Shown piece after piece: positions 1 to 51,401 of a DNA stretch of 51,401 nt. Numbering within the stretch: the first letter of the stretch is position 1; every line of letters begins with the position of its first letter. The stretch comes from an uncultured Ruminococcus sp. GTDB taxonomy: Bacteria > Bacillota > Clostridia > Oscillospirales > Ruminococcaceae. A model generated the notes under the pieces. The model was not told the DNA's origin, made no database searches, and worked only from the letters and a program-made list of their open reading frames with translations. The stretch lies in assembly GCA_902786975.1 (NCBI GenBank), contig CADAES010000018.1:1-51401 (forward strand), read 5' to 3'. The position numbers and the translations under genes were made by a program.

Positions 1-2834
1 TGGTTAGCATCGCCCTTGACTCTGTAATAAACGTTGTACTCGCCTGCGTCGGTTTCCTTTGGAATGGACTCGACCCAAGCCTCTTCGTCGATCTCAACTT
101 CGCCGGCAGGATTTGCGGTGTTTACAATTTCTAAGTAGATGTTGCCGCTGTCAATATCGGTAACAAGCAGACCGTCAAAGCCTTCGGCGAGATTTAAAGT
201 ACCTTTATTAGTACTCAAATAGTACTTGCCAGTACCGGTGTTATAGTACATAATTATACCATTATATGTTATATCACCAATTATACAATTAGCATCACTG
301 CTGAACAGTACTCCCACCTGACCTTGATATTTACCTTCAGGGTCAGGTGTGTAAATTGTGTTTACCTTTACATCAGCTAAACCCAATCCATCTTCGCTGT
401 CGCGCTTAACAATTGTATATTCCGGGGTGTCGTCATCGGTTTCAACGACTGCGTACTGCACTGTGCCGTCATCGGACGTGCCTGCGGTGATAAGATCCTG
501 CAGCTCGCCGTTGTATTTAAGGTTTTCTTTTGCTGTCGGTGCGGTCGTTACGGTCGGGTCAGCCTTGGCAATAGTTGCCGTTACAGATCCGACATCGCTG
601 CTCTTATCGTCCTTGACTGCCTTGTAGAAAACGGTGTATTCCCCTGCGTTTGTGCCCTTGGGAGGTGTGGCTGACCACGTCTTGACCTCAAAGCATTCAG
701 AGGACTTGACTGCTGTTACCTCAATGGTGTTACCATTTATTCCGTCAATGCGTAATGCATCGCAGCCGGTGGGGAACTGTGTTACTGTGCTATTGGCACT
801 AAAGAACGCTGGGGTACCAAAAAGAAGACGAACAAGCACATGATCATATGTATCCGAATTCGACATATTATTACACGGGTTAAATTCAGCATTGTCATTT
901 GATAATTTAACTTTTTTTCCAGTCGGGAATAAGAAACCTTCATCGTCACTCGGCTTAATTATTTTACCAATTGTCAAATCATCGCCTGATAATACGTATT
1001 TTCCTCCCTTTCCGATCACATCGACAGGTTCAGCAAGCCCATACTCCAGCGTGCCGCCCTCGGCCGTACCTTCGTTGACAAGCGTCTGCTCGTTGCCGTT
1101 GTATTTAAGGTTTTCTTTTGCTGTCGGTGCGGTCGTTACTACCGGTCCGAGGTCGACGTGGGTCTGGTTGAAGTACTGCTTGTCATTATCACTATCCACA
1201 TGGTCATACACAAATGCGTTTTTATTATCTGCAAAGTTATTTTTAATTGTTCCGCCTTGCTTTAAGCCGCCTGCAGCTACACTAAATTTAACACCATAAC
1301 CATATTCTTGGTAACTACCATTGCCTTCCTGGAAACAAAAAGTTCCGACGCTATCGAACGATGCCCCCGGAGCAAGAACATCACCGATGTTAAGATCGTA
1401 TGAATCTAATTCGCTGTTGTAAACCTTGTTCTCGATAAAGGCGAGCTTGCCGTAGTAATAATACACAAGATAAGTCTTAGCCGAGTTGACAGAGAATGGC
1501 AAAGTGCATTCATTATCATTTACAGCAACTGATAAGCCGTTTGTATCTTCACTTACTGTAAATACAGTGCCTGAAGCAACACCGCCGCTAATTGAATATG
1601 GATCTTCATTACCAATTTTTACATCCGAAACACTTCCGTCAACCTTAAAATCATCCCCTGCTTTTACAACGATTGGCTTGTTGCTCGAAACAGTCTGAAT
1701 AGGATAAACAAGCTCAAAGGAGTACGGATCAGCCTGTGTGCCGGAACCGCTCTTGATCTTAAAACCGGAAGGAATGACAGCCGATGGTTTGCCGCTTGGC
1801 TTTTTGATAAATAAGCCAGCTTCATGTTCATTATTGTATATAATACCTGACGGCTCTGGACTATACTGATCTGCGGAGATAGAGTTTCCAAATACCCACT
1901 GACTATTAGATTCATCATAAAATGGCGTAGGAACAACAGCAGAAGAATTTCTGCCGTGAACTCGGATAGTATCATTATCGTTGTAGAAGAACCATTTGCC
2001 GTTAAGGTTAATATTATCGCCTACAGCCCATTCGGTTTTTTCAGTATAGTATACCTTTACTTGTGCGATCTGTACAAGCTGTGATCCTTTAACAGTCAGG
2101 CTTTGTGCGTTTACATCACTTACTGTGGCAACATTGCCGGAAGTGGTTATAGTACCTGCTGCTGAGCTAAAGCTTTTGATATCACCAGCACCTTTTGTAA
2201 ACTCCACTTTAGTTATTTGATACCCAGCTGCGACACTAATAGTTGCACTTTTAGTGGTAGACAAATACATACCACCTTCATCGCCAGGACCTTCGGCGGT
2301 GATAGTAACATTTGTACCGTTGTAGGTGTTTTTAGACTGATCTGTAGCAAAGGTTTCGGATTTTTCTGCCGAAACTTCATAGTATACCTTTACTTGTGCG
2401 ATCTGTACAAGCTGTGATCCTTTAACAGTCAGGCTTTGTGCGTTTACATCACTTACTGTGGCAACATTGCCGGAATAGGTTACTTTGCCTGCTGAGCTAA
2501 AGCTATTGATATCACCAGCACCTTTTGTAAACTCAACTCTAGTTATTTGATACCCGGCTGCGACACTAATAGTTGCACTTTTAGTGGTAGACAAATACAT
2601 ACCATCTTCATCGCCTTTTTCATCGGCGGTGATAGTAACATTTGTACCGGTGTAGGTGTTTTTACCCTGATTTGTAGCAAAGGTTTCGGATTGTTCTGAT
2701 GTATCAGCACTTGCTACAATGTCCGTACCGCCGAAATAGCCGCCGAAATCAGTGCCCGCAGGTACTGTTGCCGCCATTACAAGCACAGCCAGCATACCCG
2801 CAATTACACGCTTCCAAGAATTTTTAACTTTCAT
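1..2834 (-). CDS. Large secreted repeat/Ig-like surface protein, C-terminus beyond the window
   Basis: The frame stays open from the ATG at 2834 to the window edge (944 codons seen, no stop), so the gene is partial at its 3' end. A strong GGAGG lies just upstream of the start. The N-terminus is a signal peptide: basic residues, then a hydrophobic stretch, with likely cleavage after an ALA-Ser-Ala-type site near residue 45. Residues about 48-265 contain two near-identical copies of a roughly 110-residue unit beginning SETFAT. Further on, a motif of the type TAPTAKENLKYNG recurs (coded near 1110-1140 and 510-550), followed by segments ending in GEYxVxYxV. This resembles the small bacterial Ig/MBG-like domains of gut Firmicutes surface proteins. 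No anchor, dockerin or CWB2 repeat is seen, but the C-terminus is missing. An adhesin or extracellular-matrix role is only inferred. Confidence 0.85.
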   Translation of the reverse strand, partial: MKVKNSWKRVIAGMLAVLVMAATVPAGTDFGGYFGGTDIVASADTSEQSETFATNQGKNTYTGTNVTITADEKGDEDGMYLSTTKSATISVAAGYQITRVEFTKGAGDINSFSSAGKVTYSGNVATVSDVNAQSLTVKGSQLVQIAQVKVYYEVSAEKSETFATDQSKNTYNGTNVTITAEGPGDEGGMYLSTTKSATISVAAGYQITKVEFTKGAGDIKSFSSAAGTITTSGNVATVSDVNAQSLTVKGSQLVQIAQVKVYYTEKTEWAVGDNINLNGKWFFYNDNDTIRVHGRNSSAVVPTPFYDESNSQWVFGNSISADQYSPEPSGIIYNNEHEAGLFIKKPSGKPSAVIPSGFKIKSGSGTQADPYSFELVYPIQTVSSNKPIVVKAGDDFKVDGSVSDVKIGNEDPYSISGGVASGTVFTVSEDTNGLSVAVNDNECTLPFSVNSAKTYLVYYYYGKLAFIENKVYNSELDSYDLNIGDVLAPGASFDSVGTFCFQEGNGSYQEYGYGVKFSVAAGGLKQGGTIKNNFADNKNAFVYDHVDSDNDKQYFNQTHVDLGPVVTTAPTAKENLKYNGNEQTLVNEGTAEGGTLEYGLAEPVDVIGKGGKYVLSGDDLTIGKIIKPSDDEGFLFPTGKKVKLSNDNAEFNPCNNMSNSDTYDHVLVRLLFGTPAFFSANSTVTQFPTGCDALRIDGINGNTIEVTAVKSSECFEVKTWSATPPKGTNAGEYTVFYKAVKDDKSSDVGSVTATIAKADPTVTTAPTAKENLKYNGELQDLITAGTSDDGTVQYAVVETDDDTPEYTIVKRDSEDGLGLADVKVNTIYTPDPEGKYQGQVGVLFSSDANCIIGDITYNGIIMYYNTGTGKYYLSTNKGTLNLAEGFDGLLVTDIDSGNIYLEIVNTANPAGEVEIDEEAWVESIPKETDAGEYNVYYRVKGDAN
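2048..2690 (-). repeat. Two direct repeats inside the secreted protein gene
   Basis: Bases 2048-2360 and 2381-2690 are near-identical direct repeats with a period of about 333 bp, differing by scattered substitutions and one codon-sized indel. They encode the duplicated SETFAT unit of the secreted protein. Confidence 0.85.
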
Positions 2835-3010
2835 TTTTTACCTCCTTGTTATTTTAATAACAAACGCACCCTGCAAAATACACCATAGAGCACGCTAAAA
2901 CTAACAATTTTCAACAGCAAAAAAAGGCAGCAGCTACGCCTTGCACAGTAGAATTGCACAGATATTGCATAGCCTTTCGACCTTTTTTATGTAAAGTTTA
3001 CAATAAATCT
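2835..3010 (-). promoter_or_regulatory. Structured 5' leader with an intrinsic terminator
   Basis: Between the promoter and the ATG at 2834 lies a leader of about 175 nt. Read on the minus strand, the hairpin AGGC-GTAGCTGCT-GCCT at about 2923-2944 is followed by seven T, giving a terminator shape ahead of the gene. Its 5' arm contains GCGTAGC, which can pair over 7 bp (one G-U) with an upstream GCTATGC, so two exclusive folds are possible. The loop between them carries TGTGCAA twice. This suggests attenuation. I recognise no riboswitch class; the c-di-GMP-I core was looked for and is absent. Confidence 0.45.
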
Positions 3011-3016
3011 GACTAT

Positions 3017-3045
3017 ATATTAGCACAAATCAAACTAAATGTCAA
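3017..3045 (-). promoter_or_regulatory. Sigma-70-type promoter of the secreted protein gene
   Basis: On the minus strand TTGACA (3045-3040) is followed after 17 nt by TAATAT (3022-3017). This places transcription start near 3010. Confidence 0.8.
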
Positions 3046-3138
3046 CCTAATGTGATATTATTTCATTTAATTAACTAATTATTGGAGCGTATGACGAAGA
3101 TCAGCCTTTTTTCAAAAAGCCGAAAAAATTTCCGGCGC

Positions 3139-3185
3139 AAAAAAGCACCCGCATTTGTACACTTGATACAAACACAGATGCTTTT
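3139..3185 (-). terminator. Intrinsic terminator after the VOC genes
   Basis: On the minus strand a hairpin AAAGCATCTGTGTTTGT / ACAAATGCGGGTGCTTT is followed by a T run. The inner GTGTTTGT / ACAAATGC arms recur in the terminator at 7315-7356. Confidence 0.75.
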
Positions 3186-3211
3186 GATCGCACACTGTAT
3201 ATAAAGGTATG

Positions 3212-3592
3212 TCATTTATTATCCTTGATGTGCTGTACAAGATTGATCGAGAAGCCTGAGGGGGCTATCATCAGTGCAGACTTTGAACTGTCCCTCTGTA
3301 CGATATGATCTCCGTAGTAATTCCTGAAGCCGTGTGAAACGAGCAGATCATAGGCTTGTTCAAAGTTATCCACATTCATACGGATAGAGGCGATATCCTG
3401 CGGCAAATCAGCATTCGGAACGGAAATATCAACAGCAAATCCGTTATTATCCTTCATGCGGATACCCGTAACATCAAGTTCACCTATCCCCTTGGGGCTA
3501 TGTCTTTTCTCAAAGCCAAGCTCCTCAAAGAGCTTTACAAGCGGCTGTGCATCATTGGTTATGATCTGCGGATTGAAAGTCGTTATCTTCAT
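3212..3592 (-). CDS. VOC (glyoxalase/bleomycin-resistance fold) family protein, copy 2
   Basis: This 126-residue protein starts MKITTFNP and shares that start, the LFEELGFEKRH block and the IRMNVDNFExAY block with its upstream neighbour, so the two are tandem paralogues 18 bp apart. The length and the alternating motifs fit a single vicinal-oxygen-chelate half-domain pair. No substrate or metal set can be assigned with confidence. The ribosome site is weak (AGAAAAACAAG), so translation may depend on coupling to the gene before it. It is the last gene of a minus-strand run and is followed by a terminator. Confidence 0.8.
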   Translation of the reverse strand: MKITTFNPQIITNDAQPLVKLFEELGFEKRHSPKGIGELDVTGIRMKDNNGFAVDISVPNADLPQDIASIRMNVDNFEQAYDLLVSHGFRNYYGDHIVQRDSSKSALMIAPSGFSINLVQHIKDNK

Positions 3593-3610
3593 CTTGTTTT
3601 TCTCGCTTTC

Positions 3611-3985
3611 TCATTCCTTGATATGCTGGCAAAGGTCGAATGCAAAGCCCGAAGGCGATTTCATCATGCACGACTTGTTGGTCTTTGTATCTACTGTGCT
3701 GTCACCTCTTGTGTTGGTAAAGCCCTTTGATTTGAGAAATTCGTAAGCCTCCTCGAAATTATCCACATTCATACGGATAATGGTCATATCCTGCGGCATA
3801 TTCTTCAAGTCGGCAATATCTATGCAGTAACCGTCAGCGTTCTTCATTCTGGTACAGGTCACCGTACCCGTTCCGATATCGACGGTCGGAGCGTGGCGCT
3901 TTTCAAAGCCGAGTTCCTCAAAAAGCCTGATGTTTTCCTCTGCGCTTGCTGTAAGTATCATGGGGTTGAATGTTGTGATCTTCAT
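3611..3985 (-). CDS. VOC (glyoxalase/bleomycin-resistance fold) family protein, copy 1
   Basis: The protein has 124 residues counted from MKITTFNP. A longer frame opens at 4012, but AAGGAGG sits eight bases before the ATG at 3985, so the inner start is chosen. It is the paralogue of the next gene, with the same LFEELGFEKRH and MNVDNFEEAYEF blocks. It ends in a segment of the MKSPSGFAFDLCQHI type, typical of the last beta strand of VOC domains. The 56-bp gap to the HD-kinase gene upstream contains only a small GCCGCA/TGCGGC hairpin without a T run, so cotranscription with that gene is likely. Function unknown; detoxification or ligand sensing are both possible. Confidence 0.82.
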   Translation of the reverse strand: MKITTFNPMILTASAEENIRLFEELGFEKRHAPTVDIGTGTVTCTRMKNADGYCIDIADLKNMPQDMTIIRMNVDNFEEAYEFLKSKGFTNTRGDSTVDTKTNKSCMMKSPSGFAFDLCQHIKE

Positions 3986-4041
3986 AAACAGATCCTCCTT
4001 GTTTTTATTCAAGCCGCATTTTCTGCGGCAAAGTTACTTCG

Positions 4042-5520
4042 TCAGAAGCCGAGTGTGTTCAGCTTGCCTGTAAGCTGCTCTATCTTTTCAATGCAGCGGT
4101 CTGCGGTCTTTCTGTCCTCACCGCCGGGCACGCCTTTTTTGTGCAGCTTGCAAAGCAGCCTTATATAACAGATGAGCGAGGCTTTTTCGACAACATCTTT
4201 CTGTATGCTTTCATCCTGCGTACCCAGATAGTATTTCAGGAAAAAGCCGAAGAACCTCTTGGATGTCTCGTAGGAAAAGCCCATGAAATCTTCGACAACG
4301 CCCGGATCGTCCTCACCGAGCACAACATAGAAATAGTAAAGGTCAGCTATCTCTGCAAGCGGGCTGCCCGTCGAAACTCTGTCCATATCTATCAGAAGCG
4401 GCTCGGAATCCTGCAAAAAGACATTGCCCGTATGAAAATCGCCGTGAACGAGATTATCTGTTTCGGGGAGAGTGTCAATGAGCTGTCGGCACCTTTGCGC
4501 AAGCTGTTCGTTTTCAAGTGCAATGCCGCCGTCGATATACTTATGCAGTCTTTTTGTGACCTTCGGGAAGCCGTCCTCCTCGCCGACCGTTATCGACTGT
4601 ATCAGGCAGGCAAGGTCAGCCATTATCTTTGCGTATGTTTCGACCTGTCCGGGTGAGCGTGCGATAAAGCTCGAAACAGGCTCCGAATCGACCAGTTCAA
4701 ACATAGCGCCGTACCTGTCGCCGACAGAGACTATACCGAACGAGATAGCCGTCGGGATACCGAGAATGAAAGCCTTTCTGCTCAGGTCTATCTCCTGCTC
4801 GACATCGTGATAGGTGTTGTTCTGATTGAACACCTTGATCACAAGCTCGTCGTTGTAGCGGTAGACCTCGCCCTTTGCACCGTGTCCGAGCTGCTTGCAG
4901 CCGTCGATGCTGACCTCTTTGTACTTTTTGTACCGTGCCTTTTCACTGTCGAAAGAACCCGGCCAGATAAAATTGATATGCTTGATAAACTCCTTGAACG
5001 CTCCTGTTTTATTGAGCGAAAGCTCGACCATCTCCGCAACGCTCTGATAGTACCAGTGCTGCATCTCGGGGTCGTTCTGGTGGAGCGTCTGCCATATCGC
5101 CTCGCCTTTCTCGGAATACTCGCCCGCAAGCGATCTGATGTTTGCGAGCTTGTCCGCAAGCCACAGCATCTTAACGCCGATGTCGGTGCTGTTTTTCAGC
5201 ACCAGCAGAGACTCCTCCTTGCGTCGTTTCCAAGTTGCACTTCGCTCCTCGTCGGGATACTCGTTCTCCGATTCGGACGATACGAGCAGCGCTACCCTTT
5301 CACCGAAACGCTTTTGTATCTCCTCAAGCGTTCCGTCGGTGTCCTCGACGATATCGTGAAGTATACCTGCTGTGATTATTTCCTCGTCATCGGTCATGGT
5401 CGAAAGTATCTGTGCGACCTCCATCGGATGCAGGATAAACGGGATACCGCTGAATTTGCGTACCATGCCCTGATGCATGACCGTTGCGTATATTATTGCT
5501 TTTTCAAGCTTGTTCATCAT
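4042..5520 (-). CDS. Fusion of an HD phosphohydrolase domain and an aminoglycoside-phosphotransferase-like kinase
   Basis: The protein has 492 residues. Residues about 1-190 form a RelA/SpoT/MESH1-type HD domain: H31 in FILHPMEVA, then H55-D56 in GILHDIVEDT, and a later DKLANIRSL block typical of ppGpp-hydrolase-like HD proteins. Residues about 220-490 form an APH/choline-kinase fold. This has a glycine-rich loop (LGHGAKGEVY), the invariant Lys strand (LVIKVF), the catalytic loop HGDFHTGN and a metal-binding LLIDMDR. A frame opens at 5553, but AAAGGAAAGG stands before the ATG ATG at 5520-5515, so that start is preferred. The two activities suggest sensing or breakdown of a phosphorylated small molecule together with phosphorylation of another. 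The substrate is unknown, and drug resistance should not be assumed. It heads a run with the VOC genes. Confidence 0.85.
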   Translation of the reverse strand: MMNKLEKAIIYATVMHQGMVRKFSGIPFILHPMEVAQILSTMTDDEEIITAGILHDIVEDTDGTLEEIQKRFGERVALLVSSESENEYPDEERSATWKRRKEESLLVLKNSTDIGVKMLWLADKLANIRSLAGEYSEKGEAIWQTLHQNDPEMQHWYYQSVAEMVELSLNKTGAFKEFIKHINFIWPGSFDSEKARYKKYKEVSIDGCKQLGHGAKGEVYRYNDELVIKVFNQNNTYHDVEQEIDLSRKAFILGIPTAISFGIVSVGDRYGAMFELVDSEPVSSFIARSPGQVETYAKIMADLACLIQSITVGEEDGFPKVTKRLHKYIDGGIALENEQLAQRCRQLIDTLPETDNLVHGDFHTGNVFLQDSEPLLIDMDRVSTGSPLAEIADLYYFYVVLGEDDPGVVEDFMGFSYETSKRFFGFFLKYYLGTQDESIQKDVVEKASLICYIRLLCKLHKKGVPGGEDRKTADRCIEKIEQLTGKLNTLGF

Positions 5521-5866
5521 AGTATTGCCTTTCCTTTTGCTCCGACTTGCCATAATCGCTTGACATTCATCAAAAAGCCTTGTTACAACTATATCACGAA
5601 TTCACACAAAAGTCAACACTTATTATATATAATTTTAACATTTTACAAATCAAGCGTTGTTAAAGTTTTGTTCAAAACGTACATATATCCGACGCCGAAG
5701 CGAAACAACTCATTGATGATCACATCTATATTTACGATCACCGGCATATCCGATAAAAACAAAACTGACTCCGCTTGAGTTGCGAAGCCGGTTCGTTGCT
5801 TAATTCAGTTTACCATAGGGGCTTTTTGTGCTGTACGCACAAAATGGTGCGCTTCACCCGTTATGC
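5521..5866. other. Intergenic stretch: one promoter, an inverted repeat, no convincing gene
   Basis: This 346-bp gap contains the promoter of the HD-kinase gene (5588-5616). It also has a perfect 8-bp inverted repeat TTTTGTGC-gtac(a)-GCACAAAA near 5823-5845, close to the end of the cyclase gene, which may act as its terminator. A 34-codon minus-strand frame lies between but has no ribosome site and was not called. Confidence 0.6.
5588..5616 (-). promoter_or_regulatory. Promoter of the HD-kinase / VOC run
   Basis: On the minus strand TTGACT (5616-5611), a 17-nt spacer and TATAGT (5593-5588) form a near-consensus promoter. Confidence 0.75.
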
Positions 5867-7198
5867 TTATTTGCCCATAAGCTTTTCGACCCAGGCGGTG
5901 AAGCTGTCGGGACGGGCGGTGAAGCAGACTATGCTGTCCTTGCCGGTATGACCCATTACCTTGGCATAGAGGTCCTCGCCGATATCGAACATTATATTCT
6001 GCGAGGAATGAAGTTTTATCTGCGTGGAGATGAGCGCATAGCGCCTGTCCTTTGAAAACTTCAGCACCTTTACAGGATACCCGGTATCATCGACAGTTTT
6101 GCCCTTCAGCGTATAGAGCGTGACAAGCCCGTGAACTGCGGCATCTTCCCAGTGGATAACGCTGTCGGCGGTACACAGGCGGTATTTATCGCCGATACCC
6201 TCGACGTTGAAAATACGCAGCGGCTCTTTTGCGCCCTTTGGCATAAAGCTCTGCTCCCCTGCCACGACAAGCTTTCCGGGCAGCAGCTTTGCGGTATGCT
6301 CGGTGACAAAGACCTGACCGCCGACGGTGAGCGCTTCTACCCTGCCGGTGAGGTTGACCGTCTCGCCGATACAGCCGTAGCTCATACGCTGAGACGAGCC
6401 GATATTTCCGACAACGGCAATACCCGAATTAATGCCGATACCCATTTCAAGCTCGGGCATTCCCTCTCTGAGATTGACCTCATTGACGGCGGGCATAGCA
6501 TTTTGCATCTCTATCGCACACTCCACGGCGTGGGCAGCGTGGTCGAGGTCGTTCTCGGGTGCGCCGAAAAGCACGAGCATACCGTCGCCCTGAAATCCGA
6601 CGACTGTTCCGTGATTTTCCTCGATGACGGACACCAGCTTTTCAAAATACTTATTGAGCACGGTGATGAGCTGGTTGGGCGTGAGCTTGGTGGACATTGC
6701 GGTAAAGCCACGCAGGTCGCTCATAAGTGTCGTGACAAGGCGTGAATCGCCGCCGAGCATCTCGCCCTGTTCGGAATGAAGGACATAGTTTGCTATCTCG
6801 GGAGAGGTATATCTCTCCAATGCGGAATTGACCTTGGCGAGCTCGGTAAGGTCACTTATGATGATGACGAACTGCTCGTTGTTCTCCTTGGTATACATCA
6901 TACAGACACGAAGCTTGAAGCGCTTATGCTGCGGGTTTTCGTAATCGACGAACGCCTGACGCAGCGTTTCCTTGGATGTTATGGAATCAATGAACATCTG
7001 GATAAGATCGTCGTTTGTTTCGACGAACGGGATAGCCTCCCATATCCTCTGCTCGGTATCGGCGGCGCTGATGCCAAGCAGCTTTTCGGCTGCGGGGTTG
7101 GTGAAAAGCAGCACGCCCTGTTTATTCGTAACGCAGATAGCATCTACGATATTATTGAATATGTACTCCTGATAGCTGCGGTCAACATCGCTGCGCAT
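5867..7198 (-). CDS. PAS domain class III nucleotidyl cyclase with a C-terminal extension
   Basis: The protein has 443 residues. GGGAGG stands six bases before the ATG at 7198; the in-frame ATG at 7204 is too close to it. Residues about 10-130 form a PAS domain (the FTNPAAEKLLGIS block). Residues about 160-340 form a class III cyclase homology domain. The first metal Asp is in SDLRGFT, the second in FQGDGMLVLFG, and VNLTGRVEA supplies the usual Asn and Arg. The two positions that normally read adenine are changed: the Lys of the DKFxGD block is Gly here (VVGFQGD), and the Asp of RMDYT is Ser (RMSYG). The last 95 residues or so, including FSKDRRYALIS, faintly resemble a PilZ-like barrel, which is uncertain. 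The nucleotide used cannot be predicted. It appears soluble. Confidence 0.85.
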   Translation of the reverse strand: MRSDVDRSYQEYIFNNIVDAICVTNKQGVLLFTNPAAEKLLGISAADTEQRIWEAIPFVETNDDLIQMFIDSITSKETLRQAFVDYENPQHKRFKLRVCMMYTKENNEQFVIIISDLTELAKVNSALERYTSPEIANYVLHSEQGEMLGGDSRLVTTLMSDLRGFTAMSTKLTPNQLITVLNKYFEKLVSVIEENHGTVVGFQGDGMLVLFGAPENDLDHAAHAVECAIEMQNAMPAVNEVNLREGMPELEMGIGINSGIAVVGNIGSSQRMSYGCIGETVNLTGRVEALTVGGQVFVTEHTAKLLPGKLVVAGEQSFMPKGAKEPLRIFNVEGIGDKYRLCTADSVIHWEDAAVHGLVTLYTLKGKTVDDTGYPVKVLKFSKDRRYALISTQIKLHSSQNIMFDIGEDLYAKVMGHTGKDSIVCFTARPDSFTAWVEKLMGK

Positions 7199-7237
7199 TT
7201 TCATCCTCCCTTTCGCTTTCTAAGTTTGCTTGCTCAC

Positions 7238-7266
7238 ATTATAACAAATCAGCAGAGGATTATCAA
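7238..7266 (-). promoter_or_regulatory. Promoter of the PAS-cyclase gene
   Basis: On the minus strand TTGATA (7266-7261), a 17-nt spacer and TATAAT (7243-7238) lie about 40 nt before the start codon. Confidence 0.78.
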
Positions 7267-7314
7267 GTGGTTTTGATATATTCCGAACATTTTTACAAAA
7301 GCAAAAATGCATAC

Positions 7315-7356
7315 AAAAAGCGCCTGCATTTGTACGCAATGCACAAACACAGGCAC
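7315..7356 (-). terminator. Intrinsic terminator after the CHASE2-cyclase gene
   Basis: On the minus strand GTGCCTGTGTTTGT pairs with ACAAATGCAGGCGC, followed by TTTTTG. It is related in sequence to the terminator at 3139-3185. Confidence 0.75.
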
Positions 7357-7362
7357 TGTATT

Positions 7363-9180
7363 TCATTCTTCCTTTTGCGCCTCGACACTGTCTTTAAGGC
7401 CCGTCAGCGAGTACACGAACACTTCCTTTGATTTACCTTTGAGCGGGATAGTGCCGATAGGCTCGACAGTCACTCTGTCCTTTACCTTATCGTAGACTTC
7501 CTGGCTGATGAGGACCTGTCCTCGTTTTGCGTTTGCTTCAAGCCTTGCCGCCGTGTTTACGGTATCACCGATAGCCGTATAGTCCATTCTGAATGAACAG
7601 CCTATATTTCCGACGACAGCCCTGCCGCAGTTCACGCCCACGCCGAAGCCTACCGAGCGCCCGTACTTTTCGAGGAACTTGCTCTCGATAGCGTCGCCTC
7701 CCGCAACGATATCAAGCGCAGTTTTGCAGGCTTTGAAAATGTAGTCGTCGAGGTCGAACGGTGCATTGAACACCGCCATAGTCGCATCGCCGATAAACTT
7801 ATCCAGCGTACCGCCGTTATTGAAGATAGAGTTTGTCGTCAGCTCAAGATAGCTGTTGAGGATATCGACGACCTGTTCAGGCTGGAGGTTCTCCGACATA
7901 GGCGTAAAGCCTCTTATATCCACAAACAGCACAGCGACTTCTCTGCTTTCGCCGCCGAGCGTGATATTATACCCGCCCGACTTGGTTATCTCCTCTACCA
8001 CCTGCGGTGCTACATACTTTTTGAATGTGTCCGATATCTTCTTTCTCTCCGCAGATGCCGACAGATAGCTGTGGACGATGCACAGCGCACAGACCGCCAG
8101 CACACACAGCGGGAAGTACACGAACGGAAGTATCGTACCCGTGTTGTTTAGCATTACCGCCGTAAAGGTGAAGCCTGCTATCAGCGCAGCCGCAAGGGCT
8201 ATTGCCCAGCCGGGCTTTACTTTTCTGAACACTATGAATATCACGCCGAGCATAAACGCATACGCAAGCGATATCAGCAGTCTGTCCACGCTCGTCGGGT
8301 ATTTGCCGTCCATAAGCGACTGCATGATATTGGCGTGTATCTCGCACCCGAACATAAGCTCGGAGCTGTTGGGCACGGCATACTGGTCGTACAGACCTGT
8401 CGCATAGGCGCCCATAATAACTATGCACCCGCTGAACACCTTGGGATCGACCTCTCCCGAAAGCACGCTGCTGAGCGAAACTATCTCATAGTTGCCCGGC
8501 TTTCCGGCGTACTGTATGTTCATTCGCCCGTTTTCGAGTGCGGGGCTGTTCTCGCTTATACCACGCTTTTCGCAGTACATCTTGTACGCCTGATAAGACA
8601 GGCTGTACTGTGTGCGCCCCTGATAGCTGCAAGTCAGCAGAGCCGAGCGCAGCACGCCGTCGGTGTCGGGGAGCGCATTAACAAAGCCCGTCTGACAGAC
8701 ATCGTTCATTATCGGTCGGTCTATCGCCTCGATATTGAAGTTGTCAACGTACATCTGTCCGTCGTTGCCCGTGCGCATAACGCTGTTGTAGTTGATATAA
8801 GAGCCCGCAACGACGTTCTTGTTCTTTTCGCACGCTTCTTTCAGCGCATTGTCGCCCTTTTCGTCCATTTTGCTCGAAAGGATAAGGTCCATTACGATAA
8901 CGTCGGGATAGTCGCCCAGGGCGTTTATAACGTCTGCATACACCTGTCGGGACCACGTTCCCATAGCGCCAAGCTCTCGCAGCGTCTTGTTGTCGATAGC
9001 GATTATCTTTATCTTGTTGTTGATGCCTCGGGGGCTTTGGTAGAGTCTGTCCGTAAGCAGCTTCTCAAACTTTCCGAAAAAATCGAACCAGCACAGTGCG
9101 AACACCGCAAGCATTATCACGACAGTTTCGCACACCATGACAAGCAGCTTCCTGCGGCTGCCGAACGTCTTGTTTTTCAT
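7363..9180 (-). CDS. CHASE2-sensor membrane adenylate cyclase (class III)
   Basis: The protein has 605 residues. GAGGTG is seven bases before the ATG at 9180, which is preferred over the in-frame ATG at 9186. A first membrane segment lies at about residues 12-30. An extracellular CHASE2 sensor follows (about 35-290, with IKIIAIDNKTLRELG and VIVMDLILSSK). Next come three membrane segments (about 300-380) and a cytoplasmic class III cyclase domain (about 410-590). All catalytic and adenine-reading positions look canonical: VDIRGFT, LDKFIGDATMAVF with Lys and the second metal Asp, and RMDYTAIGDTVNTAARLE with Asp, Asn and Arg. It should make cAMP in response to an external signal, presumably as a homodimer. 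It stands next to the PAS-cyclase but has its own promoter. Confidence 0.92.
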   Translation of the reverse strand: MKNKTFGSRRKLLVMVCETVVIMLAVFALCWFDFFGKFEKLLTDRLYQSPRGINNKIKIIAIDNKTLRELGAMGTWSRQVYADVINALGDYPDVIVMDLILSSKMDEKGDNALKEACEKNKNVVAGSYINYNSVMRTGNDGQMYVDNFNIEAIDRPIMNDVCQTGFVNALPDTDGVLRSALLTCSYQGRTQYSLSYQAYKMYCEKRGISENSPALENGRMNIQYAGKPGNYEIVSLSSVLSGEVDPKVFSGCIVIMGAYATGLYDQYAVPNSSELMFGCEIHANIMQSLMDGKYPTSVDRLLISLAYAFMLGVIFIVFRKVKPGWAIALAAALIAGFTFTAVMLNNTGTILPFVYFPLCVLAVCALCIVHSYLSASAERKKISDTFKKYVAPQVVEEITKSGGYNITLGGESREVAVLFVDIRGFTPMSENLQPEQVVDILNSYLELTTNSIFNNGGTLDKFIGDATMAVFNAPFDLDDYIFKACKTALDIVAGGDAIESKFLEKYGRSVGFGVGVNCGRAVVGNIGCSFRMDYTAIGDTVNTAARLEANAKRGQVLISQEVYDKVKDRVTVEPIGTIPLKGKSKEVFVYSLTGLKDSVEAQKEE

Positions 9181-9222
9181 TGACATACACCTCTTGTATA
9201 CGGCTTTTTATATTTACCTGTT

Positions 9223-9251
9223 ATTATAACATAAAAAATCCGATTTGTCAC
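9223..9251 (-). promoter_or_regulatory. Promoter of the CHASE2-cyclase gene
   Basis: On the minus strand GTGACA (9251-9246), 17 nt, TATAAT (9228-9223). It is divergent from the promoter at 9271-9299. Confidence 0.72.
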
Positions 9252-9270
9252 TATCCAAGAGTAAAATATA

Positions 9271-9299
9271 TTGACAAAAGTGCAAGATTGTGATACTAT
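9271..9299 (+). promoter_or_regulatory. Promoter of the FecR / beta-repeat protein gene
   Basis: TTGACA (9271-9276), 17-nt spacer and TACTAT (9294-9299). Transcription would begin near 9306, so the open frame beginning at 9290 cannot supply the start codon. The true start must lie downstream. Confidence 0.75.
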
Positions 9300-9346
9300 T
9301 ATTTTATAAGCGGCTGTTCGGCAGGAAGCGGCAGCCACAACGTTTT

Positions 9347-12300
9347 ATGTTTGATACGATAAAAAGGGTCGTGAAGAAAAAAATGAAATTATCAGCTTTA
9401 TTACACAGCAAGCTGTTTATAGGTATAGCCGCAGGTGTGACCGCAGCAGCTGCTGCCACCACGGCTTTTTTTCTCACACGCAAAAGCGATGAGGAATACC
9501 GTGTTATCAAGGTGTTTGAAAAGACCGGAACATCTATAGTCACCCGTCCTGATGTGGGCGATATAAAGCCGTACGTCGGCATGAACCTTGAAAGCGGCGA
9601 CAGCGTGTGCACCTATAAGGACAGCACTATGCGCATAAGCCTTGACAATACAAAGTATATGTTTATGGAGCCTGAGACCAAGCTTGAGCTTGAAGCGTCG
9701 GGCGATAAGAACGACAACAGAACAAAGATAATCCTCAAAAGCGGCAGCGTTCTCAACGAGATAACAAAACCGCTGTCGTCAGATTCATCTTATGTGGTAT
9801 CGGCTCCCAAAGCGAGCATGGCGGTACACGGCACCAGCTTCCGTGTATTTGTCGAAAAAGTGGGCGACGACTACATAATAACCCTGTATGCCTTTGAGGG
9901 CACGGTCAAGGTGACGCTGCTTGACGAAAACGGTAACGACACCAACAAAACCGCCTCTGTTTCCAAGGACAAGTGCATAAAGATAAAGACTGTCCACAAC
10001 AGCAGCAAGGACCCGTCCGAAGACGGAACATCGTTCTTTGTATATCAGAACGAAAAGGGCGAGCTTGATCCTGTCCCCGAGGGGAAAAGCCCGATCATGG
10101 ACTTCAATTACGAGGATATCCCCTACGAAACACTCAAAGAGGTATTCGATACCGACAAGGGCAACGAGCTGAAGCTGTCCCCCGAGGTCCTGCAAAAGGT
10201 CATTGACGCTATGACAAAGGGCGGCGGCGACCCGAACGAAACAACGACAACTACGGTCACGACCGGGGAGACCACGACAACGACCGAAGAAGAAACGACC
10301 ACAACGCCGGAAGAAACTACCACGACGCCCGAAGAAACTACTACAACGGGCGAAGAAACGACTACAACTCCGAAAGAAACTACGACTACTCTGACAGAAA
10401 CTACCGTTCCGCCGGAGACGACTACGACCCAAAGCTCGGCTGTTACAACGACTACGTCGGAAACGACCTCGACTCAGAGCTCTACCGGCACAACGCCTGT
10501 GACCTCCGAGACTACCGATACAACGACCTCAGAGAACGTCCCGCCCGCTGAGGATCTGTTCACCGTAAAGTTCGTTGACCGCAGCGGTAATGTGATATCT
10601 TCACAGACAGTAAAGAAGGGCAAAAGCGCACAGGCTCCGAGCAACATCACTCAAAGCTATACCTCCGGCGGCTGGACTATGCTGTTCGACGGCTGGGATA
10701 AGGACTATACGAACGTACAGAGCGATCTTACGATAAAGCCGGTCTACAAGGCAAAGCAGCGCTTCACAGTCACCTTCTACGACTACAACGGCAGCGTACT
10801 TTCAACGCAGACTGTCGAAAAAGATAACGGCGCATCTGAGCCGGAAGACTATACAAAGACATATGTTAACAGCTCAACAGGCAGGACTATGGTATTTGAC
10901 GGCTGGGACACCGATTTCAGCAATATCCAGGCAGATACCTCCGTAAAGCCGGTATATAAGGCGGCTGCCGTCTATACCGTTACCTTCTACGGTCATAACG
11001 GAGAGAAGCTAAGCACACAGGAGGTCGAGCAGGGCAAATCGGCAACAAAGCCTGCTGACCCCGAGAGCTACACCGACGATGACGGCTGGACAATGGAGTT
11101 TGACAAGTGGGATACAGATTTCACCAACGTTCAGAAAGACCTCAAAGTAACGGCAGTATACAAGGCAAGAGCACGTTACACAGTTCAGTTCTACACGCAC
11201 GGCGGCGTTAAGTACGGCTCGGCGCAGACCGTCGAAAAGGGCAAGTCGGCAACTAAGCCTGCAAACCCAAGCAGCTACACCGACGATGACGGCTGGACGA
11301 TGGAATTCGACAAGTGGGATACAGATTTCACCAATGTTCAGAAAGACCTCAAAGTAACAGCCGTATACAAGGCAAGAGCACGTTACACAGTTCAGTTCTA
11401 CACACACGGCGGCGTTAAGTACGGCTCGGCACAGACCGTCGAAAAGGGCAAGTCGGCAACAAAGCCTGCAAGCCCAAGCAGCTACACCGACGATGACGGC
11501 TGGACGATGGAATTCGACAAGTGGGATACAGATTTCACCAACGTTCAGAAGAATCTCGACGTAACGGCTGAATACAAGGCAAGAGCACGTTACACCGTTC
11601 AGTTCTACACACACGGCGGCGTTAAGTACGGCTCGGCACAGACCGTCGAAAAGGGCAAGTCGGCAACCAAGCCAACAAACCCAAGCAGCTACACCGACGA
11701 TGACGGCTGGACGATGGAGTTTGACAAGTGGGATACAGATTTCACCGACGTTCAGAAAGACCTCGACGTAACGGCTGAATACAAGGCAAGAGCACGTTAC
11801 ACCGTTCAGTTCTACACACACGGCGGCGTTAAATACGGCTCGGCACAGACCGTTGAAAAGGGCCAGTCGGCAACTAAGCCAACAGACCCCGAGAGCTACA
11901 CGGACGGCGACGGTATCTCGTGGGTATTTGACAAATGGGATACAAGCTTCAGCAAGGTCGAGAAAGACCTCGACGTTACCGCTGTTTACAAGCGTGGCGT
12001 TCTTATCAGGTTCCTTGACTACAGCAAGACCGTGGTGAAAAAGCAGATCGTAGAAAAAGGCGGCAGCGGCACACCTCCGACTGTTCCGGAGACTGTCAAT
12101 ACCTCAGACGGGACACTTTACTTCGGCGGCTGGACAGACTACACCAACGTCGAAGAGGACTGTGACTCACAAGCCATCTACGGCAAGCATACACACGTAT
12201 CTCTATACGATATGCGCGGAAATTCGCCCGACAGCTCAATGACTCCTTCCGAAGAGCAGGTAGCCGGAAGCAAGTTTGTACTTCCCGACTATGTAACATC

Positions 12301-12739
12301 GGGTGATTATAACGAGGGCTGGTTCCAGTCCACATCGGGAATGAAAGCGACCAGCACCGAGCCCACAGACAGTGCGACACTTTCAAACGATTCAAATGAA
12401 AACATCTATCTGCTGCTGCGCTACAGCAATTCTCCTTTTGAAGAGTATGTAAACGACGTACTGGAAACATCAGCAGAATGCACGATGTTCCGTGATACGG
12501 ACGGCAGTTACTATTTCGTTTCCGGAGAGGGCGCATACCTCAGCACTGCGATATGCGACAGCTCGGGCAACGGCACTGTCAACGGTATACCTCTGAATGC
12601 CTGCACATTTGAGACCAACTTTGGCAGCAATGTTTCGTACAGCACGCTGTATACGCTTATGCAGGATAAAACGAACAACGTCAAGGTAACAAAGGTCAGA
12701 TTGGATCTCCTGAAAGATCCTAACATCGACGACTACTAA
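9347..12739 (+). CDS. FecR-domain, Thr-rich, beta-repeat surface protein
   Basis: The protein has about 1130 residues. The promoter excludes the upstream ATG at 9290, leaving 9347 (chosen) or 9383; neither has a strong ribosome site. The N-terminus is a basic segment and one hydrophobic helix (about residues 22-45) with no clear cleavage site, so it may be a membrane anchor. Residues about 55-240 form a FecR-like domain (GMNLESGDSV, AVHGTSFRV). A low-complexity linker of Thr and Glu (TTTTxEETT, about 295-400) follows. Then come eight repeats of about 65-69 residues (about 405-960), each of the pattern YTVxFYxxxG...FDxWDTDFxxVxxDLxVxAVYK. These fit InlB B-repeat / Listeria-Bacteroides (Flg_new) modules. 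The C-terminal 160 residues or so are unrecognised. Likely a cell-surface stalk protein; the ligand is unknown. Confidence 0.85.
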   Translation: MFDTIKRVVKKKMKLSALLHSKLFIGIAAGVTAAAAATTAFFLTRKSDEEYRVIKVFEKTGTSIVTRPDVGDIKPYVGMNLESGDSVCTYKDSTMRISLDNTKYMFMEPETKLELEASGDKNDNRTKIILKSGSVLNEITKPLSSDSSYVVSAPKASMAVHGTSFRVFVEKVGDDYIITLYAFEGTVKVTLLDENGNDTNKTASVSKDKCIKIKTVHNSSKDPSEDGTSFFVYQNEKGELDPVPEGKSPIMDFNYEDIPYETLKEVFDTDKGNELKLSPEVLQKVIDAMTKGGGDPNETTTTTVTTGETTTTTEEETTTTPEETTTTPEETTTTGEETTTTPKETTTTLTETTVPPETTTTQSSAVTTTTSETTSTQSSTGTTPVTSETTDTTTSENVPPAEDLFTVKFVDRSGNVISSQTVKKGKSAQAPSNITQSYTSGGWTMLFDGWDKDYTNVQSDLTIKPVYKAKQRFTVTFYDYNGSVLSTQTVEKDNGASEPEDYTKTYVNSSTGRTMVFDGWDTDFSNIQADTSVKPVYKAAAVYTVTFYGHNGEKLSTQEVEQGKSATKPADPESYTDDDGWTMEFDKWDTDFTNVQKDLKVTAVYKARARYTVQFYTHGGVKYGSAQTVEKGKSATKPANPSSYTDDDGWTMEFDKWDTDFTNVQKDLKVTAVYKARARYTVQFYTHGGVKYGSAQTVEKGKSATKPASPSSYTDDDGWTMEFDKWDTDFTNVQKNLDVTAEYKARARYTVQFYTHGGVKYGSAQTVEKGKSATKPTNPSSYTDDDGWTMEFDKWDTDFTDVQKDLDVTAEYKARARYTVQFYTHGGVKYGSAQTVEKGQSATKPTDPESYTDGDGISWVFDKWDTSFSKVEKDLDVTAVYKRGVLIRFLDYSKTVVKKQIVEKGGSGTPPTVPETVNTSDGTLYFGGWTDYTNVEEDCDSQAIYGKHTHVSLYDMRGNSPDSSMTPSEEQVAGSKFVLPDYVTSGDYNEGWFQSTSGMKATSTEPTDSATLSNDSNENIYLLLRYSNSPFEEYVNDVLETSAECTMFRDTDGSYYFVSGEGAYLSTAICDSSGNGTVNGIPLNACTFETNFGSNVSYSTLYTLMQDKTNNVKVTKVRLDLLKDPNIDDY
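11177..12004 (+). repeat. Four tandem 207-bp repeats, near-identical
   Basis: Copies start at 11177, 11384, 11591 and 11798, each exactly 207 bp (69 codons). The first three are almost identical at the DNA level; the fourth diverges in its second half. Four more divergent copies flank them. The sequence identity points to recent expansion or homogenisation. Confidence 0.9.
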
Positions 12740-12745
12740 CTAAAA

Positions 12746-12784
12746 GGGAAGAATACAGCCCGGCTGTATTCTTCCCTGTGTTTT
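12746..12784 (+). terminator. Strong intrinsic terminator after the beta-repeat protein gene
   Basis: GGGAAGAATACAGCC and its perfect complement GGCTGTATTCTTCCC flank a single base and are followed by TGTGTTTT. No separate promoter is seen before the next gene, so partial read-through may feed it. Confidence 0.8.
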
Positions 12785-12800
12785 GAACGGAGAAGAAAAA

Positions 12801-14096
12801 ATGAAGAAAAACGTCCGCACGATACTTGTGTGCCTGCTCTGCTGGGCAGCGGTGCTCGCTGTGGCTTTCGGGCTGCTGTGCGCCGCAGCCGCAGTACCGA
12901 GCAGCAGCATAAAAGACAACCTTATGCAAAGCAGCAAAAAGCTCGCCTCGCAGTCTCCGCACGGTACGACTCTGGGCAGCACATACCACAGCATACAGGA
13001 CAACTACGCCGACGCTGTGCTTTTAGGTGTTGCGGCGAATATGTCTTCGGACGATGTGTTTCGCAGTGCGCTTGACACAAAGTATTACGACGACGGTTTC
13101 GGTCCCGCAGTCGGGATACAGGCGACGCTCACGGGCAGAGATGCCAATACCGACTACACCCGTTACTGGCACGGCTCTCTGGTGCTGATACGCCCCCTGC
13201 TTGCCATAACAGACATAAACGGCATACGCATCATATGCAGCGTTATCATATCGCTTTTGCTCGTTCTTGACTGTTTTTTGCTGATACGCAGAAAGAACAT
13301 CGCCGCCTGCGTGATACTTGCGGTATCGGCAATACTCGTGCAGATATGGTTCGTATTCACATCGCTTGAATATATGACGGTGTTTATTGTAATGCTCGCC
13401 GTTATGCCGCTGTTTATCCGCTTTGCGCAGAACGCACGGATGCTTGCGGTCATATCCGCCGGCACAGGCACTCTCACAGCCTTTGCGGACTTTCTTACCG
13501 CAGAAACGCTGACGCTTCTCGTGCCGCTTACAATAGCGTTCTTTATCACCGCACAAAAGGGTGAAAAGGCCGACAACAAAAAAAGCCTTATCACAGCCGC
13601 TGCCTGCGGTGCGGCATGGGGCGGTGCGTACCTGCTCACTTTTGCGGCAAAGTGGGTCGCAGCCTCGGCGGTGCTGGGCAGGAACGTGTCGGATATAGCC
13701 GTTTCCGCTGCGGCACAGAGAATAAGCGGTATGGGCGACGACATTGCCTCGCCGGTCGAGCTGTTTTTCTCCTCGTTCGGTGCGAACCTCTCGATGCTCT
13801 CCCCTGTCAGCAGCAAAATAAACGTGGCAGCTATCGCAATATGGCTCGCTTTGTTCGCAGCGGTCTGCATTTTCCTAAAGCGCAGAGATACAAAGCTCCA
13901 CAGCCTTTCAAAGCCGACTATGATAATAATAGCCTGCCTGCCGCTGCTTCGGTTCGGCGTGCTGATGAACCACTCCTATCTGCACAATTACTTTACCTAC
14001 CGTGCCCTTATGCCGAGCATAATGGCGCTGACGGGGCTTATGTACTACCGTGTGAACGGCTCGGACAAGAAGCAGGGCCGAAAGATAAAAAACTGA
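12801..14096 (+). CDS. Polytopic membrane protein of unknown function
   Basis: The protein has 431 residues, starting at the ATG at 12801, which has GGAG eight bases upstream; the in-frame ATG at 12783 does not. It has one N-terminal hydrophobic helix (about 10-32), an outside loop of about 110 residues containing the motif YTRYWHGSLVLIRPL, and then about eight membrane helices. The plan of one helix, a large extracytoplasmic loop and many helices recalls GT-C glycosyltransferases or lipid-linked sugar-processing proteins. No catalytic signature was identified, so this is weak. The stop is 20 bp from the TTG start of the flavin oxidoreductase, which argues for an operon and a shared pathway, perhaps cell-envelope glycan. 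Confidence 0.75.
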   Translation: MKKNVRTILVCLLCWAAVLAVAFGLLCAAAAVPSSSIKDNLMQSSKKLASQSPHGTTLGSTYHSIQDNYADAVLLGVAANMSSDDVFRSALDTKYYDDGFGPAVGIQATLTGRDANTDYTRYWHGSLVLIRPLLAITDINGIRIICSVIISLLLVLDCFLLIRRKNIAACVILAVSAILVQIWFVFTSLEYMTVFIVMLAVMPLFIRFAQNARMLAVISAGTGTLTAFADFLTAETLTLLVPLTIAFFITAQKGEKADNKKSLITAAACGAAWGGAYLLTFAAKWVAASAVLGRNVSDIAVSAAAQRISGMGDDIASPVELFFSSFGANLSMLSPVSSKINVAAIAIWLALFAAVCIFLKRRDTKLHSLSKPTMIIIACLPLLRFGVLMNHSYLHNYFTYRALMPSIMALTGLMYYRVNGSDKKQGRKIKN

Positions 14097-14115
14097 CATC
14101 AACGGAGAAAACACA

Positions 14116-15642
14116 TTGAAAAAGATTGTTGTTATCGGCGCAGGTCCCGCTGGGCTGACCGCCGCATATGAACTGCTCAAAGCAGGATACAGCGTCACCG
14201 TGCTCGAAGCGTCCGACCGTATCGGCGGTATATGTACAAGCGTGCAGCACGGCGGCTGCCGTATGGACCTTGGCGGTCACCGTCTGTTTTCAAAGGACGA
14301 GCGCATAGCACAGTGGTGGAAGCAGATAATGCCACTGCAGGGTGCGCCGTCGCTCGACGACAAGCTCACGGGCAGAAAAAAGCGTTATCCAAAAGGCGGC
14401 GCCGACCCCGAGCGAACCGACAGCGTTCTGCTTATCCGTGAGCGCTCCTCGCATATCTATTACAAGCGCAGAATGTTCGATTATCCGCTGAAATTCAGCC
14501 TCGGTATGCTCGCAAGCTTTGACCCGCTTACCGCAGCAAAGGTCATAGGGAGCTATCTTTATTGCAGCGTCACAAAGCTGCCCGAAACGAACCTTGAAAA
14601 CTTCTATATCAACCGATTCGGGCGTGTGCTGTACAGTATGTTCTTTGAAAGCTACACGCAAAAGCTGTGGGGAAAGCACCCACGCTGCATTTCCGCCGAT
14701 TGGGGCGTCCAGCGTGTCAAGGGTATCAGCATCACAACGGTCGCCAAGGATATGCTGCGAAAGCTGACAGGGACAAAAAGTGCTGAAAATACGGAGACCT
14801 CACTGATAGAACAGTTCTGGTACCCCAAGCTCGGCTCGGGACAGCTGTGGGAAGCTGTCGCTCAAAGGATACGGGAAATGGGCGGACGCATCGTAGCCGA
14901 CAGCCGTGTCACGGGATTTCGCACCGAAAACGGGCGTTTGACCCATGCTGTGTGCGGTGACAGGGCGTATGCCGCAGACGAGTTTATATCGTCGATGCCG
15001 CTGAGCGAGCTTGTAAACGCTCTGCCCTCCCCCGAAAGCATACGCTCAACGGCAAACGGTCTGCCGTACCGTGAGCTTGTTGTGCTCGGACTGCTCGTTG
15101 ACAGGATAGAGCTTAAAAACCGCAGTGCAAAGCCAACTTTGGGAAATATCCTGCCCGATGTGTGGATCTACGTTCAGGACCGCCGTGTAAAGCTCGGACG
15201 GATACAGATATTCAACAACTGGTCGCCGTATATCGTTAAGGACCCGCAAAGGACGGTCTGGCTCGGGCTTGAATACTTCTGTTCAAAGGGCGATGAGATC
15301 TGGGAAATGAGCGAGAAGCAGCTGCTTTCGCTCGTTCTCGGTGAGCTTTGCAGGATAGGCGTGCTCAAAAGCCCGAAGGTGCTCGGTCATCACGCCGAAC
15401 ACGTTGAAAAAGCCTACCCTGCATACTTCGGCACATATCCACGCCTGGACACCATAAAAAACTATCTCGACGGCTTTGATAATCTCTGGTGCGTCGGGCG
15501 CAACGGTCAGCACCGCTACAACAATATGGACCATTCGATGATGACCGCTATCCTCGCTGCGCAGGCAATAAAACAGGGCAGCAGAGATAAAGCGCCGATA
15601 TGGAGCGTCAATACCGATAAAGCATACCACGAGCACAGGTGA
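14116..15642 (+). CDS. FAD-dependent amine-oxidase-fold oxidoreductase (UDP-galactopyranose mutase / protoporphyrinogen oxidase-like)
   Basis: The protein has 508 residues and begins at a TTG with GGAG eight bases upstream. The N-terminus VVIGAGPAGLTAAYELL is a dinucleotide-binding GxGxxG motif. It is followed by LEASDRIGGI and by LGGHRLFS, the flavin-contact segment shared with UDP-galactopyranose mutases and related flavoenzymes. The C-terminal block NGQHRYNNMDHSMMTA closes the FAD site. No membrane segment is evident. Pairing with a polytopic membrane protein suggests a sugar-nucleotide or lipid-linked-sugar flavoenzyme, but protoporphyrinogen-oxidase-like or carotenoid-type activity cannot be excluded from sequence alone. 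Confidence 0.82.
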   Translation: MKKIVVIGAGPAGLTAAYELLKAGYSVTVLEASDRIGGICTSVQHGGCRMDLGGHRLFSKDERIAQWWKQIMPLQGAPSLDDKLTGRKKRYPKGGADPERTDSVLLIRERSSHIYYKRRMFDYPLKFSLGMLASFDPLTAAKVIGSYLYCSVTKLPETNLENFYINRFGRVLYSMFFESYTQKLWGKHPRCISADWGVQRVKGISITTVAKDMLRKLTGTKSAENTETSLIEQFWYPKLGSGQLWEAVAQRIREMGGRIVADSRVTGFRTENGRLTHAVCGDRAYAADEFISSMPLSELVNALPSPESIRSTANGLPYRELVVLGLLVDRIELKNRSAKPTLGNILPDVWIYVQDRRVKLGRIQIFNNWSPYIVKDPQRTVWLGLEYFCSKGDEIWEMSEKQLLSLVLGELCRIGVLKSPKVLGHHAEHVEKAYPAYFGTYPRLDTIKNYLDGFDNLWCVGRNGQHRYNNMDHSMMTAILAAQAIKQGSRDKAPIWSVNTDKAYHEHR

Positions 15643-15707
15643 TAAATCATCTGTTGTACGCTTTGACTAAATTTCTTATATAAATCTTATAAATATATCA
15701 AAAATCA

Positions 15708-15736
15708 TTGAAAAATTGAGCGAATTGTGGTATAAT
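15708..15736 (+). promoter_or_regulatory. Promoter of the metallohydrolase / GGDEF pair
   Basis: TTGAAA (15708-15713), a 17-nt spacer and TATAAT (15731-15736). Confidence 0.72.
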
Positions 15737-15776
15737 TACCGATAGTTAAGCTTTTTGTTTACGGGAGGTGTATGCC

Positions 15777-16484
15777 TTGTTAAGATTTTTGGGCAGAGGT
15801 TCCGCTTTTTTCCCCGACAACAACTGCGCCTTTTTTGTAAAGGACGGCGACCTCGTGCTTATCGACTGCCCTATGTCAGCCGTGCATAAGATATGCAAGG
15901 TCGGTCTGCGGACGCTTGGCGGCGAAAATGTCAGCAGGATCGTAACGGTCATAACCCACACCCATTCCGATCATGTCGGTGGGCTGGGTATGATGATACA
16001 CTATTGCTGTTATGTCCTGCATATCCCCGTTCTCGTTGTCGCACCGAGCGAACAGGTCGCAAAGGATCTGTATCTGCTAACCGATACGCTGGACGGCTGC
16101 GAAAAAGGGAGTTACGAGATAGTAACTGCCGCTGATGCCGGTCTTGACTGGATAGAATGCCCTGTGCCCACCGAGCATTCCGAACAGCTGCAAGGCAAAT
16201 GCTTTGGCTGGGTGCTGTCGCTTGACGGTGAACGCATCGTCTATACGGGAGATACCTGCACGCTTGATCCGTTCATACCCTATATGACGCAGGGCTGTTA
16301 TCTTTATACCGAAGTGTCAGTCTACAGATCACCGGTGCATCTTTACATAGAGGATATCCAAGCACAGCTGGAGAAAATGAAAGATAAAAAAATGAAGGTG
16401 TATTTTATGCACCTTGACGACGAAAAAGCCATTGAACAGGCAGCAAAGAGTCTCGGTGCGCAGCTTGCACCGCTTTTTGAATAA
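15777..16484 (+). CDS. Metallo-beta-lactamase-fold hydrolase
   Basis: The protein has 235 residues. GGGAGG at 15763-15768 is eight bases before the TTG at 15777. The in-frame GTG at 15768 overlaps it and cannot be the start. The metal motif THTHSDHVGGLG (HxHxDH) is complete, a later H lies in PTEHSEQ, and the Asp ligand lies in VYTGDTCTL. A final His is in VYFMHLDDE. This is the compact form of the fold, as in small phosphodiesterase or hydrolase members. The substrate is unknown. It lies 59 bp before the diguanylate cyclase without a clear promoter between, so a link to cyclic-nucleotide turnover is possible but only inferred. Confidence 0.88.
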   Translation: MLRFLGRGSAFFPDNNCAFFVKDGDLVLIDCPMSAVHKICKVGLRTLGGENVSRIVTVITHTHSDHVGGLGMMIHYCCYVLHIPVLVVAPSEQVAKDLYLLTDTLDGCEKGSYEIVTAADAGLDWIECPVPTEHSEQLQGKCFGWVLSLDGERIVYTGDTCTLDPFIPYMTQGCYLYTEVSVYRSPVHLYIEDIQAQLEKMKDKKMKVYFMHLDDEKAIEQAAKSLGAQLAPLFE

Positions 16485-16543
16485 ACATAGTAAGAACCGG
16501 CTCGAGATTCAGCCGCACAACATATTATACAGGAGGTCACATT

Positions 16544-17560
16544 ATGGATTATCAAAACGAAAAAGAATTGCTTGACGAGGTATATGACATCGGTGAAAAG
16601 CTCTATGCGGGCATGTGCTCAAAGCCGACCGAGGAAGGTCACCAGGAGGCTTTCACGCTGCTGACCGATCTTGGCAGAACGCTCGTAGGCGCTGACAGAG
16701 CGAGCTTCTGGAAGTGGGATAAGGAGAACCACGAGCTTTGGACTACCTCTGCGACCAAGGTAAACAGGATAGTTATACCCGAAGATGCAGGTCTTGTTGG
16801 AAAGGCTCTCAAAGAAAAGAGAGTTATCGTCACCAACAATCCTTACAGCGATCCCGATTTCAACTCGGATATAGACAAGCAGACAGGCTACATCACCTTC
16901 TCTGTACTTGTTATGCCGGTTGCGGATATCAACGGCGATTATATCGGCGCATTCCAGATCATAAACAAAATGGGTGAGAACGGCTTTGACGAGGTAGAGG
17001 ACGTTAAGAAGCTGTCGCTTGCGGCATTTATCTGCGGCGTTACTCTTGAGTCGGAGACTTTCTTTGAGGATTCACAGATAGACACCCTCACAGGTCTTAA
17101 AAACCGCAAGGGACTTTATCACGACTTTATGCACAAGTATTCGGAGTATCTCGATCCGAATATGAGAAGCCCGTTCAGCATATTCATCTGCGACCTTGAC
17201 AGATACAAGAAGATAAACGACAACTACGGTCACAAGGCAGGCGACGCTATCCTTCAGAACGTTGCAGGTATCCTTGCACAGCATTGCCGTGATAACGACA
17301 GTGTTTACCGCTGGGGCGGAGACGAGTTCGTTATGGTAATGCCTGCGACCGACCTTGAGGAGTGCAAGAAGATTGCTGATGAAATAAGGCTCGATGTCAA
17401 GGACAGCTCAGTTACAGTAAGCGTTCTTCCTATCAAGGTAACGATGAGCATAGGCTGCTGCCTGTACGACCGTTCCAAGACGATAGAGGAAAACATCAAC
17501 GTAGCTGACGACAATCTGTTCACCGCAAAGGACAGCGGAAGGAACAAGGTGTTCGGCTGA
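16544..17560 (+). CDS. GAF-GGDEF diguanylate cyclase
   Basis: The protein has 338 residues with AGGAGG before the start. Residues about 15-165 form a GAF sensor domain (ADRASFWKWD, GLVGKALKEKR, GAFQIINKMG). Residues about 175-338 form a GGDEF domain, from DTLTGLKNRKGL to the active site RWGGDEF. An inhibitory-site RxxD (RDND) lies at the usual distance before GGDEF, so product inhibition is expected. No membrane segment is seen, so it should be a cytoplasmic enzyme making c-di-GMP from GTP under control of a ligand or redox signal bound by GAF. It is followed by a strong bidirectional terminator shared with the convergent ANTAR gene. Confidence 0.93.
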   Translation: MDYQNEKELLDEVYDIGEKLYAGMCSKPTEEGHQEAFTLLTDLGRTLVGADRASFWKWDKENHELWTTSATKVNRIVIPEDAGLVGKALKEKRVIVTNNPYSDPDFNSDIDKQTGYITFSVLVMPVADINGDYIGAFQIINKMGENGFDEVEDVKKLSLAAFICGVTLESETFFEDSQIDTLTGLKNRKGLYHDFMHKYSEYLDPNMRSPFSIFICDLDRYKKINDNYGHKAGDAILQNVAGILAQHCRDNDSVYRWGGDEFVMVMPATDLEECKKIADEIRLDVKDSSVTVSVLPIKVTMSIGCCLYDRSKTIEENINVADDNLFTAKDSGRNKVFG

Positions 17561-17597
17561 TAAAGCTGCGCATTTCCCAAACGATATGATATGAACA

Positions 17598-17655
17598 GAC
17601 CCCTCAGAGCAGACACGAAAAGGTGTGAAAGCTCTGAGGGGTCATTTTGTTTTTT
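17598..17655. terminator. Bidirectional terminator between GGDEF and ANTAR genes
   Basis: A perfect 13-bp stem, GACCCCTCAGAGC / GCTCTGAGGGGTC (17598-17643), with a T-rich tail on the plus strand and an A-rich stretch inside the loop. It serves two convergent genes. Confidence 0.85.
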
Positions 17656-17663
17656 GGGGAAGG

Positions 17664-18260
17664 TTATGCTGTCCCGTTATCGCTCAGATCGATTATCTGC
17701 GTTGCTGCGGCGGATTTGGTGATGCAGCTGTCCATTGCGAGCTTTTCGATAGCCTTATGTGCCTGCTCCTCTGTCATTCCCTTTTGCGTTATTAGCAGCC
17801 ACTTTGCCCGGTTCACAAGACGTATCTCCTGCATCTTATCCTCAAGCGACACAGACCTTTTCTCCAGCTTTCTGAGCCTTTCCCTTGTGCTTTCCAGCCA
17901 GTCGAACGCCTGCGATACCATTTGCCTGGGCGACGGCTTTGGCAGTGTGAACACTCCATAAGGGCACACCCTATCGAACACGTCGGAATAATACTCGCCT
18001 TTGACCAGCAGCAGGACTGCGCTTGCCATTCCCGCACTGCGGTCTATCGCAAGGCTAATGCCGTCGTCATCGGGCAGCGGGACGTTGATGATTATTATAT
18101 CGTAGCTTTTGTCCAGCAGCCGTCTTTTTGCAGCATTCACGGTCGTTTCGAGCTCGCTGTCGTATTTGCGTCCGTCGTTCATCAGCTCGTTCAGAGCCTG
18201 ATTGAATTTGGGCTGCGACGAGACGGTAAGCACACTGTATCTTCGTTCTTTCAGCTGCAA
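17664..18260 (-). CDS. ANTAR-domain RNA-binding antiterminator with a degenerate receiver
   Basis: The protein has 198 residues. AAAGGGG lies eight bases before the TTG at 18260; the longer frame from 18278 overlaps that site. Residues about 1-115 have the receiver layout, but the phospho-acceptor Asp is replaced by Asn (DIIIINVPLPDDDG), so normal phosphorylation is not expected. A coiled-coil region (about 120-145) leads into an ANTAR domain (about 140-190: VNRAKWLLITQKGMTEEQAH, then AMDSCITKSAAA). ANTAR proteins bind paired hexaloop RNA hairpins and prevent termination. Such hairpins with terminators occur at the heads of both nitrogen transcripts here (25427-25471 and 25617-25757), so these are its likely targets. 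This is the last gene of the glutamate-synthase operon. Confidence 0.9.
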   Translation of the reverse strand: MQLKERRYSVLTVSSQPKFNQALNELMNDGRKYDSELETTVNAAKRRLLDKSYDIIIINVPLPDDDGISLAIDRSAGMASAVLLLVKGEYYSDVFDRVCPYGVFTLPKPSPRQMVSQAFDWLESTRERLRKLEKRSVSLEDKMQEIRLVNRAKWLLITQKGMTEEQAHKAIEKLAMDSCITKSAAATQIIDLSDNGTA

Positions 18261-18305
18261 GGCGGTCACCCCTTTCAAAAGTAAGATATAGGTGCAAGCA
18301 GGAGG

Positions 18306-18767
18306 TCACAGCTCCTTTGCATAGCACACAGCGCCCTTGAGCGAATCATAGGGCGGATAGTTCGGGATAAGTATATAGCCACGTTTTTCGTACATTTTAA
18401 CGGCTTCGGTCATCTGCGGTCTTGTCTGGAGTATGAGCCTTTCAAAGCCCTGCTCCCTTGCGGTGTGTTCAACCATACTCATAAGCTCTGATGCGATATG
18501 CCTGCCCCGGTATTCGGGCTGCACCCAGACACGCTTTATCTCGGTGCTTGTCTCATCGTATTTTTTCAAGCCCGCACACGCCACGGCTTTCTGCCCGTCA
18601 TAAGCAATTATCACATCGGGTATCATCGCCGAAGCGTTGAAAGGCACAAAGCCCTTTCGGTTTTTCTCGCCGCCGACAAGGCTGCTGTAAAACTCCTCGG
18701 TCAACCGGTAGAACTCCGCAAAATCCTTATTCGTTCCGTCGGTGCGGATATAGCGTATCCCGTCCAA
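18306..18767 (-). CDS. GNAT-family N-acetyltransferase
   Basis: The protein has 153 residues. AGGAGG, which overlaps the end of glnA, is eight bases before the TTG at 18767; the in-frame GTG at 18776 is too close. The acetyl-CoA loop is PEYRGRHIASEL (the Q/RxxGxG/A pattern), preceded by the strand IKRVWV and followed by LILQTRPQMTEAVKMYEKRG, the usual end of the fold. The substrate is unknown. Its place between glutamine synthetase and the ANTAR regulator in one operon hints at a nitrogen-related substrate or at protein acetylation, but nothing in the sequence shows it. Confidence 0.85.
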   Translation of the reverse strand: MDGIRYIRTDGTNKDFAEFYRLTEEFYSSLVGGEKNRKGFVPFNASAMIPDVIIAYDGQKAVACAGLKKYDETSTEIKRVWVQPEYRGRHIASELMSMVEHTAREQGFERLILQTRPQMTEAVKMYEKRGYILIPNYPPYDSLKGAVCYAKEL

Positions 18768-18779
18768 GCCAGACACCTC

Positions 18780-19988
18780 CTATTTGCAATAGATGTCGAT
18801 GAGCCTTTGCGGCAGATGCTGCTTGACAAACTCACTTTCGAGCGCAAGCTGCTTTGCCTGCGAAAGCTTGTCGGGCAGGGTCTGGAAATCCTTAGTCACG
18901 CTCTCGTCGGCTTTGAACAGGTCAAAGTCGGCAACAGGCGGAAGGTAGAGCTTGTTGTTTATGCCGTAAAGTCCTGCGTATATAAGCAGAGTAAATGCAA
19001 GGTACGGATTTGCCGTGGGGTCTGCGCTTCGCAGCTCGGCACGGCGGTACTCACCCTTGGCCGCAGGTATCCTGACCAGCTGGGAACGGTTCTCACCCGA
19101 CCAGGAGATAAATCTGGGGGCTTTGAACTTTCCGAGCCTTGCATACGAATCGTCACAGGGGTCAAGAAACACGCTTATACCTCTTATCTGCTGCATAATG
19201 CCCGCAATTACCGAGGGGAGGATAGTGTGGTGTCTGTCGCTGTTGACGGATATATTGATGTGGAATGCGTTGCCCGGCTTGTCCTTCAGAGGCTTTGGCG
19301 AAAAGTCCGCATAAAGCCCGTTGGAATGTGCGACAGTCTTTACGACCGTTTTGTAGGACATCGAATTGTCCGCAGCGGCAAGCGGGTCTGCATAGTGGAA
19401 ATCTATCTTGTTCTGTCCCGGGCCCTCCTCGTGGTGGGAGCTTTCGGGGGTGATGCCCATCTGCTCGAGGTGCAGGCATATCTGCCTTCTGATGTTCTCG
19501 CCCTTGTCCTCGGGGGCGATATCCATATAGCCGGCGTTGTCATAGGGTATCGTTGTGGGGTTATCGTTCTCGTCGAGCTTGAAAAGGTAAAACTCCAGAG
19601 CCGAGCCGAACGAGAACTCTATGCCCTGTTTTTTTGCATCCTCGACAGCTTTTACGAGCAGACTTCTTGTGTCGCACTCAAAAGCCTGTCCGTCAGGCTT
19701 TTTTATCGAGCAGAACATTCTGACGACACGCCCGTGGTCGGGGCGCCACGGCAGGACCGAGAGCGTATCGGGGTCGGGGAAAAGCATAAGGTCGCTTCGT
19801 GCCTCGTTGCCGAAGCCACGAACGGCGGACGCATCAAATCCTATTCCCTGCTCAAAAGCTCTTCCAAGCTCCGACGGCATTATAGAGATATTCTTCTGTT
19901 TGCCGTACACATCGCAGAATGCAAGTCTTATGAACTTTACGTCTTCCTCTGCGGTATACTGCATTATTTCCTGCGGTGTATATTTCAT
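18780..19988 (-). CDS. glnA: Glutamine synthetase, type I-like
   Basis: The protein has 402 residues, somewhat shorter than the usual 440-470. GGAGG lies seven bases before the ATG. The N-terminal beta-grasp (EDVKFIRLAFCDVYGKQKNI) and the catalytic domain are present, with HHEEGPGQNKIDFHY, NAFHINISV and RAELRSADPTANPYLAF. Two metal-region positions depart from the standard pattern: the GPEPEF segment reads GSALEF, so the first Glu is Ala, and the HxH of the MHxHQS block reads HIN. This may be a divergent or regulatory glutamine synthetase, or an enzyme for another amine. It lies in the operon with glutamate synthase, downstream of the heptamer repeat. The genome also carries GSIII at 25794. 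Confidence 0.88.
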   Translation of the reverse strand: MKYTPQEIMQYTAEEDVKFIRLAFCDVYGKQKNISIMPSELGRAFEQGIGFDASAVRGFGNEARSDLMLFPDPDTLSVLPWRPDHGRVVRMFCSIKKPDGQAFECDTRSLLVKAVEDAKKQGIEFSFGSALEFYLFKLDENDNPTTIPYDNAGYMDIAPEDKGENIRRQICLHLEQMGITPESSHHEEGPGQNKIDFHYADPLAAADNSMSYKTVVKTVAHSNGLYADFSPKPLKDKPGNAFHINISVNSDRHHTILPSVIAGIMQQIRGISVFLDPCDDSYARLGKFKAPRFISWSGENRSQLVRIPAAKGEYRRAELRSADPTANPYLAFTLLIYAGLYGINNKLYLPPVADFDLFKADESVTKDFQTLPDKLSQAKQLALESEFVKQHLPQRLIDIYCK

Positions 19989-20058
19989 ATCTGTCCTCCG
20001 GTAAAGATGCTCCGGCTTTTGCCTTTTGCATCCTGAATCTCGAATCTTTATTCCTGTC

Positions 20059-20272
20059 TCTTGCCTCTTGCTTCTTGCCTCTTACTTCTGCCTCTTGCTT
20101 CTTGCCTCTTACTTCTGCCTCTTGCTTCTTGCCTCTTGCTTCTTGCCTCTTACTTCTGCCTCTTGCTTCTTGCCTCTTGTTTCTGCCTCTTGCTTCTTGC
20201 CTCTTGCTTCTTGCCTCTTACTTCTGCCTCTTGCTTCTTGCCTCTTGTTTCTGCCTCTTGCTTCTTGCCTCT
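20059..20272 (-). repeat. Heptamer minisatellite between two genes of the operon
   Basis: About 214 bp built from the seven-base words CTTGCCT, CTTGCTT, CTTACTT and CTTGTTT, with periodic six-base CTGCCT units (plus strand); in the transcript this is purine-rich, of the AAGCAAGAGGCAAG type. It starts at the stop codon of the GXGXG gene (20271-20273) and ends shortly before the glnA leader. It contains no stop codons in several plus-strand frames, which creates artificial open frames. Confidence 0.95.
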
Positions 20273-20990
20273 AGTTGGGTACATACATCTGTCTGTACGG
20301 GTTGTTGCTGTCGGGCATCGCAACGGTGAACGGAGACCTCATAAGCTCGTCAAGGTCACAGTCAAAGTATGTGCAGAAATGCCTCAGATAGTGCTCTATC
20401 TCCGCAAGCTCCTTCTTGTCGGCTCTGTGAGTGTGGACCTGACCGGGGAACTTTATATCCTTGCAGTCGCTTCTGAGGAACATCTTTCCGCCGTGCATTC
20501 CCGTTGAGGGGAAATTGCCCACGATAGGTCTGTCGTTATCCACAAGCCCGAGCACGATTATCGTACCGCCTGCCTGATACTCGCCGAGAAAGCTTCCTGC
20601 CTTTCCGCCGATGACAAGTGCGGGCTGTTTTTCCTTATATGCTTTCATATGTATACCTGCACGGTAGCCTGCGTTGCCCTTTACGTAGATATGTCCGCCT
20701 CTCATCGCATAGCCTACGGCGTCGCCGACGTTTCCGTGGATAATAATAGTTCCGTCGTTCATCGTATCGCCGACTGCATCCTGTGCGTTGCCCATGACCT
20801 CTATCTTTGCGCCGTTGAGGTAAGCACCCATCGCATTTCCGGGGATACCGCTGACGGTGACTGTCTTGTCCGAAATGCCTGCTGCGAGAAATCTCTGTCC
20901 GAGGCAGTTGGTGATAGTACAGTTGCCTCTGCTCTGGCGGAGCGCTTCGTTAAGGTCCATAAAGTCAAGACCTGTTGCATTGATATTCAT
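20271..20990 (-). CDS. Glutamate synthase GXGXG-domain subunit
   Basis: The protein has 239 residues. GGAGG is nine bases before the ATG, which overlaps the TAA of the upstream gene (TAATG), so translation is coupled. The body is the right-handed beta-helix of the glutamate synthase alpha-subunit C-terminus, with repeated G-x-x-G-x-G steps such as GNAMGAY, GNAQDAVGD, GNVGDAVGYAMRGG and GNAGYRAG. In the large GltB of most bacteria this domain is fused to the others; here it is a separate gene, as in archaeal-type enzymes. It probably forms the structural bridge between the amidotransferase and FMN subunits encoded upstream. Confidence 0.92.
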   Translation of the reverse strand: MNINATGLDFMDLNEALRQSRGNCTITNCLGQRFLAAGISDKTVTVSGIPGNAMGAYLNGAKIEVMGNAQDAVGDTMNDGTIIIHGNVGDAVGYAMRGGHIYVKGNAGYRAGIHMKAYKEKQPALVIGGKAGSFLGEYQAGGTIIVLGLVDNDRPIVGNFPSTGMHGGKMFLRSDCKDIKFPGQVHTHRADKKELAEIEHYLRHFCTYFDCDLDELMRSPFTVAMPDSNNPYRQMYVPN

Positions 20991-22228
20991 TATACCACAC
21001 CTCCAAGCATTTTTCTACGGTTTTCGGGCAAAAACATCGCCAATGTAGCATCTTTTTTCAATTTGTCAACATCTACGTAACACAGGTCCGTCTTTTCACG
21101 TATAATTCTCGTGTAAATTCCTGCTCCTGTGACATCGCCGATGATGATATAGCCTGCAAGGCGGTCATCTTTTATGTACAGCCGTTTAATTCCGCCGCAG
21201 CTTCTTTGCTCGTATATCTCTCCCTCGCCGTCGGACGGACACACTCCTGCGCTTGCACAGTGCAGACCGAAAAATCCGATAGAGTTCATCGGTATCGCAT
21301 CGGTCATGCTCTTTTCGCCGCCGGCCATATTTACGCCTGCACAGAAGCCCTGCATATAAGCATTTGGCAGGATAGCGAGCACTCTGTTCGTTCCCGTTGA
21401 GCTGTCAAAGCCTTGTGCGCAGTCACCTGCGGCATAGATGCCATCAACGCTCGTTTTCATCTTCGTATCTATCACGATGCCTCTGTCTGTCTCACAGCCT
21501 GCGTCCTTTGCGAGCTGAATGTCCGCACGCACGCCGACAGCAAGCACGAGGATATCAAAATCCACTGTCTTTTTGCTTTTCATTACGGCCTTGTTCTTAT
21601 CAAACTTCACCACGCTGTCCGAAAGCAGGAAGGTGATGCCGTGCTTTTCAAGATGCTTTTGCATAACCGCTGCGCACTCGCTGTCAAGAATACTTGACAG
21701 CACTCTGTCCGCAAGGTCGCACACCGTTACGGAGCCTACCCTTTCGAGTATACCCTCTGCGCATTTCAGACCTATAAGGCCTGCGCCGACGATGAGCACA
21801 CGGCTGTTCTTTTTAAGCTTCTTTTCGAGAGCGAGGCTGTCGTCCAGCGTCATAAAGGTAAACTTGTCCTTCACGCTGTCCAGTCCATCCATAGGCGGAA
21901 CGAACGGTGACGAGCCTGCTGCGATGCAAAGCTTTTCGTATTTCTCCTTTGATCTGCCGAAGGTCACCTCGGCTCTTTTTGCATCTATGCTTTCAGCCTT
22001 TTCGTAGACGGCACGGACTCCGTTTTGCTTATAAAAGTCACCGCTGCGGTAATTCATTTTTTCGACCGTTGTTTTCCCCTCGAGATAATAGGAGATCAGC
22101 GGTCTTGAATAAACAGGGTGCTTTTCAGCCGAAAAAACTGTTATCTCTCCGTCCTTATCGACACTTCGGATACCTTCGATGCAGCCGGCTGCTGCAACGC
22201 CGTTGCCGATGATAACATACTTGCTCAT
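20990..22228 (-). CDS. NAD(P)H / FAD oxidoreductase, probable electron-input subunit of glutamate synthase
   Basis: The protein has 412 residues. The start is the ATG at 22228, six bases after AGGG; an in-frame TTG at 22234 is less likely. Two dinucleotide folds are visible: VIIGNGVAAAGCIEGIR for FAD and VLIVGAGLIGLKCAEGI for NAD(P)H. The FAD-closing block is GIYAAGDCAQG. It belongs to the pyridine-nucleotide-disulfide class resembling rubredoxin reductase or NirB N-termini, without a redox CxxC. With the polyferredoxin gene ending four bases upstream and glutamate-synthase genes on both sides, it most likely takes electrons from NAD(P)H and passes them through the ferredoxin to the FMN subunit. 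It replaces the usual GltD. Confidence 0.88.
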   Translation of the reverse strand: MSKYVIIGNGVAAAGCIEGIRSVDKDGEITVFSAEKHPVYSRPLISYYLEGKTTVEKMNYRSGDFYKQNGVRAVYEKAESIDAKRAEVTFGRSKEKYEKLCIAAGSSPFVPPMDGLDSVKDKFTFMTLDDSLALEKKLKKNSRVLIVGAGLIGLKCAEGILERVGSVTVCDLADRVLSSILDSECAAVMQKHLEKHGITFLLSDSVVKFDKNKAVMKSKKTVDFDILVLAVGVRADIQLAKDAGCETDRGIVIDTKMKTSVDGIYAAGDCAQGFDSSTGTNRVLAILPNAYMQGFCAGVNMAGGEKSMTDAIPMNSIGFFGLHCASAGVCPSDGEGEIYEQRSCGGIKRLYIKDDRLAGYIIIGDVTGAGIYTRIIREKTDLCYVDVDKLKKDATLAMFLPENRRKMLGGVV

Positions 22229-22230
22229 TT

Positions 22231-22665
22231 TCAACCCTGCCTTTCCTCATAAACTATCGCATTGTTCGGACAGCCCTTTACGCACGCCGGCTCGCCGCAG
22301 CTGTTTTCAAGACACAGCTCGCATTTGTTCGCAGCGCCGTCCGGGCCCGGTCTTACAGCACCGTAGGGGCACACGAGCACGCAGGTCAGACAGCCAACGC
22401 ACTTTGTCTTGTCTATCTTTACGACACCGTCGAGCTTGCTTATCGCACCCGCTATGCAGCTTTTTACGCAAAGCGGGTCAGTGCAGTGGCGGCAGGATAC
22501 CGCATAGGTGATGTCGCCGGACTGCTCGATGTGTACACGGGGAAATATCTTTTTATTCTTCAGAGCCTTTACCATATCCGTTTCGCCCGAATTTGCAAAG
22601 GCACAGTTATACTCGCAAAGGTGACAGCCAAGACACCATTTTTCATTTACATATACACGTTTCAT
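22231..22665 (-). CDS. Polyferredoxin with four [4Fe-4S] motifs
   Basis: The protein has 144 residues from the ATG at 22665, which has AGGAGG nine bases upstream; a longer frame to 22704 overlaps the preceding gene and lacks a ribosome site. Sixteen cysteines form four clusters: CLGCHLCEYNC, CRHCTDPLCVKSC, CVGCLTCVLVC and CELCLENSCGEPACVKGC. The arrangement is that of iron-sulphur electron-transfer subunits such as HycB or DmsB. It lies between the FMN subunit and the FAD oxidoreductase genes, so it probably carries electrons within the glutamate synthase complex. Confidence 0.9.
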   Translation of the reverse strand: MKRVYVNEKWCLGCHLCEYNCAFANSGETDMVKALKNKKIFPRVHIEQSGDITYAVSCRHCTDPLCVKSCIAGAISKLDGVVKIDKTKCVGCLTCVLVCPYGAVRPGPDGAANKCELCLENSCGEPACVKGCPNNAIVYEERQG

Positions 22666-22678
22666 TATGCTGTCCCTC

Positions 22679-24184
22679 CTATTCTCCTGCGTGGGAGATA
22701 CCAAGTATCTCGAGCTCTTTATCCGTAAGGCCTACGCCTCTGAGCATAAGCCTGTTGCCTCGCAGACATTCGATCGAGTTTATTCCCATGGCGCCCATAA
22801 GCTCCTTTATCTCGTGTCTCCAGGCGTTCATAAGATTTACGAGCCTGCGGCTTCCGATATCGGGGTTGAGCCTCTTAACAAGGTCCGGTCTTTGTGTTGC
22901 TATGCCCCAGTTGCACTTGCCGCTCTGACAGGTCCGGCAGAGGTGACAGCCAAGTGCGAGCAGCGCTGCGGTCGCAATATAGACTGCATCTGCTCCGAGT
23001 GCCACAGCCTTTACGACGTCTGCTGCCGAGCGAACGCTTCCGCCGACAACGAGCGATACATTGTTTCTGATGCCCTCGTCACGCAAGCGCTGGTCAACAG
23101 ATGCCAGCGCAAGCTCTATCGGGATACCCACGTTGTCCCTTATCCTTGTCGGTGCTGCGCCCGTTCCGCCACGGAAACCGTCGATAGCGATGATGTCCGC
23201 ACCGCTTCTTGCGATACCGCTTGCGATAGCTGCTATGTTATGTACAGCTGCGACCTTGACGATTATCGGCTTTTTATAGTCTGTCGCTTCCTTGAGCGAA
23301 TATACGAGCTGGCGAAGGTCCTCGATAGAATAGATATCGTGGTGAGGTGCGGGCGAGATAGCGTCCGAGCCTTCGGGTATCATTCTTGTACGGGAGATAT
23401 CGCCCACTATCTTTGTACCGGGAAGATGTCCGCCGATACCGGGCTTTGCGCCCTGACCCATTTTTATCTCGACAGCTGCTGCGGCTTCGAGGTAGTCCTT
23501 GTGAACGCCGAAACGTCCCGACGCTACCTGAACGACCGTGTTCTCGCCGTAGCAGTAAAAGTCCTCGTGCAGACCGCCTTCACCCGTGTTGTAGCAGATA
23601 CCCAGCTCTGTTGCTGCCCTTGCGAGCGAAGCGTGAGCGTTGTAGCTGATAGAGCCGTAGCTCATTGCGGAGAACATCACAGGCATCGAAAGCTCGACCT
23701 GCGGAGGCATCTGTGTTATAAGCTCACCGCTTGCACGGCGAAGCACCTTATCAGGCTTCTTGCCGAGGAACACCTTTGTTTCCATAGGCTCTCTCAGCGG
23801 GTCGATAGGCGGGTTTGTTACCTGTGAAGCATTGATGAGTATCCTGTCCCAGTAAACGGGCAGAGGCTTGGGATTTCCCATTGACGAGAGCAGTACTCCG
23901 CCGCTGTTTGCCTGCTTGTATATCTCTTTTATCGTCTGATCCGACCAGTTTGCATTCTCACGCAGGCGGCAGTCGCTCTTTACTATTTTAAGTGCGTGGG
24001 TCGGACACAGAGAAACACATCTCTGACAGTTTACGCACTTTGTTTCGTCCGAAAGCATTACTCCGAGGTCGGTATCAAAGCGGTGCACCTCGTTTGCACA
24101 CTGCCTTTCGCACACACGGCAGGCAACGCAGCGGTCGTTGTTCCTGACCACTTCATATTCGGGATATATAAATTGATCTATCAT
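22679..24184 (-). CDS. Glutamate synthase FMN-binding (catalytic) subunit with N-terminal ferredoxin domain
   Basis: The protein has 501 residues. AGGAGGG precedes the ATG, which overlaps the stop of the previous gene (TGATG). Residues about 15-70 carry two [4Fe-4S] motifs (CVACRVCERQC and CVNCQRCVSLC). The rest is the TIM-barrel FMN domain of glutamate synthase: MSYGSISYNAHASLA, NTGEGG, KPGIGGHLPG, IIAIDGFRGGTGAAP and the phosphate site VVGGSVRSAADVVKA. A late cysteine group, CHLCRTCQSGKC, matches the 3Fe-4S-type site. It makes glutamate from 2-oxoglutarate and the ammonia delivered by the amidotransferase subunit. This is the archaeal-type split form. Confidence 0.94.
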   Translation of the reverse strand: MIDQFIYPEYEVVRNNDRCVACRVCERQCANEVHRFDTDLGVMLSDETKCVNCQRCVSLCPTHALKIVKSDCRLRENANWSDQTIKEIYKQANSGGVLLSSMGNPKPLPVYWDRILINASQVTNPPIDPLREPMETKVFLGKKPDKVLRRASGELITQMPPQVELSMPVMFSAMSYGSISYNAHASLARAATELGICYNTGEGGLHEDFYCYGENTVVQVASGRFGVHKDYLEAAAAVEIKMGQGAKPGIGGHLPGTKIVGDISRTRMIPEGSDAISPAPHHDIYSIEDLRQLVYSLKEATDYKKPIIVKVAAVHNIAAIASGIARSGADIIAIDGFRGGTGAAPTRIRDNVGIPIELALASVDQRLRDEGIRNNVSLVVGGSVRSAADVVKAVALGADAVYIATAALLALGCHLCRTCQSGKCNWGIATQRPDLVKRLNPDIGSRRLVNLMNAWRHEIKELMGAMGINSIECLRGNRLMLRGVGLTDKELEILGISHAGE

Positions 24185-25281
24185 CAGAATTTACCCTCCT
24201 TGACACGAACTATCACAGGCTCTCCGCCACTTGGCGCATAGAAATTGCCTGCGTCGGGCTCCATTGTCCTTATCGCAGCTTCCTCGCTTGCGATGAACAC
24301 CTTATCGTCCTTTTCGGCGGTTATCATAGAACGAAGCTTCAGTCTGTCGTTAAGAGCCATAAGTCCGCCGTCCCAGCCGAACACTATCGAGAACGGTCCT
24401 GTGATGAGCAGGTTTGAAAACACCGTGCGAAGATATGTCAGCTTTTCTTTTTCCTTTTCGGGTTTGGAATTTATTGTGCTCCAGAAAGGCGCTGCTATTA
24501 CCGAAGCGACCTCCTCGAGCGTGAGCTTCTGCCTTCTGAGCAGATAGTCTATTATATATGTGATGACCTCGGTGTCGGTCTGCAAAGTGCATTTGTAGCC
24601 GAACATCTCGATAAAGCGGCGGTTTGCATCGTAGGAGGATATCTCGCCGTTGTGGACTACCGAGTAATCCAGCAGAGAGAACGGGTGAGCGCCACCCCAC
24701 CAGCCCGGAGTGTTTGTCGGGTAGCGTCCGTGAGCTGTCCAGGAATAGCCCTCATACTCCTCGAGCCTGTAAAAGCGTCCCACGTCCTCGGGAAAGCCGA
24801 CTGCCTTGAAGCAGCCCATATTCTTTCCGCTTGAAAAAACATAAGCACCCTTGAGCTCGGTGTTGATCCTTACGACTGTTCTTGCAACGAACTCGTTTTC
24901 ATCTATCTGCTCCGCTGCGAGCATCGACTTCAGCGGTGCGACGAAGTATCTCCAGATGATAGGCTCGTCGGTTATCTCGGGGATCTTCCTTGTGGGGATA
25001 AGCTCTCCCTTGACGATCTCGAACCTTTCCTTTAACAGTGCCTCACATTCCTTCCTTGTTGAACGGTGGTCAAAAAAGATATGGAATGCGAACAGATCCT
25101 TATACTCGGGATAGATTCCGTATGCTGCAAATCCGCCGCCCAATCCGTTTGAACGGTCGTGCATCGGTTTCATAGCCTCTGTGATAAGGTCGCCTCTGAT
25201 ACCCTTGCCTTCCCTTGAGATAACGGCTGCGATCGCACAGCCCGAAGGGATACGTATCTCGCCTTCTCTTTTCATCATCAT
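24184..25281 (-). CDS. Glutamate synthase glutamine-amidotransferase subunit
   Basis: The protein has up to 365 residues; three ATG codons in a row (25281, 25278, 25275) follow AAAGGATGAG, and any could serve. It is a class II (Ntn) amidotransferase. The nucleophile is most likely the Cys near residue 15 (RIPSGCAIAAVI), implying removal of a short propeptide, as in archaeal-type enzymes. Other signature parts are GRYPTNTPGWWGGAHPF, VVHNGEISSYDAN and LQTDTEV. It releases ammonia from glutamine for the FMN subunit. It is the first gene of the minus-strand nitrogen operon, with its own promoter and attenuator-like leader. Confidence 0.92.
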   Translation of the reverse strand: MMMKREGEIRIPSGCAIAAVISREGKGIRGDLITEAMKPMHDRSNGLGGGFAAYGIYPEYKDLFAFHIFFDHRSTRKECEALLKERFEIVKGELIPTRKIPEITDEPIIWRYFVAPLKSMLAAEQIDENEFVARTVVRINTELKGAYVFSSGKNMGCFKAVGFPEDVGRFYRLEEYEGYSWTAHGRYPTNTPGWWGGAHPFSLLDYSVVHNGEISSYDANRRFIEMFGYKCTLQTDTEVITYIIDYLLRRQKLTLEEVASVIAAPFWSTINSKPEKEKEKLTYLRTVFSNLLITGPFSIVFGWDGGLMALNDRLKLRSMITAEKDDKVFIASEEAAIRTMEPDAGNFYAPSGGEPVIVRVKEGKF

Positions 25282-25423
25282 CTCATCCTTTCCTGTATAA
25301 CCACGACCGATGACCCCTGCCGAGATCCTGAGCGGTCAGCACCGAAGCAAGCGAAGCTCGGTTTGTCGTGACTTGAGTGACGGGGCGAAGCCCCTTATTG
25401 AATGTGGTGCCATCACACAAAAC
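25282..25423 (-). other. Structured 5' leader of the glutamate synthase operon
   Basis: After the early terminator about 140 nt remain before the start codon. They contain a GGGGC-TTCG-CCCC hairpin, a CCGA..TCGG hairpin and a possible long-range CACGAC/GTCGTG pairing. A frame of 71 codons crosses this area but has no ribosome site and was not called a gene. Confidence 0.5.
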
Positions 25424-25464
25424 AAAAAAGGCGCACCCAGCCCGTAAGCTGAATGAACGCCTTT
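25424..25464 (-). terminator. Leader terminator (attenuator) of the glutamate synthase operon
   Basis: On the minus strand AAAGGCG pairs with CGCCTTT, then after a 2-nt bulge an 8-bp stem CATTCAGC / GCTGGGTG closes on the six-base loop TTACGG; TTTTTT follows. It begins only about eight nucleotides after the predicted transcription start and sits 140 nt before the first gene, so it must be bypassed for expression. Confidence 0.85.
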
Positions 25465-25471
25465 GCTCATT
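25452..25471 (-). promoter_or_regulatory. Candidate ANTAR-binding hexaloop hairpin, glutamate synthase leader
   Basis: On the minus strand AATGAGC and GTTCATT form a 7-bp stem (one G-U) around the loop AAAGGC, which has A at position 1 and G at position 4, the known ANTAR-RNA requirement. Its loop and 3' arm overlap the 5' arm of the terminator, so the two folds are mutually exclusive. Confidence 0.7.
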
Positions 25472-25478
25472 TGCAAGT

Positions 25479-25507
25479 ATTATACTGCAAAAATTCATTT
25501 ATGTCAA
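25479..25507 (-). promoter_or_regulatory. Consensus promoter of the glutamate synthase operon
   Basis: On the minus strand TTGACA (25507-25502), a 17-nt spacer and TATAAT (25484-25479), a perfect match to the housekeeping consensus. Transcription would start near 25472. Confidence 0.9.
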
Positions 25508-25579
25508 GTTTTGATATATAAATTATTTGTAAACTGCAAGTTTCAAAAATAAAAATTGCAAATTTTCATCAAAAAGGGG

Positions 25580-25608
25580 TTGACAAATCGAAATTGAGGG
25601 TGTATAAT
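25580..25608 (+). promoter_or_regulatory. Consensus promoter of the GSIII transcript
   Basis: TTGACA (25580-25585), 17-nt spacer and TATAAT (25603-25608). It is divergent from the glutamate synthase promoter about 70 bp away. Transcription would begin near 25615. Confidence 0.9.
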
Positions 25609-25616
25609 GCAAGACA

Positions 25617-25674
25617 TAGAGGCAAAGGAGTCTTGAAGTAATCTGGCTATCTTCAAGTATTGTCTCTATTTTTT
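25617..25674 (+). promoter_or_regulatory. First hexaloop/terminator module of the GSIII leader
   Basis: The stem AGGC/GTCT with flanking pairs around the loop AAAGGA (25624-25629) has A1 and G4. It overlaps a larger alternative fold: ATAGAG (25616-25621) with CTCTAT (25664-25669) and CTTGAAG (25632-25638) with CTTCAAG (25651-25657), followed by a run of six T (25669-25674). This is a hexaloop hairpin overlapping a terminator-like hairpin. Confidence 0.6.
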
Positions 25675-25709
25675 ATGCCTTTGGCAGATATCTTCTATTT
25701 TTTATTACT

Positions 25710-25725
25710 AAGGCAACGGCGTCTT
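25710..25725 (+). promoter_or_regulatory. Second ANTAR-type hexaloop hairpin of the GSIII leader
   Basis: AAGGC (25710-25714) pairs with GTCTT (25721-25725) around the loop AACGGC (25715-25720), again with A1 and G4. The sequence AGGCAA-GG-GTCTTG is shared with the first module. It overlaps the 5' arm of the terminator at 25719-25757, so binding would block termination. Confidence 0.68.
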
Positions 25726-25766
25726 GTATGTGAGCTTATCGGCTCCCATCAAGGCGCTTTTGTTTT
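25719..25766 (+). terminator. Leader terminator upstream of GSIII
   Basis: GCGTCTTG (25719-25726) pairs with CAAGGCGC (25750-25757), continuing through ATG/CAT and GAGC/GCTC to the loop TTATCG; TTTTGTTTT follows. It ends about 28 bp before the glnN start, so it is an attenuator rather than an end-of-gene terminator. Confidence 0.85.
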
Positions 25767-25793
25767 ACACAAAATTCAGGGAGGAAATGAAAA

Positions 25794-27890
25794 ATGAGTA
25801 CGGTAACAGAGATCTTCGCAAGCAAGGTATTTGACGACAGAGTGATGAAATCAAGGCTTTCTTCAAAAGTCTACAAGTCGCTCAAGGAGACTATCGACAT
25901 CGGAGCAAAGCTTGACATAACCGTAGCCAACGCAGTAGCCGAGGCTATGAAGGAATGGGCGGTCGAGAACGGCGCTACCCATTATACACATTGGTTCCAG
26001 CCTCTCACAGGAATCACAGCCGAAAAGCACGACAGCTTTATCTCGCCTTCACCCGACGGCAGAGTTATCATGGATTTCTCGGGCAAGGAGCTTATCAAGG
26101 GCGAGCCTGATGCATCGAGCTTCCCGTCCGGCGGACTGAGAGCTACATTCGAGGCAAGAGGCTACACCGCATGGGACCCGACCTCCTACGCTTTTATTAA
26201 AGGAAAGACACTTTGTATCCCGACAGCATTCTGTTCTTACAGCGGAGAAGCTCTGGACAAGAAAACCCCTCTCCTGCGTTCGATGCAGGCGCTCAACAAG
26301 CAGGCTATGCGTATCCTGAAGCTGTTTGGAAATGACACAGTAAAGCACGTTACTACCTCCGTGGGTCCCGAGCAGGAATACTTCCTTATCCCCAAGGAGC
26401 TTTACGATAAGAGAAAGGACCTTATCTATACAGGCAGAACACTTTTCGGTGCGAAGCCTCCGAAGGGACAGGAGCTTGACGACCACTATTTCGGAGTTAT
26501 CAAGCCAAGAGTTGAAGCTTATATGTCCGACCTCAACGATGAGCTTTGGAAGCTCGGTATCCTCGCAAAGACACAGCACAACGAGGTCGCTCCCGCACAG
26601 CACGAGCTTGCACCTATCTACGCTACAACAAATATTGCAACAGACCACAACCAGCTGACTATGGAGATCATGCAGAAGGTCGCTAAGAAGCACGGACTTG
26701 TCTGCCTGCTCCACGAAAAGCCTTTCGCAGGCGTTAACGGCTCGGGCAAGCACAACAACTGGTCTATCGCTACCGATACCGGCGTGAACCTGCTGACACC
26801 GGGAGAAACACCTTATGAAAATGCACAGTTCCTGCTTTTCCTGTGCGCTGTTATCAAGGCAGTCGACGATTATCAGGATCTGCTGAGGATCTCCGTTGCA
26901 ACAGCCGGAAACGACCACAGACTCGGTGCAAACGAAGCACCTCCGGCAGTTATCTCGATCTTCCTCGGCGAGGAGCTTGAAGGTATCCTCAAGGCTATCG
27001 AAACAGATACACCATACGAGGGCATCGAAAAGAAGGTAATGAAGCTGGGTGTAAGCGTTCTGCCGAGCTTCTCAAGAGACACCACCGACAGAAACAGAAC
27101 TTCCCCGTTCGCCTTCACAGGCAACAAGTTCGAGTTCAGAATGCTCGGTTCGTCAAACTCTATCGCTTGTGCAAACATCATGCTCAACGCAGCTGTTGCA
27201 GAGAGCCTAAAGATCTACGCTGACAGGCTCGAGGCTGCCGACAACTTCGAGGAGAAGCTGCACGAGATGATAAAGAAAACTATCACCGACCACAAGCGCA
27301 TCATCTTCAACGGAAACGGTTACGACGATGCCTGGATAAAGGAAGCGACCGAGGAAAGAGGTCTGCTCAACTACCGCACGACACCCGACGCTATCCCGCA
27401 TCTTATGGACGAAAAGAACGTGAAGATGCTGACATCTCACAAGGTATTCTCCGAGGCAGAGCTTCGCAGCCGTACCGAGATCACACTTGAAAACTACTGC
27501 AAGGCAGTCATCATAGAAGCAAATACCATGGAGCTTATCGCCCGCACTCAGATCCTCCCCGCTATCGAGGAGTACGCAGCATTCGTCGCTAATACAGCAA
27601 ACGCTAAAAAGTCGCTCGCTACCGACCTTGCCTGCACATACGAGACACAGACGGTCAAGAAGCTCTCGGCACTTGCAAACAGCGCTTATGAAAGCCTTGA
27701 CGAGCTTAAAGCAGCTCTTGATAAGGTGCTTGCTGCAAAGGATATCATCGAGCAGGGCTATCTCATCAGAGATGAGCTGCTCGGAGTTATGGATAAGCTC
27801 AGAGCTTCCTGCGACGAAGCCGAGACTATCACCGCAGCAAAGTTCTGGCCATTCCCGACATACGACGAGCTGCTGTTCGGCGTAAGGTAA
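25794..27890 (+). CDS. glnN: Glutamine synthetase type III
   Basis: The protein has 698 residues, the normal length for GSIII, with GGGAGG before the ATG. Recognisable segments include [81 protein letters not shown] and [16 protein letters not shown], which are hallmarks of the GlnN family and carry the metal and substrate ligands. It makes glutamine from glutamate, ammonia and ATP. It is the first gene downstream of the double attenuator leader and is followed by the ammonium transporter. Control by ANTAR antitermination is inferred from the leader. Confidence 0.97.
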
Positions 27891-27905
27891 ACAGCACAAA
27901 AAGCT

Positions 27906-27979
27906 CTCCTTCTCCCGCACCCCTTAAAAAGCGTGAACCGATAGTAACTTCCATCTTTGCGGGGGAAGGGGCGGCTTTT
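27906..27979 (+). terminator. Long-loop hairpin between glnN and the ammonium transporter gene
   Basis: CTCCTTCTCCCGCA (27906-27919) can pair over 14 bp (with G-U) with TGCGGGGGAAGGGG (27958-27971), followed by CGGCTTTT. The loop is 38 nt. The T run is short, so termination may be partial. No clear promoter was found between here and the transporter start. Confidence 0.5.
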
Positions 27980-28002
27980 CCAAACGGGCACAGTCCCGTT
28001 AA

Positions 28003-28047
28003 TAAAGTAAGGAAAGTTCAAGTTTATAAAGTAAGGAAAGATCAAGA
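28003..28047 (+). repeat. Short tandem repeat before the ammonium transporter start
   Basis: Two copies of about 21 nt (TAAAGTAAGGAAAG-N-TCAAG) start at 28003 and 28027, 24 bp apart and differing at two bases. They lie 20-60 bp upstream of the start codon. A preceding AACGGG-CACAGT-CCCGTT hairpin has a six-base loop but lacks A1/G4. Confidence 0.7.
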
Positions 28048-28065
28048 TAGAAAGGATATGATCCT

Positions 28066-29796
28066 ATGACAGTGGAATTTTGGTTTCTGATAGGCGCTGC
28101 ATTGGTTTTCTGGATGCAGGCAGGCTTTGCAATGGTAGAGACAGGCTTTACCCGTGCAAAGAACGCAGGAAATATCATCATGAAAAACCTGATGGATTTC
28201 TGCATCGGCACAATAGTATTCTCGCTCCTGGGCTACGGTCTTATGATGGGTGAGGACGCTCTGTTCGGATTTATCGGACTGCCGAATATGGATATGTTCA
28301 CACACTTCAAGGAATTTATAGCAAGCCCCGGCGACGGCAGCTTCACAGGCGCTTCGACATTCGTGTTCAACCTTGTGTTCTGCGCAACGACAGCTACTAT
28401 CGTTTCGGGCGCAATGGCAGGCAGAACAAAGTTCTCAAGCTATTGTATCTACTCCGCAGTCATCTCACTTTTCATCTATCCCATCGAGGCGCATTGGATC
28501 TGGGGCGGCGGCTGGCTCTCAAAGCTCGGCTTCCACGATTACGCAGGCTCATGTGCTATCCATATGGTCGGCGGAATCGCCGCCCTTATCGGTGCGTCGA
28601 TGCTTGGGGAGAGAATAGGCAAATACGAGCGTGACAAGAACGGCAAGGTCATCAAGGTAAACGCTATCCCCGGTCACTCGATAACACTCGGAGCACTCGG
28701 CGTATTCATTCTCTGGCTCGGCTGGTACGGCTTCAACGGCGCAGCAGCTACAAGCGTTTCGGAGCTTTCGTCGATCTTCATCACAACTACTATCGCACCC
28801 AGCGTTGCAACAGTAACAACGATGATCTACACATGGGTAAGAAACGGCAAGCCCGATGTTTCGATGTGTCTGAACGCATCGCTTGCAGGTCTTGTTGGAG
28901 TAACGGCAGGCTGTGACGCATTCGACGCTATCGGCTCGGCAGTTGTCGGAGTTGTTTCGGGACTGCTCGTTGTATGGGTAGTTGAACTGCTCGACCTCAA
29001 GCTTCACATCGACGACCCTGTCGGTGCAGTAGGCGTTCACATGGCAAACGGTATCTGGGGAACTATTGCAGTCGGACTGCTCGCTAATCCGGACGCTCCC
29101 GCTGGTCTTAACGGTCTTTTCTACACAGGCGAATTCAAGCAGCTCGGCTTGCAGCTCGCCGGCTTTGCAGCAGTTGCGGCTTATGCGGCAATAATGATGT
29201 TGATCACATTTGCGATAATCAAAAAGACTCACGGTCTGAGAACGACCGCAGAAGAAGAGATACTCGGTCTTGATATCACCGAGCACGGTCTCCCAAGCGC
29301 ATATCCAGACTTTATGCCGTCGGTACACAAGTACACCACTTACGACGACCAGGACGTTATCGCTGTTGAGGGCGACACTCCCGAGGCTGAGGCTATCCCC
29401 GTCAAGAAGGTACCTACCTTCGACGATGGCACATCGCCTAAGCTCACAAAGATCGAGATCGTCTGCAAGGAAGCTAAGTTTGACCGCCTGAAGAAGGCTA
29501 TGAGCCAGATAGGCATTACAGGTATGACGGTATCCCACGTTATGGGCTACGGCACACAGAAGGGCAAGCCCGAGTATTACAGAGGCGTTGCTGTTGAAAC
29601 AAACCTTATGCCTAAGGTACAGATCGAGATAGTTGTCAGCAAGGTGCCTGTCAGAAGCGTTATCGAAACTGCCAAGAAGGCTCTTTACACAGGTCATATC
29701 GGCGACGGAAAGATATTCGTTTACGATGTTGAGAACGTTGTAAAGGTCAGAACGGGCGAAGAAGGCTTCGATGCTTTGCAGGACAGCGAAGAATAA
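28066..29796 (+). CDS. Ammonium transporter fused to a PII signalling domain
   Basis: The protein has 576 residues. Residues 1 to about 410 form an Amt/Rh channel of about eleven helices: FWMQAGFAMVETGF near the start, the signature DYAGSCAIHMVGGIAAL, and GAVGVHMANGIWGT. A linker (about 410-455) leads to a complete PII domain (about 458-570) with the B-loop TGHIGDGKIFV. The T-loop reads QKGKPEYYRGVAVETNLMPK: the Glu-Tyr of the usual RGxEY is Ala-Val, so the uridylylation Tyr is absent. The PII domain should still bind ATP/ADP and 2-oxoglutarate and may gate its own channel. It lies in the glnN group. Confidence 0.94.
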   Translation: MTVEFWFLIGAALVFWMQAGFAMVETGFTRAKNAGNIIMKNLMDFCIGTIVFSLLGYGLMMGEDALFGFIGLPNMDMFTHFKEFIASPGDGSFTGASTFVFNLVFCATTATIVSGAMAGRTKFSSYCIYSAVISLFIYPIEAHWIWGGGWLSKLGFHDYAGSCAIHMVGGIAALIGASMLGERIGKYERDKNGKVIKVNAIPGHSITLGALGVFILWLGWYGFNGAAATSVSELSSIFITTTIAPSVATVTTMIYTWVRNGKPDVSMCLNASLAGLVGVTAGCDAFDAIGSAVVGVVSGLLVVWVVELLDLKLHIDDPVGAVGVHMANGIWGTIAVGLLANPDAPAGLNGLFYTGEFKQLGLQLAGFAAVAAYAAIMMLITFAIIKKTHGLRTTAEEEILGLDITEHGLPSAYPDFMPSVHKYTTYDDQDVIAVEGDTPEAEAIPVKKVPTFDDGTSPKLTKIEIVCKEAKFDRLKKAMSQIGITGMTVSHVMGYGTQKGKPEYYRGVAVETNLMPKVQIEIVVSKVPVRSVIETAKKALYTGHIGDGKIFVYDVENVVKVRTGEEGFDALQDSEE

Positions 29797-29819
29797 TAGA
29801 GAAGAACATAATTCAACAG

Positions 29820-29847
29820 ACAGGAAGCGGCATATACTGCTTCCTGT
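29820..29847 (+). terminator. Hairpin after the Amt-PII gene
   Basis: ACAGGAAGC (29820-29828) pairs perfectly with GCTTCCTGT (29839-29847). No T run follows, so it may be a processing or pausing hairpin rather than a full terminator; the next gene begins 30 bp later. Confidence 0.4.
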
Positions 29848-29876
29848 GCTGTGCTTAATAATACGGAGGGATAGAT

Positions 29877-31460
29877 ATGTGTTGTATAATGGGCTACTGT
29901 TCCGCACAGGCGGACATGGAGCTGATAAAGGAATGTTTCGGGCGCACCGTATCAAGGGGACCCGATGACACAAGATATGTAACCGTGCCCGACGGAGTGC
30001 TGGGCTTTCACAGGCTTTCGATAATGGGACTTACCGATTCGGGAATGCAGCCGTTCAGGCTCGGCGACAGCTATGTTGTGTGCAACGGTGAGCTTTACGG
30101 TTTTGAAAAGCAGAAGGCTGAGCTTGTGAAAATGGGCTACACCTTTGAGAGCGATTCAGACTGCGAGATACTCCTGCCGATGTACAGAGAATACGGTACA
30201 AGAGTGTTCTCTATGCTCGATGCGGAGTTTGCCTGCATCATCTACGATGCTTCCACTCACGAGTTCATCGCAGCCCGTGACCCGATAGGCATTCGTCCGC
30301 TTTACTACGGCTATGACGAAAACGGAGTGCTTGCGTTTGCCAGCGAGCCGCAGAACCTTATCGGCATAGCTCTTGATATCAAGCCGTTCCCTCCGGGATA
30401 CTACTGCGTGAACGGTGAGTTCACCCGCTACTGTGATATTGCCGCAGTCAGCGAGGTCTGCCGTGACGACCACGAAACTATTTATAAAAACATCCACGAC
30501 AAGCTGGTGGCAGGAGTTGAAAAGCGTCTTGTTGCCGATGCAAAGGTGGGCTTTCTGCTTTCGGGCGGACTTGACTCGTCGCTTGTGTGCGCAATAGCTC
30601 AGAAAAAATCCAACAAGCCGATAAAGACATTCGCTATCGGTATGAGCGAGGACGCTATCGACCTCAAATACGCTAAGGAGGTCGCAGACTACATCGGAAG
30701 CGACCACACCGAGGTCATCATCACAAAGGAAGATGTCATCGCAGCGCTGGAGCCTGTTGTCAAGCTGCTGGGCACGTTTGACATCACAACTATCCGTGCA
30801 AGTATCGGAATGTACCTTGTCTGCAAGGCTATCCACGAGACGACCGATATAAGGGTGATCCTCACGGGTGAGATATCCGACGAGCTGTTCGGCTACAAGT
30901 ACACCGACTTTGCGCCGAACGCAAAGGAATTTCAGCTCGAAGCCCAGAAGCGCATCAGAGAAATACATATGTACGATGTGCTGCGTGCTGACCGCTGCAT
31001 CTCCGTAAACTCGCTTGAAGCTAGAGTGCCTTTCGGCGACCTTGACTTTGTGCGCTACATAATGGCTATCGACCCGCACAAGAAGCTCAACACCTACGGC
31101 AAGGGCAAATACCTTCTGAGAAAGGCTTTCGAGAAGGACGACTATCTTCCGCACGATATCCTCTACCGTGAAAAAGCTGCGTTCTCCGATGCAGTCGGAC
31201 ATTCGCTCGTAAACTACCTCAAAGCCTATGCAGAGCAATACTACACCGATGCGGACTACTACCGCCTGCGTGAAAAATACTCTCACGCAAAGCCGTTCAC
31301 AAAGGAATCTCTGCTTTACCGTGAGATATTTGAAAAATACTACCCGGGACAGAGCAAGATGATAGTCGATTTCTGGATGCCGAACAAGAGCTGGAAGGGC
31401 TGCGATGTCAGCGACCCGTCGGCAAGAGTGCTTTCCAACTACGGCGCAAGTGCGATCTGA
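29877..31460 (+). CDS. asnB: Asparagine synthetase (glutamine-hydrolysing)
   Basis: The protein has 527 residues with GGAGGG before the ATG. The N-terminus MCCIMGY places the nucleophile Cys at position 2 of a class II amidotransferase domain (about 1-190; RGPDDTRYV, CNGELYGF, DCEILLPMY). Residues about 205-500 form the ATP-pyrophosphatase synthetase domain with the P-loop LLSGGLDSSLVC and ILTGEISDELFGY. It converts aspartate to asparagine using glutamine. The position between the ammonium transporter and CTP synthase collects glutamine-consuming enzymes in one transcript direction. Confidence 0.94.
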   Translation: MCCIMGYCSAQADMELIKECFGRTVSRGPDDTRYVTVPDGVLGFHRLSIMGLTDSGMQPFRLGDSYVVCNGELYGFEKQKAELVKMGYTFESDSDCEILLPMYREYGTRVFSMLDAEFACIIYDASTHEFIAARDPIGIRPLYYGYDENGVLAFASEPQNLIGIALDIKPFPPGYYCVNGEFTRYCDIAAVSEVCRDDHETIYKNIHDKLVAGVEKRLVADAKVGFLLSGGLDSSLVCAIAQKKSNKPIKTFAIGMSEDAIDLKYAKEVADYIGSDHTEVIITKEDVIAALEPVVKLLGTFDITTIRASIGMYLVCKAIHETTDIRVILTGEISDELFGYKYTDFAPNAKEFQLEAQKRIREIHMYDVLRADRCISVNSLEARVPFGDLDFVRYIMAIDPHKKLNTYGKGKYLLRKAFEKDDYLPHDILYREKAAFSDAVGHSLVNYLKAYAEQYYTDADYYRLREKYSHAKPFTKESLLYREIFEKYYPGQSKMIVDFWMPNKSWKGCDVSDPSARVLSNYGASAI

Positions 31461-31531
31461 CATCACCGCTTTTGCGGTCTATTGGGATAAGATATGGGAT
31501 AAGAAATAACATTATGAACAGGAGGATATGA

Positions 31532-33130
<1,599 letters not shown>

Positions 33131-33176
33131 TGCTGCGGCTGCAAAACCGTTTTGACAAAACATATTTTACGATATC

Positions 33177-33212
33177 AAGGAGCTGTCGCTTTCGGGCAAC
33201 GGCTCCTTTTTG
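33177..33212 (+). terminator. Intrinsic terminator after pyrG
   Basis: AAGGAGC (33177-33183) pairs with GCTCCTT (33202-33208), followed by TTTTTG. It closes the plus-strand nitrogen group. Confidence 0.75.
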
Positions 33213-33274
33213 TTCCCTGCAAGGCTTTTTGACAGATCTATTTCCACCCGGGAGAGAAAAAATTGCGGATTTAA

Positions 33275-33303
33275 TTGATTTATTAATATGCTTGTGTTAT
33301 ACT
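33275..33303 (+). promoter_or_regulatory. Promoter of the EAL protein gene
   Basis: TTGATT (33275-33280), 17-nt spacer and TATACT (33298-33303). The start of transcription near 33310 rules out the in-frame ATG at 33288 as the start codon. Confidence 0.75.
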
Positions 33304-33344
33304 TGTATCAAAGCTCCGAATTTGTCGCAGGGGGAGATGAGATA

Positions 33345-35336
33345 GTGTCAAAGAAAAAGCCCGACCGCAAAAAAGAAAGAATGAAGCTCTATAAGAAGGT
33401 CAGAAACACCAGCTCGTGGAGATCGACCGTGATATATCTGCTGCTGATACTGCTGTTTATCGCTATGATGATCTTTTTGAGCGGGTTTGTGGTGGAATAT
33501 ATTTTTGAATCGAAATTCAAAGAGGGGTACAAAGACGCCGAGCGCACCGCAAAGCTTTACGAAAAGGGACAGACCGACAGCAGCTATCTTAAAGTCCTTG
33601 AATCTGAAGACAGCGATTTCTTTGTGAAGGATGATAACGGAAAGATCATCTATCAGAAAGGCAAAAACACCTGCTCCGATGAAGGCGGTGAGCTTGAGAT
33701 CACAAACGGCAAATACAGCTACTGCGTCTACTCCGACAAGGAGATAGACATAGCCCGCATCAATAAAGACGGAAGCTTTAGTCTGAATCCGGCGGAATTC
33801 GTAAAATGGTACACCTCGTTTGAGGACTCCGCAAGGCTGCCGCTATGGGTAAGCTTTGATCTGGACGGCGGCAAAAAGCTGCTGTGCAAGACGTATCTGT
33901 CGTTCAGCAGTCTTGACAGGATACTTGTGATAGAGCTTTTAGCAGGTCTTGCGATTATCGTGTTCGTGTTCTGCCTGCTGACGGTGATAAAGATAATAAA
34001 GAGTGCGATAAACTTCAGGAGAGTCGTGCGGCTTTTCTACTCCGACCCCGTAACAAACGGACACAACTGGATGTGGTATGTAAGGTACGGCGAGGAAAAG
34101 CTGCGTGGCGGAAGATGCAAAAAGTACTCGTTTGCAGTCGTTGATATCGTGTTCCGCAATTACAGGAACTACTGCCTGTGCCATTCGATATCCGAGGGCG
34201 AGGAGCTGCTTTCGTCGATGAACAGGCTGCTTTGCTCGGAAATGAACAAAAAGGAAATGTGCGCACACGCAGCTATGTCAAACTTTGCGCTGCTGCTGAT
34301 ATACGACAGCGAGGAACAGCTGAAACAGCGTCTTAACGGCTTTATCGAAAAGCTAAAGGACATCGACAGCGAGCACAGCTTCCACATACAGTTAGGTGTT
34401 GACCTTATACCGCCTAAGACCGACGCAGGCGGCAGGATCGTGAAGCGCAGGGACATCAGCATCGAGAACGCTTACAACAACGCCTGCACCGCAAGTGCTA
34501 CGCTTGCAGACAGCGAGGAATCGGGTCTGCGCATTTTCGACAGCAATCTTCTGGAACAGCAGAAATGGGAGAACACCGTACAGGAAAAGCAGCAGTCGGC
34601 TCTTGACAACGAGGAATTCGTGGTGTACTATCAGCCCAAGTACGACCCATGCACCGACACGCTCAAAGGCGCAGAGGCTCTTATCCGCTGGGAATCGCCC
34701 GAGTACGGACTGCTGACGCCTTACAAGTTCATACCCATATTTGAAAAGAACGGCTTTATCACGCAGATAGACCACTATATGATAAGCCACGTCGCAAGGG
34801 CACAGAAAAAGTGGCTGGACGAGGGGAAGAAATGTGTCCCCATATCGGTAAACGTGTCAAGGGTACACTTTGCAGAGCCCGACCTTGCCGAACAGATAAG
34901 AGAGCTCGTCGATAAGGAGGGCGCACCGCACGAGCTGATAGAGATAGAGCTTACCGAGAGTGCGTTCTTCGACGATAAGAATGCGATGCTGAGAACGATA
35001 GCAGCGCTGAAGGAATACGGCTTTGATATTTCAATGGACGACTTCGGCTCGGGCTACTCGTCGCTCAATTCGCTGAAGGATATGCCGCTTGACGTGCTGA
35101 AGCTCGACGCAGAATTTTTCAGAGGCGACAACGCCGGCGAGAGAGGCAGGATAGTTGTTTCCGAAGCGATAAAGCTTGCCCGGAGCCTCAATATGCGTAC
35201 CGTCGCAGAGGGTGTGGAGATAAAAGAGCAGGTGGAGTTCCTCGCACAGCAGCATTGTGATATGATACAGGGCTACTACTATGCAAAGCCAATGCCCGCA
35301 CAGGATTTCGAGCAGCGCATACAGCCCCAACAGTGA
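33345..35336 (+). CDS. Membrane c-di-GMP phosphodiesterase (EAL) with a degenerate GGDEF domain
   Basis: The protein has 663 residues. The start is the GTG at 33345, eight bases after GGGGGAG. Residues about 25-48 form one membrane helix and about 205-230 a second, enclosing an extracytoplasmic sensor of about 155 residues. Residues about 245-390 have a GGDEF-like layout, but the active-site position reads MSNFAL, so it should be inactive. Residues about 405-660 form an EAL domain with every expected catalytic element: AEALIRW, SVNVSR, ELTES, MDDFGSGYSSL, LKLD, AEGVE and QGYYYAKP. It should hydrolyse c-di-GMP to pGpG under control of an outside signal. It is convergent with the large surface gene and shares its terminator. 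Confidence 0.92.
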   Translation: MSKKKPDRKKERMKLYKKVRNTSSWRSTVIYLLLILLFIAMMIFLSGFVVEYIFESKFKEGYKDAERTAKLYEKGQTDSSYLKVLESEDSDFFVKDDNGKIIYQKGKNTCSDEGGELEITNGKYSYCVYSDKEIDIARINKDGSFSLNPAEFVKWYTSFEDSARLPLWVSFDLDGGKKLLCKTYLSFSSLDRILVIELLAGLAIIVFVFCLLTVIKIIKSAINFRRVVRLFYSDPVTNGHNWMWYVRYGEEKLRGGRCKKYSFAVVDIVFRNYRNYCLCHSISEGEELLSSMNRLLCSEMNKKEMCAHAAMSNFALLLIYDSEEQLKQRLNGFIEKLKDIDSEHSFHIQLGVDLIPPKTDAGGRIVKRRDISIENAYNNACTASATLADSEESGLRIFDSNLLEQQKWENTVQEKQQSALDNEEFVVYYQPKYDPCTDTLKGAEALIRWESPEYGLLTPYKFIPIFEKNGFITQIDHYMISHVARAQKKWLDEGKKCVPISVNVSRVHFAEPDLAEQIRELVDKEGAPHELIEIELTESAFFDDKNAMLRTIAALKEYGFDISMDDFGSGYSSLNSLKDMPLDVLKLDAEFFRGDNAGERGRIVVSEAIKLARSLNMRTVAEGVEIKEQVEFLAQQHCDMIQGYYYAKPMPAQDFEQRIQPQQ

Positions 35337-35355
35337 GCCGTCCTCACTGCACAGA

Positions 35356-35408
35356 CAAAAAACAGGGACTGCAGTTCCGGATCAACAGAGCTGCAAGTCC
35401 CTTTTTTA
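35356..35408. terminator. Bidirectional terminator, EAL gene / CWB2 surface gene
   Basis: GGGACT-GCAG and CTGC-AAGTCCC form the stem, flanked by AAAAAA on the left and TTTTTT on the right, so it works for both convergent genes. Confidence 0.82.
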
Positions 35409-35431
35409 TTTCCTATTTTCCGTGCTTCGGG

Positions 35432-38400
35432 TCAGACGCTTGCCTTTGCGATAAGCTTTACAAATGCGTCCGAAACTGCACCAGTGCCGCCGATAGCGGT
35501 GATCCTGTCTGCCGTTCTTGCTTTGAGGAACGATGTCTGCGCGGTCGTGAGTGACGGCTTTGCGAGCTGTCCGTTCACCATCATCAGAGGTGACTTTTTG
35601 AGCGCTGCGTAAACGCCGCCTGCAAGTGCGTCCGGGAAGTTCTGTCCTGTTGTGATGCAGATGTACTTGCCTGTCAGCGTCTTGTTGAACGCATTGTTTA
35701 TCTTTATGCAGGTGTCGTATCTGTTATCGCCTGCAAATCTTGTTGCTGACTTTTTGCCGAGTGTGCTGAGCACTGCCTTTTCGACGTTCTTTGAAACTGC
35801 GTTCACTCCGCCGACGATGTATACGTTCTTTACGCTCGACTTGATGCCTGCAAGATAAGTCTTGGTGTTGCTGTCAAGCGCAGCCTTGGGGTCAACGTAG
35901 ATTATCGGAGCGCCGAGGTTTGCTGCGACAGACGAAACTGTCAGCGTGTCCGCATAGCCCTTGTCTGTCGTGATAAACACGCTGGTCGGGGCTTTTTTGT
36001 ACTTAGCCTTCATCTTGTCTGCGACCTTTTTCGCTGTTTCGTAATAGGTCTTTCCTGTCAGCTTAGTAACCGTTACGTTAAGCGACTTGAGCTGTGTATA
36101 GACCTTGCTCTTTATCGCTGCATCGTAGCCGTTCTGATCCTTTGCTGTTGTCGTTGCAACGACGATGACGTTCTTTGCTTTGAGCCTCTTTATCTCTGCG
36201 ATAGTTTTTGCCGAGAGATTATCTCTGTCTGCGAGCAGCAGAGGTGCGCTGTAAGCGCTTGCAAGAGGTATTGCTGCGAGTGCGTCGTGGAAATCGAAGC
36301 CCGTTGCGATAACAACTGTGCTTGCAGTCTTGTACATTCCGTTTGAGATGAGCGAAGCTGTTTCAGCTCTGTCGCTTCCTGCGAAACGGGCAACTGCGTT
36401 GTTGACAGTCTGTGTTTCGGTCTTGCTGCAGCGTGAGCATTTTCTCGTCTGCACTGCTGTTTTCTTGTCAACGTTGAAGCTTGTTGTTTTCCAAGCCGAG
36501 AAGCTGTGACCGAGAGCTTTCAGAGTGACAGTCCTGGTGTTCGTATAGGTCTTGCCGCCAAACTTGACTGTTGCGGTGTAGAGGGTCTTTCCTGCTGTCG
36601 TGCAGGTAGCCTTTGTGGTCTTGGAAGCTATCGTTGCCTTGACGCTCCGGGCGTGGTTCTTGTTGTTTGAGCAGACAAACTTAGCTGTTGCTGCTGTCGT
36701 ACCTGTCCAGCTCCAGCTCGGTGTGCCGTACTTGTGACCTGTTGCGTCCTTGTATGTGTCCTTGTACTCGTCGTCACAGCGTGAGCACTTGTGCAGAGTG
36801 TAGCCCTTGGCTGTGCAGGTCGGTGCAACAACTGTTGCTTTGTAATCGTGACCGAGCTTTGGAATCACCTTAGTCTCAGATTTCTTGCATACCGAGCAAG
36901 TCCTTGTCTGCTGTCCTGCTTCGGTGCAAGCTGCTCTCTTGGTCGTTGTCCATACAGACCATTTGTGACCTGCTGCGTCTTTGTATGTGTCCTTGTACTC
37001 GTCGTCACAGCGTGAGCACTTGTGGTTTGTATAGCCCTTAGCTGTGCAGGTCGGTGCTACGACTGTTTTAACGTAGTTGTGACCGAGAGCGTCAACAGCT
37101 CTCGTTTCGGTAGCATCGCAATCTGCGCATTTTCTTGTTTCAGCGCCCTTTTCGGTGCAGCTCGCTTTCCTTGTGGTTTTCCACTCGCCAAAGCTGTGCT
37201 TACCTGTCGCCTTGGTGACTGTGGACTCCTCGGTTATCTCGTTGGTCAATTCAGGATCGGAATAGCACTTTCCGCCGTAACGCCAGAACTCGATATTTCC
37301 GTCAGCCACGCAGGTCGCTTGCTTGGCTTGGACGTGCTCAACTACGGCGTACTCATATTCAAATCCGTTGTCAACTGCATATTGCTCGCCGGCTGTACCC
37401 TTATAGCAGTAGATTCTGAAACCGTCGATCTTTTCATATCTTCCGTTTTTTCCGTAAGCATAGCCTATTGCATTTGACTCAATGGTTGTTACGCTTTCGG
37501 GAATACATACGCTCCTGAGCCTGTCGCATCTGTAAAATGCGTTCGTTCCGATACTTACGAGCTTGTTGGACAAAGTCACAGAAGAAAGGGCCTTGCAATA
37601 ATCGAACGCTGAATCGTCAACAGAGGTAACATTGTTTGGAAGCTTTATGGTTTTCAGACTTGTGCAATCACTGAACGCATTTTTACCGACAGACTGCAGG
37701 CTATTGGGAAGTGTAATGGTCTCAAGGCTTGAGCATCTTGTAAATGTTCCGTCGGAGATATGTGTGATTCCTTCGGGTATATTGATTGTTTCAAGGCTTG
37801 TACAGTACCCGAACACATACTTGCCGATGCTTTTCAGACTGCTCGGAAGCGTTACGCTCCTGAGTGAAGAGCACCATTCAAAGGTCGAAAGTCCAAGGCT
37901 TTCAACTCCCTCGGGAACTACAACGCTCTGTATGCTTTCGCAGCTGTTAAAGGCTTCATTTCCGATGCTTGCAACAGTTGCGGGCAGATCAAGGCTTCTG
38001 AGTGCCTTGCACCCGGAAAAAGCAAATTTACCTATCGTAGTCACTCCGACAGGGATAACGATATCAGTCATATTCACACAGCTTGAAAATGAGAACTCAC
38101 CTATCTCCTTGACCGTATCGGGGATAACGACTCTGGTAAGTCCTTTACAGTTTTCAAATGCATTCGGACCTATTGCGGTGACTTTCTTTCCGTTTATCTC
38201 TGACGGTATTGCAACAGCTGAAAGCTCACCGCTGAATTTTGTGATCGTGAGGGTTCCGCCCTCGTTTTCGGAGTATTCGTAACAGCCTGCGTCAAGCAGG
38301 GCAAACGGAAGGTTCCTTTGCTCAGCAAACAAATGCGCTGCCGAATCCTTGTAGCAATAAAAGCAGGTATTGAGACTGCAGTTATAAAACGAATAGCCGT

Positions 38401-40168
38401 TAATGCTTGTAACACTTGCAGGGATCGTAACGCTCTCAAGAGAACTGCAGTTGGTGAACGCTCCGTTCAGTTCGGTAACGGACGGTGGTATAGTCACATT
38501 TTTAAGATTCTTACAGTTTGAAAACGAGCCGTTTCCTATTCTCGTGACGCTGTCTGGAATGGATACGCTCTCGAGATTATCACAGCCGCAGAACGTCTGA
38601 TTCCCTATATCGGTTATTCCCTCGGGTATCGTCACGTTCTTTATTACCGATCTGTATGAGAAAACTCCGTTTCCGATAGCCTTGACCTTTTTGCCGTCGA
38701 TCTCCGAAGGTATTATGACATTTTCCTTCTGTCTGTCCTGATCATAGTTTGTGATTGTCAGCGTTCCGTCATCATTTCTGACAAATCTGAAATCACAGTC
38801 AAGAAGATTATAATCCAGTTCATTATCACGAGCGTAGATGTGTGCCATTGAACCGGTATTGCAATCAATATAGAAGGAATCTCTTTTCCTTTCGACCTCT
38901 TCGTTGAGCTGCTCGTCCATATACAAGCCGTATCCGAACGACTTTTCTCCGAGCGAAGTAACACTGTCGGGGATCCCGATCCCGCAAAAATGGGTACAGT
39001 TATAAAATGCATAGTCACCTATGGAGGTTATGCCATCGGACAAGGTGACCCTGTCGAGCATTTCGCAGTTTCTGAAAGCACCGATGCCTATTGTCTTTAC
39101 GCTTCCGGGAATAGTTATTTCTCTCAGGCCCCGGGCGTCGCTGAATGCCTCCTCGCCGATAGACGTTACCGTTTCGGGGATATCGACACTATAGACCTGC
39201 GACCCTCTGAATACGCCCTTGCCGATCTCGGTAATTCCCTCGGGCAGAATAACAGTACCCGCTTTGCAGTGGGCAAAAGCGCTGTCAGCTATCAGTCTGA
39301 TATTCTGCGGGACAGTAAAATCACTTCCCTGATAGCCTCCTGCATCAAGCAGGATATTATTGACCGTCAGCAAACAATCCTCGGAGTTTAACAATGTTTT
39401 TCTTGCCCAATCGGTATCAGCAAATGCTTCAGCTCCGACATAGGTAATGGTATCGGGAAGCACGACACTGTTCAGGCGGCTGTGGTAAAATGCCTTTTCT
39501 CCGATCTTTGTAACGCTGTCGGGAATGATAAGATCAATAAGGCGGCTGTCTCTGCAAAAAGCACGAGCTCCCACAGCAGTCACAGGGAAATCTTCAACAG
39601 ACGACGGAACGGTAAATGTGCTGCTGCGGCAAACACCGTATGCAAGCTCCGCCGAGTTACCACGGATCACATACTGAGATTCTTCATATTCGATAACATC
39701 GTCATAATCCTCTATGTATGCGTAATCAAAGCCGTTTTCAACAGCATATCTCTCGCCGGCCGAGCCTTTGACGCAGTAGATGAAATAATCCCTGTTTTTC
39801 TCAAGTTCGCCGGTTTCATAATAAGTAAAGTATCCGAACGCTTTTGAGCCTATGCTTTGGATGCACGCAGGTATCGTAACAGTGCACTGATTCATATCAT
39901 CCACAATCGGACCGTCGCCGACAGCAGTAATACTTGTGTTGCCCAGCTTTGGCGGCACAACAAGATGAGTGAAATCTCCCGAAAAAGAGGTCAGCGTGAT
40001 GCGGTCGGTCTCGGTCTCGGTGTCAAACTTGATATCATACTCATAGTTAGCCATTGCATGTGCGGTCAGCACGGCATTTCCGGAAAATGCGCTTTCCGGC
40101 AGAAGCGACACGGAACCGAACAGCATTGCGCCCGAAAGGGCAAGGCTCAGCAGTCTTTTGCATTTCAC
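35432..40168 (-). CDS. Very large BspA-type LRR surface protein with C-terminal CWB2 cell-wall-binding repeats
   Basis: The protein has 1578 residues. GGTGG is eight bases before the GTG at 40168, which gives a good signal peptide; the frame could open at 40180 but that GTG lies on the ribosome site. After the signal peptide (about 1-40) comes a long LRR_5 (BspA/TpLRR) region up to about residue 950, with steps such as VTIPxSVTxIGxxAFxNC. A Cys-rich region (about 990-1230) follows, in which GH...PTCTxKGxxxxKCxxCxxxE units repeat, perhaps metal-binding. Last come three CWB2 repeats (about 1270-1578), beginning [11 protein letters not shown], that bind secondary wall polymer. Likely an adhesin or wall-bound display protein. 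The C-terminus SDAFVKLIAKASV is shared with the decayed copy at 42892. Confidence 0.92.
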   Translation of the reverse strand: MKCKRLLSLALSGAMLFGSVSLLPESAFSGNAVLTAHAMANYEYDIKFDTETETDRITLTSFSGDFTHLVVPPKLGNTSITAVGDGPIVDDMNQCTVTIPACIQSIGSKAFGYFTYYETGELEKNRDYFIYCVKGSAGERYAVENGFDYAYIEDYDDVIEYEESQYVIRGNSAELAYGVCRSSTFTVPSSVEDFPVTAVGARAFCRDSRLIDLIIPDSVTKIGEKAFYHSRLNSVVLPDTITYVGAEAFADTDWARKTLLNSEDCLLTVNNILLDAGGYQGSDFTVPQNIRLIADSAFAHCKAGTVILPEGITEIGKGVFRGSQVYSVDIPETVTSIGEEAFSDARGLREITIPGSVKTIGIGAFRNCEMLDRVTLSDGITSIGDYAFYNCTHFCGIGIPDSVTSLGEKSFGYGLYMDEQLNEEVERKRDSFYIDCNTGSMAHIYARDNELDYNLLDCDFRFVRNDDGTLTITNYDQDRQKENVIIPSEIDGKKVKAIGNGVFSYRSVIKNVTIPEGITDIGNQTFCGCDNLESVSIPDSVTRIGNGSFSNCKNLKNVTIPPSVTELNGAFTNCSSLESVTIPASVTSINGYSFYNCSLNTCFYCYKDSAAHLFAEQRNLPFALLDAGCYEYSENEGGTLTITKFSGELSAVAIPSEINGKKVTAIGPNAFENCKGLTRVVIPDTVKEIGEFSFSSCVNMTDIVIPVGVTTIGKFAFSGCKALRSLDLPATVASIGNEAFNSCESIQSVVVPEGVESLGLSTFEWCSSLRSVTLPSSLKSIGKYVFGYCTSLETINIPEGITHISDGTFTRCSSLETITLPNSLQSVGKNAFSDCTSLKTIKLPNNVTSVDDSAFDYCKALSSVTLSNKLVSIGTNAFYRCDRLRSVCIPESVTTIESNAIGYAYGKNGRYEKIDGFRIYCYKGTAGEQYAVDNGFEYEYAVVEHVQAKQATCVADGNIEFWRYGGKCYSDPELTNEITEESTVTKATGKHSFGEWKTTRKASCTEKGAETRKCADCDATETRAVDALGHNYVKTVVAPTCTAKGYTNHKCSRCDDEYKDTYKDAAGHKWSVWTTTKRAACTEAGQQTRTCSVCKKSETKVIPKLGHDYKATVVAPTCTAKGYTLHKCSRCDDEYKDTYKDATGHKYGTPSWSWTGTTAATAKFVCSNNKNHARSVKATIASKTTKATCTTAGKTLYTATVKFGGKTYTNTRTVTLKALGHSFSAWKTTSFNVDKKTAVQTRKCSRCSKTETQTVNNAVARFAGSDRAETASLISNGMYKTASTVVIATGFDFHDALAAIPLASAYSAPLLLADRDNLSAKTIAEIKRLKAKNVIVVATTTAKDQNGYDAAIKSKVYTQLKSLNVTVTKLTGKTYYETAKKVADKMKAKYKKAPTSVFITTDKGYADTLTVSSVAANLGAPIIYVDPKAALDSNTKTYLAGIKSSVKNVYIVGGVNAVSKNVEKAVLSTLGKKSATRFAGDNRYDTCIKINNAFNKTLTGKYICITTGQNFPDALAGGVYAALKKSPLMMVNGQLAKPSLTTAQTSFLKARTADRITAIGGTGAVSDAFVKLIAKASV

Positions 40169-40271
40169 ATTATCTACCACCCATTCATTTTAAACTTTAC
40201 AGTTTTTGTGATACATAATAATTATAACTCAATTCCGATCAAAAATAAAGCTTTGCAGTAATATTTTGTAT

Positions 40272-40308
40272 ACCTGCACAAAATTCCCGTTCACAATTTG
40301 GCGCAAAA
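40272..40308 (-). repeat. 37-bp element upstream of a CWB2 surface gene, copy 1
   Basis: This segment matches 50916-50952 at 34 of 37 positions (core GTTCACAATTTGG). Both copies lie between a terminator and the promoter area of a large LRR-CWB2 gene, in the same orientation. Confidence 0.85.
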
Positions 40309-40335
40309 AAAGGCGCACATTTCTGCACGCCTTTG
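40304..40335 (-). terminator. Intrinsic terminator after the 800-residue CWB2 gene
   Basis: On the minus strand AAAGGCGTGCA and TGTGCGCCTTT form the stem, followed by a run of T. Very similar hairpins end the genes at 43574 and 48322. Confidence 0.8.
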
Positions 40336-40346
40336 TTCGTATTCGA

Positions 40347-42749
40347 TTACGCGCAAGCTTTTGCGATAGTCTTTACAAGTGCTGTTGGCACGGCAGTTTC
40401 TCCGCCGAAGATGTAAAGCTTGTTCGGGCTTTTGGATTTGAGGAAGCCTGACTGTGTCTTGCTAAGCTCTGTCTTTCCGCCGATAACATCAGCAAGGAAC
40501 AGCGGAGCTTTCTGCTTTGCTGCGAACACACCGCCTGCGAGTGCGTCCGGGAAGTTATAGCCCTTAGCGATGCAAACGCTCTTTCCTGTCAGATACTTAG
40601 CGAAGCTCTTGTTGATAAGCACGCAAGTCTCGTATCTGTTGTCGCCTGCAAATCTTGTTGCAGATTTCTTTCCAAGTACAGAAAGTACGTTCTTTTCAAC
40701 GTTCTTTGAAACTGCGTTGACGCCGCCGACGATGTAGATATTCTTGACACTCTTTTTAATGCTTGCGAGGTAGTTCTTTGTAGTTGCATTGAGCGCAGCC
40801 TTAGAGTCAACGTACAGTATAGCTGCTACAGGTGATGCAGACAAAGCATCTGCGTAGTTCTTGTCCGTTGTAATGAATACAGACGTCGGAGCTTTTGTTT
40901 TATTGCCGAGAGCGTCGGCGACTTTCTTTGCAGTCTCGTAATATGTAGCTCCGTCGAGCTTGGTTACTTTAACTCCGAGAGTATTCAGCTGAGCGTAAAC
41001 ATTCTTCTTTATTGCAGCATCATACCCGTTCCGGTCCTTTGCGTTTGTCGATGCAACAACGATGACGTTCTTTGCTTTGAGTCTCTTTATCTCGTTGATA
41101 GTTTTCTGCGAGAGGTTATCCCTGTCAGCGAGAAGCAGAGGAGCATTGTATGCGCTTGCAAGAGGAACGGCTGCCAAAGCGTCGTGGAAATCAAAACCTG
41201 TTGCGATGATGACGGTGTCCGCCGTCTTGTACATTCCGCTTGAGATAAGCGAAGCGGTCTGTGCTCTGTCGCTGCCCGCATAACGAACGACAGCGTTTGT
41301 TACTGTCTTTGTTTCGGTCTTGTTGTCGCCACGGGTACACTTTCTCGTCTGTGTTGCCGTCTTCCTATCGACATCGAAACTTGTCGTTTTCCAGTCGCCC
41401 ATTTTGTGACCGAGAGCCTTAGTCTGGCGTGTTTCGGTTGAGCCGCACTTTGAGCACTTTCTTGTTTCTGTGCCGCCGTTTGTACAGGTCGCTTTCTTGG
41501 TGGTCGTCCAATTACCCCAGCTGTGGCCGAGAGCCTTTGTCTGGCGAGTTTCAGCCTTACCGCACATTGTACATTTTCTTGTTTCTGTGCCGCCGTTTGT
41601 GCAGGTCGCTTTCTTTGAGGTTGTCCACTTGCCCCAGCTGTGCGGGATAGTATCGATATCATCAACAGTTCTTGTCTGCACCTTGAAAACAGTTTTTGCG
41701 AATGCGGCGGTCGTGTATGTGGTCTTGCCCTTTTGCGTGCAGGTCGGCTTAACAGCGACCTTTCCTGTTGCCGGAGCCGTCTCGGTCTGCTTGTGGCTAT
41801 TGTCACGCACGCACACACGTTTTGCCGTACAACTCTTGTTGTCACTTGACCAGGTGTAGGTCGGTGAAGCCCACTTATGACCCAGAGCGTTTATGACAAG
41901 CGAATCCTTGGAGGTCTCATTTTTTGCATTTGAATCGTAGAAGATCCTTCCGCACTTGGAACACTCCCAGTGCAATTTGGTACCCGCCTTTGTGCAGGTC
42001 GGTCTGACCTCGGGATTCTTCACCAGTTTGTGATCGCAGTGAGGGACTATCTTTACATCTTTTGCCGGCAATTCATTTTCATCGCAGATAGAGTACGTAT
42101 TCTTGCCCTCTTCTTCGTTGTATCTGCTCTTTACCTGTCCACCCGCAGGCTTGATGATATCATAGTGATACAGTGATATCGCATCACCGAAATCGGTTAT
42201 ACCGCCTGCGCCGCCTGTTGCGTTGACCCACGCATTGTCGATGATGATAGAATCGTGTCCGACCTCTATCTCGCCGGAAATGCCATAGGTACCGCTTGCG
42301 TTTATCTTTGCGCCTAATATCCTCAGACAGCAGCCCTCACAGCGGATACCGACATTTTTTCCGGAAACGGTCAGCACGCCGTCGCCCTTGAACGTAGTAT
42401 CGGCGATACAGTTTATACCGACGATATCACCTTTAACGGTAATGTCCGCATCGGTTCTGATAACAAGTCCCTGGACACCAGCATTTTCGATACATGCGCC
42501 CTTTGCGCCGATAATGTTCTTTTTGAGCGAAAGCGTTTTTGGTTTTGAAGAAGCATCAAAGCTTGCGGCGCCGTCGCCGAGAATGTCCTTGCAGTTTTTG
42601 CTCGTTACCTGTACGCCCTTAACGAACAAGTCGTACTCGTAGATGTCCTCTGCCGAAGCAACATCGCCCTGCGGAAGGAACGGTATCAGCGTGAGCGTCA
42701 GCATAAATGCCGTAACGAATGAAAGTACTTTTGAACGCAGTTTTTTCAT
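40347..42749 (-). CDS. Secreted protein with beta-helix-like N-terminus, Cys-rich repeats and CWB2 repeats
   Basis: The protein has 800 residues with AGGAGG before the ATG. A signal peptide (about 1-33) is followed by about 190 residues of short beta-strand steps (LVIRTDADITVKGDIVGINC, GILTV-like repeats), which suggest a right-handed beta-helix or carbohydrate-binding domain. Cys-rich units of the type TCTxxGTETRKCxxCG repeat from about 240 to 470. Three CWB2 repeats (about 490-800, beginning RYAGSDRAQTA) finish the protein. Compared with its paralogues, the second CWB2 repeat lacks about five residues (SPVAAILYVD against SVAANLGAPIIYVD). Likely a wall-attached protein; the ligand is unknown. 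Confidence 0.9.
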   Translation of the reverse strand: MKKLRSKVLSFVTAFMLTLTLIPFLPQGDVASAEDIYEYDLFVKGVQVTSKNCKDILGDGAASFDASSKPKTLSLKKNIIGAKGACIENAGVQGLVIRTDADITVKGDIVGINCIADTTFKGDGVLTVSGKNVGIRCEGCCLRILGAKINASGTYGISGEIEVGHDSIIIDNAWVNATGGAGGITDFGDAISLYHYDIIKPAGGQVKSRYNEEEGKNTYSICDENELPAKDVKIVPHCDHKLVKNPEVRPTCTKAGTKLHWECSKCGRIFYDSNAKNETSKDSLVINALGHKWASPTYTWSSDNKSCTAKRVCVRDNSHKQTETAPATGKVAVKPTCTQKGKTTYTTAAFAKTVFKVQTRTVDDIDTIPHSWGKWTTSKKATCTNGGTETRKCTMCGKAETRQTKALGHSWGNWTTTKKATCTNGGTETRKCSKCGSTETRQTKALGHKMGDWKTTSFDVDRKTATQTRKCTRGDNKTETKTVTNAVVRYAGSDRAQTASLISSGMYKTADTVIIATGFDFHDALAAVPLASAYNAPLLLADRDNLSQKTINEIKRLKAKNVIVVASTNAKDRNGYDAAIKKNVYAQLNTLGVKVTKLDGATYYETAKKVADALGNKTKAPTSVFITTDKNYADALSASPVAAILYVDSKAALNATTKNYLASIKKSVKNIYIVGGVNAVSKNVEKNVLSVLGKKSATRFAGDNRYETCVLINKSFAKYLTGKSVCIAKGYNFPDALAGGVFAAKQKAPLFLADVIGGKTELSKTQSGFLKSKSPNKLYIFGGETAVPTALVKTIAKACA

Positions 42750-42779
42750 TGTTCTCCTCCTTTGTATGATTATGAAAAT

Positions 42780-42808
42780 AATATATCACATTACGCCGTC
42801 AAAGTCAA
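42780..42808 (-). promoter_or_regulatory. Promoter of the 800-residue CWB2 gene
   Basis: On the minus strand TTGACT (42808-42803), 17 nt, TATATT (42785-42780). It is related to the promoter retained before the pseudogene (43412-43440). Confidence 0.8.
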
Positions 42809-42855
42809 TATCGCAGACAGCGCCGACGGTTGAATAAGTGATGTTTTTTGCGATG

Positions 42856-42885
42856 AAAAAGGCCTCCTGTTTCCGAGAGGTCTTT
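42856..42885 (-). terminator. Terminator retained after the CWB2 pseudogene
   Basis: On the minus strand AAAGACCTC pairs with GGAGGCCTTT (one mismatch), followed by T residues. Confidence 0.65.
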
Positions 42886-42891
42886 GAGGTG

Positions 42892-43284
42892 TCAGACACT
42901 TGCCTTTGCAATAAGCTTTACAAATGCGTCCGAAACTGCGTTTACTCCGCCGACGATGTAGACGTTCTCCACGCTCAACTCGATGCTTGCAAGATAAGTC
43001 TTTGTGTTGCTGTCAAGCGATGCCTTGGGGTCAACGTAGATTATCGGTGCGTCCTTGATAGCTGCTATCGGAGCCCTTGTAGTACAGGATATTTCCTGCC
43101 TTTTCACAGGTCGCCTCGACTCTTGCCACCTTAGTCGCTGTAACGGCTGTGATCGTTGTGTCCGCTGTTATCTTCACGCTGTAAAGTCCGTTTACGGGAG
43201 CAAGTGTCTTGCCTGCGCACTTAACGCTGCCGAAAACTGCGCACCCGCTGTTATTCGCTTGAATAGTTTACTGTACATATCCAT
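42892..43284 (-). pseudogene. Decayed CWB2 surface-protein gene, internally deleted
   Basis: Three pieces in different frames remain. The start is AGGAG then ATG (43284 or 43278) reading MYSKLFKRITAGA, the beginning of a signal peptide. Next comes a fragment reading VFGSVKCAGKTLAPVNGLYS and KVARVEATCEKAGNILYYKG, a surface-protein linker with a TCEKAG motif. The last piece reads DAPIIYVDPKASLDSNTKTY to NVYIVGGVNAVSDAFVKLIA, a CWB2 tail. The tail joins the middle of CWB2 repeat 2 (GGVNAVS) directly to the end of repeat 3 (AVSDAFVKLIAKASV), as would happen by recombination between repeats. The promoter and terminator survive. Confidence 0.8.
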
Positions 43285-43411
43285 TTCTCCTGTCGTTCAA
43301 GGATAAGTCCGTCCTCTATCGGAAAAGCACCTCGACCGTACTCCGATACCCGTTCCGATATGCTTTTTTATTGCTGTTTTTCGCCTGTCTGTTTTATCCC
43401 ATAATCTTTAA

Positions 43412-43440
43412 TATATATCACGATCCCCGTCAAAAGTCAA
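43412..43440 (-). promoter_or_regulatory. Promoter retained upstream of the CWB2 pseudogene
   Basis: On the minus strand TTGACT (43440-43435), 17 nt, TATATA (43417-43412); the spacer resembles that of the 42780-42808 promoter (TTGACGG, then GTGA before the -10). Confidence 0.7.
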
Positions 43441-43522
43441 GGGAGATCAACAAAATAAACGATTTGAACGTCTGCCTAATAATTACGTCAACAATTCGTC
43501 ACGGCCTCTGACTTTTTTAACC

Positions 43523-43551
43523 AAAAAAGGCGTACAATCCTGCACGCCTTT
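43523..43551 (-). terminator. Intrinsic terminator after the HD-GYP response regulator
   Basis: On the minus strand AAAGGCGT-gcaggattgt-ACGCCTTT is followed by TTT and GG. Confidence 0.8.
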
Positions 43552-43573
43552 GCCGTATACCGCTTGTTCTCGC

Positions 43574-45031
43574 CTATTGGTACATATTCACCGCCATAAG
43601 CACACCGCCGACGGTCATTTTCAGACAGGCGATAAGCTCGTCGTTATTGGCTTTGATAAACGCTTTATCGTTGTTCTTTGCGGCGTTCTCGACCTGCTCG
43701 GCAAGCCCCGAGAGCTTCTGTGCGCCGATAGTCTTGGCTGCGCTTTTAAGCGAGTGGACATAGACACGGTACTTTTCGCTGTCCCCGCTTTCAAGGCTCC
43801 TGCATATCGCAGTCTCCCTGTCCTCTGCGCCCGAAACGAACTCCTTTAACATCTCCGCATAGAACGAAACATCGTTCATACAGTATTTCAGGCCTTCTGC
43901 GGTCTCTATGCCGCCCGCCTCGAGCATCGACAGAAAGGCGAACTTCTCGTCGTCCTTCTCGGTGTCGTCTATGCTGCCGTGAGTATCCTCACCGTCGGCG
44001 GAGATGACCTTTTCACGCATAGTATAGCCGCTGTCCTCGTCTATCATATCAAGGATTATATCCGCAAACCTCGGGTCGAACTGAGTGCCTCTGCCCTTTT
44101 CTATCTCCGACCTTATATACTCCTGCGCAAAAACGCTGTGATAGCTCCTGCGTGAGGACATCGCATCGTAAGCGTCCGCAACTGCGATTATCCTTGCCTC
44201 CTCGGGTATATCGCTGCCCGAAAGTCCGTCGGGGTAGCCCGTCCCGTCAAATCTCTCGTGGTGGCTCCTTGCCCCCACCGCAAGCATAGGCATCTCGGTA
44301 ATGTTTTTGAGTATCTCGTGACCCGTCATCGAATGGGTCTTGATGATCTTGTACTCCTCGTCGGTCAATCTGGACGGCTTGTTGATTATCGTATCGGGAA
44401 CGCCTATCTTTCCGACGTCGTGCAAAAGCCCCATCATATATATATCCTCAACGGCTTTTTCGCTGTACCCCGCACGCCTTGCAATCTCTGCGGAATACTC
44501 TGCGACCCTTGAAGAATGACCGTTTGTGTACTTGTCCTTTGCGTCTATCGTCCCCGCAAGCGTTTTTACGACCTGCATAGTCAGCCTTTCGTTGCGCTCG
44601 TGCTCGAGAATAGCCTCCGCTGTCTTTTCACGGACCTCCTGTGTAAGGTCCTTTTGCAGGCGGAAAAGCTGGATAGTGTTCTTCACCCTCAGCAGCAGGA
44701 CGCTCGTAACGAACGGCTTGCTGACAAAGTCCATAGCCCCCGACCCGAGAGCCTTGGTCTCGGTATCCGAGTCGTTGTCTGCGGTAAGGAATATCACAGG
44801 CACCTTTGAGGCTATGCCCATAGTGCTTATCCTGCGCATCGTTTCAAAGCCGTCGATGCCTTTCATATGCACATCAAGCAGTATAAGGTCGGGAAGCTCG
44901 CCCGAAAGAAACTCCAGCAGATCCTCGCCCGAGCTTAAACAGCTCACCTTGTATCCGTTGAACGAAAGGATAAGCTCTGCGGCTTTAAGATTGATACTGT
45001 CGTCGTCGGTCACAGCTATATGATACTGCAT
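43574..45031 (-). CDS. Response regulator: receiver - HD-GYP - HPt
   Basis: The protein has 485 residues with GGAGG seven bases before the ATG. Residues 1-120 form a receiver with the acidic pair DDD and phospho-acceptor LILLDVHMKG. Residues about 155-340 form an HD-GYP c-di-GMP phosphodiesterase, complete with MMGLLHDVGKIGVPD and HHERFDGTGYPDGL. Residues about 385-485 form a histidine phosphotransfer helix bundle with YVHSLKSAAKTIG. An HPt at the end of an HD-GYP regulator is unusual and closely resembles the HPt of the hybrid kinase at 45584. It starts three bases after the single-receiver gene, so the two are cotranscribed. It should degrade c-di-GMP under phosphorelay control. Confidence 0.93.
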   Translation of the reverse strand: MQYHIAVTDDDSINLKAAELILSFNGYKVSCLSSGEDLLEFLSGELPDLILLDVHMKGIDGFETMRRISTMGIASKVPVIFLTADNDSDTETKALGSGAMDFVSKPFVTSVLLLRVKNTIQLFRLQKDLTQEVREKTAEAILEHERNERLTMQVVKTLAGTIDAKDKYTNGHSSRVAEYSAEIARRAGYSEKAVEDIYMMGLLHDVGKIGVPDTIINKPSRLTDEEYKIIKTHSMTGHEILKNITEMPMLAVGARSHHERFDGTGYPDGLSGSDIPEEARIIAVADAYDAMSSRRSYHSVFAQEYIRSEIEKGRGTQFDPRFADIILDMIDEDSGYTMREKVISADGEDTHGSIDDTEKDDEKFAFLSMLEAGGIETAEGLKYCMNDVSFYAEMLKEFVSGAEDRETAICRSLESGDSEKYRVYVHSLKSAAKTIGAQKLSGLAEQVENAAKNNDKAFIKANNDELIACLKMTVGGVLMAVNMYQ

Positions 45032-45034
45032 CGT

Positions 45035-45397
45035 TTATCCTCCTGTCTTTATACTCTCGATGATCCGGGTCATATCCGTCTGCTGAAGAGGCTTGCCGAT
45101 ACACCCGACCGCACCGAAGCGAACGACCTTGCCGATAAGCTCCTGCGAAAGCGTGCCCGACATCATACACACAGGGATATCCATAGTGCTCTCGTCCGAT
45201 TTCAGCTTTTCCAGCAGCTCAACACCACTCATCTGCGGCATGGCATTGTCCGCAAAGATAAGCTCGGGGTTTTGCGAAAGAAGCTGCATAGCCTCCTGTG
45301 CCGACTGTGCGCACAGCACCTCGTGCCCGTCCTTTTTCAGCAGAAAATCCGCCATTTTAAGTATCATTCTGTCGTCATCTATAACAAGTATCCTCAT
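45035..45397 (-). CDS. Single-domain response regulator (CheY-like)
   Basis: The protein has 120 residues and is only a receiver. It has DDDR near the N-terminus, phospho-acceptor Asp in LIFADNAMPQMSG, Thr/Ser switch region MMSGTLS and the Lys in GCIGKPLQ. With no output domain it is probably a phosphate shuttle or sink between the hybrid kinase (45584) and the receiver-HD-GYP-HPt protein three bases downstream. AAGGAC stands before the ATG. Confidence 0.92.
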   Translation of the reverse strand: MRILVIDDDRMILKMADFLLKKDGHEVLCAQSAQEAMQLLSQNPELIFADNAMPQMSGVELLEKLKSDESTMDIPVCMMSGTLSQELIGKVVRFGAVGCIGKPLQQTDMTRIIESIKTGG

Positions 45398-45420
45398 TTT
45401 TGTTCAGTCCTTTCCAAGCG

Positions 45421-45454
45421 CACTGATAACAAGGGGGTGCGCTCCCCCATATTG
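45421..45454 (-). other. Hairpin with alternative pairing in the receiver gene leader
   Basis: On the minus strand GGGGG-AGCGCA-CCCCC forms a tight hairpin just after the promoter. The GCGCA of its loop can instead pair with TGCGC about 20 nt on. The six-base loop also has A1 and G4, but no terminator follows, so a link to ANTAR is doubtful. Confidence 0.4.
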
Positions 45455-45483
45455 AATATAGCATATTTTTGCATTCAATTCAA
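45455..45483 (-). promoter_or_regulatory. Promoter of the two-gene response-regulator operon
   Basis: On the minus strand TTGAAT (45483-45478), 17 nt, TATATT (45460-45455). Confidence 0.75.
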
Positions 45484-45545
45484 CCCCGAAAAGCAAACAA
45501 CTTACGATTTTAGACAAAAAGCAGAAATCTTTTGTGTATTATCAC

Positions 45546-45580
45546 GAAAAAGCACCCTCGGTGATCACCGAAGGTGCTTT
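45546..45580 (-). terminator. Terminator after the hybrid histidine kinase
   Basis: On the minus strand AAAGCACCTTCGGTGA pairs with TCACCGAGGGTGCTTT and is followed by TT. It is also symmetric enough to act on the plus strand. Confidence 0.82.
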
Positions 45581-45583
45581 GTG

Positions 45584-48178
45584 TCATTCAGTTCCGAGAG
45601 CCGTTCTTATCTGCTCTGTTCTCCTGCCGAAAAGCTCTTTCAGCTCCCCGTTCCGGGCGGACACAAGCTCTGCGTCGCCCCTTCCGGAAGCCTGCTCCAG
45701 CTCCAGCGAAAGCTCGGCTACATCGTCTGCGCCGACTGTTTTTGAAGCGCTTTTGAGCGAATGTACATACGTCCTGTACAGCTTCATATCACCGCTTTCG
45801 AGCGCACCGTCAAGCTCAGCCGTGCGCTTTTCGTACGAATCGGCGTAATCCCTCATCAGCTCCTTGCAGAAGTCCGCATCGTTCATACAGTAGCCAAGCG
45901 CCGTGCCGACCGAGAAGCCCTTTTCCGAAAGCTCCCTCAGCTGAGCATCGTCCGTTGTGCTGTCCGTGTCTGCGCTTTGCGAAGCGTCCTGTGCTGCCGA
46001 TCCGCCCTTGTTCAGATGCTCCGAAAGCAGCTTTGCAAGCTCGTCAAGGCTGATAGGCTTTGATAGATAATCGTCAAAGCCTGCTTCAAGGTATTGATCC
46101 TTTGCATTCAGCACAGCGTTTGCGGTAAGCGCTACGATCGCCGTTCCCTCCGGCACGAGCGACTGCTCTCTCAGCTTTTGCAGCGTCTGAATGCCGTCCA
46201 TCTGCGGCATCATATGGTCAAGCAGCAGCAGGTCGTAATGCTGTTTGCCCATAAGCTCCAGAGTCTGCTCACCCGAGGTTGCAAGGTCGGGCTTTATGCC
46301 GAACACCCTGAGCAGATTGTCAGCGACCTTCAGGTTCATATCGTTGTCGTCGGTAACGAGCACCTTAGCGCCCGTGTACTGCTCGTACTGCTTTTTCTGC
46401 TTAACCGAACGGCCGAGCTTGTGCTCCAGCGCATTTCCGACAGGACTTGCATCGGCTATCTTCTGTTTCAGCTCGAACGAGAACACCGAGCCTTCCCCGT
46501 AGGTGCTCTCAACGTCCAGCTTGCTGTCCATAAGCGCCAGAAGCCTTGTAACGATAGCCATTCCAAGACCTGTGCCCTCGATGTTCCTGTTCCTTTCCGT
46601 TTCAAGGCGTGTGAACGACTCAAAGAGCTTATCAAGGTCCTCCTTGCGGATACCGATGCCCGTGTCACTAACGCTGACGCTCAGCACCGCTTCGTCACCT
46701 GTCATCACGCTGCAACTGATATTCAGCGTAACGCTTCCCTTTTCGGTGTACTTTACCGCATTTGTGAGCAGGTTGCCTATGACCTGCGTAACACGGACAT
46801 CGTCACCGATAAGCACGCTTGGCAGGTTCGGGTCGGCATTCACTCTGAATTCCAGACCCTTGGCCCTTGCACGCTCGGAAACGGAGTTCACAAGATTGTG
46901 TATCAGCACTGCGGTATCGTATCTGACAGGCAGTATCTCCATTTTGCCGTCCTCTATCTTTGAGAAATCGAGTATGCTGTTTATGAGCGACAGAAGCGTC
47001 TTGCCTGCGGTCTGTATGTTTTCGGAATAGTCCAGTATCTTATCGTCGTCCGATTCCCGAAGTATCATCTCGTTCATACCAAGCACCGCATTGATAGGCG
47101 TTCGTATCTCGTGCGACATCTGCGCAAGGAAATCGCCCTTTGCTTTGTTTGCGCTGTCCGCCGCCGTTTTTTCGAGCCTTAGTATCTCCGCTTCATAAGC
47201 CTTCTGCTGTTCTCTTATCTTAAGAGACTCGTTCTCACGGCTGCTCTTCTGCTCATTGCGGTATGAGATGTAGTAGAAAAGTGTTATAAGCACCAGAACT
47301 ATGGTATTTATTATTATGTTTACCTTCAGCTGTGAATAGACATCTTCGTAAAGCTCGTCATTGTCAACGACTATCACCAGATGCCACTGGTCCATTATCG
47401 TACCGGAAAAGACGGTGCTTTTCCTTCCGTCGATATCCGTCTCGAAGCGTTCGCCGCTGTCGGAGTTAAGAGCCTCCAGCAGCTCGCTGCCGCCGTCGAT
47501 CTTCTTGTAATCCGTTCCGTTGAGCTTCCTGTCGGGGTGAGCTATGACCGTTCCGTCCTTTGAAACTATAAAGCCGTAGCCCTTGCCGTTGAGGTTTGTG
47601 GATTCGATTATCTCCTGGATATGCGTCGTATAAACGTCAAGCGAAACAACGTCCTTCCTGTCCGAAAGGCACTTGCACACGGATATTACCATCGAGCCTG
47701 TCTGTGCATCGATATACGGCGGAACGATAGCAAGATTGCCGCCCGAATTGGAGGAGATCACGTACCAGTCACGTTTTGTCGGGTCAAATCCCTCGGGAGG
47801 CTCCCACCCCAGACCGTCGAGATATTCCCCGGAGATGTAGCCGTAAAGACCCGTGTAGTTCTCGTCGAACTGGCTCTTGTGCTTTTGCGTTTCAAGCTTC
47901 AGATAGTCGAGAATGACCTTGTTCGACGTACCCTTGCTCTTCATAAAATCTATCGTGTCAGCCGTTACCCACATCACGCTTTTTGCGGTGTCCATGTAGT
48001 TTCCGAGGCTTGCGGACACGCCCGATATCTTATCCTCGCCGACCTCGTAAATGTTTGAAACGGTGATGCGGTAAAACATTCTCGAGGTATAGATGACCAG
48101 CAGCACCATAAGTATCAAGGTCGTCAGAAGCGGGAACGTAAGGTTGAGCCTGCTCCTTGTCCGCCTGCTTAAAGTCAT
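45584..48178 (-). CDS. Hybrid sensor histidine kinase: dCache - HisKA - HATPase - receiver - HPt
   Basis: The protein has 864 residues. AGGTG is seven bases before the ATG at 48178; an in-frame GTG at 48184 is too near. Two membrane helices (about 14-33 and 283-305) enclose a double-Cache sensor, with WYVISSNSGG and GYGFIVSKDGTVIAHPD. A coiled coil (about 310-350) leads to HisKA with the phosphorylated His in FLAQMSHEIRTPINAVLG. The HATPase follows (NLLTNAVKYTEKG, DTGIGI, GTGLGMAI), then a receiver (YDLLLLDHMMPQMDG) and a C-terminal HPt (YVHSLKSASKTVG). All phosphorelay steps are in one protein. The receiver and HD-GYP genes next to it are the likely partners. Confidence 0.95.
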   Translation of the reverse strand: MTLSRRTRSRLNLTFPLLTTLILMVLLVIYTSRMFYRITVSNIYEVGEDKISGVSASLGNYMDTAKSVMWVTADTIDFMKSKGTSNKVILDYLKLETQKHKSQFDENYTGLYGYISGEYLDGLGWEPPEGFDPTKRDWYVISSNSGGNLAIVPPYIDAQTGSMVISVCKCLSDRKDVVSLDVYTTHIQEIIESTNLNGKGYGFIVSKDGTVIAHPDRKLNGTDYKKIDGGSELLEALNSDSGERFETDIDGRKSTVFSGTIMDQWHLVIVVDNDELYEDVYSQLKVNIIINTIVLVLITLFYYISYRNEQKSSRENESLKIREQQKAYEAEILRLEKTAADSANKAKGDFLAQMSHEIRTPINAVLGMNEMILRESDDDKILDYSENIQTAGKTLLSLINSILDFSKIEDGKMEILPVRYDTAVLIHNLVNSVSERARAKGLEFRVNADPNLPSVLIGDDVRVTQVIGNLLTNAVKYTEKGSVTLNISCSVMTGDEAVLSVSVSDTGIGIRKEDLDKLFESFTRLETERNRNIEGTGLGMAIVTRLLALMDSKLDVESTYGEGSVFSFELKQKIADASPVGNALEHKLGRSVKQKKQYEQYTGAKVLVTDDNDMNLKVADNLLRVFGIKPDLATSGEQTLELMGKQHYDLLLLDHMMPQMDGIQTLQKLREQSLVPEGTAIVALTANAVLNAKDQYLEAGFDDYLSKPISLDELAKLLSEHLNKGGSAAQDASQSADTDSTTDDAQLRELSEKGFSVGTALGYCMNDADFCKELMRDYADSYEKRTAELDGALESGDMKLYRTYVHSLKSASKTVGADDVAELSLELEQASGRGDAELVSARNGELKELFGRRTEQIRTALGTE

Positions 48179-48221
48179 TTTCACACACCTGCCTTGTATC
48201 CTTGGTTTTGATTTTGCTCAT

Positions 48222-48250
48222 ATTATAGCATACGTCCGCACAAAGGTCAA
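48222..48250 (-). promoter_or_regulatory. Promoter of the hybrid kinase gene
   Basis: On the minus strand TTGACC (48250-48245), 17 nt, TATAAT (48227-48222). Confidence 0.8.
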
Positions 48251-48281
48251 CCGTTGTCCGCAGGCATATCCGACGGGAAGC

Positions 48282-48309
48282 AAAAAGGCGCACATTTCTG
48301 TACGCCTTT
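48282..48309 (-). terminator. Terminator after the 832-residue LRR-CWB2 gene
   Basis: On the minus strand AAAGGCGTACA and TGTGCGCCTTT pair, followed by TT. It is nearly the same hairpin as that at 40304-40335. Confidence 0.78.
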
Positions 48310-48321
48310 GTTTTTATCAGA

Positions 48322-50820
48322 TTATTTGCAAGCCTTTGATATCGTGTTGACAAGTGAAGCCGGAACGGCTTTTGTACCGCCGAAAACATAGATGTTGAGT
48401 GTCTTCTTGCTCTTGAGGTACTTGGTCTGTCTGCTGTCAATGGAATTATCGGCAAGCAGCAGCGGTGAACGCATTTTTGCAGCAAACACGCCGCCTGCGA
48501 GTGCGTCGGGGAAATTATAGCCCTTTGCCACGCATACGGACAATCCTGTGAGAGTGCCCGAAAATGCATTATTTATTCTGAGGCAGGTATCATACCTGTC
48601 TGCGCCGGCAAAGCGCTGAACGGTCTTGCCCGGCAGAACTGCCTTTATCTTTTTGACAACGTCTTTTGAAATAGCATTGGTACCGCCAATGATAAATACC
48701 TTCTTGACCGATGACTTAACAGAATTGAGATAGTACGTCGTATTAGCGTTGAGCTTGCCTTTGGGGTCAACGTAGAAGATAGGCGCTTTGAGTATTGCCG
48801 CAACGGGGCTTACAGACAACGCATCTGCATAGTTTTTGTCAGTAGTAAAGAAGACATAGTTCGGAGCTTTGTTCGTCTTTTTCTGGAGCTGCTGTGCGAC
48901 TTTCTTCGCTGTCTCGTAGTAGCTGCTGCCTACAAGCTTTGTAACATTGTAGCCTTTGAGCTGGTTATAAACGTTCTTTCCGATCGCTGCGTCATTTCCG
49001 TTCTGGTCTTTGGAGTTTGTCGATGCAACGACGATGATGTTCTTGGCTTTAAGCCTCTTTATCTCTGCGAGTGTTTTTGCAGAGAGGTTATCCCTGTCAG
49101 CGAGCAGAAGCGGAGCGTTGTAAGCGCTTGCAAGAGGAACTGCTGCGAGTGCATCGTGGAAATCGAAGCCTGTTGCGAGGATAACTGTGTCCGAGGTCTT
49201 GGCGTTTACAGCCTTGGATATCTTTGTGGCTGTTTCGGCACGGTCGCTGCCCGCAAAACGTACAGGTTTGTCGTATATCTGTTCGGAGTTTTGGTAGGGC
49301 TTAAACTCTTTCTCAGATGCAGTCCCCTTATAATAGTAGAATCTTAAGCCATCGTTTGGCATGTATAAATCAAACCAGAATGGAGGCTGGGCATCATGGT
49401 CAAAATTTTTCAACGATTTAGGAAGTATAACATTCTGAAGGCTTGAACAGTTTAAGAATACACCAGGACCCAAAGTTTCAAGCGTTTCGGGAAATGAAAC
49501 GTTCTTTAATCCTGTACAGAAAGCAAAAGCGTGATATCCTATACTCTTTACACCATTTGGTATGACTACGTTTTCAAGGCTGCTACAACCAGAAAAACAG
49601 AATATCGGTATATCTTTAACGTTTTTTCCGAGCTTGACACTCTTTAACCCGCTACAGACACCAAAAACTCCATCACCCATATTGACGAGGCTGTCGGGGA
49701 GAGAAATAGTTTTTAATTTTGTACAGTCCGAAAATGCTTCCTCACCCAATGATTTGAGATTTTTGGAAAGTGAAATGCTCTCCAGCTTCTTGCATTCATA
49801 AAATGCATTATTGCCAATACTTGTTACACTATTTGGTATGGTCACACTTGTAAGGCTTGTGCAGTGGGAAAATGTTTCCGCATCAATGTTTGTGACACTG
49901 CTTGGTATTGTCACGCTTTTAAGGCTTTGGCAGGCATAAAATGCACCCACGCCAATGCTCTTTACACTGCTTGGGATAGTTATGCTTGTAAGTTTTACGC
50001 AACCCTGAAACGCATAATCGCCAATGCTTGTAACACCATTCGGGATAGTTATGCTTGTAAGGCTTGTACACCAACGAAACGCACAATCCCCAATGCTTGT
50101 TACGCTATTTGGTATGGTCACCTTTCCTGAGCACTTTGTTCCGTCAATAAGTATACCGTTAACAATAACAAACGGATTTTGCTTCTGCTTATTCTCAAGC
50201 CATTTCGTGCCCTTAAACGCTTCATAGCCAATGCTTTTAACGCTGCTCGGAATAGTTATGCTTGTAAGTCTTGTGCAGCCGTAAAATGCTCCATCGCCAA
50301 TGCTTTTAACGCTGTTTGGTATGGTCACGCTTGTAAGGCTTGTGCAGCCATAAAACACATAATCTCCGACGCTCTCAACGCTGCTTGGGATATTTACACT
50401 TGAAAGACTTGTGCAATCCCAAAACGCACTATCGCCAATACTTGTAACACTGTTCGGGATAGTTATGCTTTTAAGACCTGATCCAGAAAAAGCATAATCG
50501 CCAATGCTTGTGACACTGTTTGGTATGGTCACGCTTTTAAGGCTTGTGCATTCGGAAAAAGCAGTAGCTCCAATGCTTGTTACTTTCTTTCCGCCAAGTT
50601 TCGACGGTATTGCGACCTTGGTTTCTTTTCCGTTATACTTTGTGATCTCAGCAGTGCCGTCTTTGAGTATAGTATACTCATAATTCCCCGATTTTTTAGT
50701 TTCGCCCTCAGCACTTGCCGTTATACTCGTGCTTTCAACAACAGCACTTTGCGGGAGCGCCGCTGCAGAGCCGAACGCCAGACACAGCGCCAGCACTGCG
50801 GACAAAATCTTCTTTTTCAT
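48322..50820 (-). CDS. BspA-type LRR surface protein with CWB2 repeats
   Basis: The protein has 832 residues. GGAGG is seven bases before the ATG at 50820; the in-frame ATG at 50826 lies against it. A signal peptide (about 1-38, ending in an ASA site) precedes a domain that is almost wholly LRR_5 repeats (about 45-500), with steps such as [16 protein letters not shown]. Three CWB2 repeats (about 525-832, beginning [11 protein letters not shown]) follow directly, without the Cys-rich region of the 35432 protein. Wall-attached, probably an adhesin. The LRR DNA is itself repetitive, with many near-identical 69-bp steps. Confidence 0.92.
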
Positions 50821-50864
50821 AGTCATTCCTCCAATTTCTGCATTAGCAGTTTATTAACATTTTA

Positions 50865-50893
50865 ATTATACTCTTTTAATCTGATAAAGTCAA
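50865..50893 (-). promoter_or_regulatory. Promoter of the 832-residue LRR-CWB2 gene
   Basis: On the minus strand TTGACT (50893-50888), 17 nt, TATAAT (50870-50865). Confidence 0.82.
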
Positions 50894-50915
50894 CCAATCA
50901 AGGCAATAATTGACG

Positions 50916-50952
50916 ACCTGCACAAAAATCCTGTTCACAATTTGGCACAAAA
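50916..50952 (-). repeat. 37-bp element upstream of a CWB2 surface gene, copy 2
   Basis: Matches 40272-40308 at 34 of 37 positions. It lies just upstream of the promoter of the LRR-CWB2 gene, in the same orientation as copy 1. Confidence 0.85.
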
Positions 50953-50975
50953 GAGAGGCAGCCGATGGCTGCCTT
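50949..50975 (-). terminator. Terminator after the permease/thioredoxin remnant
   Basis: AGGCAGCC-gat-GGCTGCCT (50956-50974) is a perfect 8-bp stem, followed on the minus strand by CTCTTTT. Confidence 0.72.
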
Positions 50976-50983
50976 AAATATTG

Positions 50984-51140
50984 TCATTTGCCTATTATCT
51001 TTAATATCGCCGCAGACTTAAGAGTTTTACCGGATGAAACGAGCTTCTCATTGACAACGACCGCAGGCGTTCAGCAAAGAGCCGATAAGCCTGTTCAGCC
51101 ATTTCATGCCGAATATCTCATCTTGAATAAAGTCCCACAC
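50984..51140 (-). pseudogene. Remnant of a permease gene fused by deletion to a thioredoxin-like gene end
   Basis: A GTG at 51140 overlaps the TAG of the gene before it and opens WDFIQDEIFGMKWLNRLIGS, which resembles the N-terminus of the COG0701 permease family. The frame stops after about 30 codons. In another frame, bases 51070-50984 read TPAVVVNEKLVSSGKTLKSA and end at a stop, which looks like the C-terminus of a small TM0996-type thioredoxin. The simplest reading is one internal deletion that removed most of two adjacent genes. Family matches are from memory of typical sequences, not from a search. Confidence 0.55.
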
Positions 51141-51401
51141 TATTCTTCATCGCCTCCGAGTATTTCGGTCAGTATCTCTGCTGCCGTCCTGACCATTTCC
51201 GGACAGAGCGTTCTGAATAGTCCGTTTGACCTTGCTTTGTTCCTGTCTTCCTCATTCCTGAGGTCGAAGCCAAGAAGGTCACGACAGATATACGAGTCCT
51301 TGCGCTTCTCGAATTCGTCAAGGAACTTAACTGCCATAGCACCGCCTTTTGCACGGCTTGCTGTGTCATTGAGGTCGAACTGTCCGTACTTCATTCCAAG
51401 A
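51140..51401 (-). CDS. C_GCAxxG_C_C family redox protein, N-terminus beyond the window
   Basis: The frame is open at the right edge, reading LGMKYGQFDLNDTASRAKGG, so the Met near 51394 is probably internal and the gene partial. The visible 87 residues carry CRDLLGFDL and CPEMVRTAAEIL, the two late cysteines of the C_GCAxxG_C_C family of about 150 residues. The GCAxxG motif itself would lie outside the window. These proteins are thought to be redox or metal-linked and often sit near permeases and thioredoxins, which agrees with the remnant downstream. Confidence 0.75.
   Translation of the reverse strand, partial: LGMKYGQFDLNDTASRAKGGAMAVKFLDEFEKRKDSYICRDLLGFDLRNEEDRNKARSNGLFRTLCPEMVRTAAEILTEILGGDEE

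Follow-up and report, generated by a model that had tools for sequence, protein, structure and literature searches.

Single A1/G4 hexaloops overlapping terminators before divergent nitrogen operons of an uncultured Ruminococcus, candidate sites of ANTAR antitermination

The window analysed here, a stretch of 51,401 nucleotides, is contig C18 of a 90.35% complete genome of an uncultured Ruminococcus sp., and it carries two divergent, presumed operons for nitrogen metabolism (Table 1). The plus transcript would run from GSIII glutamine synthetase through an Amt-PII fusion and AsnB to CTP synthase. The minus transcript would begin with the class-II amidotransferase (GATase) subunit of glutamate synthase and continue through the remaining glutamate synthase-type genes, a short GlnA and a GNAT acetyltransferase to an ANTAR protein. 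The preliminary description had recognised an ANTAR gene in this operon, and the domain was recovered there by profile search (PF03861, 52.6 bits against a cut-off of 27.3); no other was found in the genome. Among named sequences, the nearest relatives of this protein come from Ruminococcus and Clostridia MAGs, several of them obtained from the rumen or reticulum of sheep or deer. The 282-bp gap before glnA (19989-20270) consists mostly of CTTGCCTCTTGCTTCT-type short repeats. In the gaps of the plus operon (27891-28065, 29797-29876 and 31461-31534) a simple consensus scan listed no terminator-like site on the plus strand; of the three leader terminators described below the same scan listed only the minus one, and since it missed both plus-leader terminators we judged it insensitive.

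Table 1. Features of the divergent nitrogen locus and of further leaders in the same genome. Positions refer to the window unless contig C45 is named; loops are in square brackets.
Feature	Position	Strand	Basis or remark
ANTAR protein with pseudo-receiver domain	17664..18278	-	PF03861, 52.6 bits
GNAT acetyltransferase gene	18306-18776	-	between glnA and ANTAR in window operon
Short GlnA, a probable pseudo-glutamine synthetase and likely partner of ANTAR	18780..19988	-	Ala and Lys in place of two conserved Glu (alignment); co-occurs with ANTAR
Remaining glutamate synthase-type genes: Glu_synthase, ferredoxin-like, Pyr_redox_2, GXGXG	20271..24184	-	domain matches
Class-II glutamine amidotransferase (GATase) subunit of glutamate synthase, first gene of minus operon	24184..25281	-	PF00310
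Intrinsic terminator overlapping loop and 3' strand of minus hexaloop, then T run	25427..25464	-	fold z-score -3.87 vs shuffles
Single hexaloop AATGAGC[AAAGGC]GTTCATT at 5' end of minus transcript	25452..25471	-	stem from 7 nt past -10 box
Sigma-70 promoter of glt/gln/ANTAR operon, TTGACA-17-TATAAT	25479..25507	-	12/12 match; also upstream of GATase gene in relatives
Sigma-70 promoter of GSIII operon, TTGACA-17-TATAAT	25580..25608	+	12/12 match
First plus terminator, overlapping hexaloop 1	25616..25669	+	fold z-score -2.54 vs shuffles
First plus hexaloop GAGGC[AAAGGA]GTCTT	25619..25634	+	stem from 10 nt past -10 box
Second plus hexaloop TAAGGC[AACGGC]GTCTTG	25709..25726	+	sequence; no own promoter, sits behind first
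Second plus terminator, overlapping hexaloop 2	25718..25758	+	fold z-score -6.34 vs shuffles
GSIII glutamine synthetase, first gene of plus operon	25794..27890	+	PF12437, PF18318
Amt-PII fusion, AsnB, CTP synthase (presumed operon)	28066..33130	+	domain matches
Leader L374, before ABC transporter, amidohydrolase, dihydroorotate-dehydrogenase-family, M20 peptidase, aminotransferase operon	C45 ~12600	-	
Leader L370, before CP_ATPgrasp/Alpha-E operon	C45 ~18636	-	passes terminator script
Leader L371, before FUSC/HAD gene	C45 ~20053	-	passes terminator script

Each operon is headed by a consensus sigma-70 promoter. The -35 boxes of the two lie 72 bp apart, and among 17 promoter-like sites in 17400-34000 these were the sole 12/12 matches. 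Leader hairpins with the six-base loops AAAGGC, AAAGGA and AACGGC had been described previously, and we confirmed in the window sequence that all three have A at loop position 1 and G at position 4 (A1/G4) and are closed by C-G and then G-U. Overlap with a terminator had been claimed for at least two of these hexaloops; in fact it applies to all three. Since the 3' strand of the hexaloop hairpin, together with part of its loop, sits in the 5' arm of the terminator, the two folds would be mutually exclusive. A search of Rfam at the gathering threshold gave no match in the window. For wider searches we used sequence patterns followed by hairpin checks instead of a covariance model, because a 16-nt hairpin is information-poor and because terminator and hairpin exclude each other.

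Since the A tract of a terminator can mimic part of a hexaloop, each of the 16 possible letter combinations at loop positions 1 and 4 was scored alike. Under the strict criterion a hairpin needed a closing C-G pair and at least 5 bp of stem, and its 3' strand had to form part of the 5' arm of a terminator. At stems of at least 5 bp the window held four A1/G4 hexaloop-terminator overlaps, namely the three leaders and a hairpin at 14244 that lies within a reading frame; the other 15 classes together gave 15. The comparison was then made with a census of the family, which covered 148 genomes, at least 90% complete and drawn from a larger group; the genus genomes G000, G003 and G011 were excluded from the leader comparison. 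Within 420 nt upstream of GSIII in ANTAR-positive family genomes, the strict criterion found A1/G4 in 67 of 134 leaders and any other class in 0 to 4, among the matches listed; the most frequent of the others was G1/G4, with 4 leaders. At stems of at least 4 bp the counts among the matches listed were 82/134 for A1/G4 and at most 5 for any other class, and when a promoter ending within 30 nt was also demanded they were 66/134 and, again, at most 5. Second GSIII copies outside the matches listed are omitted from this leader set. Class-wide, in 18 other families taken irrespective of their ANTAR status, A1/G4 was found in 15 of 29 GSIII leaders, compared with a single leader for one other class. 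On the 16-class comparison we rejected the reading of the hexaloops as mere terminator A tracts.

In 75 family hairpins, selected for A at loop position 1 and G at position 4, position 2 was always A, position 3 took all four letters, position 5 was G in 60, A in 14 and T in 1, and position 6 was C in 63, T in 9 and A in 3. A G at position 1 was found in 4 leaders by the strict criterion and in 5 at 4-bp stems. Inspection by eye of four leaders (L199, L287, L314 and L294) showed G1 hexaloops in otherwise the same arrangement, for example ACAGC[GAAGGC]GCTGT.

The preliminary description had named relatives that keep the terminators but lose A1/G4 from the loops as evidence against its proposal. 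Among the genus relatives we found the hexaloop and terminator of the GATase leader, with A1/G4 kept, in all 17 genomes where the start of the GATase gene was located, and both plus-strand hexaloops, again with A1/G4, in all 10 GSIII leaders of the island locus. In these orthologous leaders A1 and G4 are constant, and loop positions 3, 5 and 6 vary. The genus GSIII set comprised 39 rows: the 10 island rows with both hexaloops, 26 paralogous rows (17 with one hexaloop, 9 with none), two rows from G017 that are apparently operon-internal and have no hexaloop, and one contig end. Thirty-nine of 40 rows were used, G014:C31, whose leader was found only in the pattern search, being left out; L129 (23 nt, at a contig end) and the second hairpin of L072, which has no terminator, were left unused. 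In G004 the promoter-hexaloop-terminator block before the GATase gene is tandemly duplicated (L069).

We then compared the stems themselves. The 18 rows of the GATase set have A-U at pair 6 in 16 cases, G-U in 1 and G-C in 1, with pair 7 broken in 4. Of the 10 rows of the second island hexaloop, 9 have A-U and 1 has G-C at pair 4, and pair 5 is broken in 3. Double changes from A-U to G-C occur once in the GATase set (L076) and once in the second island hexaloop (L034). Judged from these alignments, compensatory change among close orthologues exists but is sparse. Family stems, from hairpins that were selected for pairing, are diverse, pair 4 being A-U in 46, C-G in 22, G-C in 3, G-U in 3 and U-G in 1. 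The arrangement was repeated in four of five loci that are absent from the genus contigs.

A covariance model of the dual-hexaloop ANTAR RNA had been suggested as a check. It would be the wrong test, since the window leaders are single hexaloops and not that motif. Candidates for the second, upstream hexaloop (P1) were found within 60 nt upstream of 13 of 130 hexaloop-terminator units (L204, a weak match, being excluded), compared with a mean of 9.7 in shuffled sequence (50 rounds, range 2-15). In 82 of 104 promoter-linked hairpins the stem starts no more than 15 nt past the -10 box, so that the transcript has no room for P1, and in the promoter-linked genus leaders no further A..G hexaloop with a stem of at least 3 bp lies between promoter and hairpin. 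The dual-hexaloop motif was rejected because P1 candidates were not above chance, in a scan run without a known dual leader, such as that of E. faecalis eut, as positive control. Compared with a dual-hexaloop target, the window RNAs have A1/G4 and the terminator overlap and lack a P1 located 2-25 nt upstream. The two hexaloops of the plus leader are 74 nt apart and each has its own terminator, and we therefore read this leader as two successive single-hexaloop units. Outside the family a similar tandem form was seen at L393, L395, L404 and L409.

ANTAR was detected in 115 of the 148 family genomes, and GSIII leaders were available for 138 genomes, the exclusions being the three genus genomes, G062 (GSIII fragments) and six genomes without a GSIII match. 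Among the matches listed, a strict A1/G4 leader was present in 63 of 110 ANTAR-positive and 2 of 28 ANTAR-negative genomes (Fisher p ~1e-6, not phylogeny-corrected), and at 4-bp stems in 78/110 and 2/28; one of the two ANTAR-negative matches, L204, is weak. Conversely, 47 of the 110 ANTAR-positive genomes by the strict criterion, and 32 at 4 bp, had no GSIII hexaloop among the matches listed. In the genus, where 25 of 29 genomes have ANTAR, we sorted the copies into type A, the window type (63-80% identical to the window copy), and type B (32-38% identical). The hexaloop of paralogous GSIII genes, ACAGC[AANGGC]GCTGT, was found in all 16 genomes having both a B-type ANTAR and a GSIII leader but in only 2 of 11 without B-type; the 16 include G017, which has an ANTAR piece and a B-type GlnA only, and two further genomes with B-type ANTAR (G007, G026) have no GSIII match. 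All seven genomes with A-type only have a second GSIII without a hexaloop leader (L060, L123-L127 and L128). The last of these, on contig C5, belongs to the window genome, which has no B-type ANTAR. In the ANTAR-negative genus genomes G006 and G008 no promoter-hexaloop-terminator unit was seen by eye among the matches listed, whereas some were seen in G012 and G014; this genus pattern search was judged on the matches listed, with G022, G024, G028 and part of G000 outside them. Hexaloop leaders thus persist without a detected ANTAR in G012 (99% complete), G014 (93%) and, in the wider family, G054 (98%). Contig gaps may account for the missing gene in G014, and less easily in G012 and G054.

Turning to the reach of the system, the hexaloop pattern gave 69 rows in the window's own genome and 57 in the reversed control, and pattern counts alone are therefore meaningless. 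Some of the places were judged by eye only. Kept were those where a promoter and a hairpin accompanied the pattern, which left the three in the window and three more promoter-hexaloop leaders with 4-bp stems on the minus strand of contig C45 (loci L374, L370, L371; L376). The operon behind L374 looks, from its gene content, like one for pyrimidine breakdown for nitrogen; its leader is the weakest of the three, with no overlapping terminator by script and an inverted repeat, AAAGCAGGCAAAG/CTTTGCCTGCTTT, recognised by eye. The A-type glnA-ANTAR pair is preceded by a promoter, a hexaloop and a terminator of its own in G011, G017 and G020. The A-type regulator thus appears to be self-controlled, since it has a leader of its own in these three genomes and lies downstream in a hexaloop-controlled operon in the window. 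None of 17 B-type loci scanned had a hexaloop-terminator unit with a stem of at least 4 bp within 500 nt upstream of glnA. The preliminary description had put the genes of both window operons, GlnA included, under one RNA switch. The C45 leaders suggest that its reach extends past the island; GlnA is probably the partner of the ANTAR protein and not a working enzyme here.

We next examined the proteins. Of the 11 residues by which EutV contacts RNA, K149, E160 and M172 are identical in the aligned window ANTAR, K143 and K147 are Arg and N173 is Asp (counted as similar), and R142, Y164, R168, R175 and R177 align with Ile, His, Glu, Cys and Thr; the paper's numbering was taken as chain number minus 2, which we inferred from matching letters. 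The window receiver has Asn at the position of the phosphate-accepting Asp, and Asn or Ser occupies this site in the 26 copies read of the 28 longer ones in the genus (L028 and L027 excluded). Lacking that Asp, the window ANTAR is by its residues not a phosphorylated two-component response regulator. Its input would therefore be a protein or ligand signal, probably from the adjacent GlnA. Open frames of 65-76 amino acids that hold an ANTAR domain only (L030, L031, L131, L132 and L133) occur in G011, G017, G018 and G020, and possibly encode dominant-negative or remnant proteins.

GlnA and ANTAR are both present in 25 of the 29 genus genomes and both missing from the other four, an extra GlnA match in G014 being a weak match to GSIII, and a GlnA open frame adjoins ANTAR in 7 of 10 loci read (none at L164 or L168; L022 has one by coordinates). 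In an alignment with structure entry 7ten, which we take to be Listeria glutamine synthetase, two glutamates of the Listeria enzyme are replaced in the window GlnA by Ala and Lys; they are presumably metal-binding residues in active glutamine synthetase. The same Ala/Lys changes occur in 8 of 11 A-type GlnA copies, the other three keeping both glutamates. Among the 18 B-type copies, Ser takes the place of the first Glu, and Ile or Leu that of the Glu before LRSxD. Two such glutamates are thus lost in 26 of 29 genus copies (L340-L364 and L366-L369). Where other genera have GlnA-like copies next to ANTAR, the picture by eye was mixed, several copies keeping these glutamates. In most of the genus genomes the companion GlnA therefore probably does not act as an enzyme; most simply, we suggest, it would sense glutamine and gate ANTAR.

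The elements, their overlap with terminators, the extent to which they are conserved and their link with ANTAR genes are all directly visible in the sequences, and the comparison with relatives supports the core of the earlier proposal, that ANTAR antitermination governs both divergent operons. From this sequence evidence we judge it quite likely that the ANTAR protein acts in cis, by antitermination, on these single hexaloops. Polymerase leaving either promoter would transcribe an A1..G4 hexaloop hairpin within about the first 30 nt. With ANTAR inactive, the terminator would fold and transcription would end before the first gene. Active ANTAR, presumably under nitrogen limitation, would bind and hold the hexaloop. 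On the minus strand this would allow read-through into the glutamate synthase-GlnA-ANTAR operon, with positive feedback on the regulator; on the plus strand polymerase would pass two hexaloop-terminator units in turn before it reached the GSIII-Amt/PII-AsnB-PyrG operon.

Three other explanations must be weighed against this one. The plus leader does have two A1/G4 hexaloops, and these could be the P1 and P2 of canonical dual-hexaloop antitermination if the P1 of the minus leader had gone unrecognised. We consider this unlikely: a terminator lies between the two plus hexaloops and their 74-nt distance contrasts with published linkers, which are 5-12 nt in eut according to the accessible text of the EutV literature and 2-25 nt in a curated actinobacterial set of ANTAR RNAs; each plus hexaloop overlaps a terminator of its own; the minus leader leaves only 7 nt between -10 box and stem; and P1 candidates did not exceed chance. 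Alternatively, the leaders could be constitutive attenuators whose A tract and GGC merely resemble a hexaloop, with no involvement of ANTAR. The sequence AAAGGCG...CGCCTTT also occurs as an ordinary type of gene-end terminator in the window (40334 and 43551, minus strand), and three genomes keep hexaloops without a detected ANTAR. However, such attenuators would not account for the excess of A1/G4 over 15 other loop classes, for the extra 5' strand, which base-pairs outside the terminator and mostly stays paired where its sequence varies, or for the link between hexaloops and ANTAR presence, and we find this reading very improbable.

Each leader would also yield a short terminated RNA with the hexaloop sequence, and sequestration of this kind is known for EutX and EutV from the accessible part of PMC8934654, so that the terminated leaders might work chiefly by titrating ANTAR as small RNAs and not as cis antiterminators. 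Yet the terminated form locks the 3' strand of the hexaloop in the terminator stem, and the leader units directly precede genes, mostly of nitrogen metabolism; of the readings considered we give titration the least credence, and would be surprised to see it borne out. Antitermination in cis at single hexaloops is the reading we retain. A broader version of it, in which one ANTAR-hairpin contact beats the terminator across Clostridia and the degenerate GlnA of Ruminococcus is a dedicated sensor travelling with the ANTAR gene, we put forward tentatively, as a possibility we would not yet count on.

Gut and rumen Clostridia contribute to rumen ammonia balance, and cis antitermination at single hexaloops, if true, would explain the control of GSIII, ammonium uptake and glutamate synthase in many of them. 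A degenerate GlnA linked to a non-phosphorylated ANTAR would be one more instance of a glutamine synthetase serving as nitrogen sensor, beside GlnR and TnrA. In the window the ANTAR gene lies near glnA with a GNAT gene between them, and the gene for NitR of Clostridium saccharobutylicum is likewise said to be adjacent to glnA. NitR was reported to induce GS/GOGAT by antitermination on nitrogen limitation (Stutz 2007, as covered in the accessible text of PMC6316151), and like the window protein, a putative regulator of such genes, it belongs to the ANTAR family. Glutamate/glutamine synthase enzymes, ammonium transporters and PII were already among the ANTAR targets listed in 2012, according to the accessible part of PMC3369931. 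Given this list and the NitR report, an ANTAR circuit on nitrogen genes is known in kind.

Dual-hexaloop antiterminators of the EutV type are described for E. faecalis eut, Klebsiella nasF and P. aeruginosa amiE (Ramesh 2012, accessible text of PMC3369931). They share with the leaders studied here an A1/G4 hexaloop that overlaps an intrinsic terminator, an ANTAR protein and nitrogen genes; the system here differs in having a single hexaloop, in most cases 5'-terminal in the transcript, no P1, and a pseudo-receiver where EutV has a phosphorylated receiver. A receiver without phosphorylation residues is shared with AmiR (accessible text of PMC8934654), whose partner AmiC and amidase genes contrast with the putative GlnA-like partner and ammonia assimilation genes here. 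In the EutV system, as far as the accessible text goes, deletion of P1 ablates induction, and antitermination in vitro is lost when the linker is made 20 nt longer, so that by the EutV model a single hexaloop should not suffice. The accessible text of Walshe 2022 (PMC8934654) likewise states that both hexaloops of a pair must be contacted to prevent termination. The same text identifies one hexaloop as the minimal ANTAR binding site, from the EutV-RNA structure, and calls for further bioinformatics; the possible single sites it names are EutX and mycobacterial RNAs, and the present leaders are not among them. Our search of the literature, in which subscription papers were mostly out of reach, found no report of single-hexaloop, 5'-terminal antiterminators in Clostridia. 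What appears to be new here is therefore this single-hexaloop, 5'-terminal form of ANTAR antitermination, and such widespread, compact natural leaders would bear, by their sequence, on how far single-hexaloop sites are used, a question that the EutV structure left open.
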